The translations under genes and the position numbers were made by a program. The notes beneath the pieces are model-generated. The model saw only the letters and a list, made by a program, of their open reading frames with translations. It was not told the DNA's origin and made no database searches. This document shows, piece after piece, positions 1 to 64,000 of a DNA stretch of 64,000 nucleotides. Each line of letters starts with the position of its first letter. Within the stretch, counting starts at the first letter, position 1. The DNA is from Parabacteroides goldsteinii (GTDB lineage Bacteria > Bacteroidota > Bacteroidia > Bacteroidales > Tannerellaceae), in NCBI RefSeq assembly GCF_015550595.1, contig NZ_JADNBB010000027.1, positions 1 through 64,000 of the forward strand. Direction: 5' to 3'.

Positions 1-1
1 T

Positions 2-49
2 CAGCTAAAGCAGACGGCAAATGAACCTGTAATGGCGGAGTCTCTTTGA
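2..49 (+). other. possible C-terminal tail of an upstream gene
   Basis: One plus-strand frame stays open from the window edge for 15 codons and stops at TGA 47-49, reading QLKQTANEPVMAESL. The composition is protein-like, but the stretch is far too short to identify. It is included because two terminator-like hairpins follow it with no other plus-strand gene in between. Confidence 0.2.
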
Positions 50-67
50 TAAGGGGATAGCTTCAAT

Positions 68-99
68 GATAGCTCATATCTGTCAAAAGGTGAGCTATC
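68..99. other. perfect 9-bp stem-loop without T-run
   Basis: The arm gatagctca at 68-76 is exactly complementary to tgagctatc at 91-99, with a 14-nt loop. No T-run follows on either strand, so it is a hairpin of unknown role just after the possible gene end at 49. Confidence 0.4.
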
Positions 100-157
100 T
101 CGACTCAATAAAAGGTAATTCAAATAATTTTGGATTATTCATATCGAACACATATTA

Positions 158-196
158 AAAAAGGGTAATCAACATAAGTCGATGACCCTTTTTATC
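158..196 (+). terminator. terminator-like hairpin
   Basis: The arm aaaaagggt (158-166) pairs exactly with acccttttt (185-193), giving a 9-bp stem whose 3' arm ends in a T-run. The A-rich 5' arm makes it potentially bidirectional. It probably ends transcription from a gene upstream of the window. Confidence 0.5.
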
Positions 197-252
197 TTGT
201 AAATATACGGATACAATACTGCGTGCGAAATATATAACAAGGAAAGGAATTG

Positions 253-276
253 ATGGGCCCTCCGATGAAGGAATGA
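253..276 (+). other. seven-codon open frame with good ribosome site (possible leader peptide)
   Basis: ATG at 253 is preceded by aaggaaagg at a normal Shine-Dalgarno distance and reads MGPPMKE before TGA. About 35 bases further on lies a strong terminator hairpin (314-344), upstream of the sigma gene at 467. Short frame plus terminator is the layout of a leader/attenuator or a small RNA, but seven codons may be chance and no regulated codon run is visible. Confidence 0.2.
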
Positions 277-310
277 ACCTTTTTCAGTGAGAACTTTTGT
301 TTTGAGATTA

Positions 311-354
311 GAAGGTACGGAGACTGAAAAGATGTCTCTGTACCTTTTTTTCTT
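311..354 (+). terminator. strong intrinsic terminator
   Basis: The arm ggtacggagac (314-324) pairs with gtctctgtacc (334-344) over 11 bp with one G-U pair. A run of seven T follows immediately. No protein gene precedes it on this strand inside the window except the seven-codon frame at 253, so the transcript it ends is either a small RNA or a leader of the sigma operon. Confidence 0.7.
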
Positions 355-435
355 TCTGTATCAGAGGAAATGTCCACTTTATTTCGGTTCTTTGCAAAAA
401 AAAATTGAAGTCGCATGCAGTATTCCCGCAGTCAT

Positions 436-443
436 TACATTTA
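436..443 (+). promoter_or_regulatory. possible -7 element for the sigma/OMP operon
   Basis: TACATTTA matches the Bacteroidetes -7 consensus TAnnTTTG at seven of eight positions and lies 23 bases before the sigma ATG. No clear -33 TTTG is present. Confidence 0.3.
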
Positions 444-466
444 TATAATAAACACGCGCGGCGTTG

Positions 467-1018
467 ATGGGTGAAGAAGAACTGATAAGGCAGTGTATGC
501 GGGGTGCAAATGCAGCCCGTAAAGAACTCTACGATACTTATGCCAAACAAATGTTAAACATTTGTTACCGGTATACAGGAGGTATGGACGTGGCGTATGA
601 TCTGTTGCATGACGGATTTCTGAAAGTCTTCTCCTCCTTCTCAAGTTTTACGTATCGTGGGGAAGGGAGTCTGAAAGCGTGGATGAGCCGTATTTTTGTG
701 AATACAGCACTGGAGTATCTTCGAAAGAAGGATGTACTCAAACAAATAGTCCCCCTTGATATGATTGCTGAAACAGAGGAGGAGCCTCCGGAGGAGATCG
801 AACAGATCCCGACGTCGGTTCTGATGCAATTCGTCCAGGAGTTACCGACAGGGTACCGCACCGTGTTTAACTTATATACATTTGAAGAACGAAGTCATAA
901 AGAGATTGCCGAGCTCTTACATATCAACGAACGATCATCGTCGTCGCAACTGTGTCGGGCAAAAGCAATGCTGGTAAAGAAAGTAAACGATTACATTCAG
1001 AAAGAAGCCGGAAAATGA
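467..1018 (+). CDS. ECF-type RNA polymerase sigma-70 factor
   Basis: 183-residue extracytoplasmic-function sigma factor that would direct RNA polymerase to a small set of promoters. Region 2 lies at about residues 20-90, with the typical aromatic helix and the segment WMSRIFVNTALEYLRKK. Region 4 (about 118-172) carries the helix-turn-helix ERSHKEIAELLHI followed by the Ser-rich SSSSQLCRAKA recognition segment. Length fits the family. ATG 467 is preferred over the in-frame TTG three bases upstream. The stop overlaps the ATG of the next gene (ATGA), so the two are translationally coupled. The next product has a cytoplasmic start and one membrane segment, so it may regulate this factor; that is inference. 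No classical zinc anti-sigma domain is present in the pair. Confidence 0.9.
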   Translation: MGEEELIRQCMRGANAARKELYDTYAKQMLNICYRYTGGMDVAYDLLHDGFLKVFSSFSSFTYRGEGSLKAWMSRIFVNTALEYLRKKDVLKQIVPLDMIAETEEEPPEEIEQIPTSVLMQFVQELPTGYRTVFNLYTFEERSHKEIAELLHINERSSSSQLCRAKAMLVKKVNDYIQKEAGK

Positions 1019-2316
1019 AAATGGAAGATAAATTAATACAGGAATACCGGATACGGGAAGTTGATTTTCAGCTGCCGTTACCGGAGGATGGCTGGGAAAA
1101 GCTCGAAGCAGCGTTTTCTGCTACTCCACATGTCCGTCGCTTCCCTTATCGTTGGTTGGCGGCAGCAGTGTCTTTTTTGGCAGTTTTAGGTTCGGCTCTT
1201 TACTTTATGGGGATAGATAAAGAGATAGAACCGGTCTTGTCGGATATCGTTCTTCCTGCTGAGCAGGGAAGTGGCATGCCTACTCCGGCTTTTGCGCCGA
1301 TGGAGGAAGTGAAACCGCAACCGGCAGCAAAACAACTGGTGGCTACCGTGCAAAAGAAAGAACCGGTATTACCGGGACTGACAGAAACGGTATCTGAAAT
1401 TTATATGTCTATCTCTGCTTATTTCCAAGCAGAGGTGGAAGAAGGGGATGTCGTGGTGAATAATTCGAACAGCCGTTCGGTTGTGGAACGTAGCGGTCAG
1501 TACGACTATGTTCCTGAGAAGAGTTATGAGACTTTGCCGAAGAAGGAATCTGCATCGGGCAAAGGATGGACATTCGGTTTATATGCCGGAAATATGTTTG
1601 ATCGTCATTCTTCTGCTACGGGAGGATTACAGATGTTGAATGGTTCGGCAACGCGTTTGGATGTAAGTGTGAATAATAACCCGGGTTCGGGAACTTTTGA
1701 AGATTATATGAAGAATGTGGCTTCGAATGCATCGAACTTCCGGGATCCGGGTGACTATTCCATGTTTGAACAGATAGCTGCTGCCAACTACCAGAAGCCC
1801 GCAGGGACGAAGGTAAAACACAAGTTCCCGCTTTCGGCAGGACTTTCGGTGAAGAAGAAGATTAATGACAAGTTTTCGGTGGAAAGCGGGTTGGTTTATA
1901 CCTTCCTTTCGTCGGAACTGTCGGCCGGTGAAGTAGACTTCTTTTCGCAGGAGCAGCGCCTGCATTATCTGGGGATTCCTTTGAAGGTGAATTACACCTT
2001 GTGGAAGAAAGACCGTTTGTCGGTTTACGCTTCTGCCGGAGGAATGGCGGAGATGTGTGTGGACGGTAGTCTGAATACGAATTATTACCTGAATAACGTT
2101 CGTGAACGTAAGAGTAAAACTGACCTTGATATAAACAAGATACAGTTGTCCGCTTTAGCTTCATTGGGTGTACAATATGACATATCTAAACCCGTTAGTA
2201 TCTATGCCGAACCCGGTATCGCCTATTATTTCGATGATAAGAGTGTGGTTGAGACGATCCGGAAAGAGCAGCCACTCTGTGCATCGGTACAATTCGGAGT
2301 TAGACTTTCATTTTGA
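1015..2316 (+). CDS. membrane-anchored protein with C-terminal outer-membrane beta-barrel
   Basis: 433-residue protein with an unusual layout. The first ~42 residues are charged and look cytoplasmic. One hydrophobic segment follows at about 46-66 (WLAAAVSFLAVLGSALYFM), then a Pro/Ser/Glu-rich linker to ~185. The C-terminal part alternates aromatic and small residues as in porin-family beta-barrels and ends in VQFGVRLSF, with the terminal Phe typical of outer-membrane proteins. The N-terminal layout resembles FecR-type or other anti-sigma factors, although no recognised anti-sigma domain is clear. ATG 1015 overlaps the sigma stop; an alternative ATG is at 1021. A plausible model is an anti-sigma/sensor fused to a barrel, regulating the upstream sigma factor; this is inferred from order and topology only. 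Confidence 0.7.
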   Translation: MKMEDKLIQEYRIREVDFQLPLPEDGWEKLEAAFSATPHVRRFPYRWLAAAVSFLAVLGSALYFMGIDKEIEPVLSDIVLPAEQGSGMPTPAFAPMEEVKPQPAAKQLVATVQKKEPVLPGLTETVSEIYMSISAYFQAEVEEGDVVVNNSNSRSVVERSGQYDYVPEKSYETLPKKESASGKGWTFGLYAGNMFDRHSSATGGLQMLNGSATRLDVSVNNNPGSGTFEDYMKNVASNASNFRDPGDYSMFEQIAAANYQKPAGTKVKHKFPLSAGLSVKKKINDKFSVESGLVYTFLSSELSAGEVDFFSQEQRLHYLGIPLKVNYTLWKKDRLSVYASAGGMAEMCVDGSLNTNYYLNNVRERKSKTDLDINKIQLSALASLGVQYDISKPVSIYAEPGIAYYFDDKSVVETIRKEQPLCASVQFGVRLSF

Positions 2317-2354
2317 TGAGATGTGATGATGATTTCCTGTACAGGGAAAAAGAT

Positions 2355-2393
2355 GAGCAGGGTTTCCGACGGGGAGCCCTGCTCTTTCTTTTT
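2355..2393 (+). terminator. intrinsic terminator after the beta-barrel gene
   Basis: gagcaggg (2355-2362) pairs with ccctgctc (2377-2384), followed by tttcttttt. It lies 38 bases after the plus-strand stop and before the convergent mrp gene. Confidence 0.75.
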
Positions 2394-2417
2394 CAGTTGA
2401 CTGTCATCTGTCCACTG

Positions 2418-3527
2418 TCAACTTTTACTGACATTAACTCGTTGTGTAGGAGCCATGTTTGCATTGCGGTAATTGATCTGTTCGACTACGTTTTCTGCCA
2501 GGTCGCGGAAAGCGGCTCCGGTGATCGTATCGGGGTTTAGGGCAACAGGTGTACCGTTGTCGCCTCCTTCACAGATACTTTGTACAATAGGTATTTGTCC
2601 TAACAGGGGAATATTCAGTTCTTCTGCCAGGCGTTTGGCTCCTTCTTTACCGAACAGGTAATATTTGTTTTCCGGGAGTTCGGCGGGGGTGAACCAGGCC
2701 ATGTTTTCAACCAATCCCAAGACAGGAACATTTATCTTTTCGCCGGTAAACATGCTGATACCTTTACGGGCATCCGCCAGGGCAACTTCCTGCGGTGTGC
2801 TGACAACGATAGCACCGGTGATAGCCAGTGTCTGCACCATTGTCAGGTGAATATCACTTGTTCCCGGTGGCAGGTCGATCAGGAAATAATCGAGGTCGCC
2901 CCAGTTGGCATCGCCGATCAGCTGCTTCAAAGCGTTGCTTGCCATAGCACCGCGCCATAGAACGGCATCTTCTTTATTCACGAAGAAACCGATCGACAGC
3001 AGTTTGACTCCGTAGTTCTCTGCCGGCTGGATCAAATCGCGTCCGTCAACCTCTTCCATATAAGGACGGGCGTCCTCTACATTGAACATCTTAGGCTGTG
3101 AAGGGCCGAAAATATCGGCATCCAGCAAACCTACCTTATAACCGAGACCGGCCAGCGCCACAGCCAGGTTGGCGGCAACCGTACTTTTACCTACACCTCC
3201 CTTTCCGGAAGATACGGCAATGATATTTTTTACCTGCGGAAGCAGTTTGTCCGGTTCGGGACGCGCTGCCTGACGTGCCAGCACTTCGATGTTTCCTTTG
3301 ATGTCGACCTCTTCACCCACATAGGTAAGGATAGCTGTTTCGGCAGCCTTTACGACTGATTTGATAAACGGATCGTTAGGTTTCTCGAAAAGGAGTGAGA
3401 AGCTTACCTTATTGCCGTCGATCCGTATGTTGTCTTCTACCATGCCCATTTCGACAAGGTCTTTCCCTGTCCCCGGGTAACGCACTTTAGCTAGTGCGTC
3501 CATGATTAGCTTAGGATATATTGCCAT
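2418..3527 (-). CDS. mrp: Mrp/ApbC-family P-loop ATPase, iron-sulfur cluster carrier
   Basis: 369-residue cytoplasmic ATPase of the Mrp/NBP35 family, which carries and transfers iron-sulfur clusters to apoproteins. An N-terminal MIP18/DUF59-like domain spans about residues 1-85. The deviant Walker A motif GKGGVGKS is at 108-115 and is followed by LLDADIFGPSQP. The segment after VENMAWF, where ApbC-type proteins normally carry a CxxC cluster-binding pair, reads TPAELPENKYYLFG and has no cysteine. I recall the same in other Bacteroidales Mrp proteins, so it looks like a clade trait rather than a defect. ATG 3527 starts the conserved family N-terminus; an upstream in-frame extension overlaps trmB and is not conserved-looking. 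It lies 25 bp after trmB and is probably co-transcribed. Confidence 0.9.
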   Translation of the reverse strand: MAIYPKLIMDALAKVRYPGTGKDLVEMGMVEDNIRIDGNKVSFSLLFEKPNDPFIKSVVKAAETAILTYVGEEVDIKGNIEVLARQAARPEPDKLLPQVKNIIAVSSGKGGVGKSTVAANLAVALAGLGYKVGLLDADIFGPSQPKMFNVEDARPYMEEVDGRDLIQPAENYGVKLLSIGFFVNKEDAVLWRGAMASNALKQLIGDANWGDLDYFLIDLPPGTSDIHLTMVQTLAITGAIVVSTPQEVALADARKGISMFTGEKINVPVLGLVENMAWFTPAELPENKYYLFGKEGAKRLAEELNIPLLGQIPIVQSICEGGDNGTPVALNPDTITGAAFRDLAENVVEQINYRNANMAPTQRVNVSKS

Positions 3528-3552
3528 AATATAGATTGTATAATTGGTTGTC

Positions 3553-4311
3553 TTATTTGCCGGAAGCCAGTGCGCTGCGCTTGCTCCGGTTGAAACTGCG
3601 GTAGGGATCGAGTTCGATCTCAACATCCGGTTCGATCAGTTCATCTCTTTCCTCACAAACAAACTTGATGTATTTGATGTTCAGTCCGCGATCGAGCCAT
3701 TGCTGTTCATAATAGGTTTTGATAGACAGGATATCGTCTACCAGATCCGAATGATACAGATCGTTGTGACTGAACAATACGGGATATTTGTTGGCTTTCA
3801 CCATTTCGCAGGTGTACGTATACATGAAATTGCTGTCGGTCTTGAGGTGGATAATGCCGTCGCCGGACAGTATTTCGCGGTACATTTTCATGAAGCGGGT
3901 GGATGTCAGGCGCTTGTTTACTTTTTTCATCTGCGGATCGGGGAAGGTAAGCCATATTTCGGCAACCTCACCGGCTGCGAAGAAATGGGAGATCAGTTCG
4001 ATGCTGGTCCGGAGGAAAGCAACATTGGTCATTCCCGATTCGTAAGAGTCTTTGGCTCCGGTCCACATGCGTGCACCTTTGATGTCTACGCCGATAAAGT
4101 TCTTATCGGGAAACAACCGTGCCAGTCCCACTGTATATTCACCTTTACCGCAACCCAATTCAAGCACGATCGGATTGTCATTCTTGAAAAACTCCTTGTG
4201 CCAGTGTCCTTTCAACTCGAATCCTTTCTCTTGCAGAACGGCAAACGGATACTGGAAAACATGCGGATATTCCGCCATATCGTCAAACTTTGCTAACTTA
4301 TTTTTTCCCAT
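3553..4311 (-). CDS. trmB: tRNA (guanine-N7-)-methyltransferase
   Basis: 252-residue SAM-dependent enzyme that methylates G46 in the tRNA variable loop. The Rossmann SAM-binding motif [11 protein letters not shown] lies near residues 50-60 and the acidic loop [10 protein letters not shown] follows. The family signature [13 protein letters not shown] sits near residue 125 and matches the FPDPW-type substrate-binding motif of TrmB. ATG 4311 gives the usual N-terminus. The first codons overlap the last 14 bases of the LytTR regulator gene, so trmB is likely expressed as part of that operon, an odd pairing of signalling and tRNA modification. Confidence 0.93.
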
Positions 4312-5017
4312 GGTGCAAAGATAATACAAATTCATCAAAGAAGATATCGCGGTAATTGTTGCCGATGGCTATTTCGTATTTGTCGATGTAGATATCGTTA
4401 TTGTCGAAAGAGGCTATTTGTTGGGTGTTGACGATGTAAGAACGGTTTACCCGCAGGAATACTTTGGGAAGTAGTTCGTGTATCGCTTTCATGCTGGTTT
4501 TGGTGATGATGCGCTGGTCGGGAAGTTGAATGATTACATAATCTTTTAACCCCTCGATGAACAATATATCCTTAAAATTGACTTTGAAGAAACGACGTTC
4601 GGACTTGACAAACATGAACTCGCTTTGGACGTTCTCTATGTTTTCCTTTTCTTCCGTAAGTAGAAGCGCATGATATGATTTGGCTTTCTCTACCGCTTTC
4701 TGGAACCTATCGAAGATAATCGGTTTCACCAGGTAATCGACGGCATCCACTTCGTAACTGTCGATTGCATACTCAGCATAAGCGGTTGTGAATATAACAA
4801 GTGTGCTTTTAGGAATGGTACGGGCGAAGTCCAGTCCGGTCACTTTGGGCATGCGGATATCCAGAAATATCAGGTCGATCGGGTGCTCTTTGATAAACCG
4901 GGCAGCCGAAGTGGCATTATTGAAACTACCGGCCAGTGTCAGTCCTCCGGTTTCATTTATCAGCATCTCTACCGCTTCACGGGCCAGAGGTTCGTCGTCT
5001 ACGATGATACAGTTCAT
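4298..5017 (-). CDS. LytTR-family response regulator
   Basis: 239-residue two-component response regulator. The receiver domain (1-~120) has the acidic pair in CIIVDDEP, the phosphoacceptor aspartate in LIFLDIRMP, the conserved Thr in [12 protein letters not shown] and the Lys in YLVKPI. A LytTR DNA-binding domain (~135-235) follows, with [20 protein letters not shown] and the later RVNRSYIVN motif. It overlaps the kinase gene by ATGA, so 5014-6078 is its obvious partner. Target genes are unknown; the upstream TonB-dependent receptor is a candidate by proximity. Confidence 0.93.
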
Positions 5018-6078
5018 AAGTCCAGGTGTAAATTAACGGTGTAACTTTGTTTATCTTCTATGATTTCTAGCGAATGGCGGTCGGGATACAGTAAATCCAA
5101 TCGTCGCCTGATGTTTTTCAGGCCCAGTCCGCCGATACGGTTGTCTTTTTCTTCCTCTTCGGCAGGCTTCGAGTTTTCACACCGGAAGGTCAACCGGTTA
5201 TCCTGCACATTGAAAGAAAGATATACAAACGAAGCATTCTCCCCGTCCGTATTATGTTTGACTGCATTTTCTACAAAAGGGATAAACAACAGAGGTGGTA
5301 GCCATACACCGTTGATATCGCCCTCTTTGGCGATGGTATAATTGAACTTATCCCGGCGAATCTTCTCCAGGTTCAGGAAATCACTCATAAAACGAATGTC
5401 AGAACTGAGTTGTATCCTGTCTTGGGCACTGTCGTTGAACTGGTAACGCAACAGGTCTTCCAATTTGAACAACACATCTGCAGCTTCGTCACGTCCTTTC
5501 CTGATCAATACATATACATTGTTCAGCATATTGAACAGGAAGTGCGGATTGATCTGGCTTTTCAGGAATTTCAGTTCCGATTGCAGGGTGGCGGCTTCCA
5601 GTTCACCGACACGCTGGTTGTTGCTGATCCAATGTTTAAAGAGCATCATAGCAGAAGAACCGGCAACCAACAAACCACTGGATATCGTTGATGACAGGAT
5701 ATTTAACCAGATTACCGACTGGCTGGTAGGCAGATTCTCGAACCGTGTATCTTCGAAAAGTGTTTGGAGAGACCCTAATATCACAATCGATACAAGAATC
5801 AGAGTAAGTGCCGTGGTCAGGTAGAGAAGTAGATGCCCTTTGAGTAGAAACCGTGGCACCAATACATAAGCATTTGCATAAATGAGCATATTAATGATCA
5901 GGAAATAACAGATCCATGAACGGATACGTGCCGGAGTAATGATCAGCTTGTCCGGCGTATCCCAGAATACATTGATCGTGATAAGAAAAACAACCAGTTG
6001 CAACAGGAGATGCCTGTAAATTCTTTTCCGTGGACTTAACAGGAAATCAGATACTATATAATCTATATTATTTGCCAT
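5014..6078 (-). CDS. LytS-type sensor histidine kinase
   Basis: 354-residue membrane histidine kinase of the His_kinase (LytS/YehU) class. Four hydrophobic segments fill residues ~20-150 with no large periplasmic domain. The phosphorylation motif INPHFLFN includes His179. The ATPase part has the N-box IPFVENAVKHN and the glycine box GGLGLKNIRRRL, so it looks catalytically complete. It would sense a membrane or envelope signal and phosphorylate the overlapping LytTR regulator. Its start overlaps the end of the degenerate paralogue 6068-7150 by 11 bp. The two kinases align along their length, which suggests an old tandem duplication. Confidence 0.92.
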   Translation of the reverse strand: MANNIDYIVSDFLLSPRKRIYRHLLLQLVVFLITINVFWDTPDKLIITPARIRSWICYFLIINMLIYANAYVLVPRFLLKGHLLLYLTTALTLILVSIVILGSLQTLFEDTRFENLPTSQSVIWLNILSSTISSGLLVAGSSAMMLFKHWISNNQRVGELEAATLQSELKFLKSQINPHFLFNMLNNVYVLIRKGRDEAADVLFKLEDLLRYQFNDSAQDRIQLSSDIRFMSDFLNLEKIRRDKFNYTIAKEGDINGVWLPPLLFIPFVENAVKHNTDGENASFVYLSFNVQDNRLTFRCENSKPAEEEEKDNRIGGLGLKNIRRRLDLLYPDRHSLEIIEDKQSYTVNLHLDL

Positions 6079-7150
6079 GCGTATTCAATTTTAATAGAAT
6101 AGTACTTGTTCCCATCTCTTTGTCCTGCGTAACGGATAATGAATAATTGTCCGGATAAAGAAGGTCGAGGTGTGTTGTGAAGCCATCCAATTCTTTGATT
6201 GCCGGTGTATCGGTATCATCGAACCGGCAGGTGATAGAAATCAGCTGGTTTTCCCGGCTTACCTGCAAGAGTACAGATGGACGGCTTGTTTGTTTCCCGG
6301 TTCTTTTCAAGGCGTACTGAATAATCGGCACAAGCAGGAGGGGAGGAATAAGCACTCCCCTCAGTTCCGTTTCCGATACAATCCGGTAATCGAACGAATC
6401 GGAATAAAACTTCTCCAATGCCAGGTAATTATTAAGAAAAGAGATTTCAGAATTTAATAATACCTTATCGCGTGCCCCGTCATACAGCTGGTAACGTAGT
6501 AACTGGCTTAACCGTAACACCATATCCGCCGCTTTCTCCGGTTCGCTTTTCGATAACACGGCAGTCCGGTTTAATGTATTGAATAGTAACGATGGATTCA
6601 CCTGTTCTTTCAGGTTATCCACTTCCGACTGTATCTGTTTCTTTTCCAGTAGGTTTACCCGCTGGTTTTCTGTCATCCAATGTCTTAGTAACACGGTCAT
6701 GGAGATACCGGTGATACAGATCATGTTCAGCATGAAGTCCGACAAACTATCCAGAATACTGACTATATTGAAGTAAGAACTTCTGATCGGAGGAATACCG
6801 GATGAAGTGAATATCCAGTATTCCTGCACATACCGTATCGATATAAGCAGTAAGATGGAACTGGCGGAATAAATGATATAAGTCAGGTACCTCTTTTTTA
6901 GCAATAATCCGGGTACAAGCAGATAGAGATGGAGATAACCGACTATAACATAGGAAATCAGTGTACTGAAACCTGCCAGGTAAACATAATTATCCAATAA
7001 CTCAACTCTTGTTCCGTATGTATAGATGTTCTGGTTGAGTGATACTGCCGCTACTGCCACGAGCAACAGGATATGACGCGCTATTCTGTATCTGGAACTG
7101 ACCAGAAACCGATACAGGAAAGTTTGTTTATTAATAGGGTTGTCTGTCAT
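6068..7150 (-). CDS. degenerate LytS-type histidine kinase (probable pseudokinase)
   Basis: 360-residue paralogue of the adjacent kinase with the same four-segment membrane part (~25-155) and linker. Catalytic residues have drifted. The phospho-acceptor motif reads VNPSLLFN, with Ser187 (codon 6590-6592) where the partner has His. The N-box reads IPIIQYALKR instead of an EN-containing motif. The glycine box is lost (DGFTTHLDLLYP). The frame is intact and the membrane region and dimerisation helix are preserved, so this is not simple decay. By analogy with other pseudokinases it could heterodimerise with the intact kinase as a signal-binding subunit. A -7-like CGAAATTA (minus TAATTTCG) at 7175-7182 could start transcription here. 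Confidence 0.8.
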   Translation of the reverse strand: MTDNPINKQTFLYRFLVSSRYRIARHILLLVAVAAVSLNQNIYTYGTRVELLDNYVYLAGFSTLISYVIVGYLHLYLLVPGLLLKKRYLTYIIYSASSILLLISIRYVQEYWIFTSSGIPPIRSSYFNIVSILDSLSDFMLNMICITGISMTVLLRHWMTENQRVNLLEKKQIQSEVDNLKEQVNPSLLFNTLNRTAVLSKSEPEKAADMVLRLSQLLRYQLYDGARDKVLLNSEISFLNNYLALEKFYSDSFDYRIVSETELRGVLIPPLLLVPIIQYALKRTGKQTSRPSVLLQVSRENQLISITCRFDDTDTPAIKELDGFTTHLDLLYPDNYSLSVTQDKEMGTSTILLKLNTHGK

Positions 7151-7213
7151 ATAGCGGTATCCTCTTTAAGTGTCCGAAATTACTATTTTATTTGTTACCA
7201 GTCTGCAAAACGG

Positions 7214-9583
7214 TTAAAATTCTAGTTTATAACTGATATTACTGATAGGAATACTTTGCCCGTTCCGCTCCATCACACCGGATTTTAGGTTGTAATGATA
7301 GCCGTAATATTCTTTTGTACCCGTTACATTCAGTGCTTTGATTGCAAATTCATGCGCGACTTTCTTTTTATTTATTTTATAGCTGACGGTGAAGTTGGCG
7401 ATGAACATGACCGGATATTGTTGTGAATAGGCGCGTGTCTCGTCATATTGCGCTTCCTTATCCGGATGAGCCAGACTGGCTTCCGTATTGAGGGGAGAAT
7501 AACGTTCTCCTCCCTGCAGGGTGAATTTTGCATTGGCACTCAGGATATTCTGTTTGTTTTTTCCTAGCATCCACTCCTTTCCGATCAAGGTATTGAGTAT
7601 ATACCGGCGGTTGAACCGGGTATTGTGCCAGACACCGTCTCCACCTTTGTATTTGGAATCAAAAACAGATGCCGTTATCAGATAATATAATCCTTTGCTC
7701 AGATACTTCTCCAGTGTGATGTCTACTCCGATGTTCCGTCCTTTTCCCTTGTTGACCAGGGCTTCTTCCACATAAAACTCTCTCCGGTTGAGGACGGAAT
7801 AGGAACTATCGGCAATAACCGGAACATCGTACAGGAACTGGGCATACGGTTCGACTTTAAAAAGCAAGTTGTCGGATAACTTATAACCGAATGTCAGCAT
7901 CAGATGATGGGCTTTCGTGAAATCGAGGTCTTTATTGACCAACTCCTCACCGGAACTTTTGGAATTGACAAAATAGACATCCATCTTTTCCATACGGCTA
8001 TGCAGGCCGTAAGCCAGTGCGAATGAGGTACGGCTGGTCGGCGTCCATTTCATTCCCAGGCGTGGTTCAAGTGTCCAGCTATTGTTCAGCGTCAGCACCT
8101 GGCTGCTCAGACCTACGTTCATAGATAGTTGGTTGGTTATCCCGAAAGAAGAACTGGTATAAGCGGAGATCAGGTCGGTTTGCCCTTTCCCTTTGGACAG
8201 GGTGTTTAACGGAACTGCTTCAAACGGGGCCAGGTTCAATCTCATATCGTAGAACATCCGGGTATAGGTGAAACCTGTCTGGTTGGTATGCCGTGCACTG
8301 AATTTCCTGCTGTAAGAGGAGGTCAGGATCAGGTTTGTATTGTTGTACTTTTGATAAACGAAGGGTTTGAATGTATGATCTGCTGTATAGGAGTCTTCTG
8401 TAGCGTTCATGCCGGAATAGGTAGCTGCCAGAGTTGTTTTCAGCATTGCGTCATTCGGAAAGAAATAACGGTGCCCGACTCCCCCCGCTGCCATATATTG
8501 TTTGGCTGCCGACTTGAAGTTATCGCGGGTATGTTCCCATTCCTGCGGGTTATCTTCGAAATCTCCTTCATATTTGTCGATCAGGCTGGTTCCCCAAACG
8601 GAGAAGGTACCGGCTTTGCGTGTCGGAAAGTTGAATTTAAAATTCAGGTCCTGGTAATCGAGCTTACCGCCCATATCTAATCCGGGATAGATACGGTTTA
8701 GTAATCCGGTTGTGGAATAACGGTAATTGAAAATGTAGGAGGCCTGGTGCTTTTTGCTTAAGGGACCTTCCGAAGCAACATCAAAACCTAATATACCTGC
8801 CTGGATCGTGTTTTCCATTTTCCGGTTATTTCCGTTCCGCAGCTTCATGTCGAATACTCCGGATACAGCATTCCCGTATTCGGCTGGAAACGCACCGGTG
8901 AAAAAGTCGGAATTGCCCAATACTTGGCTACTGAGCGAAGAGAGTATTCCGCCACCCAATATCGAAATATCGGCAAAATGGTTCGGATTGGGTATTTCCA
9001 CATCTTCCATCCTCCATTGAAGCAGGTGAGGGGCATTCCCGTGGATGGATATCCCATTGCTTGATAGGTTGGCGGCCACTCCGGCAAACGAACTCACCAG
9101 GCGTGCCGGATCATCCAGCCCACCGGCATAACGGCTGGCTTCTTCCACACTGAGCATACGGGCTCCGGTGACAGCCATCTTATTGAGCGGCTGTTCTTTG
9201 TTTATCTGCGGGCGGATAACGACTTCGCTTAGCTCCTGGGCGTTCTCTTTCAGTGAGATATCCAGATAGACCTCCTTGGCGGAAGTGACAAGGACTTCCT
9301 TGAATATACCAGGTTCGTAACCTAAATAAGTAGCCTGTATATTGTGTCTTCCTATTGGAATGCCGGATAATACAAACTGCCCTTTTTCATCTGTGGTGGT
9401 TCCTGTCCCGGGCATATCCGGAAGCATAATTGTCACATCCGGCATCGGGTGACCGGAGGCTTTGTCGATGACGGTTCCGCGTAGAGTTTGTGCGGGTTGG
9501 TTGTCTACGGTTTGTTGGGCATAGCCACCGGTTACGGATACAGACCAGATAAGCAGGAATAAAAAAGTGATTGTACGATGCAT
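7214..9583 (-). CDS. TonB-dependent outer-membrane receptor with carboxypeptidase-regulatory-like N-terminus
   Basis: 789-residue outer-membrane receptor. A signal peptide (1-~22, ending GGYAQ) is followed by a CarboxypepD_reg-like beta-sandwich (~33-115, beginning LRGTVIDKASGHPMPDVTI). A plug-like segment contains ISIHGNAPHLLQWRMEDVEIPNPNHF in place of the usual TonB plug core, then a long aromatic-rich barrel ends in ISYKLEF. It lacks the SusC signature and has no SusD partner, so it more likely imports a small ligand or metal complex, or acts as a sensor. It lies 30 bp after the HU-like gene and 63 bp before the degenerate kinase. The nearby kinases may respond to its ligand; that is inference. 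Confidence 0.85.
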   Translation of the reverse strand: MHRTITFLFLLIWSVSVTGGYAQQTVDNQPAQTLRGTVIDKASGHPMPDVTIMLPDMPGTGTTTDEKGQFVLSGIPIGRHNIQATYLGYEPGIFKEVLVTSAKEVYLDISLKENAQELSEVVIRPQINKEQPLNKMAVTGARMLSVEEASRYAGGLDDPARLVSSFAGVAANLSSNGISIHGNAPHLLQWRMEDVEIPNPNHFADISILGGGILSSLSSQVLGNSDFFTGAFPAEYGNAVSGVFDMKLRNGNNRKMENTIQAGILGFDVASEGPLSKKHQASYIFNYRYSTTGLLNRIYPGLDMGGKLDYQDLNFKFNFPTRKAGTFSVWGTSLIDKYEGDFEDNPQEWEHTRDNFKSAAKQYMAAGGVGHRYFFPNDAMLKTTLAATYSGMNATEDSYTADHTFKPFVYQKYNNTNLILTSSYSRKFSARHTNQTGFTYTRMFYDMRLNLAPFEAVPLNTLSKGKGQTDLISAYTSSSFGITNQLSMNVGLSSQVLTLNNSWTLEPRLGMKWTPTSRTSFALAYGLHSRMEKMDVYFVNSKSSGEELVNKDLDFTKAHHLMLTFGYKLSDNLLFKVEPYAQFLYDVPVIADSSYSVLNRREFYVEEALVNKGKGRNIGVDITLEKYLSKGLYYLITASVFDSKYKGGDGVWHNTRFNRRYILNTLIGKEWMLGKNKQNILSANAKFTLQGGERYSPLNTEASLAHPDKEAQYDETRAYSQQYPVMFIANFTVSYKINKKKVAHEFAIKALNVTGTKEYYGYHYNLKSGVMERNGQSIPISNISYKLEF

Positions 9584-9613
9584 ATTAATTATTGAATTGG
9601 GTGATACTGAGGA

Positions 9614-9814
9614 TTACGAAATACTTCCGCTGTTTTTCTTGTTTTTGATACGTGTCAGGATATCGTAGACGTATTCGAATACCGTGCCTTTCCATTTGCT
9701 TCGGGTTATTTCTTCACTGAAAACATCTTCGAACGTATCGAATACTTTGATGCAATCTTCCGGATCTACTCCCGAACGACTTGCTACTGCTGAAATGACT
9801 TCTCTTTTGTTCAT
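9614..9814 (-). CDS. short HU-like (N-terminal half only) protein
   Basis: 66-residue protein. The first ~36 residues (MNKREVISAVASRSGVDPED onward) match the helix-turn-helix dimerisation part of HU/IHF proteins, which start MNKxELI.AVA. It then departs: the beta-arms that grip DNA are missing and the tail is basic (ILTRIKNKKNSGS). The frame is complete, with ATG 9814. It is the first gene of a probable operon with the receptor 7214-9583. It may be a small HU-fold regulator or partner that modulates HU dimers. The family assignment rests on the N-terminal pattern only. Confidence 0.6.
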   Translation of the reverse strand: MNKREVISAVASRSGVDPEDCIKVFDTFEDVFSEEITRSKWKGTVFEYVYDILTRIKNKKNSGSIS

Positions 9815-9840
9815 AACTCTTTTGTCTTATGATTATGCTG

Positions 9841-9896
9841 CGAAGATAATCTGGTAAGGAAAGTGCTTTTTAGTTTGTAGACGGAAGTGCTTTTTT
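9841..9896 (-). promoter_or_regulatory. promoter region with direct repeats for the minus-strand operon
   Basis: The minus strand reads TATCTTCG at 9848-9841, seven of eight matches to the -7 consensus, 27 bases before the ATG at 9814. Just upstream lie two near-identical direct repeats (plus strand ggaaagtgctttttag at 9858 and ggaagtgcttttttc at 9883), 25 bp apart. Their position suggests an activator or repressor site. Confidence 0.4.
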
Positions 9897-10057
9897 CGTA
9901 TATAGAATTCTTATTGCTGTCGACAAGGTCTTGCTTCGTTTCAGTAGCGGAAAAATACGTTTCGGAAAATTCCTGTTTCGTTTCAGCAAAATAAAATAAG
10001 TTTACAATACATCTAAATAATAAGTTTACATCAAAATGAATGATTGGATGATTAAAA

Positions 10058-10343
10058 TTGTTGAGAAAAATGGCAAACACATTATTGTTGGGGCTATTAG
10101 CTTCATTTAAGTGTGCCGACTATAAGTCGGTGCCGGCAGAAAATAAAGCAGTCGCGGAAGAAGAAAAAGTAAATCCGGAGGTTTTGGATAAGCCTATGTT
10201 TGAAGAGAACGGACTGGTTGTTAATAGATGATCGAATGAACTTCAGAGACATTCACAGTTACGCCACAAACCAGACGGATTTACTGACTTACTCGATGAA
10301 CGGGCAAAACAATCTGGGCTTCCGTGTCGGTATTTGCTTCTGA
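10058..10343 (+). pseudogene. remnant of a lipoprotein-like gene, frame broken
   Basis: From TTG 10058 (or ATG 10070) a frame opens with a basic-hydrophobic start resembling a lipoprotein signal (LLLGLLASFKCAD) and runs to VVNR before TGA 10229. The next frame then continues with protein-like sequence MNFRDIHSYATNQTD and ends LGFRVGICF at TGA 10341. The ending NLGFRV resembles the C-terminus of formylglycine-generating-enzyme (SUMF) domains. The pieces fit the two ends of one gene after a large internal deletion and frameshift. The family call is tentative. The stretch 9897-10057 shows nothing else I can support. Confidence 0.4.
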
Positions 10344-10424
10344 TAGGTTCATGATATATGTTTTCTTATAAAGGGGGTATCTGAAAATTGATATCAGATA
10401 GCCTCTTTATTTCTTTGAAAGCCT

Positions 10425-10432
10425 TACATTTG
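10425..10432 (+). promoter_or_regulatory. -7 element for the kinase/regulator pair
   Basis: TACATTTG is an exact match to TAnnTTTG. Transcription would begin a few bases after it, beyond the GTG at 10432, which argues that translation starts at ATG 10456. A clear -33 is not seen. Confidence 0.5.
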
Positions 10433-10455
10433 TGCTTACAATAGATCATCAAATT

Positions 10456-11493
10456 ATGCAGAACAAATACAATCATTATTTTAATTTCTTCCTTTTTTCA
10501 GGGTTAGCCTGCTTCTCTTACTTTTTCATGGTGCTTTATTCGGATATCTCTCCGCAGCATCAGAATCTTTTGATCTCTTTCTGGGCTTTCCTGTTAGTCG
10601 TATTTGTTTTTAATGCGTTAGGGTTCAGTATTATGCTGATCAATGAATGGCAGAAGAGAAGCTATCAATTTCTGGTAAGGGGGAAACATCAATTATTGAT
10701 TAATTGTATTTTGATGGCCGGGCTTTTGTTTCTGCTGAATTATCTGTTGTTTTCTATTGTCAAGGTTTTATTGGAGATTCCTTCGCCGTTTGCGTTGAGG
10801 GGAGCAGGTGTACGGATGATCTTTGTGGTGTGGCTGGTGGAGATGGTGATTGTCAGCCTGACGATGGTTGCTAATTTTTACAGACAGCTGATCGTTCTTC
10901 ATGAAAAGGCGAACAAATTGGAGGAGAGTGCGATAAAAGCACAGTATGTTGCTTTGCAAAACCAGGTAAATCCGCATTTTCTCTTTAATAACCTGAATAC
11001 GCTGATCTCGGAAATAGAATATAATCCGGAGAATGCCGTGGTATTTACCCGGCGGTTGTCGGATGTTTACCGGTATATTTTACAAAGCCAGCAGGAGGGA
11101 CTGGTTACTTTACGTTCGGAGATAACCTTTTTGAAATCGTTCATATTCCTTCATCAGGTACGGTTAGGGGATTGTCTTTTCGTGGATAACAGGATCGATC
11201 CTGCTCTGCTGGAAAAGAAAATACCGTCTTTCACTTTACAGTTATTGACCGAGAATGTGATCAAGCATAATATAATTAATTCGGATAAGCCGATGACCAT
11301 TCATCTGAGTACTACGGAAGACGGGAAGATGCTGGTGGTAAGTAATCAGATCCGGATTAAGCAGAACGTCATTAAATCGGGAACCGGGCTCAGGAATCTG
11401 TCTTCCCGGTATAAACTGATGAATAATCAGGATATTATCGTGGAAAATGATTCGAATTGTTTTACCGTTAAAATACCATTGCTGAATGAATAA
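10456..11493 (+). CDS. LytS-type sensor histidine kinase
   Basis: 345-residue membrane histidine kinase. Four transmembrane helices lie at about residues 8-150. The phosphorylation motif VNPHFLFNNLNTL carries the conserved His. The ATPase part has TENVIKHN and GTGLRNLSSRY, so all catalytic boxes are present. The last 8 bp overlap the response-regulator gene, which makes that gene its partner. An in-frame GTG at 10432 would add eight residues but lies inside the likely promoter. The pair is a second, separate copy of the type found at 4298-6078. Confidence 0.92.
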   Translation: MQNKYNHYFNFFLFSGLACFSYFFMVLYSDISPQHQNLLISFWAFLLVVFVFNALGFSIMLINEWQKRSYQFLVRGKHQLLINCILMAGLLFLLNYLLFSIVKVLLEIPSPFALRGAGVRMIFVVWLVEMVIVSLTMVANFYRQLIVLHEKANKLEESAIKAQYVALQNQVNPHFLFNNLNTLISEIEYNPENAVVFTRRLSDVYRYILQSQQEGLVTLRSEITFLKSFIFLHQVRLGDCLFVDNRIDPALLEKKIPSFTLQLLTENVIKHNIINSDKPMTIHLSTTEDGKMLVVSNQIRIKQNVIKSGTGLRNLSSRYKLMNNQDIIVENDSNCFTVKIPLLNE

Positions 11494-12265
11494 GATAAGA
11501 GCTGCAATTATTGAAGATGAAATTCCGGCAGCCCGTCTGTTGAATAAGATGCTGACGGAGTTGCGTCCCGAATGGGAGATCCTGTTATTGCCGGGAAATG
11601 TGGAAGGTGCTGTGAAATGGTTTAACAACAATCCGCATCCGGATATTCTGTTCCTGGATATTCAGTTGACAGACGGTGTTTCTTTTTCTTTTATCGAACA
11701 GGCAAATCCCGAATGTATGATCGTATTTACAACGGCTTACGATGAATATGCGATCCGTGCCTTCAAAGTGAACAGCATAGATTATTTGTTGAAGCCTATC
11801 GATAAGGAACGGTTGAACGAGGCATTGGAGAAGTTTGAAAAACTAGTCTCCAAATATTACAGGGACTTCGGCAAACAGGGGGATATTTTACAGATACTTC
11901 AAAATATAACCGGCCCGGCAAAGAAATACAGGACGCGATTCCTTATTTCGGGAGAAGACAAGTTGTTTACTTTGCAAGTGGATGACATCGCTTATTTCTA
12001 CACGGAGAATAAGATCACTTTTGCCGTTACCCATCAGAATAAAGAATACATTATAGATATGTCTTTGGATAAACTGTGCGAACAACTTGACCCCGACCGC
12101 TTTTTCCGGACTAACCGGCAAACGGTGGTAAGCGTGCAATCTATCCAGAAAATAGAAAGTTATTTCCTTGGTAAAGTGGTTGTAAAGGTAATCCCGCCTT
12201 TTAAAGATAAGATCATTGTAAGCCGCGAGAAGATCAGTACGTTCAAATCATGGCTGAATTATTAA
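11486..12265 (+). CDS. LytTR-family response regulator
   Basis: 259-residue response regulator. The receiver has IIEDEIPAA, the phosphoacceptor in ILFLDIQLTDG, FTTAYDEYAIRAF and the Lys in YLLKPI. After a linker at ~125-155 a LytTR domain follows, containing RTNRQTVVSVQSIQKIE. It overlaps the kinase stop (ATGAATAA). It may control the GH78 gene 195 bp downstream, or targets elsewhere; nothing in the sequence decides this. Confidence 0.92.
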   Translation: MNKIRAAIIEDEIPAARLLNKMLTELRPEWEILLLPGNVEGAVKWFNNNPHPDILFLDIQLTDGVSFSFIEQANPECMIVFTTAYDEYAIRAFKVNSIDYLLKPIDKERLNEALEKFEKLVSKYYRDFGKQGDILQILQNITGPAKKYRTRFLISGEDKLFTLQVDDIAYFYTENKITFAVTHQNKEYIIDMSLDKLCEQLDPDRFFRTNRQTVVSVQSIQKIESYFLGKVVVKVIPPFKDKIIVSREKISTFKSWLNY

Positions 12266-12459
12266 CCTATAACTATCGGCTCTTTTAAGACCTGCGTTTC
12301 AGTTTCGGAGGGCACGGATTAATGCAGATACTATCAAATATATAAAATCAAAAATCATTTTTATAACTGATATTTTCCCTGAAATATAGAGCTTTGGAGC
12401 GGCAAATGTGCTGAATCAGATAATTCGTATTAATGATTTTACAATAAAATAACGAGCGA

Positions 12460-15102
12460 ATGAAAAAGCTTATACTATTATTTATTACTGTTACTACTTT
12501 CTTTAGTTACACCGGGGCTAACGGGCAGTCCGTCCGTTTGACCGGATTACAGAGTGATCATCTTGAAACTCCGGTAGGAATCGATAATCCGACCCCTCGT
12601 CTTTCGTGGAAAATGGAAGACAGCCGACAAGGGGCAAAACAAACATCTTATCGTGTGTTGGTGGATAAAGACTCGATGAAAGTTGTAAACGGAAATGCCG
12701 ATATATGGGATAGCGGAAAAATAAATTCCGGGGATATGTTGATAACTTATGCGGGTAGACAGCTTGAACCTTTTATTAAATATTACTGGAAAGTGATAGG
12801 TGGCGATCTGGAAAAGAAAGAAATAGCTTCACCTGTCAGCTCTTTTGAAATGGGGATGATGCATATAAGGAACTGGCAGGGAGCCTGGATAGGTGATGGG
12901 AAAGATATGGACTATCAACCAACTCCTTATTTCCGTAAGAAGTTTGCAGCAGGTAAAACAATAAAATCGGCACGAGCCTATATTGCCGCTGCCGGATTAT
13001 ATGAGTTATATATCAATGGGGAGAAAATAGGAGATCACCGCCTTGATCCGCTGTATACCCGTTTCGACCGGCGTAACTTGTATGTAACTTACGATGTGAC
13101 CGGTCAACTTCAGAAAGGGGATAATGCCATAGGTGTACTTCTGGGTAATGGATGGTATAATCATCAATCGAAAGCTGTATGGGATTTCGATCGGGCCCCC
13201 TGGCGTAACAGACCTGCTTTCTGTATGGATCTTCGTATCACTTATAATGATGGTAGTATTGAAACAATTCCTACCGATCTTAGTTGGAAAACATCTTCGG
13301 GAGCATTAGTTTTCAACAGTATCTATACCGGAGAACATTACGATGCACGTCTCGAACAGACTGGTTGGAATACTCCGGACTTCGATGACTCTAAATGGAA
13401 TGGAGTAGGATATAGAGGCGTCCCTTCCCAAAATGTTACGGCACAACAAGCCCGGCCGATCCGGAATGTATTGACTCTCCCGGCGAAATCTGTCAACAAA
13501 ATAGATGAAAAGACGTATGTTTTTGATTTTGGTCAGAATATGTCAGGCGTTACCCGGATAAAAGTATCGGGAGAAAGAGGTACGGAAGTGAGGATTAAGC
13601 ATGGAGAGCGGCTTTTTGATAATGGGCGTATCGATATGTCCAACATTGATGTTTATTATCGGGGAGATAAGGAAAAAGATCCTTTCCAGACAGATATCTT
13701 GATCCTTAGCGGTGGTAATGATGAATTTATGGCGAAGTTCAACTACAAAGGCTTCCGTTATGTGGAAGTCTCCAGCGATAAGCCGTTGGCACTTGATCAA
13801 AACAGCCTGACAGCTTACTTTATGCATAGTGATGTTCCTCCGGTGGGGCAAATCAATACTTCGAGCGAGCTAGTCAATAAGTTGTGGTGGGCAACCAATA
13901 ACGCTTACCTGTCGAATTTGATGGGCTATCCGACCGACTGTCCGCAGCGTGAAAAGAACGGATGGACCGGAGACGGGCATTTTGCCATTGAAACGGCTTT
14001 GTATAATTTTGATGGAATTACCGTCTATGAGAAATGGTTGGCCGACCATCGCGACGAACAGCAACCCAACGGAGTACTCCCGGATATTATCCCGACAGGA
14101 GGATGGGGATACGGTACCGACAACGGGTTGGACTGGACAAGTACAATAGCCATTATCCCCTGGAACTTATATATGTTTTATGGCGACAGCAAACCACTGT
14201 CTGATTGTTATGAGAGCATTAAACGATATGTCGATTATGTGGATCGTACAAGCCCTAACCATCTGACTACCTGGGGACGTGGAGATTGGGTACCAGTCAA
14301 ATCCCAGTCCAATAAGGAACTTACCTCTTCTATCTATTTTTACGTGGATGCCAGGATACTGGCGAATGCCGCTAAATTGTTTGATAAAAAGGATGATTAT
14401 GTCTATTATACAGCATTAGCCGGGAAAATCAAAAACGCGGTAAATGATAAATACCTGAATAAGGAGACTGGCATCTATGCGAATGGTAGCCAGACGGAAT
14501 TAAGTGTTCCTTTGCAATGGAAAATAGTTCCCGACAATATGATAGCTAAAGTTGCACAAAATCTGGCAAAGAAAGTGGAAGAGGCAGGATTTCATCTGGA
14601 TGTCGGTGTGTTGGGAGCAAAAGCGATCCTGAATGCGTTGAGTGAAAACGGATATCCGGAAGTTGCCTATAAAGTTGCGGCACAAGATACTTATCCGTCG
14701 TGGGGTTGGTGGATTGTCAACGGAGCAACAACCTTATTGGAGAACTGGGATTTGAAAGCCGAACGCGATATTTCGGATAATCATATGATGTTCGGGGAGA
14801 TCGGCGGATGGTTCTATAAGGGGTTAGGAGGTATTTTCCCCGATCCGGAACAGCCGGGTTTCAAACATATATTATTACGTCCCAATTTTGTAAAAGAGTT
14901 GAAACATTTTGAGGCACAACATAATTCTCCTTACGGACGGATTATTTCGAAGTGGGAGTGGAACAAGAAAAAGATCAAATATGAAGTAACTGTTCCTGCT
15001 AACAGCACGGCAACTCTTTATCTGCCGGATTATATAAAAGGAGACAAAGTCATCGAACTGGAGTCGGGAAGGCATAATCTGGTTTTAACAGTATCGAAAT
15101 GA
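12460..15102 (+). CDS. alpha-L-rhamnosidase, GH78
   Basis: 880-residue secreted glycoside hydrolase that inverts on terminal alpha-L-rhamnose. It has a signal peptide (1-~23, ending GANGQ), then a fibronectin-like rhamnosidase N-terminal domain, beta-sandwich domains to ~430, an (alpha/alpha)6 barrel at ~440-790 and a C-terminal beta-domain. The GH78 active-site motif DCPQREKNGWTGD gives Asp493, Glu498 and Asp505, with the same +5/+7 spacing as characterised rhamnosidases. Glu780 in FGEIGGWFYKG is the likely fourth acidic residue. It stands alone, with no SusCD pair adjacent. It may act on plant rhamnosides or pectic side chains. Confidence 0.93.
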   Translation: MKKLILLFITVTTFFSYTGANGQSVRLTGLQSDHLETPVGIDNPTPRLSWKMEDSRQGAKQTSYRVLVDKDSMKVVNGNADIWDSGKINSGDMLITYAGRQLEPFIKYYWKVIGGDLEKKEIASPVSSFEMGMMHIRNWQGAWIGDGKDMDYQPTPYFRKKFAAGKTIKSARAYIAAAGLYELYINGEKIGDHRLDPLYTRFDRRNLYVTYDVTGQLQKGDNAIGVLLGNGWYNHQSKAVWDFDRAPWRNRPAFCMDLRITYNDGSIETIPTDLSWKTSSGALVFNSIYTGEHYDARLEQTGWNTPDFDDSKWNGVGYRGVPSQNVTAQQARPIRNVLTLPAKSVNKIDEKTYVFDFGQNMSGVTRIKVSGERGTEVRIKHGERLFDNGRIDMSNIDVYYRGDKEKDPFQTDILILSGGNDEFMAKFNYKGFRYVEVSSDKPLALDQNSLTAYFMHSDVPPVGQINTSSELVNKLWWATNNAYLSNLMGYPTDCPQREKNGWTGDGHFAIETALYNFDGITVYEKWLADHRDEQQPNGVLPDIIPTGGWGYGTDNGLDWTSTIAIIPWNLYMFYGDSKPLSDCYESIKRYVDYVDRTSPNHLTTWGRGDWVPVKSQSNKELTSSIYFYVDARILANAAKLFDKKDDYVYYTALAGKIKNAVNDKYLNKETGIYANGSQTELSVPLQWKIVPDNMIAKVAQNLAKKVEEAGFHLDVGVLGAKAILNALSENGYPEVAYKVAAQDTYPSWGWWIVNGATTLLENWDLKAERDISDNHMMFGEIGGWFYKGLGGIFPDPEQPGFKHILLRPNFVKELKHFEAQHNSPYGRIISKWEWNKKKIKYEVTVPANSTATLYLPDYIKGDKVIELESGRHNLVLTVSK

Positions 15103-15183
15103 CCTATAAAGTAAGAGCTTTTAGGAAAGTATTATTCCTATATCTTGTTTTATGGCTTACCGTCTAACTTACAGATTATTACA

Positions 15184-15322
15184 GTTTCCTCGTAGTTCCT
15201 TGCTTTGGAAACTCTAGTTCCCTCGGCAGGGAACTGCAATTTCCTCGGCAGGGAACTGCAATTTCCTCGGCAGGGAACTGGCGTTTCCTTAGGAGGGAAC
15301 TGTAGTTTCCTGCTCGGGAAAC
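15184..15322. repeat. tandem 22-bp palindromic repeat array
   Basis: About six units of ~22 bp. The best three share tttcctcggcagggaactg, and the outer ones are degenerate (ttccttaggagggaac, tttcctgctcgggaaac). Each unit is itself a small hairpin: ttcc(c)t pairs with aggga(a) around a cggc-type loop. The period is not a multiple of three and no gene crosses it. It lies between the GH78 stop and the tRNA terminator. Confidence 0.75.
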
Positions 15323-15338
15323 AGAAAGGATACTACAT

Positions 15339-15375
15339 AAAAAAAGAGATACCTCAATGAGATATCTCTTTTTTT
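15339..15375. terminator. bidirectional terminator of the tRNA cluster
   Basis: aaaaaaagagata (339-351 of this kilobase) pairs exactly with tatctcttttttt (363-375). T-runs occur on both strands, so it can end the minus-strand tRNA transcript and any plus-strand read-through from the GH78 gene. Confidence 0.75.
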
Positions 15376-15376
15376 G

Positions 15377-15450
15377 CTCTTCCTCTTGGACTTGAACCAA
15401 GGACCCTCTGATTAACAGTCAGATGCTCTAACCAACTGAGCTAAGGAAGA
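15377..15450 (-). tRNA. tRNA-Asn(GTT), copy 3 of 3
   Basis: The minus strand folds as a complete cloverleaf. The acceptor stem TCTTCCT pairs with AGGAAGA, the D-arm is GCTC-AGTTGGTTA-GAGC, and the anticodon loop CTGTTAA gives anticodon GTT between TCTGA/TCAGA. The T-arm contains GGTTCAAGTCC. No CCA is encoded. It is the last gene of the tandem array, directly before the terminator. Confidence 0.95.
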
Positions 15451-15488
15451 AAATATGTCTTTTCAGTCTTTCCCGATGTCTTTTTCTG

Positions 15489-15562
15489 CTCTTCCTCTTG
15501 GACTTGAACCAAGGACCCTCTGATTAACAGTCAGATGCTCTAACCAACTGAGCTAAGGAAGA
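15489..15562 (-). tRNA. tRNA-Asn(GTT), copy 2 of 3
   Basis: Identical in sequence to the neighbouring copies over all 74 bases, with anticodon GTT. The spacers on each side are also nearly identical (containing cagtctttcccgatgtcttt), so the array arose by tandem duplication of a unit of about 110 bp. Confidence 0.95.
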
Positions 15563-15594
15563 ATATGTTTTCAGTCTTTCCCGATGTCTTTTTG

Positions 15595-15668
15595 CTCTTC
15601 CTCTTGGACTTGAACCAAGGACCCTCTGATTAACAGTCAGATGCTCTAACCAACTGAGCTAAGGAAGA
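15595..15668 (-). tRNA. tRNA-Asn(GTT), copy 1 of 3
   Basis: Promoter-proximal copy of the array, identical to the other two, anticodon GTT. The exact -7 element on the minus strand at 15737-15730 would drive the whole array. Confidence 0.95.
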
Positions 15669-15729
15669 ATTTTCAATCTTTAAAGAGTTTTCCGAACGCT
15701 TTCGTATATCCCTTTCTGAAATTGCACTG

Positions 15730-15737
15730 CAAAAGTA
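15730..15737 (-). promoter_or_regulatory. -7 element for the tRNA-Asn array
   Basis: The minus strand reads TACTTTTG, an exact TAnnTTTG, about 60 bases before the first tRNA. It is divergent from the plus-strand element at 15761. Confidence 0.5.
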
Positions 15738-15760
15738 GAGGTTCTTTTTGAAATATGCAA

Positions 15761-15768
15761 TATCTTTG
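15761..15768 (+). promoter_or_regulatory. -7 element for the PfkB kinase gene
   Basis: TATCTTTG is an exact TAnnTTTG, 17 bases before the ATG at 15786, giving a very short leader. Confidence 0.5.
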
Positions 15769-15785
15769 CAGAAAAAAATGAAAAA

Positions 15786-16763
15786 ATGAATACAATAGGC
15801 TTAGGAAATGCTTTGGTTGATGTTTTATTGCGGTTGGATAGCGATGATGTACTGACGGAAGTAGGAATAAAGAAGGGAGCAATGGATATGATCAACCAGG
15901 AACAGATGGTTGCAATCCGTAAAACACAGGAACGTTTGGAAAGAAGCCAGGCTCCGGGTGGTTCAGTCTGTAACACCATGCGTGCTATGGCATGCCTTGG
16001 GGCAAATGCCGGTTTTATAGGTAAGATAGGAACCGATTCGGTTGGTGAATTTTATGAACAAGCGCTTAAAGATGCCAATGTTGTTCCTTACTTTATTAAA
16101 ACACCCGGTATTTCCGGTAGCTGTACGGTGTTGATCTCGAAAGATGGAGAACGCTCTATGGGGACATTCCTCGGACCGGCTCCTACAATCACACCGGATG
16201 AGATAAAAGAAGATATCTTGAGCAGGTACAATTGCATTTATATAGAAGGTTATCTTTTAGTGAATGAAGAACTGGTTCGTTCAACGATGCAGAAAGCCAA
16301 AAAGTTAGGCTTGAAAGTAGCTCTCGATTTATCTAATTTTAATATTGTCAATGCTTTCAAAGGATTATTGGATGATATAATCCCCAACTATGTCGATATT
16401 CTTTTTTCAAACGAAAGTGAAGCCGAAGCTTTTACAGGACTGAATGCTCACGAAGCCGTCAAAAAACTTTCCGGTATGGTGAAAGTTTCTTTGGTTACAT
16501 TGGGCAAGGAAGGTGCATTGGTCGGTAGCAACGGCCAGATTATATCTGTTCCCGCAGAAGGAGGTAAGCCTATCGATACAACCGGTGCAGGCGATCATTT
16601 TGCAGCCGGCTTCCTTTATGGCCAGTCTGTCGGTGCCACTTTGGAGCAATCAGCCCGTATCGGTTCGCTTCTGGCAGGATATATTATAGACGTGATCGGA
16701 GCCCGGATTCCGGATGATAAATGGGAACAAATAAAGTTAAAAGTAGATACGATATTATCCTGA
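15786..16763 (+). CDS. PfkB-family carbohydrate kinase, probably adenosine kinase
   Basis: 325-residue cytoplasmic ribokinase-family enzyme. The N-terminal substrate segment (GLGNALVDVLLRLDSD) and the GGSVCNTMRAMACLG segment fit the family. The signature DTTGAGDHFAAGF holds the anion hole and catalytic base Asp270. The overall pattern, including FLGPAPTITPDEI, fits the adenosine-kinase-like branch common in Bacteroidetes. ATP-dependent phosphorylation of adenosine or a related nucleoside is the expected reaction, but the substrate cannot be fixed from sequence alone. The downstream protease gene follows after 47 bp and may be co-transcribed. Confidence 0.85.
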   Translation: MNTIGLGNALVDVLLRLDSDDVLTEVGIKKGAMDMINQEQMVAIRKTQERLERSQAPGGSVCNTMRAMACLGANAGFIGKIGTDSVGEFYEQALKDANVVPYFIKTPGISGSCTVLISKDGERSMGTFLGPAPTITPDEIKEDILSRYNCIYIEGYLLVNEELVRSTMQKAKKLGLKVALDLSNFNIVNAFKGLLDDIIPNYVDILFSNESEAEAFTGLNAHEAVKKLSGMVKVSLVTLGKEGALVGSNGQIISVPAEGGKPIDTTGAGDHFAAGFLYGQSVGATLEQSARIGSLLAGYIIDVIGARIPDDKWEQIKLKVDTILS

Positions 16764-16810
16764 AATGTGTTTTATGCATACATTTACATCCTTAATTAAC
16801 TAAATATTCT

Positions 16811-18568
16811 ATGTATAAGCAGATACGACGAGAAAGATTGATAGGTTTGTTTTGTTTATTACTCCTCTTCGGGAGTATTATGCCGGGACAGGCTCAAAAA
16901 GATAACCGCTTTGAGGTGAGTAAGAACCTCGATATTTTCAATGCGCTGGTAAAAGAAGTTGAAATGTTTTATGTAGACTCCGTTGATGTGGAGAAGACAG
17001 TGCGTAGAGGGATCAACAGCATGTTGGGTAGTCTCGACCCTTACACCGAGTACTATCCGGAGCAGGAAATGGACAAGCTGAAAATGATGACTACCGGCGA
17101 ATACGGTGGAATAGGATCTTATATCCGTGGACGCCAGGAAGGTGGCGTATATATTATCGAACCGTTTGAAGGGATGCCTGCTGCATTGGCCGGACTTCAG
17201 GCCGGTGACCGGATCCTGGCTATCGATACAGTGGATGTGACAGAAAAATCATCTGATGAAGTAAGTAACCTTTTGAAAGGAGTACCTAATACAAAGATGG
17301 TATTGAAGATACAACGTCCCAATGAAAAGAAGCCGCGTGAAGTGGAACTTTTACGTAAGCAAATCCTGGTAGATCAGGTTACTTACTACGGTGTGCGTGG
17401 TGATGGTGTCGGTTATATCTATCTAAAAGGATTTACCGATAAAAGTGCTCAGGAAGTAAAGAATGCTTTTGAAGACCTGAAGAAAAATCATCAGATTAAA
17501 TCGTTGATCCTCGACTTACGTAATAATGGAGGCGGTTTGCTGGAAAGCGCGACACAGATTGTCAGTATGTTTGTTCCGAAAGGGAAAGAAGTGGTTTCGA
17601 CCAAAGGGAAGATTAGCCAGTGGGACCGTACCTATCGTACGGCTAACGAACCGTTGGATACGGTTATGCCGATGGCAGTCCTGATTAATGGCAACTCCGC
17701 TTCTGCCGCTGAAATCGTTTCAGGTTCATTACAGGATATGGACCGTGCCGTATTGGTGGGACAGCGGTCTTTTGGAAAAGGATTGGTTCAGTCTACACGT
17801 GAACTGCCTTATAATGGTAGCGTGAAGATCACGATGAGTAAATATTATATACCCAGCGGCCGTTGTATACAGCAAATGGACTATACGCATCGGAAAGCTG
17901 ACGGCAGTGTAGCTGCTATTCCGGATAGCCTGACATCGGTATTTTATACCTCTAAAGGACGTCCGGTACGTGATGGTGGCGGTGTTCGTCCCGAGTTCGA
18001 AATAGAAGAGGAAGAAATGCCGACTATGATGTATTATCTGGCTACCGATTTTGTGTTGCTTGACTTTGTAACGAATTGGGCGCAGAAACATAAGACGATC
18101 CCTCCCGTAGATGAGTTTACTGTTTCGGATGAGGATTTTGAAGCTTTCAAAAACTATGCAAAGGAAAAGAATTTCACTTACGATCGTCAGAGCGAGAAAG
18201 TTCTGAAGAATCTGAAGGAGATTGCCAAGTTTGAAGGGTATATGAATAGCGACTCGACAATCTTTAATGAACTGGAAGCCCGCTTGACTCCGAACCTGGA
18301 CAGAGATTTCGAGCTTTATAAAGACCAGATCAAGAAACTGATGGCCTCAGAAATAATAAAACGTTACTATTTCCAGAAAGGGGAGTTGCTGGAAAGCCTG
18401 AAGGATGACAAAGTACTTGAAAAGGCCATCGAGGTTTTAGGTAATCAGGAATTATATAATAAAACATTAAGTACCCCGGAAGAAGGTGATGCGAAATCTG
18501 TTGAAGACAAATCCAAACCTTCCGCCGGAGGAAATATAGCTTATGTCTTTGATCAGACAATAGGATAA
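16811..18568 (+). CDS. S41-family C-terminal processing peptidase
   Basis: 585-residue periplasmic serine protease of the CtpA/Tsp type. A signal peptide (1-~28) is followed by an N-terminal helical region with the family segment LDPYTEYYPEQE. A PDZ domain at ~95-180 contains GMPAALAGLQAGDRILAID. The catalytic core has LDLRNNGGG, then NSASAAEIVSGSLQD with nucleophile Ser298, and QRSFGKGLVQ with general base Lys323. The 25-residue Ser-Lys spacing equals that of E. coli Tsp. A C-terminal helical extension (~400-585) completes the protein. It trims or degrades envelope proteins. A strong terminator follows. Confidence 0.94.
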   Translation: MYKQIRRERLIGLFCLLLLFGSIMPGQAQKDNRFEVSKNLDIFNALVKEVEMFYVDSVDVEKTVRRGINSMLGSLDPYTEYYPEQEMDKLKMMTTGEYGGIGSYIRGRQEGGVYIIEPFEGMPAALAGLQAGDRILAIDTVDVTEKSSDEVSNLLKGVPNTKMVLKIQRPNEKKPREVELLRKQILVDQVTYYGVRGDGVGYIYLKGFTDKSAQEVKNAFEDLKKNHQIKSLILDLRNNGGGLLESATQIVSMFVPKGKEVVSTKGKISQWDRTYRTANEPLDTVMPMAVLINGNSASAAEIVSGSLQDMDRAVLVGQRSFGKGLVQSTRELPYNGSVKITMSKYYIPSGRCIQQMDYTHRKADGSVAAIPDSLTSVFYTSKGRPVRDGGGVRPEFEIEEEEMPTMMYYLATDFVLLDFVTNWAQKHKTIPPVDEFTVSDEDFEAFKNYAKEKNFTYDRQSEKVLKNLKEIAKFEGYMNSDSTIFNELEARLTPNLDRDFELYKDQIKKLMASEIIKRYYFQKGELLESLKDDKVLEKAIEVLGNQELYNKTLSTPEEGDAKSVEDKSKPSAGGNIAYVFDQTIG

Positions 18569-18585
18569 TCCTCTACTTATAATTA

Positions 18586-18650
18586 AGTATATCGGGAACT
18601 GACAGGCTGAATTTTGATACCTGTATTTGTTTCCTGATATACTTTTTTGT
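18586..18650 (+). terminator. intrinsic terminator after the S41 protease gene
   Basis: agtatatcgggaa (18586-18598) pairs with ttcctgatatact (18631-18643) with one G-U pair. A small inner stem acagg/cctgt is enclosed, and ttttttg follows. Confidence 0.75.
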
Positions 18651-18747
18651 TTTAATACCTTCCGTTTTACTGCTTAAAAACAGTCCGGTAGTTACATCGT
18701 TCAAATAACATCTGTTGTAATATACAAGGATTTTTTTCAAATATGTT

Positions 18748-18755
18748 TATCTTTG
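18748..18755 (+). promoter_or_regulatory. -7 element for the sigma/FecR/SusC locus
   Basis: TATCTTTG is an exact TAnnTTTG, 18 bases before the sigma ATG 18774. A T-rich block (ttttttt, 18731) lies in the spacer, with no clear -33 TTTG. Confidence 0.5.
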
Positions 18756-18773
18756 CCCGCATAGAAGCGCATC

Positions 18774-19346
18774 ATGAATGAGAAGGCATACATAAAACTA
18801 TTCAATTATATTTTCGCGAATCATCGTGAACGGTACATTCGGTTTGCATATTCATATACCTATAATCGTGAAGTAGCAGAAGATCTGGTTGCAGAGAGCC
18901 TGATGTACTATTGGGAGAACCGTAACAAACTGGATGATGTGAGAGATATTCCTTTATATATATTGATCATCATTAAAAATCGATGCCTGGATTATTTACA
19001 GAGGGAGCATACGTGGAATAATATCGCAGAAAATCTGTTATCTAATAAAGAGTGGGAACTTCAAATGCGCATATCCAGCCTGGAAGCCTGCGAGCCGGAA
19101 GCGTTATTCAGTAAGGAAGTGCAAGATCTTATTCAAAAAACACTGGATAAATTGCCTGAAAAATCAAGCCGTATCTTTATCATGAGCCGTTATGAAGGGA
19201 AAAGTTATCAAACGATAGCCAAGGAAACGAATCTGTCTGTAAAAAGCGTTGAGTTTCATGTCAGTAAAGCATTGGCAGCCCTGCGAAAAGAATTAAAAGA
19301 TTATCTGCCGGCCCTTCTGTTTGTCTTTGACTTCTTCTATAAATAA
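18774..19346 (+). CDS. ECF sigma-70 factor, Bacteroides expansion type
   Basis: 190-residue ECF sigma factor. Region 2 (~15-85) includes FAYSYTYNREVAEDLVAESLMYYWENR, read here as two pieces, and IKNRCLDYLQ. Region 4 (~120-178) has LDKLPEKSSRIFIMSRYEGK and the helix-turn-helix SYQTIAKETNLSVKSVEFHV. This is the type paired with FecR-like anti-sigma factors and SusC receptors in Bacteroidetes. Order and spacing (sigma, 67 bp, FecR, 103 bp, SusC with an STN domain) define a cell-surface signalling module that switches on the downstream glycan genes when substrate is transported. Confidence 0.94.
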   Translation: MNEKAYIKLFNYIFANHRERYIRFAYSYTYNREVAEDLVAESLMYYWENRNKLDDVRDIPLYILIIIKNRCLDYLQREHTWNNIAENLLSNKEWELQMRISSLEACEPEALFSKEVQDLIQKTLDKLPEKSSRIFIMSRYEGKSYQTIAKETNLSVKSVEFHVSKALAALRKELKDYLPALLFVFDFFYK

Positions 19347-19413
19347 AAAAAAATCATTTTTTCTTTTAGGGTATTTGTTCCTTTATTCGCCCTTATTATA
19401 GAAACAGGAAAAA

Positions 19414-20340
19414 ATGGAGCAAAAGTTATTACATAAGATGTTCAGTGGGCAAGCCACAGATGACGAACTGACGCAGATCCGTCAATGGGTAAATGAATGC
19501 AAAGAGAATAGAGATTCATTCTATCATGAGCGTGCTTTTTTTGATGCGCTTCAATTTAACGATGTTAATATAGATGTGCGTGTACGCAAACGCTCGGTGA
19601 CTTTCTGGAAATGGGCCGGGAGTGTCGCTGCTGCCGTCATTGCTTTACTTCTGTTTTTTAATGTACCAACCCATTTCGAAAACAATTCCCCACGGGAGAT
19701 TGCCTTTAATACGATTAAAGTACCTGCCGGACAGCGGGTAGAAGTAACCCTGGCTGATGGAACCCATCTTTGGTTGAATGCCCGGTCTGAGTTTTCTTAT
19801 CCGGTATCTTTTAATGGAGACAAACGTGAGGTACATTTAAAAGGAGAAGCTTTTTTCGACGTGGCCAGAGACGAAAATAAAAAGTTTATTGTGAATACCG
19901 GACGTTGTGAAGTCGAAGTTTTAGGTACTCAGTTTAATGTGGATGCTTATGGCGAAGATGATTTCTCAACGGCCCTCTTAAGAGGAAGCGTAAAAGTTAC
20001 CGACAAATCTCAATCAAATGAATCAGTTGTGTTAGAACCAAATAATGCAGTCAGACTTGATAATGGAAAACTGACTGTTACTCCCATCACCGATTTCAGT
20101 CCTTACAGTTGGAAAGACGGAGTCATCGCATTTAAGGATATTAACTTTGAAGTTTTGATGAAGAAACTGGAGAAGAATTATGGTATCCGTATAACGGTTG
20201 AAAATTCCGGTCTGGATAATTATGCATGTAGTGGAAAGTTCCGTATTTCAGATGGAATTGAAGAGGTGTTGAGAGCATTGCAGCAAGACGCCCGTTTTAC
20301 TTTTGAATGGGATAGTGGAGAAGAAATTCGTATTCAATAA
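19414..20340 (+). CDS. FecR-family anti-sigma factor / signal transducer
   Basis: 308-residue inner-membrane protein. A cytoplasmic N-terminal helical anti-sigma part (~1-70) is followed by a single membrane helix at ~72-88 (WAGSVAAAVIALLLFFNV). The periplasmic FecR domain contains VPAGQRVEVTLADGTHLWLN and FDVARDENKKFIV. The C-terminal DUF4974-like part is VLMKKLEKNYGIRI. It holds the sigma factor of 18774-19346 inactive until the STN domain of the receptor 20444-23830 signals. An A/T-rich stretch lies between the sigma and fecR genes, without a convincing terminator. Confidence 0.93.
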   Translation: MEQKLLHKMFSGQATDDELTQIRQWVNECKENRDSFYHERAFFDALQFNDVNIDVRVRKRSVTFWKWAGSVAAAVIALLLFFNVPTHFENNSPREIAFNTIKVPAGQRVEVTLADGTHLWLNARSEFSYPVSFNGDKREVHLKGEAFFDVARDENKKFIVNTGRCEVEVLGTQFNVDAYGEDDFSTALLRGSVKVTDKSQSNESVVLEPNNAVRLDNGKLTVTPITDFSPYSWKDGVIAFKDINFEVLMKKLEKNYGIRITVENSGLDNYACSGKFRISDGIEEVLRALQQDARFTFEWDSGEEIRIQ

Positions 20341-20443
20341 CATTAAATTATACAGCCTATGAGATGATTTAAAAATCGAAATGAGGGATAGCTATGCCCC
20401 AATGTGAAAATTAATCTAATATCATTCTTAAACTATCACAAAC

Positions 20444-23400
20444 ATGAAGAAAAGAAAAGTATGTGTATCTCGTATTTTAAAGATGGCCTTTTTGTTCTTC
20501 TTTTCCAGCTCTATCTGTTTACAGGCAGAAATGGTAAAGTCACAGAACGTACGGATTACACTTAGTAAAAACAATGTCAGGTTGGAAAATATATTAAACG
20601 ATATTGAGAGCCAGACGAATTTGTTATTCATTTATAATAAAAACGTGAATGTTAACCGTAAAGTATCAATTGAGGCTAATAATATATCTTTGGAGGAAGT
20701 CTTGAAGAACTTATTCGATAACAACGTTATTTACAAAATCGAAGGATCTTATATCGTTCTTTCCCCATCCGCGATAACAGAAGTCAAACAACAGGCCAAA
20801 ATAATTACGGGAAACATTGTCGATCAGAATGGCGATCCTGTCATTGGAGCTAACGTTGTAGAAAAAGGTACTACCAATGGGACTATTTCGGATGTAAACG
20901 GTCAATTTACATTGAACGTCCAGCAAAAGAATCCGATATTGGTTGTCTCTTATATCGGTTTTACGACAAAAGAAATTCCTGTCGGGAATGCCTCTGCTTT
21001 GAATATTAAATTATCAGAAGACTCTGAGACACTGGATGAAGTAGTAGTTGTTGGATATGGTGTTCAGAAGCGCGCTTCGGTAACAGGCTCGGTAGCCTCT
21101 CTCCTGTCTAAAGATATTGCAACAGTTAAAACGCCTAATGTAAGTAACGCACTGGCTGGTAAACTCCCTGGATTGCGTGCCGTACAAAGAAGCGGTGCAC
21201 CGGGCGATGATGATGCCAGTATCGATATCCGTGGTTATGGTAATGCACTGGTTATTGTAGATGGTGTAGAGCGTGATTTCAAGCAAATCGATGCCAACGA
21301 TATCGAATCTATCAGTATTTTGAAGGATGCTTCGGCTGCCGTTTATGGATTCAAAGGGGCGAACGGCGTTATTCTTGTTACAACTAAAAAAGGGGAAGTA
21401 GGAAAGCCGAAGATCAATTACAATGGTTACGTCGGCATACAGAATATAACCCGTTATCCTGAGTACTATAACGGATATGAGTATGCAACCCTGTATAATG
21501 AAGCCCAACAGAATATAGGAATAGCAGCTCCTTATTCAGCAGAAGACCTGGAACGTTTCCGGCAAGGGATTGGCACGACAGACTGGTATGACGAGGTCAT
21601 TCGTAAAACGGCTCCTACTACTTATCATAACCTGAGTGTTTCCGGAGGTGCGGAGAAGGTAAAATATTTCTTCTCTTTAGGATTAACAGATCAGGAAGGA
21701 ATTTATCGGTCAAAAGCATTTAATTATAAAAAATACAATGTACGTTCCAATATTAGTGCTGAAATTGTAAAAGGGTTTACTGTCGACCTGCAATTAAGCG
21801 GACGGTTGGACACACGAATGAAACCATATGAAGCGGAGCCTTTGAGTCGTAGTATTCAGATGGCAAAACCGGTGTTTCCTGTTTATGCAAATGATAATCC
21901 TGATTATTGGTCTAATCCTGGAGATAAAGGAAATCCGGTTCATCTGTCTGATATTGATAATGTCGGGTATGACAGGAGAGATCGCCGTGAGTTTAATGGA
22001 TCGATTGGCTTGAACTGGGAAATACCTTGGGTGAAAGGGCTGTCCGCTAAAGCTTTATTATCTTATGATTATAACAATAAATATAGTAGGAAATGGTATA
22101 AAGAATATTATGAATATGCTTATGATGCAACTGCTGATGTCTATAATGCTTCCGGCAGTCATACCATTTCTGAGTTGACGACTCAGAACGATAATTATTT
22201 CAGGCCGAATGGGCAACTGTCTATGAACTATAAAAATACATTCGGCAAACACGATTTAGGAGCATTGATATTGTGGGAATTTAATAATGATCGTACTGAT
22301 ATTTTGAAAGCATACCGTCAATTTACGGTTGGAGCGATCGATCAGATGGATGCAGGAGATAAAACAAATATGAACAATGGTGGAACGGCACGCGTTTCTG
22401 CCCATGCCGGTTTGGTTGGTCGTATCAACTATGCATACGATAATCGATATCTGGCAGAAGTAAGTTTTCGTTACGATGGTTCATATAAATTTGCACCGGA
22501 TAACCGTTGGGGATTTTTCCCGGCTGTATCTTTAGGATGGCGTGTTTCGGAAGAAGCATTCTTCAAAGAAGCATTGCCGGTGGTTGATAACTTCAAAATC
22601 AGAGGATCATATGGAAAAGTCGGTGATGAGGGTGTCACCGGATATACAGATGATGATGAGAATAATGGTAAATACAGAGCCTACCAATATTTAACAGGTT
22701 ATCTGTATCCGTCAGGAAGTTATGTGTTGGGATCAGGAGGTGTAACGAATGGAGCCAAAGACAGAGGTATGCCTAATCTGGCTTTAACCTGGTACGAATC
22801 CAAGACAGCTAATATTGGGTTTGAAGCATCTGTATTATCCGGTTTGGTAAATGTGGAGTTTGATTATTTTATTCGCAAACGAACCGGACTTTTAACAAAA
22901 CGTCAATTGACGTTACCTACGACATTCGGCCAAGAACTACCGGTAGAAAATTTGAACTCAGATAAAAATCAGGGGTTTGAAATCGTTTTAGGACACCGTC
23001 ATAAGATCGGAGATTTTACTTATGATGTAAAGGCAAACTTTTCAACGACCCGTATTTATAATGAACATGTTGAGCGTGCAGCTTCTGCTAATATGTATGA
23101 CGATTGGAGAAACAATAGTAATAATCGTTATAAAGATATCCAGTGGGGCAAAGTTTGCATCGGACAGTTTGAAAGCTGGGAAGAAATTCTAAACTCTCCG
23201 ATCCAGGATAATAACGGAAATAAATCACTGATGCCGGGTGATCTGAAATTTCAGGATTGGAATAATGATGGGATCATTGATGGGAAAGACGATCAACCTA
23301 TCGGACATGGAAATACTCCCCGGATGTATTATGGTCTGAATCTTTCCGGAGAATATAAAGGCTTTGATCTGACTCTGTTTTTTCAGGGAGCAGCAGGACA

Positions 23401-23830
23401 TGAAGTATTTACAAGTGGTGATTTTATGTCTCCGTTTATCCAGCAAGGTCTCGGTAGCGGTATAACACTTTGGTTAGACCGCTGGCATAGGGAAGATCCG
23501 TCCGATATGTCAAGTGAATGGATTCCGGGGTATATGCCTGCACTTCGTCCGACCGGATTTTCAGCAAATGCCGGTAATAATACCTGGACAAAACAAAAAG
23601 CAAACTATTTGCGACTGAAAACTATTGAATTAGGTTATACTTTCCCGAAAAAATGGATGCAAAGGGCAGGTATTGAGAACTTGCGTATATATGTAAATAG
23701 TTTCAATACGGCAACGATAACCAGCCGCACCGGAATAATGAAGTATATGGACCCTGAAAATAGCGACGGTATGTTCCGTTATTATCCGCAAATGAAAACA
23801 TTTAACTTCGGTGTTAACCTAACATTCTAA
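20444..23830 (+). CDS. SusC/RagA-family TonB-dependent receptor with STN signalling domain
   Basis: 1128-residue outer-membrane glycan importer. A signal peptide (~1-30) is followed by the STN (secretin/TonB N-terminal) domain at ~33-108 (VRITLSKNNVRLENILNDIE), which contacts FecR in the periplasm. A CarboxypepD_reg-like domain spans ~120-200 (ITGNIVDQNGDPVIGANVVE). The SusC signature DEVVVVGYGVQKRASVTGS, the plug with SISILKDASAAVYGFKGANG, and a C-terminal barrel ending FNFGVNLTF complete it. SusD follows after 12 bp. The nearby GH130-GH2 enzyme suggests a mannose-containing glycan as substrate; that is inference. Confidence 0.95.
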   Translation: MKKRKVCVSRILKMAFLFFFSSSICLQAEMVKSQNVRITLSKNNVRLENILNDIESQTNLLFIYNKNVNVNRKVSIEANNISLEEVLKNLFDNNVIYKIEGSYIVLSPSAITEVKQQAKIITGNIVDQNGDPVIGANVVEKGTTNGTISDVNGQFTLNVQQKNPILVVSYIGFTTKEIPVGNASALNIKLSEDSETLDEVVVVGYGVQKRASVTGSVASLLSKDIATVKTPNVSNALAGKLPGLRAVQRSGAPGDDDASIDIRGYGNALVIVDGVERDFKQIDANDIESISILKDASAAVYGFKGANGVILVTTKKGEVGKPKINYNGYVGIQNITRYPEYYNGYEYATLYNEAQQNIGIAAPYSAEDLERFRQGIGTTDWYDEVIRKTAPTTYHNLSVSGGAEKVKYFFSLGLTDQEGIYRSKAFNYKKYNVRSNISAEIVKGFTVDLQLSGRLDTRMKPYEAEPLSRSIQMAKPVFPVYANDNPDYWSNPGDKGNPVHLSDIDNVGYDRRDRREFNGSIGLNWEIPWVKGLSAKALLSYDYNNKYSRKWYKEYYEYAYDATADVYNASGSHTISELTTQNDNYFRPNGQLSMNYKNTFGKHDLGALILWEFNNDRTDILKAYRQFTVGAIDQMDAGDKTNMNNGGTARVSAHAGLVGRINYAYDNRYLAEVSFRYDGSYKFAPDNRWGFFPAVSLGWRVSEEAFFKEALPVVDNFKIRGSYGKVGDEGVTGYTDDDENNGKYRAYQYLTGYLYPSGSYVLGSGGVTNGAKDRGMPNLALTWYESKTANIGFEASVLSGLVNVEFDYFIRKRTGLLTKRQLTLPTTFGQELPVENLNSDKNQGFEIVLGHRHKIGDFTYDVKANFSTTRIYNEHVERAASANMYDDWRNNSNNRYKDIQWGKVCIGQFESWEEILNSPIQDNNGNKSLMPGDLKFQDWNNDGIIDGKDDQPIGHGNTPRMYYGLNLSGEYKGFDLTLFFQGAAGHEVFTSGDFMSPFIQQGLGSGITLWLDRWHREDPSDMSSEWIPGYMPALRPTGFSANAGNNTWTKQKANYLRLKTIELGYTFPKKWMQRAGIENLRIYVNSFNTATITSRTGIMKYMDPENSDGMFRYYPQMKTFNFGVNLTF

Positions 23831-23842
23831 AAATAAGAAACG

Positions 23843-25690
23843 ATGAAGACAACAATTATAAAGAATATTGGATGTGGACTGCTTTTATTGAGTGTGACGG
23901 CTTGTACTGATTATCTTGAAAAAGAGTCCTTCGACATCATTACTCCTGAACAAGTATGGCAAGATCCGAAATTGATTAATGGCGTAATGGTTAATTTGTA
24001 TGATGGTTTGAATTTAGAAGATTTTAATTATTGGTATCGTGATGCATGGCGTTTGCAAAATGCATCTTCCATGTCTGATGACGCTCAGGGATCCTTTCAA
24101 AAAGATCCTCTTTTCGATAATGGAAATGCAACCTATACGTATGAAGATGCATTATTTGAGCAGAAATTCTCTGATCGCTATAAGAATATAAGAAATTGTA
24201 ATGACTTTATAAGCCAATTGGAGGATGCGACGGCATTGTCGGATACTGAGAAGAAATTGCTTTTGGCAGAATCCCGTTTCTTGCGTGCAATGCATTATTT
24301 TACCTTAGTGAAACGGTATGGAGGTGTGCCTCTTATCAGCGAACCGCAAGTCTATGACCCTGATAATCTGGAATCATTGATGGTTCCCCGCAATAAAGAA
24401 GTCGAGGTCTACGATTTTATTATAAAGGAGTGTCAGGAAGCTTCACTGGATCTTCCGGATACAAGAAACGCGGATGTCAAGTACCGGGCCAATAAATATG
24501 TAGCGTTAGCATTATGCTCCCGTGCTGCATTATATGCCGGTTCGATTGCGCGTTATGGTAAGATACAGCTGGATGGTCTTGTCGGTGTCCCATCTTCCGA
24601 AGCAAATCGTTTTTTTCAGGCCTCTTATGATGCATCTAAGGCTATTATAGAATCCGGTTTTTATGATTTATATAATAAAAAACCGGATAATAAAGCTCAG
24701 AACTATTGCGACATGTTCCTGAATGGGAACGGAGATAACGGGGAATATATTTTCCAAAAGCAGTATAATGTAGCCGGAGGAAAAGGACATGACTGGGACA
24801 AACGTAACGCTCCATTCTCTTATCGTGCCGGTGGCTGGGGTTGTGGTATCGCTCCAACTCTGGAAATGGTAGAAGCTTATGAGTATGTGGATGGTTCCGA
24901 AGGTACATTGAAATTGGAAGAAAATGGCAAACCTCTTCGTTTTGATAACCCTTATGATGTTTTCTCCAATAAGGATCCACGTCTTTTCGCTTCGGTTTAT
25001 TTACCGGGTTCTCCTTGTCAGGGTAGTAATATAGACTGGAGAAGAGGAATTATCGCTTCGGATAATGAAAGGTATCAGGCAACAAGCCAACCGGACGGAG
25101 GAAATACTGTAGAAATTAACGGCATAACCTATAATACTTCAGGTAAAGACGGAGGGGCTGATGCCGGAGATGCATCTAAGACCGGTTTCTATCAGAAGAA
25201 GTTCTGGGACGAGACGTTGATCGATATGAATATGGGCAAGTCCGAAACTCCATGGCCTGTATTTCGTTTAGGAGAAATTTATCTAAATTTGGCGGAAGCA
25301 GCGATGGAGTTGAATAAATCTTCAGAAGCGTTGGAGGCTGTCAATGAAATTCGTGAGCGTGCCGGAATAGCCTTATTGTCAAATATCAATATGGAAAAGA
25401 TACGTCACGAACGTAGAGTTGAGCTCGCATTTGAAGGACATCGCTTCTGGGATATGAAACGTTGGAGGATCGCTCATTTGGATGTAGCACAAGGTGGTTT
25501 GAACGGATTCAGAGGGACAGCCTTGTATCCCTGGTATGATATTCGTGATGGCAAATATGTGTTTGAAAGAGGATATAACTCCCCGAAGCAATTACGTATT
25601 TTCCTTGAAAAGAATTATTATACGAAGATCAATCAGGACGATATGAATTCGAATCCGAATCTTGTTCAGAATCCGGGCTTTACAAATTAA
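23843..25690 (+). CDS. SusD/RagB-family surface glycan-binding lipoprotein
   Basis: 615-residue lipoprotein with a lipobox in SVTAC (Cys near residue 21), acting as the lid of the SusC transporter. Typical RagB/SusD features are the N-terminal DYLEKESFDIITPEQVW, the TPR-like stretch AESRFLRAMHYFTLVKRYGGVPL, and the C-terminal LGEIYLNLAEAAMELN with IRHERRVELAFEGHRFWDMKRW. The length is normal. It is in the same operon as the SusC gene, and its stop is 22 bp before the next ATG. Confidence 0.95.
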   Translation: MKTTIIKNIGCGLLLLSVTACTDYLEKESFDIITPEQVWQDPKLINGVMVNLYDGLNLEDFNYWYRDAWRLQNASSMSDDAQGSFQKDPLFDNGNATYTYEDALFEQKFSDRYKNIRNCNDFISQLEDATALSDTEKKLLLAESRFLRAMHYFTLVKRYGGVPLISEPQVYDPDNLESLMVPRNKEVEVYDFIIKECQEASLDLPDTRNADVKYRANKYVALALCSRAALYAGSIARYGKIQLDGLVGVPSSEANRFFQASYDASKAIIESGFYDLYNKKPDNKAQNYCDMFLNGNGDNGEYIFQKQYNVAGGKGHDWDKRNAPFSYRAGGWGCGIAPTLEMVEAYEYVDGSEGTLKLEENGKPLRFDNPYDVFSNKDPRLFASVYLPGSPCQGSNIDWRRGIIASDNERYQATSQPDGGNTVEINGITYNTSGKDGGADAGDASKTGFYQKKFWDETLIDMNMGKSETPWPVFRLGEIYLNLAEAAMELNKSSEALEAVNEIRERAGIALLSNINMEKIRHERRVELAFEGHRFWDMKRWRIAHLDVAQGGLNGFRGTALYPWYDIRDGKYVFERGYNSPKQLRIFLEKNYYTKINQDDMNSNPNLVQNPGFTN

Positions 25691-25712
25691 TCATCTAACT
25701 AAGAAATTCGAT

Positions 25713-26408
25713 ATGAAAAAGATAAGTTTATTACTGCTGACTGTTTGCTCATTATGCTTTACGAGCTGTTTGAGTGACCTGGATAATTACGACTCTCCTA
25801 ACGGAGGTATCAAGGGACAAATACTGGATGCCGGAACGAATGAACCGATCCCTTTACCCGTACAGGGATCTACCGGAGTTATAATCAACATGTTCGAACA
25901 GAATACGGAGGCAACGCAATCGGTCGATTTTTATGCTAAAATGGATGGATCGTACGAGAATGCAAAGCTGTTCAATTGTGATTATAAAATCGTGGTAAAT
26001 GGTCCGTTTGTTTCCCCCTGCGAAGAATTTGTAACAGTGAAAGGACAAACAACCTTAGACCTGAAAGCGACTCCTTATGCAAGGATTGAAGCTTCTGTTC
26101 AGGTAAACGGAAAGAAGATTGCCATTACATACAAAGTTATTCCGACAAGTTCCAACTTTAATGTCTCCGAAGTATATGGTTATTGGAATTTTGCTCCGGG
26201 AGTGGATAATGGAAGTGCTAATCAGGCAGGAAAGCAAACTGTCAGGGAGTTGGAAGGAACTATCGTTTTTGACTTGGAAAACGATAAAAACTATCAGGAC
26301 AATTTGTACAAAATACAGGGTAATGGCAACAAAATATATGTGCGCGTCGGTGCTAAGACCGAAGGTGCAATTAATTATAGTACCATCGTAGAAACTGTAG
26401 TACAATAA
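25713..26408 (+). CDS. DUF3823-type lipoprotein in the SusE position
   Basis: 231-residue lipoprotein, with signal peptide and lipobox TSC at about residue 19. The first domain (~28-115) starts GGIKGQILDAGTNEPIP and fits DUF3823, a carboxypeptidase-regulatory-like fold often found third in SusCD operons. The second half is a beta-rich domain ending NYSTIVETVVQ. It probably sits on the outer surface and helps bind the same glycan. ATG 25713 is chosen because it gives the signal peptide. The strong hairpin at 26417-26452 separates it from the enzyme gene. Confidence 0.85.
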   Translation: MKKISLLLLTVCSLCFTSCLSDLDNYDSPNGGIKGQILDAGTNEPIPLPVQGSTGVIINMFEQNTEATQSVDFYAKMDGSYENAKLFNCDYKIVVNGPFVSPCEEFVTVKGQTTLDLKATPYARIEASVQVNGKKIAITYKVIPTSSNFNVSEVYGYWNFAPGVDNGSANQAGKQTVRELEGTIVFDLENDKNYQDNLYKIQGNGNKIYVRVGAKTEGAINYSTIVETVVQ

Positions 26409-26416
26409 ATAACCCC

Positions 26417-26452
26417 GGGCACAGGTGTCCAACGAAACGGATACCTGTGCCC
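26417..26452 (+). terminator. 14-bp intercistronic hairpin (attenuator or RNA-stability element)
   Basis: gggcacaggtgtcc (26417-26430) pairs with ggatacctgtgccc (26439-26452) with one G-U pair and an 8-nt loop. Only tccttattcttt follows, so termination is probably partial. It lies 9 bases after the DUF3823 stop and 17 before the next ATG. Confidence 0.6.
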
Positions 26453-26469
26453 TCCTTATTCTTTAGAAC

Positions 26470-29400
26470 ATGAAAAAAAGTATCTTACTCATCAGTCTGG
26501 CTCTTTTACCGTTTACGGGATATAGCCAAAATGTTTTACCGGACTGGGCTTTAGGTGGGTTTGTCAGGCCGGAGAAGGCAAATCCGATCATTACCCCTAA
26601 TCCTTCCAGCCAGTTCGACTGTCCTATGCAAGGCAAAAAGATAGGATGGGAGGAAAGCGATGTATTTAATCCGGCAGCAACAGTCAGAGACGGTAAAATC
26701 TGTATTCTGTATCGCGCAGAAGATAATTCGGCGACAGGCATTGGAAAACGCACTTCACGTATCGGGCTGGCAGAGTCGGAAGACGGTATTCATGTACAAC
26801 GTCGAAGTACGCCTGTCTTGTATCCGGACAAGGATAATATGAAGGAATATGAGTGGCCGGGAGGATGTGAAGATCCCCGGGTGGCCATGACGGAAGAGGG
26901 TGTATATGTAATGGCTTATACGTCATGGAACCGGAAAGTACCACGTCTCTGTATTGCAACTTCCCGCGATTTGATCAAATGGGAAAAACATGGTCCCGCT
27001 TTTGCAAAAGCTTATAACGGACGTTTCAAAGATATGGCATGTAAATCCGGTTCAATGGTGACGAAAATAGAACATGGCAAACAGGTTCTGGCCAAAATAG
27101 ATGGAAAGTATTTCATGTATTGGGGTGAACATATGGTGGGTGCTGCAACTTCGGATGATTTGGTAAACTGGACTCCGGTATTGGATGACAAAAATGAATT
27201 GGCTGTCGTTATCAAACCGCGCGACCAGTACTTTGATAGTGCATTGACAGAATGTGGCCCTCCTGCTGTAATGACCGATAAAGGTATCGTATTGCTTTAC
27301 AACGGTAAGAACCAGACAAACGATCACAGACGCGACAAGCGTTTCACTGCTGGTGCTTACTGTGCCGGCCAGATCCTGACGGACGCAAAAGATCCGATGA
27401 AGGTTCTGCAGCGTCTCGATGTGCCTTTCTTTCGTCCGATGGCATCCTTTGAAAAGAGCGGACAGTATGTGGATGGAACGGTTTTTATCGAAGGGTTGGT
27501 CTTTTTCAAGAACAAATGGTATCTCTACTACGGATGTGCAGATTCACAGGTGGGTGTAGCTGTTTATGATCCGGAAAAGAAAACACCGGGAGATCAGATT
27601 CCAGGCTCCCTGACCCAGGCGCAGACTCAAAATTATTATCGGAATCCGGATAAAATATATCTGGATTCCAAGTCCGGACACAACGGCAATTTTTCCTGGC
27701 AAATGTATAAAGCCGATGAAATAAAAGATCCTGCAGAGAAAATTTCACGTCCCGGTTATCAGTCCGGAGAATGGATGCCGGCAATTGTTCCGGGTACGGT
27801 CTTGAACTCACTCGTTCATAACAAAGTTTATCCCGAGCCCTATTATGGCTTGAATAATAAACTGGATAAGGATATTATCCCGGATCTGGCAAAGGTGGGG
27901 CGTGAATTTTATACCTATTGGTTTCGTACCGAATTTAATATACCGGAGAGTTATAAAGATAAAATAGTCTGGCTCCAGGTGGATGGAATCAATTATCGCG
28001 CAGAGATCTGGGTGAATGGTCAGTTGTTGAGTTGTATGTCGGGTATGTTCAGACAGGACTATATCAACATAACGGACTATGCACAGGTCGGTAAGGCGAA
28101 TGCTCTGGCCATTAAAGTTTATCCGGTAGATGTGCCGGGAACGATTAAGCCTAAACGCTGGGGAGCTGTCGGTGAATTCCATAATGGAGGTGATGGTAAT
28201 ATCGGATTGAATACGACTATGCTGATGAGTGTCGGCTGGGACTTTACGTTTAATGATGGTATCCGCGACCGCAATACCGGTATTTGGAAGAATATCAGTT
28301 TGTATGCCACAGACAAAGCCGTTCTACGAAATCCTTTCATCAAATCGGATTTGGCCAAGCCCGGTTATGATTTATCCAGGCAGACTGTTAGTGTGGAAGT
28401 CACAAACCCGACTCAGCAGAAGGTTAAATGTCTTGTTAAAGGTGAAATTGTCGGTGAGAACATCTCTTTCAGTAAAGAGATTGAAATGTTCAGAGGGGAA
28501 AGGAAAGAAGTCACTTTTACTGCAGATGAATTTCCCCAGTTGATAATTAAAAATCCACGTTTGTGGTGGCCTTTATTTAAAGGAAAACCTGAACTTTATG
28601 AATTGAAAATGACAGCTCTTGTAGACGGGAAGATATCCGATGAGGTTAAAACTCGTTTTGGTATCCGGGAAATCACATCCGACCAAAATACACCGGATCA
28701 ATCACGTCAGTTCTATGTCAATGGAAAGAAAGTTTTTATTCGTGGAACCAACTGGATACCGGAAGGTATGCTTCGTACGTCAGACGAACGCACGTATGCC
28801 GAACTTCGTTATACCAAGCAATCGGGTATAAATCTGATCCGTATGTGGGGAGGTGGCATAGCCGAGTCCGATTACTTTTTTCAGTTGTGTGATGAAATGG
28901 GGTTTCTGGTCTGGCAGGAGTTCTGGATGACAGGAGATACGAAGCACCCTCACGATGCTGATCTCTATCTTAGTAATGTTGAGGCGACCGTCAAGCGTCT
29001 GCGCAACCATCCGTCGTTGGCTTATTATGTTTCTTCGAATGAAAGTACCGAGATGCCGGGAGCCAAAGATTTGATTATGAAATTGGATGGAACCAGAGGA
29101 TATCAGATGCAATCGGAATGTGACGGAGTACACGATGGCAGTCCTTATAAACAGGTCAATCCAATGCAACATTATGAAAATACAGCCTCAGAACGTGGTA
29201 GTCGTGTAGACGGCTTCAATCCGGAATACGGTGCTCCGACAATCCCGACTGTTGAAACTTTGCGGGAAGTGATGGATGAGAAGGATTTATGGCCGATCAA
29301 CAAAGAGGTATGGGATTATCATGATGGTGGCGGTTTCCATCTGATGACGTCCATGTATACGGATCTGACAAACAATTATGGAACGTCTTCTTCCATTGAA

Positions 29401-30267
29401 GAGTTCGTAGCCAAAGGACAATTGGTAGGGGCAATGAATTCCAAATCGATATGGGAAGTGTGGAACTATAACAAGTTTGATTATGGCGATCGTTATGCTT
29501 CCGGCCTGTTATTCTGGTATCATAATTGTCCGGTACGCCAGGTGTGTGCCCGTATGTGGGATTATTCCCTGGAACCGACTGCATCGCTTTATCATACGCA
29601 AAATGCCCTGGCGCCGTTGCATCCCCAGTTTGATTACCTGAAGAATACGGTTTCTGTGTACAATGATTATTATCGTTCGTTTAAAGGGTATAAGGTAACG
29701 GCCGAGGTGTATGATATAAAAAGTAAGAAGGTCTGGGCGAAGAGCCAGGCGGTTGACTTACCGGAGGATGGTGTTGCCAATGACGTTTTTGTCATCGACT
29801 TTCCTGCAAATATTTCCCAGGTGCATTTCATAAAACTTTATTTGTATGACGATAAGGGTGAATTGGTGTCGGATAATTTTTACTGGCGTTCCAATGATAA
29901 ATATGAAGGTTCAAAAACGTTGACGGGGCCGACTTCTTCCGGTTTTGAGAGTCTGGCCGATTTGAAGGAAGTGGCACTTAAGGTAAAGTCCGGTGTCTCT
30001 AAAAAGGAGGATTGGCAGGTCATGGAACTGAGTATTCAAAATCCATCTTCTTCAATCGCATTCTTCGTTCAGTTGCAATATATAGATCAAAACGGAAAAC
30101 CGGTGAGACCTAGTTTCTACAGCGATAATTTCTTTTCTCTATTACCGGGAGAGTCTAAAAAAGTAGTTGTAGAAACAGCTCTAAAAAATCTTCCGGAGAA
30201 GGGACGGTTTATTGTGAAGGGATGGAATGTGAAATCTCAAGATGTCAAGGTCGTTTTTGCACGATAA
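26470..30267 (+). CDS. GH130-GH2 fusion glycosidase
   Basis: 1265-residue secreted enzyme (signal peptide ~1-20) joining two glycosidase families. Residues ~28-378 form a five-bladed propeller of GH130 type (beta-mannoside phosphorylases and hydrolases), with NPAATVRDGKICILYRAED and the catalytic GGCEDPRV (Asp135). From ~405 a GH2 enzyme follows: a jelly-roll sugar-binding domain (WLQVDGINYRAEIWVNG), sandwich domains, then a TIM barrel with acid/base Glu858 in SSNESTE and nucleophile Glu919 in NPEYGAPTIP. The GH2 part resembles exo-beta-mannosidase or glucosaminidase-like members. Together they could strip beta-mannosides or related units from a glycan imported by the upstream SusCD. The exact linkage is not predictable from sequence. 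Confidence 0.88.
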   Translation: MKKSILLISLALLPFTGYSQNVLPDWALGGFVRPEKANPIITPNPSSQFDCPMQGKKIGWEESDVFNPAATVRDGKICILYRAEDNSATGIGKRTSRIGLAESEDGIHVQRRSTPVLYPDKDNMKEYEWPGGCEDPRVAMTEEGVYVMAYTSWNRKVPRLCIATSRDLIKWEKHGPAFAKAYNGRFKDMACKSGSMVTKIEHGKQVLAKIDGKYFMYWGEHMVGAATSDDLVNWTPVLDDKNELAVVIKPRDQYFDSALTECGPPAVMTDKGIVLLYNGKNQTNDHRRDKRFTAGAYCAGQILTDAKDPMKVLQRLDVPFFRPMASFEKSGQYVDGTVFIEGLVFFKNKWYLYYGCADSQVGVAVYDPEKKTPGDQIPGSLTQAQTQNYYRNPDKIYLDSKSGHNGNFSWQMYKADEIKDPAEKISRPGYQSGEWMPAIVPGTVLNSLVHNKVYPEPYYGLNNKLDKDIIPDLAKVGREFYTYWFRTEFNIPESYKDKIVWLQVDGINYRAEIWVNGQLLSCMSGMFRQDYINITDYAQVGKANALAIKVYPVDVPGTIKPKRWGAVGEFHNGGDGNIGLNTTMLMSVGWDFTFNDGIRDRNTGIWKNISLYATDKAVLRNPFIKSDLAKPGYDLSRQTVSVEVTNPTQQKVKCLVKGEIVGENISFSKEIEMFRGERKEVTFTADEFPQLIIKNPRLWWPLFKGKPELYELKMTALVDGKISDEVKTRFGIREITSDQNTPDQSRQFYVNGKKVFIRGTNWIPEGMLRTSDERTYAELRYTKQSGINLIRMWGGGIAESDYFFQLCDEMGFLVWQEFWMTGDTKHPHDADLYLSNVEATVKRLRNHPSLAYYVSSNESTEMPGAKDLIMKLDGTRGYQMQSECDGVHDGSPYKQVNPMQHYENTASERGSRVDGFNPEYGAPTIPTVETLREVMDEKDLWPINKEVWDYHDGGGFHLMTSMYTDLTNNYGTSSSIEEFVAKGQLVGAMNSKSIWEVWNYNKFDYGDRYASGLLFWYHNCPVRQVCARMWDYSLEPTASLYHTQNALAPLHPQFDYLKNTVSVYNDYYRSFKGYKVTAEVYDIKSKKVWAKSQAVDLPEDGVANDVFVIDFPANISQVHFIKLYLYDDKGELVSDNFYWRSNDKYEGSKTLTGPTSSGFESLADLKEVALKVKSGVSKKEDWQVMELSIQNPSSSIAFFVQLQYIDQNGKPVRPSFYSDNFFSLLPGESKKVVVETALKNLPEKGRFIVKGWNVKSQDVKVVFAR

Positions 30268-30334
30268 CAGGGAGTGTTATGCCCATGCCCTTCACCTGTC
30301 ACAATCAATATATATTATTGTAAAACAGTAGGTT

Positions 30335-30459
30335 CTTGTGAAGGCAGACGTTTCACAAGGGGTATGTTGCTTTAACAAAAAAGTCCTGTCTTAACATTTC
30401 AAAAGTCAGGACTTTTCCAACGGGTAGTCACCGCTTTTTCTCCGGTAACTACCCGTTGG
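30335..30459. terminator. three consecutive hairpins between convergent genes
   Basis: Hairpin 1: cttgtgaa (30335-30342) with ttcacaag (30352-30359). Hairpin 2: aaaagtcctg (30379-30388) with caggactttt (30407-30416), ending in four T on both strands. Hairpin 3 starts at the next base: ccaacgggtagt (30417-30428) with actacccgttgg (30448-30459), plus an inner accg/cggt. They lie between the plus-strand enzyme and the minus-strand phosphoesterase. Hairpin 2 is the most terminator-like. The rest of 30268-30612 shows no gene. Confidence 0.55.
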
Positions 30460-30612
30460 TTGTCGGGTGCTTACCGGTTTCCGATAGGGCAGGTATTTGA
30501 TGCTGTCGCAAGGACGTGTCACAGGAAAAAGCATATATACAGCTAGTTGCAAGGTGTGACGGGTGAGACGTGTCCGGGGCGGACTCGGTGGATAACGCGT
30601 GTTTCTGTTTAT

Positions 30613-31737
30613 TTATTTGAACTTGATATGTAAAACAACCAACTCAGATACTGTTCCGACCCGGTAAGGCGGCCCGGCTATGCCGATCCCCGATGAAACA
30701 TAAAACTGGGTCGGACCTTTTTTATAATATCCGTAAGGACATTCGTAAATAAGCTTCATCAGTAGTGGATAAGGCCATAATTGTCCGTTGTGGGTATGGC
30801 CGTGGAGTCCCAGATCTACACCATTCATTGTCATCTCGGCGAACGACCAGGGTTGATGATCCATTACGATAATCGGTTTGGTCGTATCGATATCGGCCAT
30901 CAGGGTATGTAATGCATTACGTTTTTTATTGACATAATCGTCTCTGCCGATCAGATAGAAAGAAGAGTCGGGCTGCACTACCGAATCGATCAGTAATGTT
31001 GCTCCCGTCTTTTTCAGCCAACGGTATTTGGCAAAGCGGTTGGCGCGGTATTCATGGTTACCGTTAACCACATAAACACCTAGGGGGGCCTTTAACTGTT
31101 GCAGGTCGTCTTCTATGTGTTCGTTTTCAGCAAACCGCGATTCGTAGTCCATGATATCTCCTACCAGGAGCACCATGTCCGGATGTTGTGCATTACTCAT
31201 TGCCACATATCGTTGAACCATTTTTTTTCCTATCACTTCCCCGATATGCAGGTCGCTCATCATCACGATGGTCAGGCTGTCGCGCTGGCTGGAACCTTTG
31301 GGTAGTGTAACATACACTTCTTTGACAATCGGATGGGCTACAGTCAGATAAGCTTTGATCATCAAACCGGTGACTCCGATGATAATGAGAAAGAATAAAG
31401 TCTGCTTTGTTTCTTTCCAATGAGTAGTTATCCATTGGGGGAACCAGTGGAAAAAACGGTTTGACAACCGGATCACTTCCAGTGTCAGGAGCGAAAGTGT
31501 GATGTATATGGAGGCAATATACCAACTGTTGCAGATATATTGTATGGTAGTCATTATGTTATCCGGCAACTCGTTGCGGAAAATAAAGCCAAAGAAATAG
31601 AGAGACAGTTCAAGAATGAAGAACAATGCATAAGGAATACGCCAGCTTTTCTTTGCCGGTATTGCCTGGTATCCCCGCCAGAAAATATAGGGATTCAGCA
31701 ACAATTGTGCTACAATCGATTGAATAAAGACTTTCAT
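30613..31737 (-). CDS. membrane-anchored metallophosphoesterase
   Basis: 374-residue calcineurin-like phosphoesterase. Three or four N-terminal hydrophobic segments (to ~140) anchor the catalytic domain. Metal-binding motifs occur in the standard order: MSDLHIG, VGDIMDYE, NGNHEY, and LGLHGHTHNGQLWPYP. The class resembles YaeI-type enzymes that act on lipid or nucleotide phosphoesters at the membrane; the substrate is unknown. It is a tandem paralogue of the gene 12 bp upstream (31750-32841), with which it shares topology and C-terminal sequence (YVSSG...GPPYR.GT.SE.VV). The pair are almost certainly co-transcribed. Confidence 0.9.
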   Translation of the reverse strand: MKVFIQSIVAQLLLNPYIFWRGYQAIPAKKSWRIPYALFFILELSLYFFGFIFRNELPDNIMTTIQYICNSWYIASIYITLSLLTLEVIRLSNRFFHWFPQWITTHWKETKQTLFFLIIIGVTGLMIKAYLTVAHPIVKEVYVTLPKGSSQRDSLTIVMMSDLHIGEVIGKKMVQRYVAMSNAQHPDMVLLVGDIMDYESRFAENEHIEDDLQQLKAPLGVYVVNGNHEYRANRFAKYRWLKKTGATLLIDSVVQPDSSFYLIGRDDYVNKKRNALHTLMADIDTTKPIIVMDHQPWSFAEMTMNGVDLGLHGHTHNGQLWPYPLLMKLIYECPYGYYKKGPTQFYVSSGIGIAGPPYRVGTVSELVVLHIKFK

Positions 31738-31749
31738 ACCTTGTTTCTC

Positions 31750-32841
31750 TTACTTGAACGTGATATTGAATACCACCATTTCACTGTTTGTCCCGATACG
31801 GAAAGGGGGACCCCATAACGATAATCCTGAAGATACATAAACGTGGCTGTTACCCCATTGTTTGTATCCGTAGCTTTGTTCGAACAAATGGTCTGTCACC
31901 AGACTCATCGGCCAGATCTGTCCGCGGTGCGTATGTCCGCTGAATTGCAGGTCGATACCTGTCTTTGCTGTTTCCTGCAGGTCATACGGTTGATGATCTA
32001 AAAGGATAACAGGCTTGGAGGGATCAATGTTTTGTGCCAGTGCCTGAAGGGATAACCGGGAAGGGTTATGGCGGTCGTCACGGCCGGCCAGTTGAAGCCC
32101 GTTGGGCAGTGTAACAACCGTATCACGTAACAACCGGATAGGAGTAGACTGGATAAAGTCGACACTTTTCTTTATTCCACTGATATATTCGTGGTTACCG
32201 GGTACCATGTAAATGCCTTGCGGCGCCTTCAGTCGCGATAGTTCTTCCTGCATATTTTCAGCATAAAGAGGTGTGACACTGTTATCGATCAGGTCCCCTC
32301 CGATAAGGATCAGGTCCGGTTGCTGGGCATTGATCATATTCACATATTTCTTCAACTGTGTCTTGTTTGTTCCATAACCCAGGTGAACATCACTGATAGC
32401 GACCACCTTCACCGCCTGTTGATTACTGTTGGCAGACTTGTTGATAACTATGTTGATAACTTCTGTATTAGGGTGTTGATAATGATAATATCCGTAACTT
32501 AACAGACAGAGTGTCAGTAGAAAAGATATGTAAAATCCATATTTAAAACTCCCGTTGAAAAGTTTGAATAGATCAAACGCTATCAACGAGAGTACCATAT
32601 ACAATGTGAAGACAAGCCATCCCGTCCCGATCTCATGGATCGTATGAGCCAATACATCCGGATATTTAATATTCCTTGTCAGCATGCTGACAACAAATGA
32701 AAGCGCACAACTCCAGAATAAGACTGTCAGGAGCATCTTTACTCCGAAAGGCTGAGCAACAAGTGCTTGCGCTCCTCTAATAAATATATAGATATTTCCG
32801 GCAAAATAAGCGCAGAAGATGGCAATGAAAATTATAGGCAT
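31750..32841 (-). CDS. membrane-anchored metallophosphoesterase (paralogue)
   Basis: 363-residue calcineurin-like phosphoesterase with N-terminal membrane helices (~1-125). Catalytic motifs are ISDVHLGYG, GGDLID, PGNHEYISG, DHQPYDL and FSGHTHRGQIWP. ATG 32841 is preferred over an in-frame ATG at 32871, because an exact minus-strand -7 element (TATCTTTG, 32865-32858) lies between the two and would place the transcript start after the upstream ATG. It forms an operon with the paralogue that follows. Confidence 0.88.
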   Translation of the reverse strand: MPIIFIAIFCAYFAGNIYIFIRGAQALVAQPFGVKMLLTVLFWSCALSFVVSMLTRNIKYPDVLAHTIHEIGTGWLVFTLYMVLSLIAFDLFKLFNGSFKYGFYISFLLTLCLLSYGYYHYQHPNTEVINIVINKSANSNQQAVKVVAISDVHLGYGTNKTQLKKYVNMINAQQPDLILIGGDLIDNSVTPLYAENMQEELSRLKAPQGIYMVPGNHEYISGIKKSVDFIQSTPIRLLRDTVVTLPNGLQLAGRDDRHNPSRLSLQALAQNIDPSKPVILLDHQPYDLQETAKTGIDLQFSGHTHRGQIWPMSLVTDHLFEQSYGYKQWGNSHVYVSSGLSLWGPPFRIGTNSEMVVFNITFK

Positions 32842-32857
32842 TTTGTCAAATTTTCGG

Positions 32858-32865
32858 CAAAGATA
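32858..32865 (-). promoter_or_regulatory. -7 element for the phosphoesterase pair
   Basis: The minus strand reads TATCTTTG, an exact TAnnTTTG, 17 bases before ATG 32841 and just after the stop of the nitroreductase-like gene. Confidence 0.45.
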
Positions 32866-32877
32866 ATGCAAATAGTC

Positions 32878-33510
32878 TTATTTCGGATATCCTACCGGAT
32901 TATTCATCATTAACACCTGGTTGTCAGAGAGCTTGAGTATCTTCTTCAGTGCGTTCTGATCCATCGATGCCCGAGGTACGGTTGAAAGGCCTATGCCGGC
33001 ACAACAGAGATTAATGTTCTGTGACACAATGCCTGCGTCCATCGCTGCCATTAATTTTGTCTGGTCGGAAACATTTCCGAAGCGCGACAGGTCGGATACG
33101 AGAACAAGGCAAATCGGAGCATCCTTCACGAAATCCTGTCCTCCTCCAACGGCGGTGCGATGGTCGCCTTTAGCTATGGGATTCAATGCGTGTGCTTTTG
33201 CATCATATAGATAAGCACCCTCTTTCATAATTACATAAACATCGATGTCCTGTTTATTCAATGCTGAGGGAGCGGTACGTTTCCCGTCTGTACGGTTAAT
33301 ACCGTTGGCTGCCCACAACAAGTCTGAAAGGTCCTGAATGTTTACATCCTTTGCTGCATATTCACGGTTGGAATGACGATCGGAAAATGCTTTCATAACA
33401 GCTGTTCCACGAGCTTTGTCAGGGGCATTGAGCTTGATAACTTTTAGTTCCTGTGCATTCATTGCGGTGATAAATAATAAAGCGGTTAAAATCAATGAAA
33501 TCTTTCTCAT
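32878..33510 (-). CDS. secreted nitroreductase-family (SagB/ThcOx-like) protein
   Basis: 210-residue protein with a signal peptide (~1-19, ending MNAQ). The mature part matches nitroreductase-fold proteins of the SagB/ThcOx branch: RHSNREY for FMN phosphate contact, LSDLLWAANGINRTDGKRTAPSA (read in two pieces), and a C-terminal MMNNPVGYPK. Cytoplasmic nitroreductases use FMN and NAD(P)H, so export makes the redox partner and function unclear. It may use covalently or periplasmically loaded flavin. It is divergent from the receptor gene at 33710. Confidence 0.8.
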   Translation of the reverse strand: MRKISLILTALLFITAMNAQELKVIKLNAPDKARGTAVMKAFSDRHSNREYAAKDVNIQDLSDLLWAANGINRTDGKRTAPSALNKQDIDVYVIMKEGAYLYDAKAHALNPIAKGDHRTAVGGGQDFVKDAPICLVLVSDLSRFGNVSDQTKLMAAMDAGIVSQNINLCCAGIGLSTVPRASMDQNALKKILKLSDNQVLMMNNPVGYPK

Positions 33511-33537
33511 ATCTATATTTATTAATAGTAAGTCTTA

Positions 33538-33545
33538 CAAATTTA
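33538..33545 (-). promoter_or_regulatory. -7 element for the nitroreductase-like gene
   Basis: The minus strand reads TAAATTTG, an exact TAnnTTTG, 28 bases before the start codon at 33510. Confidence 0.45.
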
Positions 33546-33606
33546 AAAGAAATTCATCTAATCAAACAGCAAAATACATCTTTTACATTTCTTTAATCCT
33601 GCTAAA

Positions 33607-33637
33607 TACGAACGGTTCGTAGATTCTTTTACATTTG
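33607..33637 (+). promoter_or_regulatory. palindromic operator and -7 element upstream of the outer-membrane receptor
   Basis: TACGAAC-G-GTTCGTA (33607-33621) is a perfect 7-1-7 palindrome. It ends 8 bases before an exact -7 element TACATTTG (33630-33637), so it covers the -33 region. That position suits a repressor such as a TetR-type dimer; no regulator gene is adjacent. Confidence 0.5.
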
Positions 33638-33709
33638 CAACGGATTAACAGTAAATAATAACGATTTATATAAAATATCAATCGATAACTTCTAAATTCT
33701 TTAAATTTG

Positions 33710-36250
33710 ATGAAAGAAAAACTGCTCTACTTATTGTTGGTGTTGATGATGGCTGCGCCTTTGTGTGCGCAGAGCCAGAATGCCGCTGATTACACGATCA
33801 AGGGACAGGTCGTTGACTCCCTGTCTAATGAAACAGTTCCTTATGCCACATTGAGTATCGCTTTGGCAAGCGCTCCGCAGAATGCGATCAAACTGTTGGC
33901 TTGTGATGATGACGGAAAGTTTACTACTACACTGAAGCAACCAGGCAAGTATGTTATGTCTATGCAGTCGTTAGGAAAAGTTCCTGCCGTGAAACGTTTT
34001 ACCTTGTCTGAAGGCAAGAAGAGCCTGGATTTAGGTAAATTGTTTATGAATGACGATACCCAGCAACTGAATGAGGTGACTGTTGTTGCTCAGAAGCCAT
34101 TGGTGACGGTGGAAGTCGACAAGATAACCTATAGCTTGGATGACGACCCCGAAGCTAAGACCAATAATGCCCTCGAAATGTTCCGCAAAGTCCCGATGGT
34201 AACAGTCGACGGTGAAGACAAGATCCAATTGAAAGGCTCTTCCAACTATAAAATTTATATGAACGGTAAACCTTCCAACCTGCTGAGTGGTGAGAACGCA
34301 TCGGATGTGTTGAAGAGTATGCCGGCCAGTTCTATCAAGAACATTGAGGTAATTACCGATCCGGGTTCCAAGTATGATGCAGAGGGGGTTGGTGGTATCA
34401 TCAATATTATCACAAGTAAGAATGCGATGCAGGGATATACAGGTACGGTGCGTGCCAATGCCAGTTCATTGGGTAGTTTTGGTGGCGGTGGTTATGTTTC
34501 TTTGAAAGTCGGTAACCTGGGTCTTACTGCAAACTATGGCTATAATAATCGTAATTCGCCATGGAATGATTCTCATAGCGAACGCGAGACATATAAAGAT
34601 TGGCTGGCCGAAGATAAGCCCACTAAACTGATTGAAGATGGACGTGCCAAAAATAAGGGACCATTCCAATACGGTTATCTGGAAGCTAGTTATGAAATAG
34701 ATACCCTGAATTTGATCAGCGTAGGTGCTAATTTGTTTAGAGGGAAAAACAAAAGCCTTTCGGAACTGGATGCCGTTTTGAATCCGTTGGGAGGTAATGC
34801 TAATGAATCGGTGGTGCCGATTTATAGCTTCCATCGTAACAGTAATTCCGAAAGCACTTTCGGTTCGACAGACGTCAATGTCGATTATCAGCACTCAACC
34901 AGTAAAAAAGATGAGTTACTGACAGTTTCCTATCGTTTTAGTCAGTCGCCGAATGATAATGAAAGCCGTACGGAATTATCGGATGTTGTCACCTATTATT
35001 TGGAAGAAGATTATCCGAAGTGGAATATTAACGATGCATCGACCATTGAACATACGGGTCAGGTGGATTATACTACTCCTCTTTTTGAAAAACAAACACT
35101 TGAAGCCGGTGTGAAATATATCAACCGTCAGAATAAGAGTAACACTCTGGAACAGATCTATGACGATGCGACCGACATTTGGGTGGATCAGAAGAAAGAC
35201 AATAGCAAGTTCCGTCATACACAACATATTTATTCTGCTTATCTGGGTTATTTGATACGTCTAAATAAATTTGGTATCAAAGCTGGATTACGTGGAGAAG
35301 GAACGAGTTTGAATGCCAAGTACGCTTTGAAGCCGGCTCTCGATTTCAGTTCAGATTATTTTGATCTGGTTCCGAATGCCACCCTGACGTATCAGCTGGA
35401 TATGTCGACCCAGATCCGTTTAGGATATAATATGCGTATCCAGCGACCGGGTATCTGGTATCTGAACCCATATATCAACGATTCTAATCCACAGAATATA
35501 TCTCAGGGTAATCCTAATCTGGAATCGGAAAAGAGTAATAATGTTAACCTGAACTTCAGCAAGTTTACGCAGAAGTTCAGTATCAATGCCAGCATGAGCT
35601 ATACCTTTGTTAATAATCCGATTGAAAGCCATTCGTTCGTGGCAGACTTCTTACCTGACGATCCCCGTTCACAATATAATGGCGCGATGTGGAATACCTA
35701 TAATAACATCGGGAAAAAACAACAGGTTGGTTTGTTCCTGTATGGAAACTGGTCGCCGAATACCTGGTTCCGTATTTACATGAACGGAGGTATTGATTAC
35801 GTCGATATGAAAGCTCCTACGCTGAATCTTGAAAAAGACGGAGTCAGCGGACGTGTCTTTGCCGGAACACAGTTTACGCTTCCGAAAGATTTCCGTATCA
35901 ATCTGCATGGCGGTTATTTCAGCCCGTGGATCGAATTACAAAGAGAGAGATCTCCGTTTTATTTTGCCGGTTTGAATGTCAGTAAGGACTTCTTGAAAAA
36001 GAAATTGTCTGTTTCCGTAGGAGCCAACAACCCGTTCTGGAAGACTATGAAAATGGAGACAACAACGAAAAGCGCTGATTTCCATGATGTGTCTACCAAC
36101 TGGCGCAGTGCCCGCGAATTCCGTTTCAGCATTTCCTACCGTTTCGGTACGATGAAAGGACAGATTAAGAAAGTGAAACGTGGTATCAGTAATGATGACT
36201 CGAAAGGTGGTGGTGAAAATAACCAGGGAGGTGGCGAACAGGCTATGTAA
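33710..36250 (+). CDS. outer-membrane beta-barrel receptor (TonB-receptor-like, OMP_b-brl_3 type)
   Basis: 846-residue outer-membrane protein. After a signal peptide (~1-21, ending PLCAQ), a carboxypeptidase-regulatory-like domain (~28-120) starts YTIKGQVVDSLSNETVPYAT. A plug domain contains NALEMFRKVPMVTVDGEDKI and the segment IKNIEVITDPGSKYDAEGVG. The barrel runs to ~815 with RFSISYRFG, and a Gly/Asn-rich tail ends the protein. There is no SusD gene and no SusC signature, so it belongs to the standalone receptor class whose ligands are mostly unknown. ATG 33710 is used in preference to TTG 33707. A terminator follows. Confidence 0.88.
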   Translation: MKEKLLYLLLVLMMAAPLCAQSQNAADYTIKGQVVDSLSNETVPYATLSIALASAPQNAIKLLACDDDGKFTTTLKQPGKYVMSMQSLGKVPAVKRFTLSEGKKSLDLGKLFMNDDTQQLNEVTVVAQKPLVTVEVDKITYSLDDDPEAKTNNALEMFRKVPMVTVDGEDKIQLKGSSNYKIYMNGKPSNLLSGENASDVLKSMPASSIKNIEVITDPGSKYDAEGVGGIINIITSKNAMQGYTGTVRANASSLGSFGGGGYVSLKVGNLGLTANYGYNNRNSPWNDSHSERETYKDWLAEDKPTKLIEDGRAKNKGPFQYGYLEASYEIDTLNLISVGANLFRGKNKSLSELDAVLNPLGGNANESVVPIYSFHRNSNSESTFGSTDVNVDYQHSTSKKDELLTVSYRFSQSPNDNESRTELSDVVTYYLEEDYPKWNINDASTIEHTGQVDYTTPLFEKQTLEAGVKYINRQNKSNTLEQIYDDATDIWVDQKKDNSKFRHTQHIYSAYLGYLIRLNKFGIKAGLRGEGTSLNAKYALKPALDFSSDYFDLVPNATLTYQLDMSTQIRLGYNMRIQRPGIWYLNPYINDSNPQNISQGNPNLESEKSNNVNLNFSKFTQKFSINASMSYTFVNNPIESHSFVADFLPDDPRSQYNGAMWNTYNNIGKKQQVGLFLYGNWSPNTWFRIYMNGGIDYVDMKAPTLNLEKDGVSGRVFAGTQFTLPKDFRINLHGGYFSPWIELQRERSPFYFAGLNVSKDFLKKKLSVSVGANNPFWKTMKMETTTKSADFHDVSTNWRSAREFRFSISYRFGTMKGQIKKVKRGISNDDSKGGGENNQGGGEQAM

Positions 36251-36270
36251 TTATCAATGATAAATAGATT

Positions 36271-36302
36271 AAGGTCCGGGTAGAAATATCCGGACTTTTT
36301 TG
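36271..36302 (+). terminator. intrinsic terminator after the receptor gene
   Basis: aaggtccgg (36271-36279) pairs with ccggacttt (36290-36298) with one G-U pair, followed by tttt. Confidence 0.7.
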
Positions 36303-36313
36303 TTTTTGGACAA

Positions 36314-36373
36314 AAAAGTACCTTTTCTTAGACAAAAAGTATCCTTTATCTTAGAAGGATACTTTTATCTTTG
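36314..36373 (+). promoter_or_regulatory. promoter with three AAAAGTAyCCTT-like sites before the GH2 gene
   Basis: AAAAAGTACCTTTT starts at 36314. A second copy, AAAAGTATCCTT at 36335-36346, is exactly inverted in AAGGATACTTTT at 36355-36366, giving a 12-bp stem with an 8-nt loop. The last T of the inverted copy is the first base of an exact -7 element TATCTTTG (36366-36373). The ATG is 25 bases further on. This looks like a multi-site operator over the core promoter. Confidence 0.55.
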
Positions 36374-36398
36374 CTCTCAGAATAAAGAAATAAATAAC

Positions 36399-38435
36399 AT
36401 GAAACACATTTTTATTGCTTTACTGCTGGTTCTTTGCAGTACATCGCTCTTTGCTTCCCGCAAAGAGATACTATTAAATAACGACTGGAACTTCCGTTTC
36501 TCGCATCAGGTACAGCGTAGCAGCGGCCAGCGGGTCGATCTCCCTCATACCTGGAATAGCGGTGATGCCCTTATCGGAACACAGGATTATTACCGGGGTA
36601 TGGGAAATTACGATAAAAAGCTTTTTATCAAGCCCGAATGGGAAGGTAAACGTCTGTTTCTCCGTTTTGAAGGCGTCAATACTATTGCTACTGTTTTCGT
36701 TAATTCAGTTTGCCTGGGGGAACATCGTGGTGGGTATGGTGCTTTTGTGTTTGAGATAACTGATCATGTAAAATATGGGGCTGAAAACGAAATCCTCGTG
36801 AAAGTAAACAACGCCTTGCAACTGGATATTATGCCGTTAGTAGGCGATTTCAACTTCTACGGAGGTATCTATCGCGATGTAAACCTGATTATCACTGATC
36901 CGGTAAATATTTCGCTGACCGATTATGCCTCTCCCGGTGTCTATCTTATACAGAATAATGTCACGAAGGAACAGGCTGAAGTGCGGGCTAAAGTCTTGCT
37001 GTCGAACAGTTCGTCGGTCGACACTCCGGTGAAAGTAAATGTAAAGATACTGGATGGTGATAAAATTGTGCAGCAACAGGATATGAACGTAACAGTAGGA
37101 GCCAACCAGATACATACGACGGGTTTCGACTTTACCATAAAGAATCCCCACCTGTGGAACGGCCGGAAAGATCCGTTCATGTATCGTACGGAAGTAACTT
37201 TGATGGCTGACGGAAAACAGATCGACAAGGTAGTACAGCCGCTTGGTCTACGTTTTTATCATGTAGATGCGGAAAAAGGTTTCTTCCTGAATGGAGAACA
37301 CTTGAAACTACATGGCGTATGTCGTCATCAGGATCGTGCCGAAAGAGGAAATGCTTTGTATAAGGAACATCATGAAGAGGATGCTGCAATCATTGCTGAA
37401 ATGGGAACCAACGCTATCCGGTTGGCACATTATCCGCAGGCTACTTATTTCTATAATCTGATGGACAAATATGGTATCGTAACCTGGGCGGAAATACCGT
37501 TTATCGGTCCGGGCGGTTATCTCGACAGAGGTTATAACGACTTGCCAGCTTTTCGTGCAAACGGTAAAGAACAGTTGAAGGAATTGATCCGTCAGCATTA
37601 TAACCATCCCTCCATCTGTTTCTGGGGATTATTCAACGAACTGAAGACCATCGGTGACAACCCGATCGAATATATCAAGGAACTGAACGACCTGGCTCAC
37701 CAGGAGGATCCGACTCGTCCGACTACGGCTGCCAGCTTCCTGTCTTACGATAGTGACATCAGTAAGATTACCGATGTGATTGCCTGGAACCAGTATTTCG
37801 GTTGGTATGGCGGCTCCCCTTCCGATATGGGAAAATGGTTGGATGCCAATCATAAAGCACATCCGGAATATAAGATAGCTATCAGTGAATACGGGGCAGG
37901 GGCCAGCATCTATCATCAACAGGACTCAGTGAAGCCAGGTCAGGCTTCGGGCTGGTGGCATCCCGAGAATTTCCAGACGTTTTATCATCAGGGAAACTGG
38001 GAAGCTATTGCCGAACGCCCGTTCGTATGGGGCTCCTTTATCTGGAACTTGTTTGATTTCGGGGCAGCCCATCGTACGGAAGGCGATCGTCCGGGTATCA
38101 ACGACAAAGGTCTGGTAACTTTCGACCGTAAAGTGAAAAAGGATGCTTTCTATTATTATAAAGCGAACTGGAACAAAGACGATAAATTCGTTTATATCGC
38201 TAATCGCCGCCACCGTGATCGGACAACCAAGGTAACTGATATTATGGTATTCTCCAATCTTCCGGAAGTGGAATTGTTTGTGAACGGAAAAAGCATAGGT
38301 AAGCAAACACCGGATAATTATGCCACTTTTGTGTGGAAAGGTGTAAGCCTGGCAGACGGTGAAAACACGGTCGAGGCACGTGCCGTACAGAAGAAAAACA
38401 GTACATCCGACCGGGTGGTCTGGACTTGTAAATAG
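36399..38435 (+). CDS. GH2 beta-galactosidase-like glycosidase
   Basis: 678-residue secreted enzyme (signal peptide ~1-20, ending LFAS). GH2 domain order is: sugar-binding jelly-roll (~22-175, with DLPHTWNSGDA and YRGMGNYDK), immunoglobulin-like sandwich (~180-285), TIM barrel (~290-580), and a C-terminal DUF4982-like domain (FVNGKSIGKQTPDNYATFVW). The acid/base is Glu414 in GLFNELKT and the nucleophile is Glu497 in ISEYGAG. HGVCRHQDR marks the barrel start as in beta-galactosidases. Beta-galactosidase is the likeliest activity; beta-glucuronidase or related cannot be excluded. It is monocistronic between terminators, so it may or may not belong to the PUL that begins downstream. Confidence 0.88.
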   Translation: MKHIFIALLLVLCSTSLFASRKEILLNNDWNFRFSHQVQRSSGQRVDLPHTWNSGDALIGTQDYYRGMGNYDKKLFIKPEWEGKRLFLRFEGVNTIATVFVNSVCLGEHRGGYGAFVFEITDHVKYGAENEILVKVNNALQLDIMPLVGDFNFYGGIYRDVNLIITDPVNISLTDYASPGVYLIQNNVTKEQAEVRAKVLLSNSSSVDTPVKVNVKILDGDKIVQQQDMNVTVGANQIHTTGFDFTIKNPHLWNGRKDPFMYRTEVTLMADGKQIDKVVQPLGLRFYHVDAEKGFFLNGEHLKLHGVCRHQDRAERGNALYKEHHEEDAAIIAEMGTNAIRLAHYPQATYFYNLMDKYGIVTWAEIPFIGPGGYLDRGYNDLPAFRANGKEQLKELIRQHYNHPSICFWGLFNELKTIGDNPIEYIKELNDLAHQEDPTRPTTAASFLSYDSDISKITDVIAWNQYFGWYGGSPSDMGKWLDANHKAHPEYKIAISEYGAGASIYHQQDSVKPGQASGWWHPENFQTFYHQGNWEAIAERPFVWGSFIWNLFDFGAAHRTEGDRPGINDKGLVTFDRKVKKDAFYYYKANWNKDDKFVYIANRRHRDRTTKVTDIMVFSNLPEVELFVNGKSIGKQTPDNYATFVWKGVSLADGENTVEARAVQKKNSTSDRVVWTCK

Positions 38436-38528
38436 GAGCTTGTTTTCTACTTATATGATATCCGGATCAGAAAAATAGATGGATTGATAGATTTGTAGAG
38501 AACACTTTAATGATTGTAAATGCTTGAG

Positions 38529-38567
38529 GAGTAAGGTGTCAGTAGATTGATGCCTTACTCTTTTTTT
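38529..38567 (+). terminator. intrinsic terminator after the GH2 gene
   Basis: gagtaagg (38529-38536) pairs exactly with ccttactc (38553-38560), followed by seven T. It sits 11 bases before the first inverted palindrome of the switch region. Confidence 0.75.
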
Positions 38568-38578
38568 ATTGAGTGTAT

Positions 38579-39089
38579 ATAGTTCTTAGTGAACTATGTC
38601 CTTTCGGCAGAGTCGAACATAACAGATGCAAAAATAAACTCTTGTTGGGTTTGCGGACACACAAATTAGTCTGATTGATGTGCACCAATTGTCCACAAAT
38701 AGAGTTTTAACATAACAAAGAATCGTATCTTTCTTTTTAGTTATCTGTTGTATAAGTTGTTTTAAGATTAATAATTCGCAGCCAATGCTTCTTTGTTGTT
38801 TTTTCTACCGGCATTTGGCTACAGGGTAGAAAATATCATCTGTTTTTACCCATAAATCACCTTTCCTACCTTTTGCATTCAACTGCTTAAGATATACGAA
38901 CCATTTGAATTTTCTAAGAAATACTTTCTTTTCTTCTCTTTTTTTGAGTTGTATTATCCAGAACCATCAACGATTAAAACAATGCGGACATTATGAATAT
39001 AATATTTAGAGATAAAGGTGTCTTTGGAAATTAGAGAGCCTTTTGAACGATATACAGAAACAAATCGGATTAAGTTCACTAAGAACTAT
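38579..39089. repeat. candidate invertible promoter segment 1 (upstream of SusC at 39197), OFF as given
   Basis: Left end: ATAGTTC-TTAGT-GAACTAT (38579-38597). Right end: AGTTC-ACTAA-GAACTAT (39073-39089). The 15-base cores are exact reverse complements of each other, so the ends form an inverted pair about 475 bp apart. Inside, the minus strand carries a -7 element TATTTTTG (38636-38629) in the context GTTTATTTTTGCATC. A box TGGACAATTGGTGCACA lies on the same strand at 38695-38679. Both face left, away from the susC gene. Inversion would turn the promoter towards 39197. I recall AGTTC(N5)GAACT as one of the invertible-promoter repeat classes of Bacteroides fragilis, found before SusC-type genes. 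No other gene is seen in 38436-39196. Confidence 0.72.
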
Positions 39090-39196
39090 TTCTCTTTTTG
39101 CATGTGGCGAACCAGACAAAGAGTATGTACTCCAATATTTGACCGGTATTGGTGTACGCAAACACTATTTATTCATTAACTAAATCTGGTGTTATT

Positions 39197-42100
39197 ATGA
39201 CAAAGGATTTTAATCGTTTTTATTTATCAAAGATGTTTATGGGAGCCACTATGCTCCTGACATCGGTAGGAGTGGCTTCGGCCGATCCTGCAAATCCGGG
39301 GATAGAAGTTCCGGTAACCGATGTCCTGATCGTTTCGCCACAACAAGCGAGAAAGACAGTAACCGGAACAGTTGAAGACGCCATGGGTCCGATTGCCGGT
39401 GCCAACATTGTAGAAAAGGGAACAACGAACGGGACCATTACCGACATGGACGGTAAGTTTACTTTAGATGTCGCTCCGAATGCCATTTTGGTGGTATCCT
39501 TTATCGGATACACAGAACAGCAGGTTCCGGTGGGAAATCAAACCTCTTTTACTATTCAGATTAAGGAAGACTCACAAGCTTTGGATGAAGTAGTTGTGGT
39601 TGGTTATGGTACACAAAAGAAAGTAAACCTGACCGGTTCCGTGTCTTCCGTCGATTTTGCCGACCAGGCTTTATCGCGTCCTATTACAAATGTGTCGAAT
39701 GCTTTGGCCGGTTTGAGTGCAGGTGTGCAGGTGATGCAAAGCTCCGGACAACCGGGTAGCGACGGTTCAAAGATCCGTATCCGTGGTGTCGGAACACTTA
39801 ACAATCAGGATCCATTAGTGTTGATCGATGGTGTGGAAGGTGCTATGGACCTTGTTAATCCGCAAGATATCGAGTCAATCTCTGTGTTGAAGGATGCTGC
39901 TTCTTCTTCAATTTATGGATCACGTGCTGCGAACGGAGTTGTTTTGATCACAACTAAAAAAGGAAAAGCCGGAAAGTTGTCTGTATCCTATTCAGGGCGT
40001 ATTTCTTATGCGCAGCCGACGAACCTGATCGACCAGGTGACCGATTATGCCGATTATATGGAGTGGCTGAACGAGTCGTTCGAAAACATCGGCCAGCCGA
40101 ACCATTTTGCCCAGAGCACGATCGATCTGTGGCGTGAAAAATCAAAAGATCCGAACGGATTGAATGAACATGGGGTTCCTAATTATATCGCTTATCCGAA
40201 TACCGACTGGCAGGATGCCTTGTTCGGACACGGTTTGATCAACGATCATAATGTATCTGTGAACGGAGGAACCGAGAAATTGCGTATCTTGATGTCTGCC
40301 GGTTATCTGGATAATCCGGGGCTGGTCGACCAAACCGGTATCAGGAAATATTCCTTGCGTGCCAATATAGAAGCGGATGTAACCAAATGGCTGACTGTGG
40401 GAACCCGTACATTTGCGTCTCAGGAGGATAAGGATGCGGGAAATTTCGATAATGCAAACAACTTCCTGCGCCAGACAACTCCCGGACTCTATCCGGAGTG
40501 GAACGGGCAGTATGGTTATCCGGAAGCACCGGAAGAAAGTGCGACTGCCAACAGTATCCTGGCTTTCCTCAATGCACAGGATGGTAAAAAACAGAAGACA
40601 AACTTCAACACGACTTTGTACTCGCGTATTTCTCCGATAAAAGGATTGTCATGGGATTTTAACCTGAACTACAAACGGTATTGGGAAGACAACCAAACCT
40701 GGACGAATCCGTATGAAAAGGTGAAGTTTAGCGATGGAACAATCATGTCGCCGGCAACGGAGCCCTCTGAAATGAGTACTTATTTCTATAACCGTGCGGA
40801 TTATAGTTATACCCTGCAGAACATTTTGCGCTATAATATAACGCTTAACAAGGATCATGACCTGGGTGCATTGCTGGGTTACGAAGAGTACTATTACAAA
40901 CGTGATACCCGTAGTGCGAACAAGAAAGGGTTGATCGACTCAAGCATTCATACACCCGGATCGGCGACAGAAATGGTAAGTGTGGGTGGTGGAGCATTCG
41001 ATCGTGCCAGCCGTTCATTCTTCGGTCGTATTAATTATGCATATAAATCCAGATATCTGTTCGAAGCAAATCTGCGTCACGACGGGAATGCCCGTTATCA
41101 CCGCGATTACCGTTGGGGTACTTTCCCCTCTTTTTCTGCCGCTTGGCGTATTTCGGAAGAAAGCTTCATGCTGAATACCAAAAACTGGTTGGACAACCTG
41201 AAACTCCGTGTATCTTACGGATCGGTAGGTAACAACGGTGGTGACGATGTGGGAGAATATGAATATCAGTCTACTTATGGCGGAAGTAAATATCCGTTCG
41301 GAGGAAAACTGATATCCGGTCTGGCTTCTACTTCCATTGCAAACTCAATGTTGTCGTGGGAAACGTCTAAAATGACCAATGTCGGTATCGACCTGAATGC
41401 GTTGAACAACCGTCTGTCTTTTACGATGGATGCGTTTGTTAAGAATACGACAGGTATCTTGTTTACACCTTCTATCTATCTGACAGCAGGTAATAAGGGA
41501 GCTCCCCGTAAGAACATTGCGGAAATGACTACCAAAGGTGTCGAACTGTCGCTGGGATGGAAAGACCGGATCGAAGAAGTCAGCTATTCTATTAGTGGAA
41601 ACTTTTCTTACACGCCTAATAAGATAAAGAAATATAAAGGAGAACTTGTGGCCGGTTATGATGAAAACGGTGAATGGAAGAGTAATATCGGGGATGTAGC
41701 TTCCAGTACTTCCGCTGTAAATCCGGTTATTGAAGACCGCATCATGAAGGAATACTATGTTCGTAATCCTTATAAAGGTTCCGGAAAAGGATATGCAGCC
41801 GACGGAGTGAATGGTGGTCCGACAGATGGTATGATCCGTACGGAAAGCGATATGGAGTGGATGAAAGCCATGATCGATGCCGGTCATACTTTCATGCCGA
41901 ATAAAACGATTTCCAAAGATAAGATCTGGTATGGTGACTATATTTATGCCGATGCCAATGGCGACGGTATCTATGGCGGTTCGGACGATAAAGAGTTTCA
42001 GGGTGTGTCTTCCGATCCGAAATACAACTTCGGTTTGCAGATGTCAGCAGCCTGGAGAGGGTTCGATATTTCGATGAACTGGGCAGGTGCTGCCGGCTTT

Positions 42101-42523
42101 AAGTTATATTGGGGTGCTTCGACCGGTTATAACTCACCGACAACCCGTGTAGGTGTGGCTCTGGGTACTGATATTGCCAACGACCACTATTTCTATAACC
42201 CGGAAAACCCGTCTGATCCCCGTACAAACCTGTATGCTCAATATGGTCGTCTGGTGAACGGTGAGAGTGGTTATCAGAATGTTGAAACATCTTCATTGTA
42301 TCTGTTCAACGGTAATTACCTGAAATTAAAGAACCTTACTTTCGGTTATACCTTGCCGGCTCATATCTCCAAGAAGATTTTTACGGATAACCTTCGTGTA
42401 TATGTTTCTATTGAAAACGTATTCAATATAACGAAGTATCCGGGTCAGGATCCTGAACTGGGAGCATATCCGGAATATACTTCACTGAGACAATTTGCAT
42501 TTGGTGCTAACATTTCATTTTAA
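39197..42523 (+). CDS. SusC/RagA-family TonB-dependent receptor (pair 1)
   Basis: 1108-residue outer-membrane glycan importer. After the signal peptide (~1-30, ending GVASA), a CarboxypepD_reg-like domain at ~52-130 starts TVTGTVEDAMGPIAGANIVE. The SusC signature is DEVVVVGYGTQKKVNLTGS, the plug contains SVLKDAASSSIYGSRAANG, and the barrel ends LRQFAFGANISF. It has no STN domain, so it does not use sigma/FecR signalling. ATG 39197 is supported by the 27-base leader (attaactaaatctggtgtta then ttATGAC), which also precedes the paralogue at 49343. Expression probably depends on the orientation of segment 38579-39089. SusD follows after 13 bp. Confidence 0.95.
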   Translation: MTKDFNRFYLSKMFMGATMLLTSVGVASADPANPGIEVPVTDVLIVSPQQARKTVTGTVEDAMGPIAGANIVEKGTTNGTITDMDGKFTLDVAPNAILVVSFIGYTEQQVPVGNQTSFTIQIKEDSQALDEVVVVGYGTQKKVNLTGSVSSVDFADQALSRPITNVSNALAGLSAGVQVMQSSGQPGSDGSKIRIRGVGTLNNQDPLVLIDGVEGAMDLVNPQDIESISVLKDAASSSIYGSRAANGVVLITTKKGKAGKLSVSYSGRISYAQPTNLIDQVTDYADYMEWLNESFENIGQPNHFAQSTIDLWREKSKDPNGLNEHGVPNYIAYPNTDWQDALFGHGLINDHNVSVNGGTEKLRILMSAGYLDNPGLVDQTGIRKYSLRANIEADVTKWLTVGTRTFASQEDKDAGNFDNANNFLRQTTPGLYPEWNGQYGYPEAPEESATANSILAFLNAQDGKKQKTNFNTTLYSRISPIKGLSWDFNLNYKRYWEDNQTWTNPYEKVKFSDGTIMSPATEPSEMSTYFYNRADYSYTLQNILRYNITLNKDHDLGALLGYEEYYYKRDTRSANKKGLIDSSIHTPGSATEMVSVGGGAFDRASRSFFGRINYAYKSRYLFEANLRHDGNARYHRDYRWGTFPSFSAAWRISEESFMLNTKNWLDNLKLRVSYGSVGNNGGDDVGEYEYQSTYGGSKYPFGGKLISGLASTSIANSMLSWETSKMTNVGIDLNALNNRLSFTMDAFVKNTTGILFTPSIYLTAGNKGAPRKNIAEMTTKGVELSLGWKDRIEEVSYSISGNFSYTPNKIKKYKGELVAGYDENGEWKSNIGDVASSTSAVNPVIEDRIMKEYYVRNPYKGSGKGYAADGVNGGPTDGMIRTESDMEWMKAMIDAGHTFMPNKTISKDKIWYGDYIYADANGDGIYGGSDDKEFQGVSSDPKYNFGLQMSAAWRGFDISMNWAGAAGFKLYWGASTGYNSPTTRVGVALGTDIANDHYFYNPENPSDPRTNLYAQYGRLVNGESGYQNVETSSLYLFNGNYLKLKNLTFGYTLPAHISKKIFTDNLRVYVSIENVFNITKYPGQDPELGAYPEYTSLRQFAFGANISF

Positions 42524-42536
42524 AGCGTAGAGAGTT

Positions 42537-44288
42537 ATGAAATTAATAAAAAATATTTGTTTATTAGGCGCTTCTATCGCTCTGCTGACAGGGTGTAACA
42601 GCGACTTGATGGATCTGACCCCGTATGACTCGATTGCGTCCGGAAACATGTGGACGACAGAGAATCTGGCTGATATGGGAGTTACAGGCATTTATAATGT
42701 GCTTCGTTCTGAGAACGTAGCCGGTGACCTGCATAAATTCGACAGTTATGGCGTTTCCGCCGATTACCGTGATGGAAATTACTCCTTATTAAGAGGAAAT
42801 GCGACAACCGGCGACGGACAGTTCTCCGGCTACTGGAAAATCAATTACGAAGGGATCAGCCGCTGCAATGATGCGATAACCAACTTACCGAAGGCTCCAT
42901 TGTCGGAGTCGAAGCTTGCTCGTTTGACCGCAGAGTCCAAGTTCATGCGTGCCTTCTTCTATTATCGGTTGAATATGATGTATAAAGGTGTTCCTTTGTA
43001 TCTGGAACCGGCCGAACTGGATGAACTGGTGAAAGGACGTAATACGGAAGCCGAAGTATGGGCTCAGGTCATTACCGATTTGACGGATGCGATCAATACA
43101 GCAGATCTGCCGGATAAGTATGCTGCCGGTGATGCTGCTTATGGTCGTGTAACTAAAGGTGCCGCTTATGCTCTACGTGGCAAAGTATATATGTGGATGA
43201 ACGAATGGGCGAAAGCGGAAGCCGACCTGCGTAAAGTGGGTGATCTGGGGTATGGATTATTCCAGGGTGAATATAAACAGCTGTTCAAAGAAGCCAATGA
43301 ACAATGTGAGGAGATGATTTTTTCCCTGCAATGTATCGGTGAAAGCGGATACGGTAATAACTTCTCTTTCCGTTATGGCACGCGTAGTTCTTTCGGCTCC
43401 TGCTGGAATACCTATCTGGTAAGTACAGACTTTGTTGAGACATACGAATGTGCGGATGGAAAACCGTTCGACTGGGACGATTTTATACCGGGGTATAATG
43501 CGATGGATGTGGCAAAAAGATCTGTTTATTTCCTGCGTGATGAGATGACGGATGCCGAAAAGGCAAAGATGACCGAAGACGGTGCCGATCTGTCTAAGTA
43601 TCTGCCAACTGGAAACGAAGCCCGTATCAAGGCCGCTTATGAAAATCGTGACCCTCGTCTGATGGCAACTATCATTACTCCGTATGCACAGTATTTTGGA
43701 GCTAATGGTGCGACCTCCTACACATATACGCTTCGTTGGCCGTACAGAGGGTTCGATACAGCCGATCCGTTCGACTTGAAAACAGATACCAACAACCGTT
43801 ATTACTATCTGTTCCGTAAATTTGTGGCTGAAGGTGCCTCGGAAATTCCAAACCGTGAGTATTCTCCGATCGATATACCTATTATCCGTTATGCCGATGT
43901 CGTATTGTCGCTGGCTGAATGCCTGAATGAACAGGGTAAAACGAGTGAAGCGATCGAGTGGGTGAATAAAGTTCGTGCCCGTGCCGGTGTTGCCCTGCTA
44001 AACAGTAATCAGTATACGCGGGTTTCCGGTCAGGATAATATGCGCGACCGCATCCGTAACGAACGTCGTTGGGAATTTGCCGGCGAAGGTGTTAACTTCT
44101 TTGATGAAATGCGTTGGAAGACCTGGCACGAAACCAAGTTTAAGAATGGAGCAGGCTTGAAGCAGATCTGGGGTTCTATGCAGGCATCCTATTCATGGGG
44201 TGGTGATTACCTGTACAACTGGGCTATTCCTAGATCTGAAATTCAGATGAACAATAATCTGACTCAGAATAGTGGTTGGATAGATTAG
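42537..44288 (+). CDS. SusD/RagB-family surface glycan-binding lipoprotein (pair 1)
   Basis: 583-residue lipoprotein with lipobox LLTGC (Cys near residue 20). SusD features include LMDLTPYDSIASGNMW, the TPR-like AESKFMRAFFYYRLNMMYKG, IIRYADVVLSLAECLNEQGK, and NERRWEFAGEGVNFFDEMRW near the end. It pairs with the SusC at 39197. It converges on the second SusD gene, with only a perfect 12-bp hairpin between the two operons. Confidence 0.95.
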   Translation: MKLIKNICLLGASIALLTGCNSDLMDLTPYDSIASGNMWTTENLADMGVTGIYNVLRSENVAGDLHKFDSYGVSADYRDGNYSLLRGNATTGDGQFSGYWKINYEGISRCNDAITNLPKAPLSESKLARLTAESKFMRAFFYYRLNMMYKGVPLYLEPAELDELVKGRNTEAEVWAQVITDLTDAINTADLPDKYAAGDAAYGRVTKGAAYALRGKVYMWMNEWAKAEADLRKVGDLGYGLFQGEYKQLFKEANEQCEEMIFSLQCIGESGYGNNFSFRYGTRSSFGSCWNTYLVSTDFVETYECADGKPFDWDDFIPGYNAMDVAKRSVYFLRDEMTDAEKAKMTEDGADLSKYLPTGNEARIKAAYENRDPRLMATIITPYAQYFGANGATSYTYTLRWPYRGFDTADPFDLKTDTNNRYYYLFRKFVAEGASEIPNREYSPIDIPIIRYADVVLSLAECLNEQGKTSEAIEWVNKVRARAGVALLNSNQYTRVSGQDNMRDRIRNERRWEFAGEGVNFFDEMRWKTWHETKFKNGAGLKQIWGSMQASYSWGGDYLYNWAIPRSEIQMNNNLTQNSGWID

Positions 44289-44310
44289 TTCGTGTATTTG
44301 TCTAACCAAA

Positions 44311-44340
44311 AGAGGGTATGCTTTCAAAAGCATACCCTCT
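44311..44340. terminator. perfect 12-bp hairpin between convergent susD genes
   Basis: agagggtatgct (44311-44322) pairs exactly with agcataccctct (44329-44340) around a 6-nt loop. Both sides lack a long T-run, but the location between two convergent operon ends supports a bidirectional terminator. Confidence 0.65.
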
Positions 44341-44386
44341 GCTAAAATCTAGCCCTGGTGGTCAAAATAATTCAGAAAATAGATAA

Positions 44387-46102
44387 TTACCAGTTAGGGT
44401 TCTGTTCAAGCTTGTCATTCATTTCTATTTCTTCTGCCGGGATAGGCCACAAGTAATCGCGGTTTTCACGGAATACACGCGTCAGCAGGCGCTTACCGGT
44501 GATGCCGTATTCTTCGCGATTCAGTAATGTGTGTGACAATTTCCAACGGCGCAGGTCACTGTCGCGAACACCTTCACCTGCCAGTTCATAGGCTCTTTCA
44601 CGGAAGATACGCTGGAAGACTTCATCTTTCGAGTTGGCCGCCAGGTAAGAAGGACCACTGTTCAATAATGCGATACCTGCACGGGCACGTACTTTGTTGA
44701 TGTATTCTACTGCCTTAGTCTGGTTGCCGGTTTCATTGTAACATTCAGCCAACATCAGGTAAACATCAGCCAGGCGGATGATCGGGAAGTTTACAGGTGT
44801 ATGTTCGCGGTTCGTGATAGCACCGTTCCAGTCTCCTTCCGGTACGAATTTTCTCCAGAAATAAGTTTCCCAACCTCCCTTATTATTACGCATGAAACCA
44901 TTGTTCTCGTTCACTGCAACTACGTCTCCTTTGGTATTCTTTGCAAAGATGAATGTCATCAGGCGTTCTTCGTTACGGTTCCATCCCAGATAAGTACTGT
45001 AAGGAGCGATCACTGTAGCCGACATACGCGGGTCACGTTGTTCGTACATTTCCAGGATCTTTGCGGATTCTGCCGGTTGGTCGAGGATTTCATCGCCGGC
45101 ATCGCTCACTGTACATCTGAATACACGTTCACGTACCTGATTGTCGGTTGTATATCCCGGGAACAATTCATCCCAGTTGAAAGGACGTCCGTCTTTGTAT
45201 TCATACATGTCGACCAGGTCGACAGAAGGCAGGGTGTTATTCCAGCAACTGCCGAATGAGTTACGTGTGCCGGCGTAGAAGCACAGCGGCATACCGTAAT
45301 CATTACCTGTTCCACCCAGATTGATGATCGAGAAGATCATTTCCGAACTGGTGTGTCCTGTCAGGTTGAACAAGTCGGCGAAGTTTTCGTACAGCTCATG
45401 ACCGCTGGTTGATTTTTCCAAGTGTTCGATCGCTTTGTCATAACTTTTACTGTACAGATATACCTTACCCAATAATCCTTCTACGGCAGAAGTCGTTACA
45501 CGACCGTAATTGGCTGCATCCCATGTATCCGGAAGTCCTGAGTTCTGCGCTTTTTCCAGGTCTGCAATGATGAACGCACGTGTTTCTTCGGCAGAACTTC
45601 TCGGATTCATCAGGTCGTTGAAATCCTGTTCCAGATTGGTCGTTTCGTCATAGAGAGGAAGACCTCCGAAGTAATCCATCAGATGGAAATAGATCAGGGC
45701 ACGGAGGAAATGGGCTTCTCCGAGCATCTGGTTCTTTACCGTTTCGTCGATAGGTGCTTCACCGATACTGCGGATGGCGAGGTTGGCACGCTGGATGCCG
45801 TTGTATCCGTTCTGCCATTTACCGTTGAGGAAACTGGTTCGCGGTGTACAGGTTCCCAGTTGGAGAGCTTCATACTGGTCGTAGCCGACTGCAACATCCG
45901 AGTTTACGTCGATCATAAACATTTTACCGTAGAGGTCGGTGTTTTTCAGGGACGCATACACACCCATCAAACCTGACTTACACTGATCTTCTGTCTGCCA
46001 GAAGGTAGAAGAGCTTAACTGGTCGTAAGGTGCCCTGTCCAGGTCATAGCAGCTTGTTAATGCCAGAAGTGCTGCTAAAAAAGGCATAATATATTTTTTC
46101 AT
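44387..46102 (-). CDS. SusD/RagB-family surface glycan-binding lipoprotein (pair 2)
   Basis: 571-residue lipoprotein with lipobox LTSC (Cys near residue 18). It starts YDLDRAPYDQLSSSTFWQTE and has GEAHFLRALIYFHLMDYFGG, IIRLADVYLMLAECYNETGN and RERAYELAGEGVRDSDLRRW. The end DKLEQNPNW is typical of the family. It is the partner of the SusC at 46137-49343, with a 34-bp gap. It is similar to pair 1 in general pattern (NREYSPID versus NREHTPVN, RAGIALLNS) but clearly diverged. Confidence 0.95.
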   Translation of the reverse strand: MKKYIMPFLAALLALTSCYDLDRAPYDQLSSSTFWQTEDQCKSGLMGVYASLKNTDLYGKMFMIDVNSDVAVGYDQYEALQLGTCTPRTSFLNGKWQNGYNGIQRANLAIRSIGEAPIDETVKNQMLGEAHFLRALIYFHLMDYFGGLPLYDETTNLEQDFNDLMNPRSSAEETRAFIIADLEKAQNSGLPDTWDAANYGRVTTSAVEGLLGKVYLYSKSYDKAIEHLEKSTSGHELYENFADLFNLTGHTSSEMIFSIINLGGTGNDYGMPLCFYAGTRNSFGSCWNNTLPSVDLVDMYEYKDGRPFNWDELFPGYTTDNQVRERVFRCTVSDAGDEILDQPAESAKILEMYEQRDPRMSATVIAPYSTYLGWNRNEERLMTFIFAKNTKGDVVAVNENNGFMRNNKGGWETYFWRKFVPEGDWNGAITNREHTPVNFPIIRLADVYLMLAECYNETGNQTKAVEYINKVRARAGIALLNSGPSYLAANSKDEVFQRIFRERAYELAGEGVRDSDLRRWKLSHTLLNREEYGITGKRLLTRVFRENRDYLWPIPAEEIEMNDKLEQNPNW

Positions 46103-46136
46103 TTTGTAATTCCGTTTATAAGTTCAACAATCATGA

Positions 46137-49100
46137 TTAGAATGTAACATTGACTCCAACAACCACCTGGCGCATGGTAGGATATTTGATACCATTTACT
46201 TCAGGGTCGTATCCTTTCCATTTCGTGAATGTAAAGAAGTTTTCCAAACTGCCGTAGAACCGGACTCTATCCATATAAGCTACTTTCGACCAGGCTGTCG
46301 GCAGCGTATATCCCAATGTGATGTTACGTATCTTCAGATAAGACTTGTCGGTTACCCAGAAATCGGAATACTGTTCGTTCCTGGTATCGCTGTAATCCAG
46401 CAAGCGAGGATAGCTGGCATCTGTGCGGCCTTCATACCAGCGTCCGTCGATAACATCTGCATTCAGTTGATATCCCTGGCGCACGGTTGTTTTATACAAG
46501 GCACTCAGATATACGTCTTTGAGACCAGCCTGTCCTTGTATCAATGCGGAGAAGTCGATACCTTTCCAGTTGAAGCCCAGGTTAACACCGTAGGTAAATG
46601 TCGGGTTTTGTCCGTTGCCGATAACGGTACGGTCGTCGTCATTAACCAGTCCGTCGCCGTTGAGGTCTTTGTAGAGGATATCACCTTTTTGGGGAGTTCC
46701 GTAAGGGAATACCACTTTGCCTTCTACGGCCGGGTTATCCAACATGGCCTGTACGATTGCCAGGTCTTCGTCTGTCTGGATGATGCGGTCTACTTCGCGC
46801 ACATATAGTGACCAGATAGGAAGACCTTCCTGCAGGATTCTTGCATCCTTGATCGTATAGTCGTCTCCTTTAAATTTATCTACGTTGTTCTTGATGTAAG
46901 TGAAGTTGAAACCTACGTTGTAAGAGAAATCTTTTCCGATCTTGTCGCTCCAGTTGGTAGAGAATTCAAGCCCCCTGTTGGTTATCTGTGCGGAGTTCTG
47001 CTTGGGGATAGTGGCATTACCGTGCACTTTCGGCGCCGGAAGATCGATCAGGATACCTTCTGTTCTTTTGTTAAAGAATTCGACAGATCCTGACAGGCGG
47101 TTACCTAATACATTGTAATCAAGACCGACGTTGGTAATATAAGTCGTTTCCCATGTCAGCGCGGCATTTGCGATCGCTGTCTGTGAAAGTCCCATGGCTA
47201 CGGCACGTCCCAATACATAGTTTGTTTGCGCGTACAGGGATTGTGAAGTATAATTGCCATCATTATCGCGGTTATCCCCTAATGTATTATTACCCAATGA
47301 ACCGTAAGATGCACGTATCTTCAGGTTGTCCAGCCAGTTCTTGGTATTCTCCATGAAACCTTCTTCCGAAATACGCCATGCGGCGGAGAAAGAGGGGAAG
47401 TAACCCCAGCGATTGTCTGCCAGGAAGCGTGAAGAACCGTCTGCACGCAGGTTGACTTCCAATAGATATTTGTCATCCCAACCCAGGTTGAGGCGACCGA
47501 AGAATGAACGCATGGCCCACTCGGTGACATTACCAGTCGTGGATGATTCACCAATAGCTCCTTCGATTACATTCAATGACGGGTCGATCAGGTCTTTGCG
47601 GGTGCCGCTGAAGAATTGCCGTTTATACTGTTCCTGGCTACCACCGACCATCAGGTTTGTGCTTAGGCGGTCGTCGAAGAAGTTACGTTCGTAACGAACT
47701 GTCGCGTCCATAAAATTCCTGAATGTCTTTTCGTTATAATTCGAGATACTGGTCTGGCCTACACCGTCGGTATACAGGGTGTTGGTTTGGAAGTTGTACA
47801 TCGGAACGAAATTAGGTTTGCTCTCTTTGAACTTATCATAGTAGTCATACGTGTATGATCCTTGTATAGTCAATCCTTTTAGGGGAGTCAGGACAGCATA
47901 CAGACGGGTCTTTAACGTGTTGACCTGGATATTACCGGAAACATTTCTCAGACGGTTATACGGGTTGTTTGTTGCATTCTGAGGATCATCTTCCGCATTC
48001 GCATTGATACCCAGGCGGTTTTGATCGTCCAGATAGGCGATACCCGGGTTACCGCCTGTCAGACCGTAGGTATAGATATCGTCGATATTGTCGCTGACCG
48101 GCGTTGTGTTGGAGGTGTATCCGCTCAGGTTTACCCCGATCTTCAACCAGTCTTTTACCTGTGAGTCGACATTGGCGCGCAGGCTGAAACGCTCGAATCC
48201 GCAGTTTTCCAGGATGCCCGGGTTGTTCAGATAGTTGAAAGAAGTGTAATAGGTGATCTTATCCGAGCCTCCGGATGCGGAGATATTGTGCTGGTGGGAA
48301 ACTCCAGTTTCATACACATCGAAAATGCTGTTGTTCGGATATGCCAGATAATTCGGCATTCCGTATTCGTTCAATCCGTTCGGGTCTTTGGACTTTTCAC
48401 GCCAGAGATTGATCACGTTCTCGGAGAATGGTTTGGGCTTGTTGCTGTTTGCCATTCCTTCATTCAGGTATTCCATGTAATTGGCGTAATCGGAAACGAC
48501 TTCATACGGCTGGTCCAGTGTCTGGAATGATACGTAACCGGTATAATCCAGTTTCATTTTGCCGGATTTACCTTGTTTTGTCGTGATCAGAATGACACCG
48601 TTGGCAGCACGTGAACCGTAGATGGCTGAAGAAGCGGCATCTTTCAGTACGCTGACTGTTTCCACATCCTGCGGGCTTACGCTGTTCAGCGTTCCTTCCA
48701 CCCCGTCGATGATAACCAGTGGCGAAGAGTTGTTCAATGTACCCTGGCCGCGTACCTTGATATCCGCATCGCCGTTGTTGGAGGGTAGGTTGTTGCTGGA
48801 TGTGATCTGTACACCGGGTGCAGTACCGGCTAATGCGGTAGAAATGTTGGTCAACGGACGACTCTCGGCCATTTCACTGACATTTACCGAAGTCACGGAA
48901 CCGGACATGTTCACTTTCTTCTGCGTACCGTAACCAACCACAACCACTTCATCCAATGCCTGTGAGTCTTCGGTGAGTTTGATGTTAAAGGTTTTTTGGT
49001 TATTTACCGGAACCTGTTGTTCTTTATATCCGATAAATGTAATAACCAAAATAGAGTTGGGTGCTACATCCAGAGTGAAATTACCGTCCATATCGGTAAT

Positions 49101-49343
49101 TGTACCATTGGTAGTCCCCTTTTCGATAACATTTGCTCCGGCAATCGGGCCGAATGCGTCCTGTACCACTCCCTTGATGGTTTGCTTCGCCTGCTGTGGC
49201 GATGTCACTGCTGCACTAGGTCCTGTGGGCCTCAATAATTCAACAGAAGGATTCGCCGACATCTCGCTTACGGATGTAAGGAACATGGTTGTTCCCAGAA
49301 ACAGCGCCTTCGATACGTGAAAGTGAGTAAAATCTTTAGTCAT
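46137..49343 (-). CDS. SusC/RagA-family TonB-dependent receptor (pair 2)
   Basis: 1068-residue paralogue of the SusC at 39197, oriented towards it. The N-termini are closely similar (MTKDFTHFHVSK versus MTKDFNRFYLSK), as are the CarboxypepD_reg domain (TIKGVVQDAFGPIAGANVIE) and the signature DEVVVVGYGTQKKVNMSGS. The extracellular loops and barrel differ, which suggests related but distinct ligands. There is no STN domain. It shares the 27-base leader with pair 1. The candidate switch 49449-49873 lies about 100 bp upstream, with its promoter pointing away in this sequence, so the pair is predicted to be silent in the given orientation. Confidence 0.95.
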   Translation of the reverse strand: MTKDFTHFHVSKALFLGTTMFLTSVSEMSANPSVELLRPTGPSAAVTSPQQAKQTIKGVVQDAFGPIAGANVIEKGTTNGTITDMDGNFTLDVAPNSILVITFIGYKEQQVPVNNQKTFNIKLTEDSQALDEVVVVGYGTQKKVNMSGSVTSVNVSEMAESRPLTNISTALAGTAPGVQITSSNNLPSNNGDADIKVRGQGTLNNSSPLVIIDGVEGTLNSVSPQDVETVSVLKDAASSAIYGSRAANGVILITTKQGKSGKMKLDYTGYVSFQTLDQPYEVVSDYANYMEYLNEGMANSNKPKPFSENVINLWREKSKDPNGLNEYGMPNYLAYPNNSIFDVYETGVSHQHNISASGGSDKITYYTSFNYLNNPGILENCGFERFSLRANVDSQVKDWLKIGVNLSGYTSNTTPVSDNIDDIYTYGLTGGNPGIAYLDDQNRLGINANAEDDPQNATNNPYNRLRNVSGNIQVNTLKTRLYAVLTPLKGLTIQGSYTYDYYDKFKESKPNFVPMYNFQTNTLYTDGVGQTSISNYNEKTFRNFMDATVRYERNFFDDRLSTNLMVGGSQEQYKRQFFSGTRKDLIDPSLNVIEGAIGESSTTGNVTEWAMRSFFGRLNLGWDDKYLLEVNLRADGSSRFLADNRWGYFPSFSAAWRISEEGFMENTKNWLDNLKIRASYGSLGNNTLGDNRDNDGNYTSQSLYAQTNYVLGRAVAMGLSQTAIANAALTWETTYITNVGLDYNVLGNRLSGSVEFFNKRTEGILIDLPAPKVHGNATIPKQNSAQITNRGLEFSTNWSDKIGKDFSYNVGFNFTYIKNNVDKFKGDDYTIKDARILQEGLPIWSLYVREVDRIIQTDEDLAIVQAMLDNPAVEGKVVFPYGTPQKGDILYKDLNGDGLVNDDDRTVIGNGQNPTFTYGVNLGFNWKGIDFSALIQGQAGLKDVYLSALYKTTVRQGYQLNADVIDGRWYEGRTDASYPRLLDYSDTRNEQYSDFWVTDKSYLKIRNITLGYTLPTAWSKVAYMDRVRFYGSLENFFTFTKWKGYDPEVNGIKYPTMRQVVVGVNVTF

Positions 49344-49448
49344 AATAACACCAGATTTAGTTAATAATTAGATAATAGTTTTCTCATTTGTAATTGTCAT
49401 TTTGTATTTTCCATATTCCGTATGTCTACATAAATATTTAGTAGAAGC

Positions 49449-49873
49449 ATAGTTCGTATAGAACTATGGTGTATATGGTTTGTTGGCAGGGAAAAGCATG
49501 AATTTTAAATAGTCTTTGATGATTCTCTGTAGTGGATAGGTTATATTATCTAAATGAGTAACTTAACGGTAGGATAAATGAAAGAATAACATGAAGGAAA
49601 GTCCGTTTTTTCGAGTAAAGAAGCTGATTTAAGTAACAATGATGGCTGATAAATATTTTTTTCCGGATAGGATTCTGAATGAACAATATGTTTAAAGTAT
49701 TTAAATTCACATCTTACTGCATGATCGCAATGGGCTAACAACCAGGTTGGTATTGTTCTTAACGCATAAATGCTGGACAATTAGTGCATAATTAATGGAT
49801 AAAATTATACATCCGTTAATATAATTAACGTTTATATTTGCATCGTTTTGACATTAGTTCTATACGAACTACG
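49449..49873. repeat. candidate invertible promoter segment 2 (upstream of SusC at 49343), OFF for SusC as given
   Basis: Left end: CATAGTTC-GTATA-GAACTATG at 49448-49468. Right end: AGTTC-TATAC-GAACT at 49857-49871. The 15-base cores are exact reverse complements, giving inverted ends about 390 bp apart. Inside, the plus strand carries the box TGGACAATTAGTGCATA (49774-49790) and, 43 bases on, a -7 element TATATTTG (49834-49841) in the context GTTTATATTTGCATC. It points right, towards the lyase gene, and away from the susC gene on the minus strand. Inversion would aim it at 49343. The rest of 49344-49998 holds no gene I can support. Confidence 0.72.
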
Positions 49874-49906
49874 ACTATGAGAAAAACCCGTTAAAACTTC
49901 ATTTCT

Positions 49907-49971
49907 GGACAATAGGGGCACATGAATTGGATAAATAATCCTGTCATTTATAGACTTTCTTTCTACTTTTG
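49907..49971 (+). promoter_or_regulatory. fixed promoter and activator box of the lyase/GH88 operon
   Basis: TGGACAATAGGGGCACA (49907-49923) matches the boxes of the two switch segments at about 14-15 of 17 positions. The exact -7 element TACTTTTG (49964-49971) follows 40 bases later, close to the 42-43 base spacing in the switches. A half-repeat TGGATAA starts 22 bases after the box start. It lies outside the inverted repeats, so it is not switchable. Confidence 0.6.
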
Positions 49972-49998
49972 TGTATTACCATGAAACAAATATGACTT

Positions 49999-51933
49999 AT
50001 GAATGTATGTAAAAATGTAACTTTGTTATGTCTATTGCTAATGTTAACAGCTCCTGTCTATGCGTATATTGAACGGGATTTGCTGCAACAAGCTGCCAAT
50101 GTGGAAAAACTTGAATCTGTATTGATCCTCAATCAGGAATGGGTGCCTTACCCACTTTATACCGACCGTGCCGGTTGGGATCAGTTTCTGGGTGATTACA
50201 AAAACGAGTATATCAAACGGGGAGAGAAACAACTTGACTACGAGTGGAAAGTCGTAAAAGCAACTGATTATATAGAATATGAGCGTAGTGGCAACCGCCG
50301 GATCATGGAAGATCCTTTCGGTAGTAATAATACCGCCCTTGCCGATCTGTTGATGGCAGAACTGGCCGAAGGAAAAGGCCGTTTTATCGACCAGCTTATC
50401 AATGGCGTTTACCAATCCTGTGAAATGACTTCCTGGGTATTGTCCGCTCACCTGAGTGCGCAACACTCCACACGTTCCTTGCCGGATTATAAAGAACACG
50501 TGATCGATCTTACTGCCGGTGACATGGGATCGTTGCTTTCATGGACTTACTACTTCTTCCATTCCGAATTCGACAAAGTAAACCCGGTTATCTCCGAACG
50601 CCTGCGCCATGAGTTGCAGGAACGTATCCTCGATACCTATATGAAAGAAGACCGCTTCTGGTGGATGGCTTTCAACTATAAACCGGGAACTTTGGTAAAC
50701 AACTGGAATCCGTGGTGTAATTCAAATGCCCTGCAATCTTTCCTGTTATTGGAAAATGATAAAAAAACGTTGGCAAAAGCCGTTTACCGTACGATGGTTT
50801 CTGTCGATAAATTCATCAACTATACCCATTCCGACGGGGCTTGCGAAGAAGGCCCTTCCTATTGGGGGCATGCTGCCGGAAAGATGTATGACTATCTACA
50901 ATTATTATATGACGGAACAGGTGGGAAGATCAGTTTGTTCGACCAACCGATGATCAGGAACATGGGAGAATACATTGCCCGTTCATACGTAGGGAACGGC
51001 TGGGTCGTGAACTTTGCCGATGCTTCCGCCAAAGGGGGAGGAGACGCTCCGATCATCTTCCGCTATGGAAAAGCGGTGAGCAGCGATGTGATGATGCAGT
51101 ATGCCGCTTATCTCAACAGCCTGTCGAAGCAGAAAGCCCCTTCTTCCGGACGGGATATATTCCGCACATTGCAAAGCATTCTCTATGCCAAAGATATGGA
51201 ACAGGTGAAACCTGTCTACGAATCGCCCGCTTATACCTGGTATCCGGAAACAGAGTTCTGCTACATGACAAACAAATCCGGCCTTTTCTTCGCAGCTAAG
51301 GGAGGTTATAACAATGAAAGTCATAACCACAACGATGCCGGAACTTTCTCCCTCTACCTGCATACGACTCCGGTCTTTATCGATGCCGGCGTAGGAACTT
51401 ATACCCGCCAGACGTTCAGCAGCGAGCGATATACGATCTGGACCATGCAAAGCAACTATCATAACTTACCGATGATAAATGGTGTTCCCCAATCATTCGG
51501 AGCAAAATATAAAGCGACGGACGTTTCTTTCAATCCGAAAAGCAGTACGTTCTCGGCCAATATCGCTACAGCTTATCCCGAAGAAGCCGGAGTCAATAAA
51601 TGGCTTCGTTCCTATACACTGGGCAAAGGAGAATTGAAGATCAAAGACACATTTACTTTGAATGAGTTAAAAGACTTCAATCGTGTCAACTTCCTGACCT
51701 GGGGTAAAGTGGATATCGCCACACCCGGTGTGGTCGCTATCGAAGTGAATGGCGAAAAGGTAAACCTGCAATACGACAAAAACAGTTTTACCCCTTCCCT
51801 CGAGACCATTACGCTGGATGATCCGCGTTTATCCAATGTGTGGGGAAAAGAGATATACCGCCTTTCTTTGACAGCAAAGAAGAAAGCCCTCTCCGGAACA
51901 TATGTGTACACAATCAAACAAAACAATAAATAA
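49999..51933 (+). CDS. heparinase II/III-family polysaccharide lyase-like protein
   Basis: 644-residue secreted protein (signal peptide ~1-22). The N-terminal half is an (alpha/alpha) toroid with WMAFNYKPGTLVNNWNPWCN and DGACEEGPSYWGHAAGK. The C-terminal half is the heparinase II/III-like beta-sandwich with GYNNESHNHNDAGTFSLYL and the later MQSNYHNLPMINGV. The Asn-His-Asn/His-Asn-Asp and Tyr-His residues fit the metal-bound core and catalytic residues of this lyase fold. It would cleave a uronic-acid polysaccharide by beta-elimination and leave unsaturated ends. GH88 follows after 7 bp and removes exactly such residues. The specific polymer is not evident; a PL family number is not assigned here. 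Confidence 0.85.
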   Translation: MNVCKNVTLLCLLLMLTAPVYAYIERDLLQQAANVEKLESVLILNQEWVPYPLYTDRAGWDQFLGDYKNEYIKRGEKQLDYEWKVVKATDYIEYERSGNRRIMEDPFGSNNTALADLLMAELAEGKGRFIDQLINGVYQSCEMTSWVLSAHLSAQHSTRSLPDYKEHVIDLTAGDMGSLLSWTYYFFHSEFDKVNPVISERLRHELQERILDTYMKEDRFWWMAFNYKPGTLVNNWNPWCNSNALQSFLLLENDKKTLAKAVYRTMVSVDKFINYTHSDGACEEGPSYWGHAAGKMYDYLQLLYDGTGGKISLFDQPMIRNMGEYIARSYVGNGWVVNFADASAKGGGDAPIIFRYGKAVSSDVMMQYAAYLNSLSKQKAPSSGRDIFRTLQSILYAKDMEQVKPVYESPAYTWYPETEFCYMTNKSGLFFAAKGGYNNESHNHNDAGTFSLYLHTTPVFIDAGVGTYTRQTFSSERYTIWTMQSNYHNLPMINGVPQSFGAKYKATDVSFNPKSSTFSANIATAYPEEAGVNKWLRSYTLGKGELKIKDTFTLNELKDFNRVNFLTWGKVDIATPGVVAIEVNGEKVNLQYDKNSFTPSLETITLDDPRLSNVWGKEIYRLSLTAKKKALSGTYVYTIKQNNK

Positions 51934-51940
51934 AGAAAGA

Positions 51941-53146
51941 ATGAAAAATTGGATTGCCCTGGCTTTCTCCGCATTTCTGGTCTCTTGTGGGGGAGCACCT
52001 AAAACAGTAGAAAAAAGCTTTGTCGACGAGAATGTCGATTTTGCCCGTGCTCAGATCGGTAATGAAATAGCAGTAATCGAAGCAAGCGGTGAATGCCTTA
52101 ATCCGGTGACACTGAAAGCCGACAGTTCCGTCTATTACTGTGGCTACGGTGACTGGCGCAGCGGCTTTTTCCCCGGTTCCGTCTGGTATCTGTATGAACT
52201 GAGCGGAGATACGGCTCTGCTTCCATTGGCCCGGAAATATACATTGGCCATAGAAGAAGCCAAGAACCTGACCTGGCATCATGATATCGGCTTTATCATC
52301 AATTGCAGTTTCGGTAACGGCCTGCGCCTGACAGCCGATCCGTCTTATAAAGACGTGATGGTACAGGCTGCCAAATCGTTGTCCACCCGTTTTCGTGAAG
52401 CTCCCCAGGTGATCCAGTCGTGGAACGTGGATCGCGGATGGCAGTCGGAACGTGGTTGGGAATGTCCGGTGATTATTGACAATATGATGAATCTGGAACT
52501 GATGTTCGAAGCGACCCGTTTATCCGGCGACTCTTCTTTCTATAAAATCGCTATTGCACATGCCGACCGTACTTTGCAGGAGCATTTCCGTCCGGATGGC
52601 AGTTGCTACCATGTAATCGATTACAGTCTCAAAGACGGTTCCGTACGTCACCGCCATACCGCACAGGGATATGCGCACGAATCTGCGTGGAGCCGCGGAC
52701 AAGCCTGGGCTATCTATGGTTATGTCGTTTGCTACCGGGAGACAGGCGATCGCAAATATCTGGATCAGGCACTAAAGACATTCAACTTCATGAAGAATCA
52801 TAAAGCCATGCCGGCCGACTTTATTCCTTACTGGGATATGGATGCCCCGAATATACCGAACGAACCCCGCGATGTATCTTCTGCTTCCTGTATTGCTTCT
52901 GCATTATACGAGATCAGCACGATGGATGTGGAAAACGCAGCAGATTATAAAGCCTATGCCGACGGTATAATGACCTCGCTGGCCTCTCCGGCTTACCGTG
53001 CGGCCTTAGGCGCAAACGGTAACTTCCTGTTGATGCACTCGGTGGGTAGTATTCCTCACAACTCGGAAATAGATGTCCCCTTGAACTATGCCGACTACTA
53101 TTTCATGGAAGCCCTTAAACGTAAACAGGATATAGAAGCAAAATAA
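51941..53146 (+). CDS. GH88 unsaturated glucuronyl hydrolase (lipoprotein)
   Basis: 401-residue (alpha/alpha)6-barrel enzyme that hydrates the 4,5-double bond of terminal unsaturated uronic acid and releases it. The lipobox LVSC (Cys near 16) places it on a membrane surface. Family marks are WRSGFFPGSVWYLYE, TWHHDIGFIINCSFGNGLRL, IIDNMMNLELMFEA (Asp in DNMMN as a catalytic candidate) and SAWSRGQAWAIYGYVVCYRE. ATG 51941 gives the signal peptide. It is co-transcribed with the lyase-like gene. A strong terminator follows. Confidence 0.93.
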   Translation: MKNWIALAFSAFLVSCGGAPKTVEKSFVDENVDFARAQIGNEIAVIEASGECLNPVTLKADSSVYYCGYGDWRSGFFPGSVWYLYELSGDTALLPLARKYTLAIEEAKNLTWHHDIGFIINCSFGNGLRLTADPSYKDVMVQAAKSLSTRFREAPQVIQSWNVDRGWQSERGWECPVIIDNMMNLELMFEATRLSGDSSFYKIAIAHADRTLQEHFRPDGSCYHVIDYSLKDGSVRHRHTAQGYAHESAWSRGQAWAIYGYVVCYRETGDRKYLDQALKTFNFMKNHKAMPADFIPYWDMDAPNIPNEPRDVSSASCIASALYEISTMDVENAADYKAYADGIMTSLASPAYRAALGANGNFLLMHSVGSIPHNSEIDVPLNYADYYFMEALKRKQDIEAK

Positions 53147-53169
53147 ACAGATTCGCATTTAATATGGAT

Positions 53170-53213
53170 TGGACAGGCATTCGTCGTTAAAGCAATGCCT
53201 GTCCATTTTTTTT
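53170..53213 (+). terminator. intrinsic terminator of the lyase/GH88 operon
   Basis: tggacaggcatt (53170-53181) pairs exactly with aatgcctgtcca (53194-53205), followed by eight T. It ends just before the convergent regulator gene. Confidence 0.85.
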
Positions 53214-53219
53214 CGGTGC

Positions 53220-56200
53220 CTATCCGTTATTGGATGCCTGCCGCTTCTTGTATTCCGCCGGTGTCGTATCGAACTGGGCTTTGAAGCAACGGGTGAAATA
53301 ACGGGGAGAGCCGAAGCCTAACAGGTCGGAGATCTCTGCGATTTGCAGGTCCGGCCGGGTGATTAGCAAGGTTGCCGCCCGTTTCAGTTTGCAACTGAGA
53401 ACAAAATCGTTCGGGGTCATGCCCGTAAGGGCCTTAAACTTAGCATACAGCGAGCTGCGGCTCAGTCCCAGTTCTTTAGCCAGCGTATTCATATCGAACT
53501 CCATATTATCCATGTTTTCTTCAATGATCTTGTTGACTGCATCCATAAATTTCTGGTCGATCGGGTTGCTGGCGAGCGACTGTGTGTCGAAGTCCCTTTG
53601 TTCGTTGAATTTCTTTTGCAGGATAATGCGGTTGCGCACCAGATTGTTGCAGCGGGCAAGCAGTACCCGGGCATTGAACGGTTTACTGATATAATCGTCC
53701 GCACCACGTTGCAGACCTTCGATGCTCTGTTCCGCAGAACCGAGTGCCGTAAGCAGGATCACCGGTATATGGCAGATATCGAAATCGTTTTTGATTTTCA
53801 GGCACATCTCCGTACCCGACATTTCCGGCATCATGATATCGCTCACGATAATATCCGGCCTTTCGCTCCGGGCCTTTTCCAATCCCTCTTTGCCGTTGCT
53901 GGCCAATAGGACGTGGTAGGCCGGCGAGAAGAGAGAGTTCAGTATCTGGAGCAATTCTTCATTATCGTCCACCAATAAAACGGTATAGGTTGCACCTGTT
54001 TCTATAAGTGATAATTCGGATGTTTCTTCGGGAAGTTCTTTTATGATGGTTTCCGGAAGTATTTCGTTCCGCATCCCTTCATTTTCGGGTTCGACAAACT
54101 TACATTCATCTTCTTTGAAATGCGCCCGTCCTTTGGGTAAATGAACGATGAATATACTTCCGTAGCCCGGCGTGCTTTCCACCTGTATCTTACCGTGATG
54201 CAGTTCTACGATACTTTTGGTTAGCGACAAGCCGATCCCCGTACTGGGCTGTGTCAGACCGGACGCATTGCTGCCGGCCTGATAAAAGCGGTCGAATATT
54301 TTGTCGATATCCTCTTTGCCGATACCGATACCGTTGTCGATAATTTTGATGATGATAGCCTGTTCGTTATCCTCTACTACCATTTCGATCGCAGCCCCCG
54401 GTTTGGAGTATTTGAACGCATTCGACAGCAGGTTGTAAAAAACCTTTTGCATCTGTTTCGGATCGAACCAGCACAAGATACTTTCCTCCTGGGTTGTGAA
54501 GCTATAAGTCACTGAACGGCCGGAGGCATATTCGTAAAAAGAGAGATAGATCTCTTTCAGGAACGGGATGATGTTCTGTTCGTATACATTCAGCTTCACA
54601 TGTCCCTGTTCCAGTTTACGGAAATCAAGCAGTTCGCTGATCAATGTCCGCATGTTATGGGTGTTTCTGTATATTTTCAACAGTTTGTTATAAGTGGAAG
54701 GCGCCAGCGAACTACTTTGCAACAATAGTTCGATCTGGGATATGATCAGTGTGAGCGGCGTCCGGAACTCATGCGAGATATTGGAGAAGAATTGCAGTTT
54801 CGCCTGGTTCAATTCTTCGATCCTGTCTTTTTCCTTGCGTTCGAACTCCAGCGATGTCCGGAGCAGCAATTGCGACTGTTTGAAGCGGAAGAAACCGTAG
54901 ATAAGTCCGCCCCCCACCAACACATACAAGAGGTAGAAGAGCGGAGTCGCGTAGAACGGCGAATGGATAACGATTCCCATGCGGATCGTTTGCGGTTCAA
55001 CCTTGGGATCGTATTGCTTCTCGCGTACGATCAATGTATATTTCCCCGGGCTGAGATTGGTGTATTGGATGCTGTTGTCATTGTTGCTGATCCATTTATC
55101 GTCGAAACCTTCCAGCATATATTCGTAGGCTGTTTCTTTCAGCGTATTGATGTAGTTGTTTGAATTGAAGGTGACGATCAGGTTATTCTGATTGTGTCTC
55201 AGGTCTATTTCATGGATATAAGGCAGTGCGTCCGACAATATATGTGTCCGGTCGTTGGGCTGTACCGCTTCGTTGTTGATATATAAATCAGAGAAATACA
55301 GCTGGTAGTCTTTGGCCGGACGAAACAGATCCTGTTCGAAGAATGTTGTCACCCCGTCTATGCCGCCGACAAATATCTCGCCGTTTTGGCAAACCAACAG
55401 TCCGCAACCTTTATTGATGCCCGATACCGGAAGGGCAGTCCCTTGTTCCACAACCTTGAATTGTTCCTGCCCGGGATCGAAGAAAGAGAGCCCTTTGTCG
55501 CCGGATATGATCAGATAACCTTGTGTCGACTCTTTGATGTTATAACAATAGTCGCTTAATATCAGGCTGTTGTTTGTCGTATACCCTTTGAACGAATTGT
55601 TCTTTTCATCAAACTCATACAGACCCGCCCCCAGTGTCCCGAAGAAAATACGTCCTTTCTTGTCTTCATAAATAGTAGAGATCAGCTGTTTGCCGAGTCC
55701 GTTTTCGCCACAACGGAACATACGCAGGTCTTGTTCGTCATTCATTTTAATCCTGTAGAGGGTGTATCCGGTAGTGATCCAGATATAATCGTGCGAGTCG
55801 ATCAGGAAACAATGATTTCCATATGTCTTCCCGCTGGGGAATATCGGGCTGATATGCTCGGTGTCGAGATCCATCATCGCATTGCCCCATTGGGTCATGA
55901 ATACCAGGTACTTGTCTTTCCAGATACGCATCTGGTTGATCCTGTCGCCTGCCTTTACCGCATATGCCGGATCTTCAAAATAAGGATTACGGAAGCGTTT
56001 TTTTGAAAGGTCGAAGATGGATAATCCCCCGGTATGCGTCCCGATATAAAGCTTGTTGTGCTTTTGGCTGTAAGCAATATCTTTCAGGTTGTTATGGGCG
56101 ATGGAGTTCTTGTTGGGATCGGCCATGAAGTAGGTGAAGGTCTTTGTTTTCCTGTCAAAGAGGTTGAGGCCGCCGCCTTCTGTACAAATCCAGATATTAC

Positions 56201-57245
56201 TGTCTTTATCTTCTATCATATGTCCGACAAAGGGAAAACTGAGGCAATCCTTTCTTGAACTATCGGCCGTGTAAACGGTAAACAAATCCATTTCCGGATT
56301 GAAATAATGCACACCTCCATAGTAAGTTCCCAGCCAGATGCTTCCCTGATGATCTTTATAGACCGGGAATACAGACGAATGCATCAGGCTGCCGGGAAGA
56401 AGGTCGTGGGTATAGACCTGGAAACTGTCGTCATACGGGTTATACTTATTAAGCCCGGTGAACGTCCCGATCCACAGGTTCCCGAAATTATCTTCCACGA
56501 TGCCTCTCACCTGGTTGCTGGATATATTATCCGGTTTCTGCGGGTCATAGCGGTACCGTTTGAAATGCCCCGACGGCTCTCTTTTATAAAGCCCGTTCAT
56601 ACGAGCCGAGATCCAGAGATTTGCGTGGGAATCTTCAAAAAGGGTGTAGATATCTTCGTTCGGAATGATACAGGTGGGAAACGTGTCTCCTTGCTGCATA
56701 TATAATCCGCTGTTAGTCCCGATCCAGCACCGTTTCTGGCTGTCGACCGTGATGCAGGTGGCGTGTTGATACGTATATTCGAGTTGGAAACGGAATCGAA
56801 GCTCTCCGGTATCGTTATCCCGTATGAAGATAGAGTCGCCAACGCCTACCCAAAGCTGTCCGTCTCTGAAAGCCACTGCATTGACTCTCGAGCTCTTGAG
56901 GCAGGAGAACTGTTGGGTATGAAGATTATATTGTACCAGTGAGTTGTCCGAATTGAAATAAATATTCCCCTGAAGATCTCCGGTTATAAAATCGATGCTG
57001 TTCCCTACCGGAAATTCATTCTCGTTCTTATTGCCCAGTGTCGGCTTGTATGCGGTCACATGAACGCCGTCGAAAACGCTTAACCCTTCTTCCGTACCGA
57101 ACCACATCCGCCCCAGTTCATCCTGGTAAATCGACATGACCGACAGTTGCGAGAGCCCTTCTTTTGTCCCGATATGTTTGAAATAGATAGGGAAGGCATA
57201 AGACAGGGCGTTCAGGAAGACGAAAAGTATGATCAGTTTTCTCAT
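53220..57245 (-). CDS. hybrid two-component system regulator (HTCS) of the PUL
   Basis: 1341-residue one-protein sensor and activator in the inner membrane. A signal/anchor (~1-18) is followed by two seven-bladed propellers of reg_prop repeats (~22-650, e.g. MWFGTEEGLSVFDG, LWIGTFTGLNKYNP, IWLGTYYGGVHYF). The Y_Y_Y domain (~690-760) precedes a membrane helix at ~765-787. HisKA contains His825 in SNISHEFRTPL. HATPase_c has NLLSNAFKYSK, DNGIGIG and TGIGLSLTK. The receiver has Asp1136 in VSDIMMPEMSG. The C-terminal AraC-type DNA-binding domain (~1235-1337) has LAKELGLSRSSLYAKFKALTG. Such proteins bind an oligosaccharide in the periplasm and activate PUL promoters. The boxes at 38679, 49774 and 49907 are its likely targets by context. 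Confidence 0.96.
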   Translation of the reverse strand: MRKLIILFVFLNALSYAFPIYFKHIGTKEGLSQLSVMSIYQDELGRMWFGTEEGLSVFDGVHVTAYKPTLGNKNENEFPVGNSIDFITGDLQGNIYFNSDNSLVQYNLHTQQFSCLKSSRVNAVAFRDGQLWVGVGDSIFIRDNDTGELRFRFQLEYTYQHATCITVDSQKRCWIGTNSGLYMQQGDTFPTCIIPNEDIYTLFEDSHANLWISARMNGLYKREPSGHFKRYRYDPQKPDNISSNQVRGIVEDNFGNLWIGTFTGLNKYNPYDDSFQVYTHDLLPGSLMHSSVFPVYKDHQGSIWLGTYYGGVHYFNPEMDLFTVYTADSSRKDCLSFPFVGHMIEDKDSNIWICTEGGGLNLFDRKTKTFTYFMADPNKNSIAHNNLKDIAYSQKHNKLYIGTHTGGLSIFDLSKKRFRNPYFEDPAYAVKAGDRINQMRIWKDKYLVFMTQWGNAMMDLDTEHISPIFPSGKTYGNHCFLIDSHDYIWITTGYTLYRIKMNDEQDLRMFRCGENGLGKQLISTIYEDKKGRIFFGTLGAGLYEFDEKNNSFKGYTTNNSLILSDYCYNIKESTQGYLIISGDKGLSFFDPGQEQFKVVEQGTALPVSGINKGCGLLVCQNGEIFVGGIDGVTTFFEQDLFRPAKDYQLYFSDLYINNEAVQPNDRTHILSDALPYIHEIDLRHNQNNLIVTFNSNNYINTLKETAYEYMLEGFDDKWISNNDNSIQYTNLSPGKYTLIVREKQYDPKVEPQTIRMGIVIHSPFYATPLFYLLYVLVGGGLIYGFFRFKQSQLLLRTSLEFERKEKDRIEELNQAKLQFFSNISHEFRTPLTLIISQIELLLQSSSLAPSTYNKLLKIYRNTHNMRTLISELLDFRKLEQGHVKLNVYEQNIIPFLKEIYLSFYEYASGRSVTYSFTTQEESILCWFDPKQMQKVFYNLLSNAFKYSKPGAAIEMVVEDNEQAIIIKIIDNGIGIGKEDIDKIFDRFYQAGSNASGLTQPSTGIGLSLTKSIVELHHGKIQVESTPGYGSIFIVHLPKGRAHFKEDECKFVEPENEGMRNEILPETIIKELPEETSELSLIETGATYTVLLVDDNEELLQILNSLFSPAYHVLLASNGKEGLEKARSERPDIIVSDIMMPEMSGTEMCLKIKNDFDICHIPVILLTALGSAEQSIEGLQRGADDYISKPFNARVLLARCNNLVRNRIILQKKFNEQRDFDTQSLASNPIDQKFMDAVNKIIEENMDNMEFDMNTLAKELGLSRSSLYAKFKALTGMTPNDFVLSCKLKRAATLLITRPDLQIAEISDLLGFGSPRYFTRCFKAQFDTTPAEYKKRQASNNG

Positions 57246-57266
57246 GGCTTTTGTACTATTTGAAGG

Positions 57267-57274
57267 CGAAGATA
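57267..57274 (-). promoter_or_regulatory. possible -7 element for the HTCS gene
   Basis: The minus strand reads TATCTTCG, seven of eight matches to TAnnTTTG, 21 bases before the start codon at 57245. The same variant occurs before 9814. Confidence 0.35.
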
Positions 57275-57460
57275 GGGATAAAATCCGAAACTATTTAAAA
57301 GACGGCGGGGTTAATATGTTAAAATGGAAGGTATGCGAAAATCCGTAGTGATTGCATTGGGAAACTCCTAAGCTGTGTTTTTCAAACAGAAAAACAATGT
57401 TTTGCGGGAGAGAAAACTATGTTTTTTCAATTTTGCAGTTGCCTTACAACGAATACGAGG

Positions 57461-57613
57461 CGTTACGTTACAATTGTTACAATTATTTTTGTGTAGTGTT
57501 TTTTGTGAACTCGTTTATAAAAATACTATTATATTATTATATATAATAATATAATAGTATTTTTATCTATATAGACATTACGTTTTATTAATTGTAACAA
57601 TTGTAACGTAACG
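57461..57613. repeat. 25-bp inverted repeat enclosing a 50-bp perfect AT palindrome
   Basis: Outer arms 57461-57485 and 57589-57613 are exact 25-bp reverse complements, starting cgttacgttacaattg. Inside, 57517-57566 is a 50-bp perfect palindrome made almost only of A and T (aaaatactatt ... aatagtatttt). No gene crosses it. The size (153 bp) with terminal inverted repeats would suit a small non-autonomous element, but no target-site duplication is visible. It could also act as a strong bidirectional terminator or cruciform. Confidence 0.7.
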
Positions 57614-57778
57614 GTAGGAAGGAGCCTGATAAATCAGATCATCCCCCGGTCTGTATAGGAAATACTGACAATGATGTCGGGGTACAGAGTAGTTTGAAAG
57701 TGTATTTATATTTTGTTAACAATGTCTGTGTGTGCATTGTATTTCAATGTGAAAGTGTTGAAAAGCAGTGGCTAAAAA

Positions 57779-57962
57779 AAACGACCCTTTTTTCTAGTCA
57801 CAAAGGTACGGCAATATTTTTATCCCGCAATTATTTCGCAATTTTTTTTTCCAAATACATCTCCTTTCTTATCAACCATATAGCAAAACCGGTACTAAAA
57901 TCCCCTCTTTGCAGTACGAAGCTGGAAAGGTCCGAAAAAATGACTAGAAAAAAGGGTCGTTT
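57779..57962. repeat. candidate invertible promoter segment 3 (upstream of the DUF6383-type gene), OFF as given
   Basis: Perfect 22-bp inverted repeats at 57779-57800 and 57941-57962 (left arm starts aaacgaccc and ends ctagtca) enclose 140 bp. Next to the left arm the minus strand has an exact -7 element TACCTTTG (57808-57801). ATTG lies 19 bases upstream of it as a near -33. It faces left, away from the gene at 58051. Flipping would place it beside the right arm facing the gene, whose own 88-bp leader shows no TAnnTTTG. A third partial arm copy, ctagtca, lies at 57966-57972. Apart from this and the element at 57461, nothing is seen in 57246-58050. Confidence 0.65.
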
Positions 57963-58050
57963 AAACTAGTCATTTACTGTTTTAACAGATTTAAACAGCC
58001 CTCAAAATAGGACTTTTATAACACTATTATTAATATTAAATTTATTGATT

Positions 58051-61008
58051 ATGAACAAAAAGTTTTCTACTCTTGTGGCCAGTGTGTTACTGGCTGGTGG
58101 TATGATTACGCCTTCGTTTGCAGAAAACCTAGAGCAGGTTGCTGTAGATGCGAATAAGAATCAGTACTACTATGTGTTTGTTGATGGTAGAGCTAGTACT
58201 TCTCCTAATGTAGGAACAGGTGAGCCTATTTCTGGTACGACTTCCGCAGTTTTGGATGTGGATGCACCTACAGGTTGCTCTGTGGAAAAAAATGAGACTA
58301 CTTGGTGGCGTGTTGAAAAAGTTACTGAAAAAGTAAATGGCGTAGATAACGTATTAGGTTATAAGTTGATCAATGCTGCTACAAATAAACCTTTGTCTGT
58401 TACAGTACAAGAGGGTGGTAAAGATGTTACTTATGATGTGTTTACTAATAATCGGGGCGCTTTACAATTTGCAACAAAGGAGCGTAAATATTACAAAGGA
58501 CCCGGTGAATTAGGAACTGCTGATGAGGGGAATTTTTGGCGTTATAATTTGCAGGCTGTAAAACCACAGAAACAAACTGTTGCTCAGTTGAACGCTTGGA
58601 ATGGTAACAGCTTCGATTTGGATATCTGTTATCAACCTCTGAAAAGCAACGGTGCTATCGATGATAAAGCTCCGGTTTCTTACGATGCCAAGGGAAATGT
58701 ATTTGTTGAAGCCTTATTCGCTGAAGACAAAGATGATGATGGTAATGTTGAATTGTATCAACTGAATAGTAAAAAACGTATTGTCCTGCTAAAAAATAAG
58801 TGGGGTAACATTACGAACTCATTGAAAGAAGCAGGTTATAAATTTGCAGTTTTGAATGAAAAGGAATATAGTGCAGCTACAAATATTTTGGCTGATGAAT
58901 TTACTATCACTAAGCCTGCTACAGTGAAGGGTGAACCATTGGAAGTGGTTGCTGTTGATGCTGATGGTAACAATTACGAGTTGGTTGTATCTGGTGTAGA
59001 CGGTGTTTATTATGTAACAACAAGTGCTGATACTAACAATGGTTTAGCAGACTACACTGCTGACGGTTCAACCAATGCTGATAACACATATGTAAAATTC
59101 GGTAAAGGAAATTCTGTAGATAACGATATCTTTATTGGTCAGCTTTGGGAAATTTACAAGAATGACAAGATTGCTTCTCCCGATTGTAGCGCAGATTTCG
59201 TAGCTCCGTCACAGGTTGCAACTGGTTATCCTGAAGGACAATGGTTATGGAATGACGAAGCTGAAGTGTTCGTTAACCGTGAATCAGGTAAAACTCTTGT
59301 TTATCCGGGTCTGCGTTTGACAGGCAAAGACGGTGTTTATACTAGTGGCGATGACACTTGGACAATTACAGCAGTAGGTACTCCGGGTGAATCTGAAGAA
59401 GGTTACTTACATGGTTATACAAACGACCAGTTGAAACAAAAAGCATTCTTCATCGGTGCTCCGGTAGACGCTACGAAAGATACTATTTATTTGTCTAAGA
59501 ACGCAGCAGGTGTATTGAAATTTACAGCTGATGAAGATGAGGCTGTAGAATTCCGTTTGACACCGAAGGACTTGGATAATAAACATCAGGCAGTTCAGAT
59601 TCGTAACACTTATACAGCTTGGAAAGACAAAGCTAATAAAGTGAAAGAAGCAAAAACTGATGTTGTAAGCTTTACTCAGTATGTAATCACTGAAGCTGTT
59701 TCCGGCAAAACTTTGTATTATGATGCAAAAGAAGAACGTTATGTATTGGCTACAGAAAAAGATGCTGAAAAGAATAACAACTTGACAGCAGCTCCTGAGT
59801 TCTTAATCAAGAATAAGAAAGCTGATACTTATAACATTGTGTTCTTTGCTACTGATGCCTTTGGAAAAGAAGCTGAAGACAAATATCACTATGTAAATGA
59901 TGCAGCATTCTGTAATAAGGCAGAAAAGTTGTTGAGTGCATTTAATGTATCTGAATTAGTAAAGACAAAAGATGTTTACGCATTGGTACAGAATGACCTG
60001 TTCATTGTTAAAGATGCTGACGCATTGCAATATCGTTCAGACTTCTCTGATAATGGTGCATTGGATACTATCAAGATCTTCCGCAACGATGACAACAGTT
60101 ACGTATTGTACGAACAAGGTAAACTGTTGGAAACAAAAGATGAAGTGTTGGAAGGTTTCTTAGGAATGGAAAATATCCACGATCCTAAATTTGCATATAT
60201 GCAACCGGCTCTGTTGGCTGATACAGCATTCCATGCAAATACTTATCGTCCTCAGTATATGTTGGCTGTAGATGCTAAGATTGTACCGGCTGGTAAATAT
60301 TGCCCGATTTGTGGAGAAGAAGATTGTGCTCATGCAGAAGCAACTCGCGGATTCATCGATGGTCGTTATCTGGTTAACTTGGTAGACTCTGCTAAAGCTT
60401 GCGAAAATACATTGAAGAATAAGTTTACTTATGAAATGTATGAGGAAAATGCTCCTTACTATCGTTTAGGTTTCGTGCAGGCTAGACACATTGGTGATAC
60501 TTTGGTAATTGCTTCAACGAACGACACAATCGACTTAGCTGCTAATCGTCCTGACTACGATAAGGTTTGCACATTTGCATTCCGTTATGTAGATGCAGAA
60601 CGTGACGCATTCACAATCGAAACTGTATATAACTATGGTTTGGACAATGATGGTGATTTTGATGCTGAACAATACAAGAGAGGATACATCAAATATCACA
60701 ATGGTATCCCTGTTGTAACTCCGAAGGCCTCTGAAGCATGGGTATTTGACCTGGAAGAACTGACAGGCGAAGAAAATGCTCCGACAGCCAACGATGAAAT
60801 CGTAGCTTCTGAAGTATCTGTTATCGCTGGTAACGGTTCTGTAACAGTGAAGGGTGCTGAAGGCAAGAACGTAGTAATCACTAACGTACTTGGTCAGACA
60901 ATTGCTAACACAGTCGTTACTTCTTCTGAAGCTACAATCGCTGCTCCTGCCGGTGTAGTTGTAGTTGCTGTTGAAGGCGAAGCCGCTGTAAAAGCAATCG
61001 TAAAATAA
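58051..61008 (+). CDS. large secreted protein with DUF6383-type C-terminal domain
   Basis: 985-residue protein with a signal peptide (~1-25, ending TPSFA). The body (26-~905) is acidic, rich in Asp, Lys, Asn, Thr and Tyr, and made of beta-rich repeats of unknown fold. A Cys/His cluster, KYCPICGEEDCAH near residues 748-760, could bind a metal ion. The last ~75 residues (VIAGNGSVTVKGAEGKNVVI, then LGQTIAN and PAGVVVVAVEG) resemble a DUF6383 / secretion-sorting-type beta-domain, seen mainly in Parabacteroides. It ends in a basic tail (VKAIVK). The function is unknown; surface or secreted location is likely. Codon use is A/T-rich relative to neighbours. ATG 58051 is preferred over TTG 58045. Confidence 0.75.
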   Translation: MNKKFSTLVASVLLAGGMITPSFAENLEQVAVDANKNQYYYVFVDGRASTSPNVGTGEPISGTTSAVLDVDAPTGCSVEKNETTWWRVEKVTEKVNGVDNVLGYKLINAATNKPLSVTVQEGGKDVTYDVFTNNRGALQFATKERKYYKGPGELGTADEGNFWRYNLQAVKPQKQTVAQLNAWNGNSFDLDICYQPLKSNGAIDDKAPVSYDAKGNVFVEALFAEDKDDDGNVELYQLNSKKRIVLLKNKWGNITNSLKEAGYKFAVLNEKEYSAATNILADEFTITKPATVKGEPLEVVAVDADGNNYELVVSGVDGVYYVTTSADTNNGLADYTADGSTNADNTYVKFGKGNSVDNDIFIGQLWEIYKNDKIASPDCSADFVAPSQVATGYPEGQWLWNDEAEVFVNRESGKTLVYPGLRLTGKDGVYTSGDDTWTITAVGTPGESEEGYLHGYTNDQLKQKAFFIGAPVDATKDTIYLSKNAAGVLKFTADEDEAVEFRLTPKDLDNKHQAVQIRNTYTAWKDKANKVKEAKTDVVSFTQYVITEAVSGKTLYYDAKEERYVLATEKDAEKNNNLTAAPEFLIKNKKADTYNIVFFATDAFGKEAEDKYHYVNDAAFCNKAEKLLSAFNVSELVKTKDVYALVQNDLFIVKDADALQYRSDFSDNGALDTIKIFRNDDNSYVLYEQGKLLETKDEVLEGFLGMENIHDPKFAYMQPALLADTAFHANTYRPQYMLAVDAKIVPAGKYCPICGEEDCAHAEATRGFIDGRYLVNLVDSAKACENTLKNKFTYEMYEENAPYYRLGFVQARHIGDTLVIASTNDTIDLAANRPDYDKVCTFAFRYVDAERDAFTIETVYNYGLDNDGDFDAEQYKRGYIKYHNGIPVVTPKASEAWVFDLEELTGEENAPTANDEIVASEVSVIAGNGSVTVKGAEGKNVVITNVLGQTIANTVVTSSEATIAAPAGVVVVAVEGEAAVKAIVK

Positions 61009-61050
61009 GAAGTAATTTATAATCAAAATAATTCTAAATTGTTTACCGCG

Positions 61051-61105
61051 TGTCGTAGGGGCGGTTCGCGAACCGCCCTTACCCCAATTACCCTGCGACA
61101 GGCGA
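61051..61105. repeat. GC-rich palindromic element
   Basis: gggcggttcg followed directly by cgaaccgccc (61059-61078) is a 20-bp perfect palindrome. It is enclosed by tgtcg (61051) and cgaca further on, forming a larger stem. The composition contrasts with the A/T-rich surroundings, which suggests a dispersed REP-like repeat. Confidence 0.5.
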
Positions 61106-61187
61106 ACGAGCGGTAGATATTAATACTAAAGTAATGAAATAAAGTTCTTCTGTTCGATCTCTGTGAAGAGCAACAACAGACAAAAAC

Positions 61188-61217
61188 AAGCCCCGGAAGA
61201 TTCGTCTCCCGGGGTTT
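61188..61217 (+). terminator. terminator-like hairpin
   Basis: ccccgg (61191-61196) pairs with ccgggg (61209-61214), with an inner aga/tct and outer aag/ttt pairs. Only a short T-run follows on the plus strand. On the minus strand cttgtttttg follows, so it may work better that way. It lies between the DUF6383-type gene and the sigma gene. Confidence 0.5.
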
Positions 61218-61266
61218 CGTGTATAAATGGTTTGTATAGCAACATAGGAAATAAAATGTTTTTGAT

Positions 61267-61274
61267 TAAATTTG
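61267..61274 (+). promoter_or_regulatory. -7 element for the second sigma/FecR/SusC locus
   Basis: TAAATTTG is an exact TAnnTTTG, 23 bases before the GTG start at 61298. Confidence 0.5.
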
Positions 61275-61297
61275 CCTGTCCTTATTGAGAGATACAC

Positions 61298-61885
61298 GTG
61301 GAATATTATGAAAAACAAATAATAAAAGGAGTAAAGGAAGGCGATGAGAATGCTTTTCGCAGTCTTTATGATAATTACTATCATCGTCTTTTCTGTATTT
61401 CCCGGCAATATCTGCAAGATGATTTTCTGGCGGAAACGATTGTCTCAGATGTCTTTTTCCACCTTTGGGAAACCCGTAAGACACTGGATATACAAATTTC
61501 CCTGAATGCGTATCTGATACGTATGGTCCGTAACTTTTCATTGAACTACTTACAGAAGAATTATGTGGAAAAAGAGGTCAGCCTCAACGGTATCGACATC
61601 ACTTCTCCATTGTTGTTTCTGTCCGACGAATATCCGCTGGGACGCTTGCTGGAAAAAGAAATGACGGAGAAAGTCCATGAAGAAATAAACCGACTTCCTA
61701 AAGAGACACGTCAGGTGTTTATTCTCAGCCGGTTGGAAGAGCTTAAACATGAGGAAATCGCCAATCGTCTGGGCATATCCGTCAATACCGTTAAATACCA
61801 CATTAAACAAGCTTTATCTATTTTACGGGATCGCTTAAAGGATTATCAGTTAGTGCTTTTAGCTTGTCTGATGAAATTATTTTGA
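61298..61885 (+). CDS. ECF sigma-70 factor, Bacteroides expansion type
   Basis: 195-residue ECF sigma factor starting with GTG (MEYYEKQIIKGVKEGDENAF); no suitable in-frame ATG is nearby and gagag precedes at ribosome-site distance. Region 2 includes FRSLYDNYYHRLFCISRQYL and FLAETIVSDVFFHLWETR. Region 4 has INRLPKETRQVFILSRLEEL and the helix-turn-helix KHEEIANRLGISVNTVKYHI. FecR and an STN-type SusC follow, so this is a second cell-surface signalling locus independent of the one at 18774. Confidence 0.93.
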   Translation: MEYYEKQIIKGVKEGDENAFRSLYDNYYHRLFCISRQYLQDDFLAETIVSDVFFHLWETRKTLDIQISLNAYLIRMVRNFSLNYLQKNYVEKEVSLNGIDITSPLLFLSDEYPLGRLLEKEMTEKVHEEINRLPKETRQVFILSRLEELKHEEIANRLGISVNTVKYHIKQALSILRDRLKDYQLVLLACLMKLF

Positions 61886-61950
61886 AAAAAGTAAACATTT
61901 TCACTACCCCATTTCCTTACTTTTCTTGTCTACCTTATAACAACATAAAA

Positions 61951-62952
61951 ATGAATAATACAGAGAATACATATTACCCGGATGAACAGATCGCAGCTTA
62001 TTTGAATAATGAGTTGGATAAGGAACAACGCGTAGAACTGGAGAAATGGGTGGCAGCCGATACCGCTCATAAACAATATTTCTATGAAATGACTGAAGTC
62101 TGGCTGGCAATTAATGCTGCCGCTGGCAACAAAGAAGAAAGCGAACGGGCATTTCAACATTTCCGGGGAAGAATATCGGCTCCTCAAAAAGGGCAAAGAT
62201 TCTCATTGCGTTTTATCAGGATTGCTGCGGCGGTTTTTGCCGGTATGCTGTTGCTGGGAACAGGTTATTACCTGGGTAATCTACCTTTGGATCATTCCGC
62301 TCTTTATGCCATGCAGACAGTGGAAGTGCCGATGGGATCACGTAGCCGTATCGTGCTGGAAGACGGGACGGTTGTTTGGTTGAATGCCGGAAGTAAACTG
62401 AGTTATAACTCCGCTTTTTCTCATAAGGACAGGAATGTTCAGTTGGAAGGAGAAGGCTATTTTGAAGTGACCCATAACAAGAAGTTGCCTTTTATTGTGC
62501 ATACCAGCGATATAGACGTGAAAGTTTTAGGAACCCGTTTCAATGTGAAAGCCTATGGCGATGAGGAAAATATCGAGGTTATCCTGGCGGAAGGTTCGAT
62601 AAACCTGTCGAGCCTGAATAATCAGACTGAACCATTGACCCTGAAACCTGAACAGCTGGCTATTTATAATAAAGAAAGCGGACAAACGGAGATACGGAAA
62701 GTCCCGGCATCACAGGCGGATAACTGGACGACCGGGGCTCATTTCTTCAATGAACTGACACTGGTAGAAATCGTCAGACAATTGGAAAAATCGTTTGATG
62801 TAACCTTCATATTCAGGAATGAGGAAAAGAAGAACCTGACTTTCTACGGTGATTTCCGTAATGACGATTCGCTGGATGATATCCTGATGATCATGTCGAG
62901 CAGCGGCAAATTCAGGTATAGGAAAACAGATAATGTGATAGAGCTCTACTAA
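61951..62952 (+). CDS. FecR-family anti-sigma factor / signal transducer
   Basis: 333-residue inner-membrane protein. The cytoplasmic anti-sigma part (~1-85, YYPDEQIAAYLNNELDKEQR) is followed by a membrane helix at ~92-112 (IAAAVFAGMLLLGTGYYLG). The periplasmic FecR domain has VPMGSRSRIVLEDGTVVWLN and FEVTHNKKLPFIV. A DUF4974-like C-terminus (LVEIVRQLEKSFDVTFIF) ends the protein. ATG 61951 is chosen because the upstream in-frame extension overlaps the sigma gene and is not family-like. It is the partner of sigma 61298-61885 and receptor 63104. Confidence 0.92.
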   Translation: MNNTENTYYPDEQIAAYLNNELDKEQRVELEKWVAADTAHKQYFYEMTEVWLAINAAAGNKEESERAFQHFRGRISAPQKGQRFSLRFIRIAAAVFAGMLLLGTGYYLGNLPLDHSALYAMQTVEVPMGSRSRIVLEDGTVVWLNAGSKLSYNSAFSHKDRNVQLEGEGYFEVTHNKKLPFIVHTSDIDVKVLGTRFNVKAYGDEENIEVILAEGSINLSSLNNQTEPLTLKPEQLAIYNKESGQTEIRKVPASQADNWTTGAHFFNELTLVEIVRQLEKSFDVTFIFRNEEKKNLTFYGDFRNDDSLDDILMIMSSSGKFRYRKTDNVIELY

Positions 62953-63023
62953 ATAAATACAGTATTAACTAAAAAAGAGGAAAGGAGAATAGAGATAAGA
63001 AATTGAGATTGTAGATAAAAAGC

Positions 63024-63056
63024 GAATCGGAAAATGTTGGTACCATTTCCCGATTC
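63024..63056 (+). terminator. hairpin between fecR and susC (possible attenuator)
   Basis: gaatcggaaaatg (63024-63036) pairs with catttcccgattc (63044-63056), 13 bp with one G-U pair and a 7-nt loop. No T-run follows. It could pause or protect the transcript 48 bases before the susC start. Confidence 0.45.
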
Positions 63057-63103
63057 AGATAGTCGTTAAACTAATTTGTTATTAAAAACAACAATACAAA
63101 ATT

Positions 63104-64000
63104 ATGGAAAACATTCCTTTTGAGAAAATCAGAGCAACATTATTTGCTCACAAAAAATCATTATTTATAACAGGCTTATGTACTGCACTTTTGGCTGGTA
63201 ACATCCAGCCGTCATTTGCTGCACTACCACAGGAGCAGAAAATAACCTTGAATGTTCGGAATATTACTGTGAAAGACGCAATAGAAACCATTAAGAAGCA
63301 GAGCGGTTATTCTTTTTTCATTGATACGGAAGATGTGCAGTTGCATAAACAGATATCTGTCAACCTGAATGGCAAGTCTGTTTCAGAAGCATTGAATATT
63401 ATCTTCAGTGACCAACCGGTCAAATATGAGATCAAAGGAAAACATGTAATAGTAACGGGGAGAGAAACATCAACCCGGCAAACGGATACATCCAAAAATG
63501 TACAGATATCCGGTGTGGTAAAGGACGATATGGGCGAACCCATTTCTGGTGCGAACGTGGTGGTGAAAGGGCAGGTGCTCGGTACTATTACGGATATAGA
63601 CGGTCGTTATTCCCTGAGTGTTCCCTCCAAATCGGTACTGGTTGTCACTTTTATCGGTTATAAGAGCAAAGAGATACCTGTCGGCAGACAGTCTGTGATC
63701 AATGTGACTTTATCGGAAGATGCGGAATTGCTGGATGAAGTTGTTGTAACGGCATTGGGTATCAAACGTGAGGAGAAAGCGTTGGGGTATTCTGTCCAGA
63801 AAGTAGGAGGTGAACGTCTGGCGGCCGTAAAAACGGTAGATGTTGCTACTGCCTTAACCGGTAAAATTGCCGGTCTGAATGTGAAGAACAGTACGGAATT
63901 TAATACGACTCCGGATTTGTCTTTGCGTGGAGAGAACCCATTGCTGGTCATAGATGGGATACCTTATGGCAATATGAAACTGCAGGATGTGGCTTCCGAT
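63104..64000 (+). CDS. SusC/RagA-family TonB-dependent receptor with STN domain (partial, runs off the window)
   Basis: First 299 residues of an outer-membrane receptor. Signal peptide ~1-39 (ending QPSFA). STN domain ~45-118 (ITLNVRNITVKDAIETIKKQ), for signalling to FecR. CarboxypepD_reg-like domain ~130-210 (ISGVVKDDMGEPISGANVVV). TonB-box region DEVVVTALGIKREEKALGYS, the ALGIK variant of the SusC signature. Plug start with LTGKIAGLNVKNSTEF and LLVIDGIPYG. The frame is open to the last base. Confidence 0.93.
   Translation, partial: MENIPFEKIRATLFAHKKSLFITGLCTALLAGNIQPSFAALPQEQKITLNVRNITVKDAIETIKKQSGYSFFIDTEDVQLHKQISVNLNGKSVSEALNIIFSDQPVKYEIKGKHVIVTGRETSTRQTDTSKNVQISGVVKDDMGEPISGANVVVKGQVLGTITDIDGRYSLSVPSKSVLVVTFIGYKSKEIPVGRQSVINVTLSEDAELLDEVVVTALGIKREEKALGYSVQKVGGERLAAVKTVDVATALTGKIAGLNVKNSTEFNTTPDLSLRGENPLLVIDGIPYGNMKLQDVASD

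Follow-up and report, generated by a model that had tools for sequence, protein, structure and literature searches.

The segment at positions 38579-39089 of the analysed stretch (hereafter the window: 64 kb of DNA, part of contig C19 of a 6.5 Mb genome, G000) is probably a site-specifically invertible promoter serving a SusC/SusD gene pair. A second segment in the same cluster would be switched likewise, and transcription from either would require both a regulator signal and the right orientation. We put the probability of this joint explanation at roughly 0.8. The sequences show the sites, the direction of the promoters, the operator with its distance to the -7 element, the concerted change of spacers, and inversion of segments that are homologous or of the same family; we infer the inversion at the exact locus, the control of expression and the identities of the regulator and the recombinase. 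The second segment (49451-49870), an operator-like sequence common to the invertible promoters and a fixed lyase promoter, and the neighbouring regulator were all absent from the earlier note on this DNA.

The SusC/SusD pair that had been placed at 39197-44288 is borne out by Pfam. The first gene, susC1 (39197..42523, + strand), is the presumed target of promoter P1 and encodes a TonB-dependent receptor (CarbopepD_reg_2, Plug, beta-barrel); susD1 lies at 42537..44288 (+). Domain searches identified susD2 (44387..46102, -) and susC2 (46137..49343, -), the latter being the presumed target of invertible segment 2, as well as a heparinase II/III-like lyase gene (49999..51933, +) and a glycoside hydrolase family 88 gene (51902..53146, +). 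A hybrid two-component regulator with Reg_prop, Y_Y_Y, HisKA, HATPase_c, Response_reg and AraC-type HTH domains is encoded at 53220..57245 (-). Comparison of the window SusC with relatives gave 95% identity in Parabacteroides gordonii (best segment) and 83% in P. acidifaciens, pointing to Parabacteroides as the genus. In G037 and G009, the susC2/susD2 genes and segment 2 (window 44387-49870) are absent from the interval that separates susD1 from the lyase gene, which measures about 5 kb in these genomes versus about 10.4 kb in G000.

Segment 1 is bounded by a 17-nt inverted repeat, 100% complementary, whose arms (38579..38595, left, +; 39073..39089, right, -) enclose 477 bp with no strand of their own (38596..39072). 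The earlier note had described AGTTC-N5-GAACT palindromes at both ends, with 15-base cores that are reverse complements, and a -7 element inside facing left. Both descriptions hold. One palindrome lies within each arm, the cores AGTTCTTAGTGAACT (38581-38595) and AGTTCACTAAGAACT (39073-39087) are exact reverse complements, and the match extends exactly over the full 17 nt. The -7 element of P1, TATTTTTG (38629..38636, minus strand), is the sole occurrence of the -7 consensus TAnnTTTG (PMC4747536, used in excerpt) when both strands of the segment are scanned; it points left, away from susC1, and is unchanged in G037 and G009. Reading by eye found no clear -33 element at P1, which counts against the proposed switch. 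Segment 1 shows three marks of a Tsr0667-type SusC/SusD inverton: paired AGTTC-N5-GAACT sites, an outward TAnnTTTG inside, and susC/susD downstream. Between G000 and G009 the left arm is 100% and the right arm 95% identical, the -7 element 100% and the operator block (38678-38735) 91%, versus 53% for the remainder of the segment. The leader between the right repeat and the susC1 start is devoid of TAnnTTTG in G000, G037 and G009. Two stretches of this leader (window 39116-39200), TATTTGACCGGTAT and TTAACTAAATCTGGTGTTATTATG, are conserved in the same three genomes, and TTAACTAAATCTGGTGTTATTATG stands before susC2 too, on the reverse strand.

According to the proposed mechanism, a tyrosine recombinase would pair the two AGTTC-N5-GAACT sites, exchange strands within the 5-bp spacer and flip the 477 bp between the arms. 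As sequenced, with P1 pointing left from susC1, the locus would be in a presumptive OFF state. Inversion would carry the -7 element, by simple arithmetic, to 39032-39039, where it would face susC1 across a leader of roughly 150 nt. Segment 2 would switch susC2/susD2 in the same manner, and it too was sequenced with its promoter directed away from its susC. Its recombination sites, AGTTCGTATAGAACT (49451..49465, +) and AGTTCTATACGAACT (49856..49870, -), were identified by the AGTTC-N5-GAACT search and enclose 390 bp (49466..49855, no strand) between susC2 on the minus strand and the lyase gene on the plus strand. The -7 element of its promoter P2, TATATTTG (49833..49840, +), faces the lyase gene and has susC2 behind it. 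A further TAnnTTTG, TACTTTTG (49964..49971, +), lies outside the invertible segment and is assigned to the fixed lyase promoter, P3. A shufflon would require three or more compatible sites at one locus; no such set was found in the window, where the two pairs have different spacers (TTAGT vs GTATA).

The window sites belong to a genome-wide family. Four copies of AGTTC-N5-GAACT are present in the window, against an average of 0.05 in dinucleotide shuffles, and none of 100 shuffles reached four; G000 as a whole has 45 exact sites vs 2 for the control pattern read backwards. The recognition consensus that Nakayama-Imaohji et al. reportedly gave in 2009 for the recombinase Tsr0667 is AGTYYYN4GDACT, which we take to fit each of the four sites in the window, read in one of its two directions. 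A search for partners, tolerating at most two arm mismatches and one spacer mismatch, covered all 45 sites in G000, 45 of the 46 in G037 and 48 of the 54 in G009; a few isolated sites and four G009 sites were left out. Pairs whose two spacers agree numbered 23, 21 and 24 in the three genomes, respectively, or 68 of the 68 counted. Two more rows, which combine a single spacer mismatch with two arm mismatches, were left out of the 68 and are probably chance matches. Given that one spacer mismatch was allowed and yet all 68 spacers were identical, the arms tolerate mismatches and the spacers do not. Spacers are unlike at most loci, with some in common, such as TTTTA at three sites on contig C85.

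Among 94 site pairs, 66 have an outward TAnnTTTG at most 60 nt from an end, 63 of them at one end only and 3 at both; the other 28 have none near either end, which counts against the explanation. The 69 ends concerned compare with a shuffled mean of 7.5 and a maximum of 18 in 200 shuffles, and inward TAnnTTTG occurs at 11 of the 188 ends. The distance from the outward -7 element to the segment end clusters at 22-29 nt; from its coordinates, the P1 element sits deeper than usual, at 41 nt. Elsewhere in G000, three same-spacer sites, two exact and one with an arm mismatch (at 4423 of region L028), extend across 7.8 kb, and the starts of susC genes lie in between (L028:4001-11790, corresponding to G000:C85:54277-62066), a layout reminiscent of a shufflon. 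Other invertible segments precede small sigma-factor-like ORFs (L011, L022, L029) or response-regulator or sensor-like ORFs (L013, L027), all named by eye.

At the locus of segment 1 the spacer is TTAGT/ACTAA in G000 and G009 and TGAGT/ACTCA in G037, the same base being changed at both ends, which points to recombination there. Across 14 orthologous loci of G000, G037 and G009, all five spacer changes were mirrored in the partner site vs none of six arm changes, a split with an exact probability of 1/462. Twenty further regions had been chosen for exact sites and matching spacers and were kept out of both this test and the count of 68. A staggered exchange within the spacer would produce such a pattern: sites with unlike spacers would recombine and, upon replication, give chromosomes carrying the same spacer at both sites. 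Alternatively, mirrored spacers could arise from independent compensatory mutations, selected for the function of the pair. Under either explanation, the site pair would be in use.

Orientation was compared directly between genomes. Fifty reciprocal-best comparisons at 21 loci gave 33 cases of equal orientation, 6 inverted and 11 without a call; some of the six are doubtful, both flanks being susC copies that can be matched either way. Three inversions are relied upon. G000 L014 is inverted relative to G037 L114, with flanks 95% and the inside 90% identical over 578 bp. G004 and G005 differ by inversion of a 536-bp inside that is 100% identical, between flanks of 100 and 99%. The third concerns a segment before a homologous susC in the same gene cluster, which in G014 vs G020 lies between co-directional flanks (87%, 78%) and is itself inverted (80%, 158 bp). 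G014 is inverted with respect to G012 and G013 too, a weaker case in that a second susC forms the right flank and the assignment relies on the better-matching flank. Homologous susC starts are preceded by invertible segments in all of G012, G013, G014 and G020. Window segment 2 matches G014 directly and runs opposite to G012, G013 and G020 along 76-84 bp of its promoter end, suggesting that the susC2 switch is presumptively OFF in the window and ON in these three genomes.

As to segment 1, no inverted copy of the strict orthologue was found, and its orientation is equal in the three assemblies that have it (G000, G037, G009). The proposal of the earlier note that an invertible segment was captured in its OFF state is supported: the -7 element does point away from susC and segments of the same family do invert in the genus, although the exact locus was not itself seen inverted. 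The comparison of related genomes that had been suggested gave a mixed answer, the strict orthologue being constant while the homologous cluster segment is inverted between G014 and G020. One of the 14 orthologous loci of G000, G037 and G009 was seen inverted, indicating that switching is rare or strongly biased. Five contigs start no more than 20 bases from an AGTTC-N5-GAACT-type site (L061:4, G001:C77:6, G001:C143:4, G009:C2:20, G013:C2:5), as would be expected if assemblies break where the culture held both orientations.

The constancy of segment 1 in three of three assemblies would also be found if the pair had inverted in the past and were now locked, with susC1 either not expressed or transcribed from a fixed promoter that escaped recognition within 39090-39196. 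The conserved leader stretch TATTTGACCGGTAT could hide a non-consensus promoter of this kind. A locked pair is nonetheless difficult to reconcile with arms that stayed intact while the remaining segment diverged to 53% identity, and the concerted spacer change in G037 would be unexpected of it; moreover, none of the three leaders offers a TAnnTTTG. We consider such a relic improbable. Far less credible still is that the paired palindromes serve as operators for a dimeric DNA-binding protein, for instance one that loops the DNA, and play no part in recombination. Each site is indeed close to a perfect palindrome around 5 central nt, the form expected of a dimer operator. However, dimer binding fails to explain why the non-palindromic centres are identical in 68 pairs, unlike between most loci and changed together, and it leaves the observed inversions unaccounted for.

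An operator-like sequence is found upstream of the three promoters of the cluster. The common sequence TGGACAATNNGTGCANAT is matched with 0, 1 and 1 mismatches at P1 (TGGACAATTGGTGCACAT, 38678..38695, -), P2 (TGGACAATTAGTGCATAA, 49774..49791, +) and P3 (TGGACAATAGGGGCACAT, 49906..49923, +), and starts 58, 58 and 57 nt, respectively, before the -7 element. The combination of GGACAAT and TAnnTTTG at 57-58 nt occurs three times in the window, exclusively at P1, P2 and P3, against an average of 0.06 in 50 mononucleotide shuffles. The operator was chosen after the sequences had been inspected, and taken alone, at three mismatches, it has 6 window matches vs 2.0 expected; the pattern thus counts as evidence only when combined with the -7 spacing and with conservation. 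A relaxed scan covered 23 sources, made up of the window and L060-L081 with some DNA included twice, and found operator plus -7 element in 13 of them. These include the corresponding invertible segments of G012, G013, G014 and G020, and the lyase-side promoters of G037, G009, G020 and G014. Among the 29 other site regions of G000 a single match was obtained (L027, three mismatches, spacing 56) and was taken as chance. In P. gordonii, GGACAAT lies 58 nt before TATCTTTG (L060:115), near the start of the glycoside hydrolase family 2 gene and some 1.5 kb ahead of the part that aligns to window 37800; the window itself has no such match. Most operator copies continue to TGGATAAA about 20 nt further on, which by eye resembles a direct repeat. 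Direct repeats are frequent targets of AraC-type regulators, and the hybrid two-component regulator at 53220-57245 is the putative operator-binding protein.

Since P1 and P2 carry the operator of the fixed lyase promoter, their transcription would need the regulator signal and the right orientation at once, as in an AND gate. It could be objected that the segments invert and the operator merely reflects inherited likeness of duplicated promoters, with the regulator of the cluster not in control. The paralogy of susC1 and susC2 lends itself to this view, as their promoters could share descent, and P2 resembles the homologous segments beyond the operator as well. On the other hand, alignment confines the likeness of P1 and P3 mainly to the operator; the operator block has kept 91% identity between G000 and G009 in a segment that has mostly fallen to 53%; and the distance to the -7 element is fixed at 57-58 nt, including at fixed lyase promoters in other genomes. 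Shared descent without regulator control appears doubtful on these grounds, and we favour promoters gated by regulator and orientation together.

The search for the recombinase was directed at the 48 tyrosine-recombinase matches in G000. The comparison comprised 30 loci from three genomes and covered part of the G013 and G014 recombinases. It singled out three recombinases that have orthologues in all of G037, G013 and G014, one of them of 414 aa (96%, 74% and 73%, respectively). The other two, L030 and L032, are Xer-like and were set aside as presumptive XerC/XerD by their size and conservation. The 414-aa protein (G000:C55:118890-120050) is our best candidate for the invertase, a choice still unproven. 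It is present at full length with at least 59% identity in 18 of 38 genomes of the genus, and its recombinase catalytic motifs are conserved in six aligned sequences. SusC-like genes lie beside it in 16 of 16 neighbourhoods, and an exact site pair lies 4.5-5.5 kb away in 6 of these 16 (G002-G006, G018), one such pair being that inverted between G004 and G005; no site pair was found near it in G000, G037 or G009. Genomes with the candidate have a median of 12.5 sites (18 genomes) vs 7 in the 20 without it (p 0.0004, or 0.004 per Mb, uncorrected for kinship), but G021 has 21 sites and no match to the candidate, and our conclusions do not rest on this correlation.

Other recombinases fared less well. 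L083 (G000:C85:210022) and L085 (C11:424590) were rejected as master invertase for want of a match at E<=1e-60 in G013 or G014; exact site pairs number five in G013 and six in G014. An NCBIfam scan of ten recombinases returned distant Xer-type matches below the cut-offs alone and named no invertase. On C50 of G000, the invertible segment at L026:4001-4234 (G000:C50:16268-16501) adjoins a sulfatase-like gene and has the tyrosine recombinase domain of L055 some 1.1 kb away, a link that is not conserved, as the G037 orthologue of L055 (L188, C8:3619513, 93%) has no exact site listed nearby.

The arrangement resembles known systems of gut Bacteroidales. The likeness to inversions before SusC-type genes of Bacteroides fragilis, mentioned in the earlier note, fits the account of Tsr0667 in PMC4747536. 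There, a single tyrosine recombinase acts on many scattered sites, most of them beside susC/susD, controlling inversions at three clusters of SusC/SusD genes and at nine further regions, both as simple promoter inversions and as multi-site shuffling, with promoters of the TAnnTTTG type (the original work, Nakayama-Imaohji et al. 2009, J Bacteriol 191:6003, is taken as cited in excerpts of PMC4747536 and PMC11852207). Our case differs in concerning another genus, in that the invertase is a candidate proposed from sequence, and in that one operator is common to the invertible promoters and to a fixed promoter within the cluster. The Mpi system of B. fragilis is similar in its global inversion of promoters with ON and OFF states (PMC4747536, PMC12632263, in excerpt). 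It differs in employing a serine recombinase and in serving capsule genes (PMC4747536, same portion), whereas the locus in the window showed no capsule gene and has susC/susD downstream. Invertons of the PhaseFinder type, promoters bounded by inverted repeats, are described as common in gut Bacteroidales, SusC/SusD included (PMC10939037, in part), and Parabacteroides distasonis scored positive for numerous inversion sites (PMC5903667, partial text). Those invertons are called from reads; here the evidence is comparative, with concerted spacer change as an added line. In the portions of the literature covered, on hybrid two-component systems and on Parabacteroides with invertible promoters, no description of an operator inside a SusC invertible promoter was found, which is weak evidence of absence.

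Inversion of SusC/SusD promoters is thus known, and the new twist would probably be the combination of induction and orientation in one segment. A broader proposal, in which doubly gated promoters are joined to a spacer that acts as a barcode of the locus, copied from site to site by each recombination, is put forward tentatively, at slightly less than even odds. According to it, a glycan would induce uptake solely in cells with the switch rightly oriented, the lyase, expressed from a fixed promoter with the same operator, being induced in all cells. Mirrored spacer changes between species would provide, locus by locus, a read-free record of past inversion. Concerted spacer change would then allow working inversion loci to be recognised from plain assemblies, with no need for reads. 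Where segments precede likely regulator genes instead of susC, whole regulons might vary. If the explanation is true, the uptake system would be divided among cells despite the presence of the nutrient, with the surface lyase in all of them and the importer in some, and division of labour within one strain would become testable.
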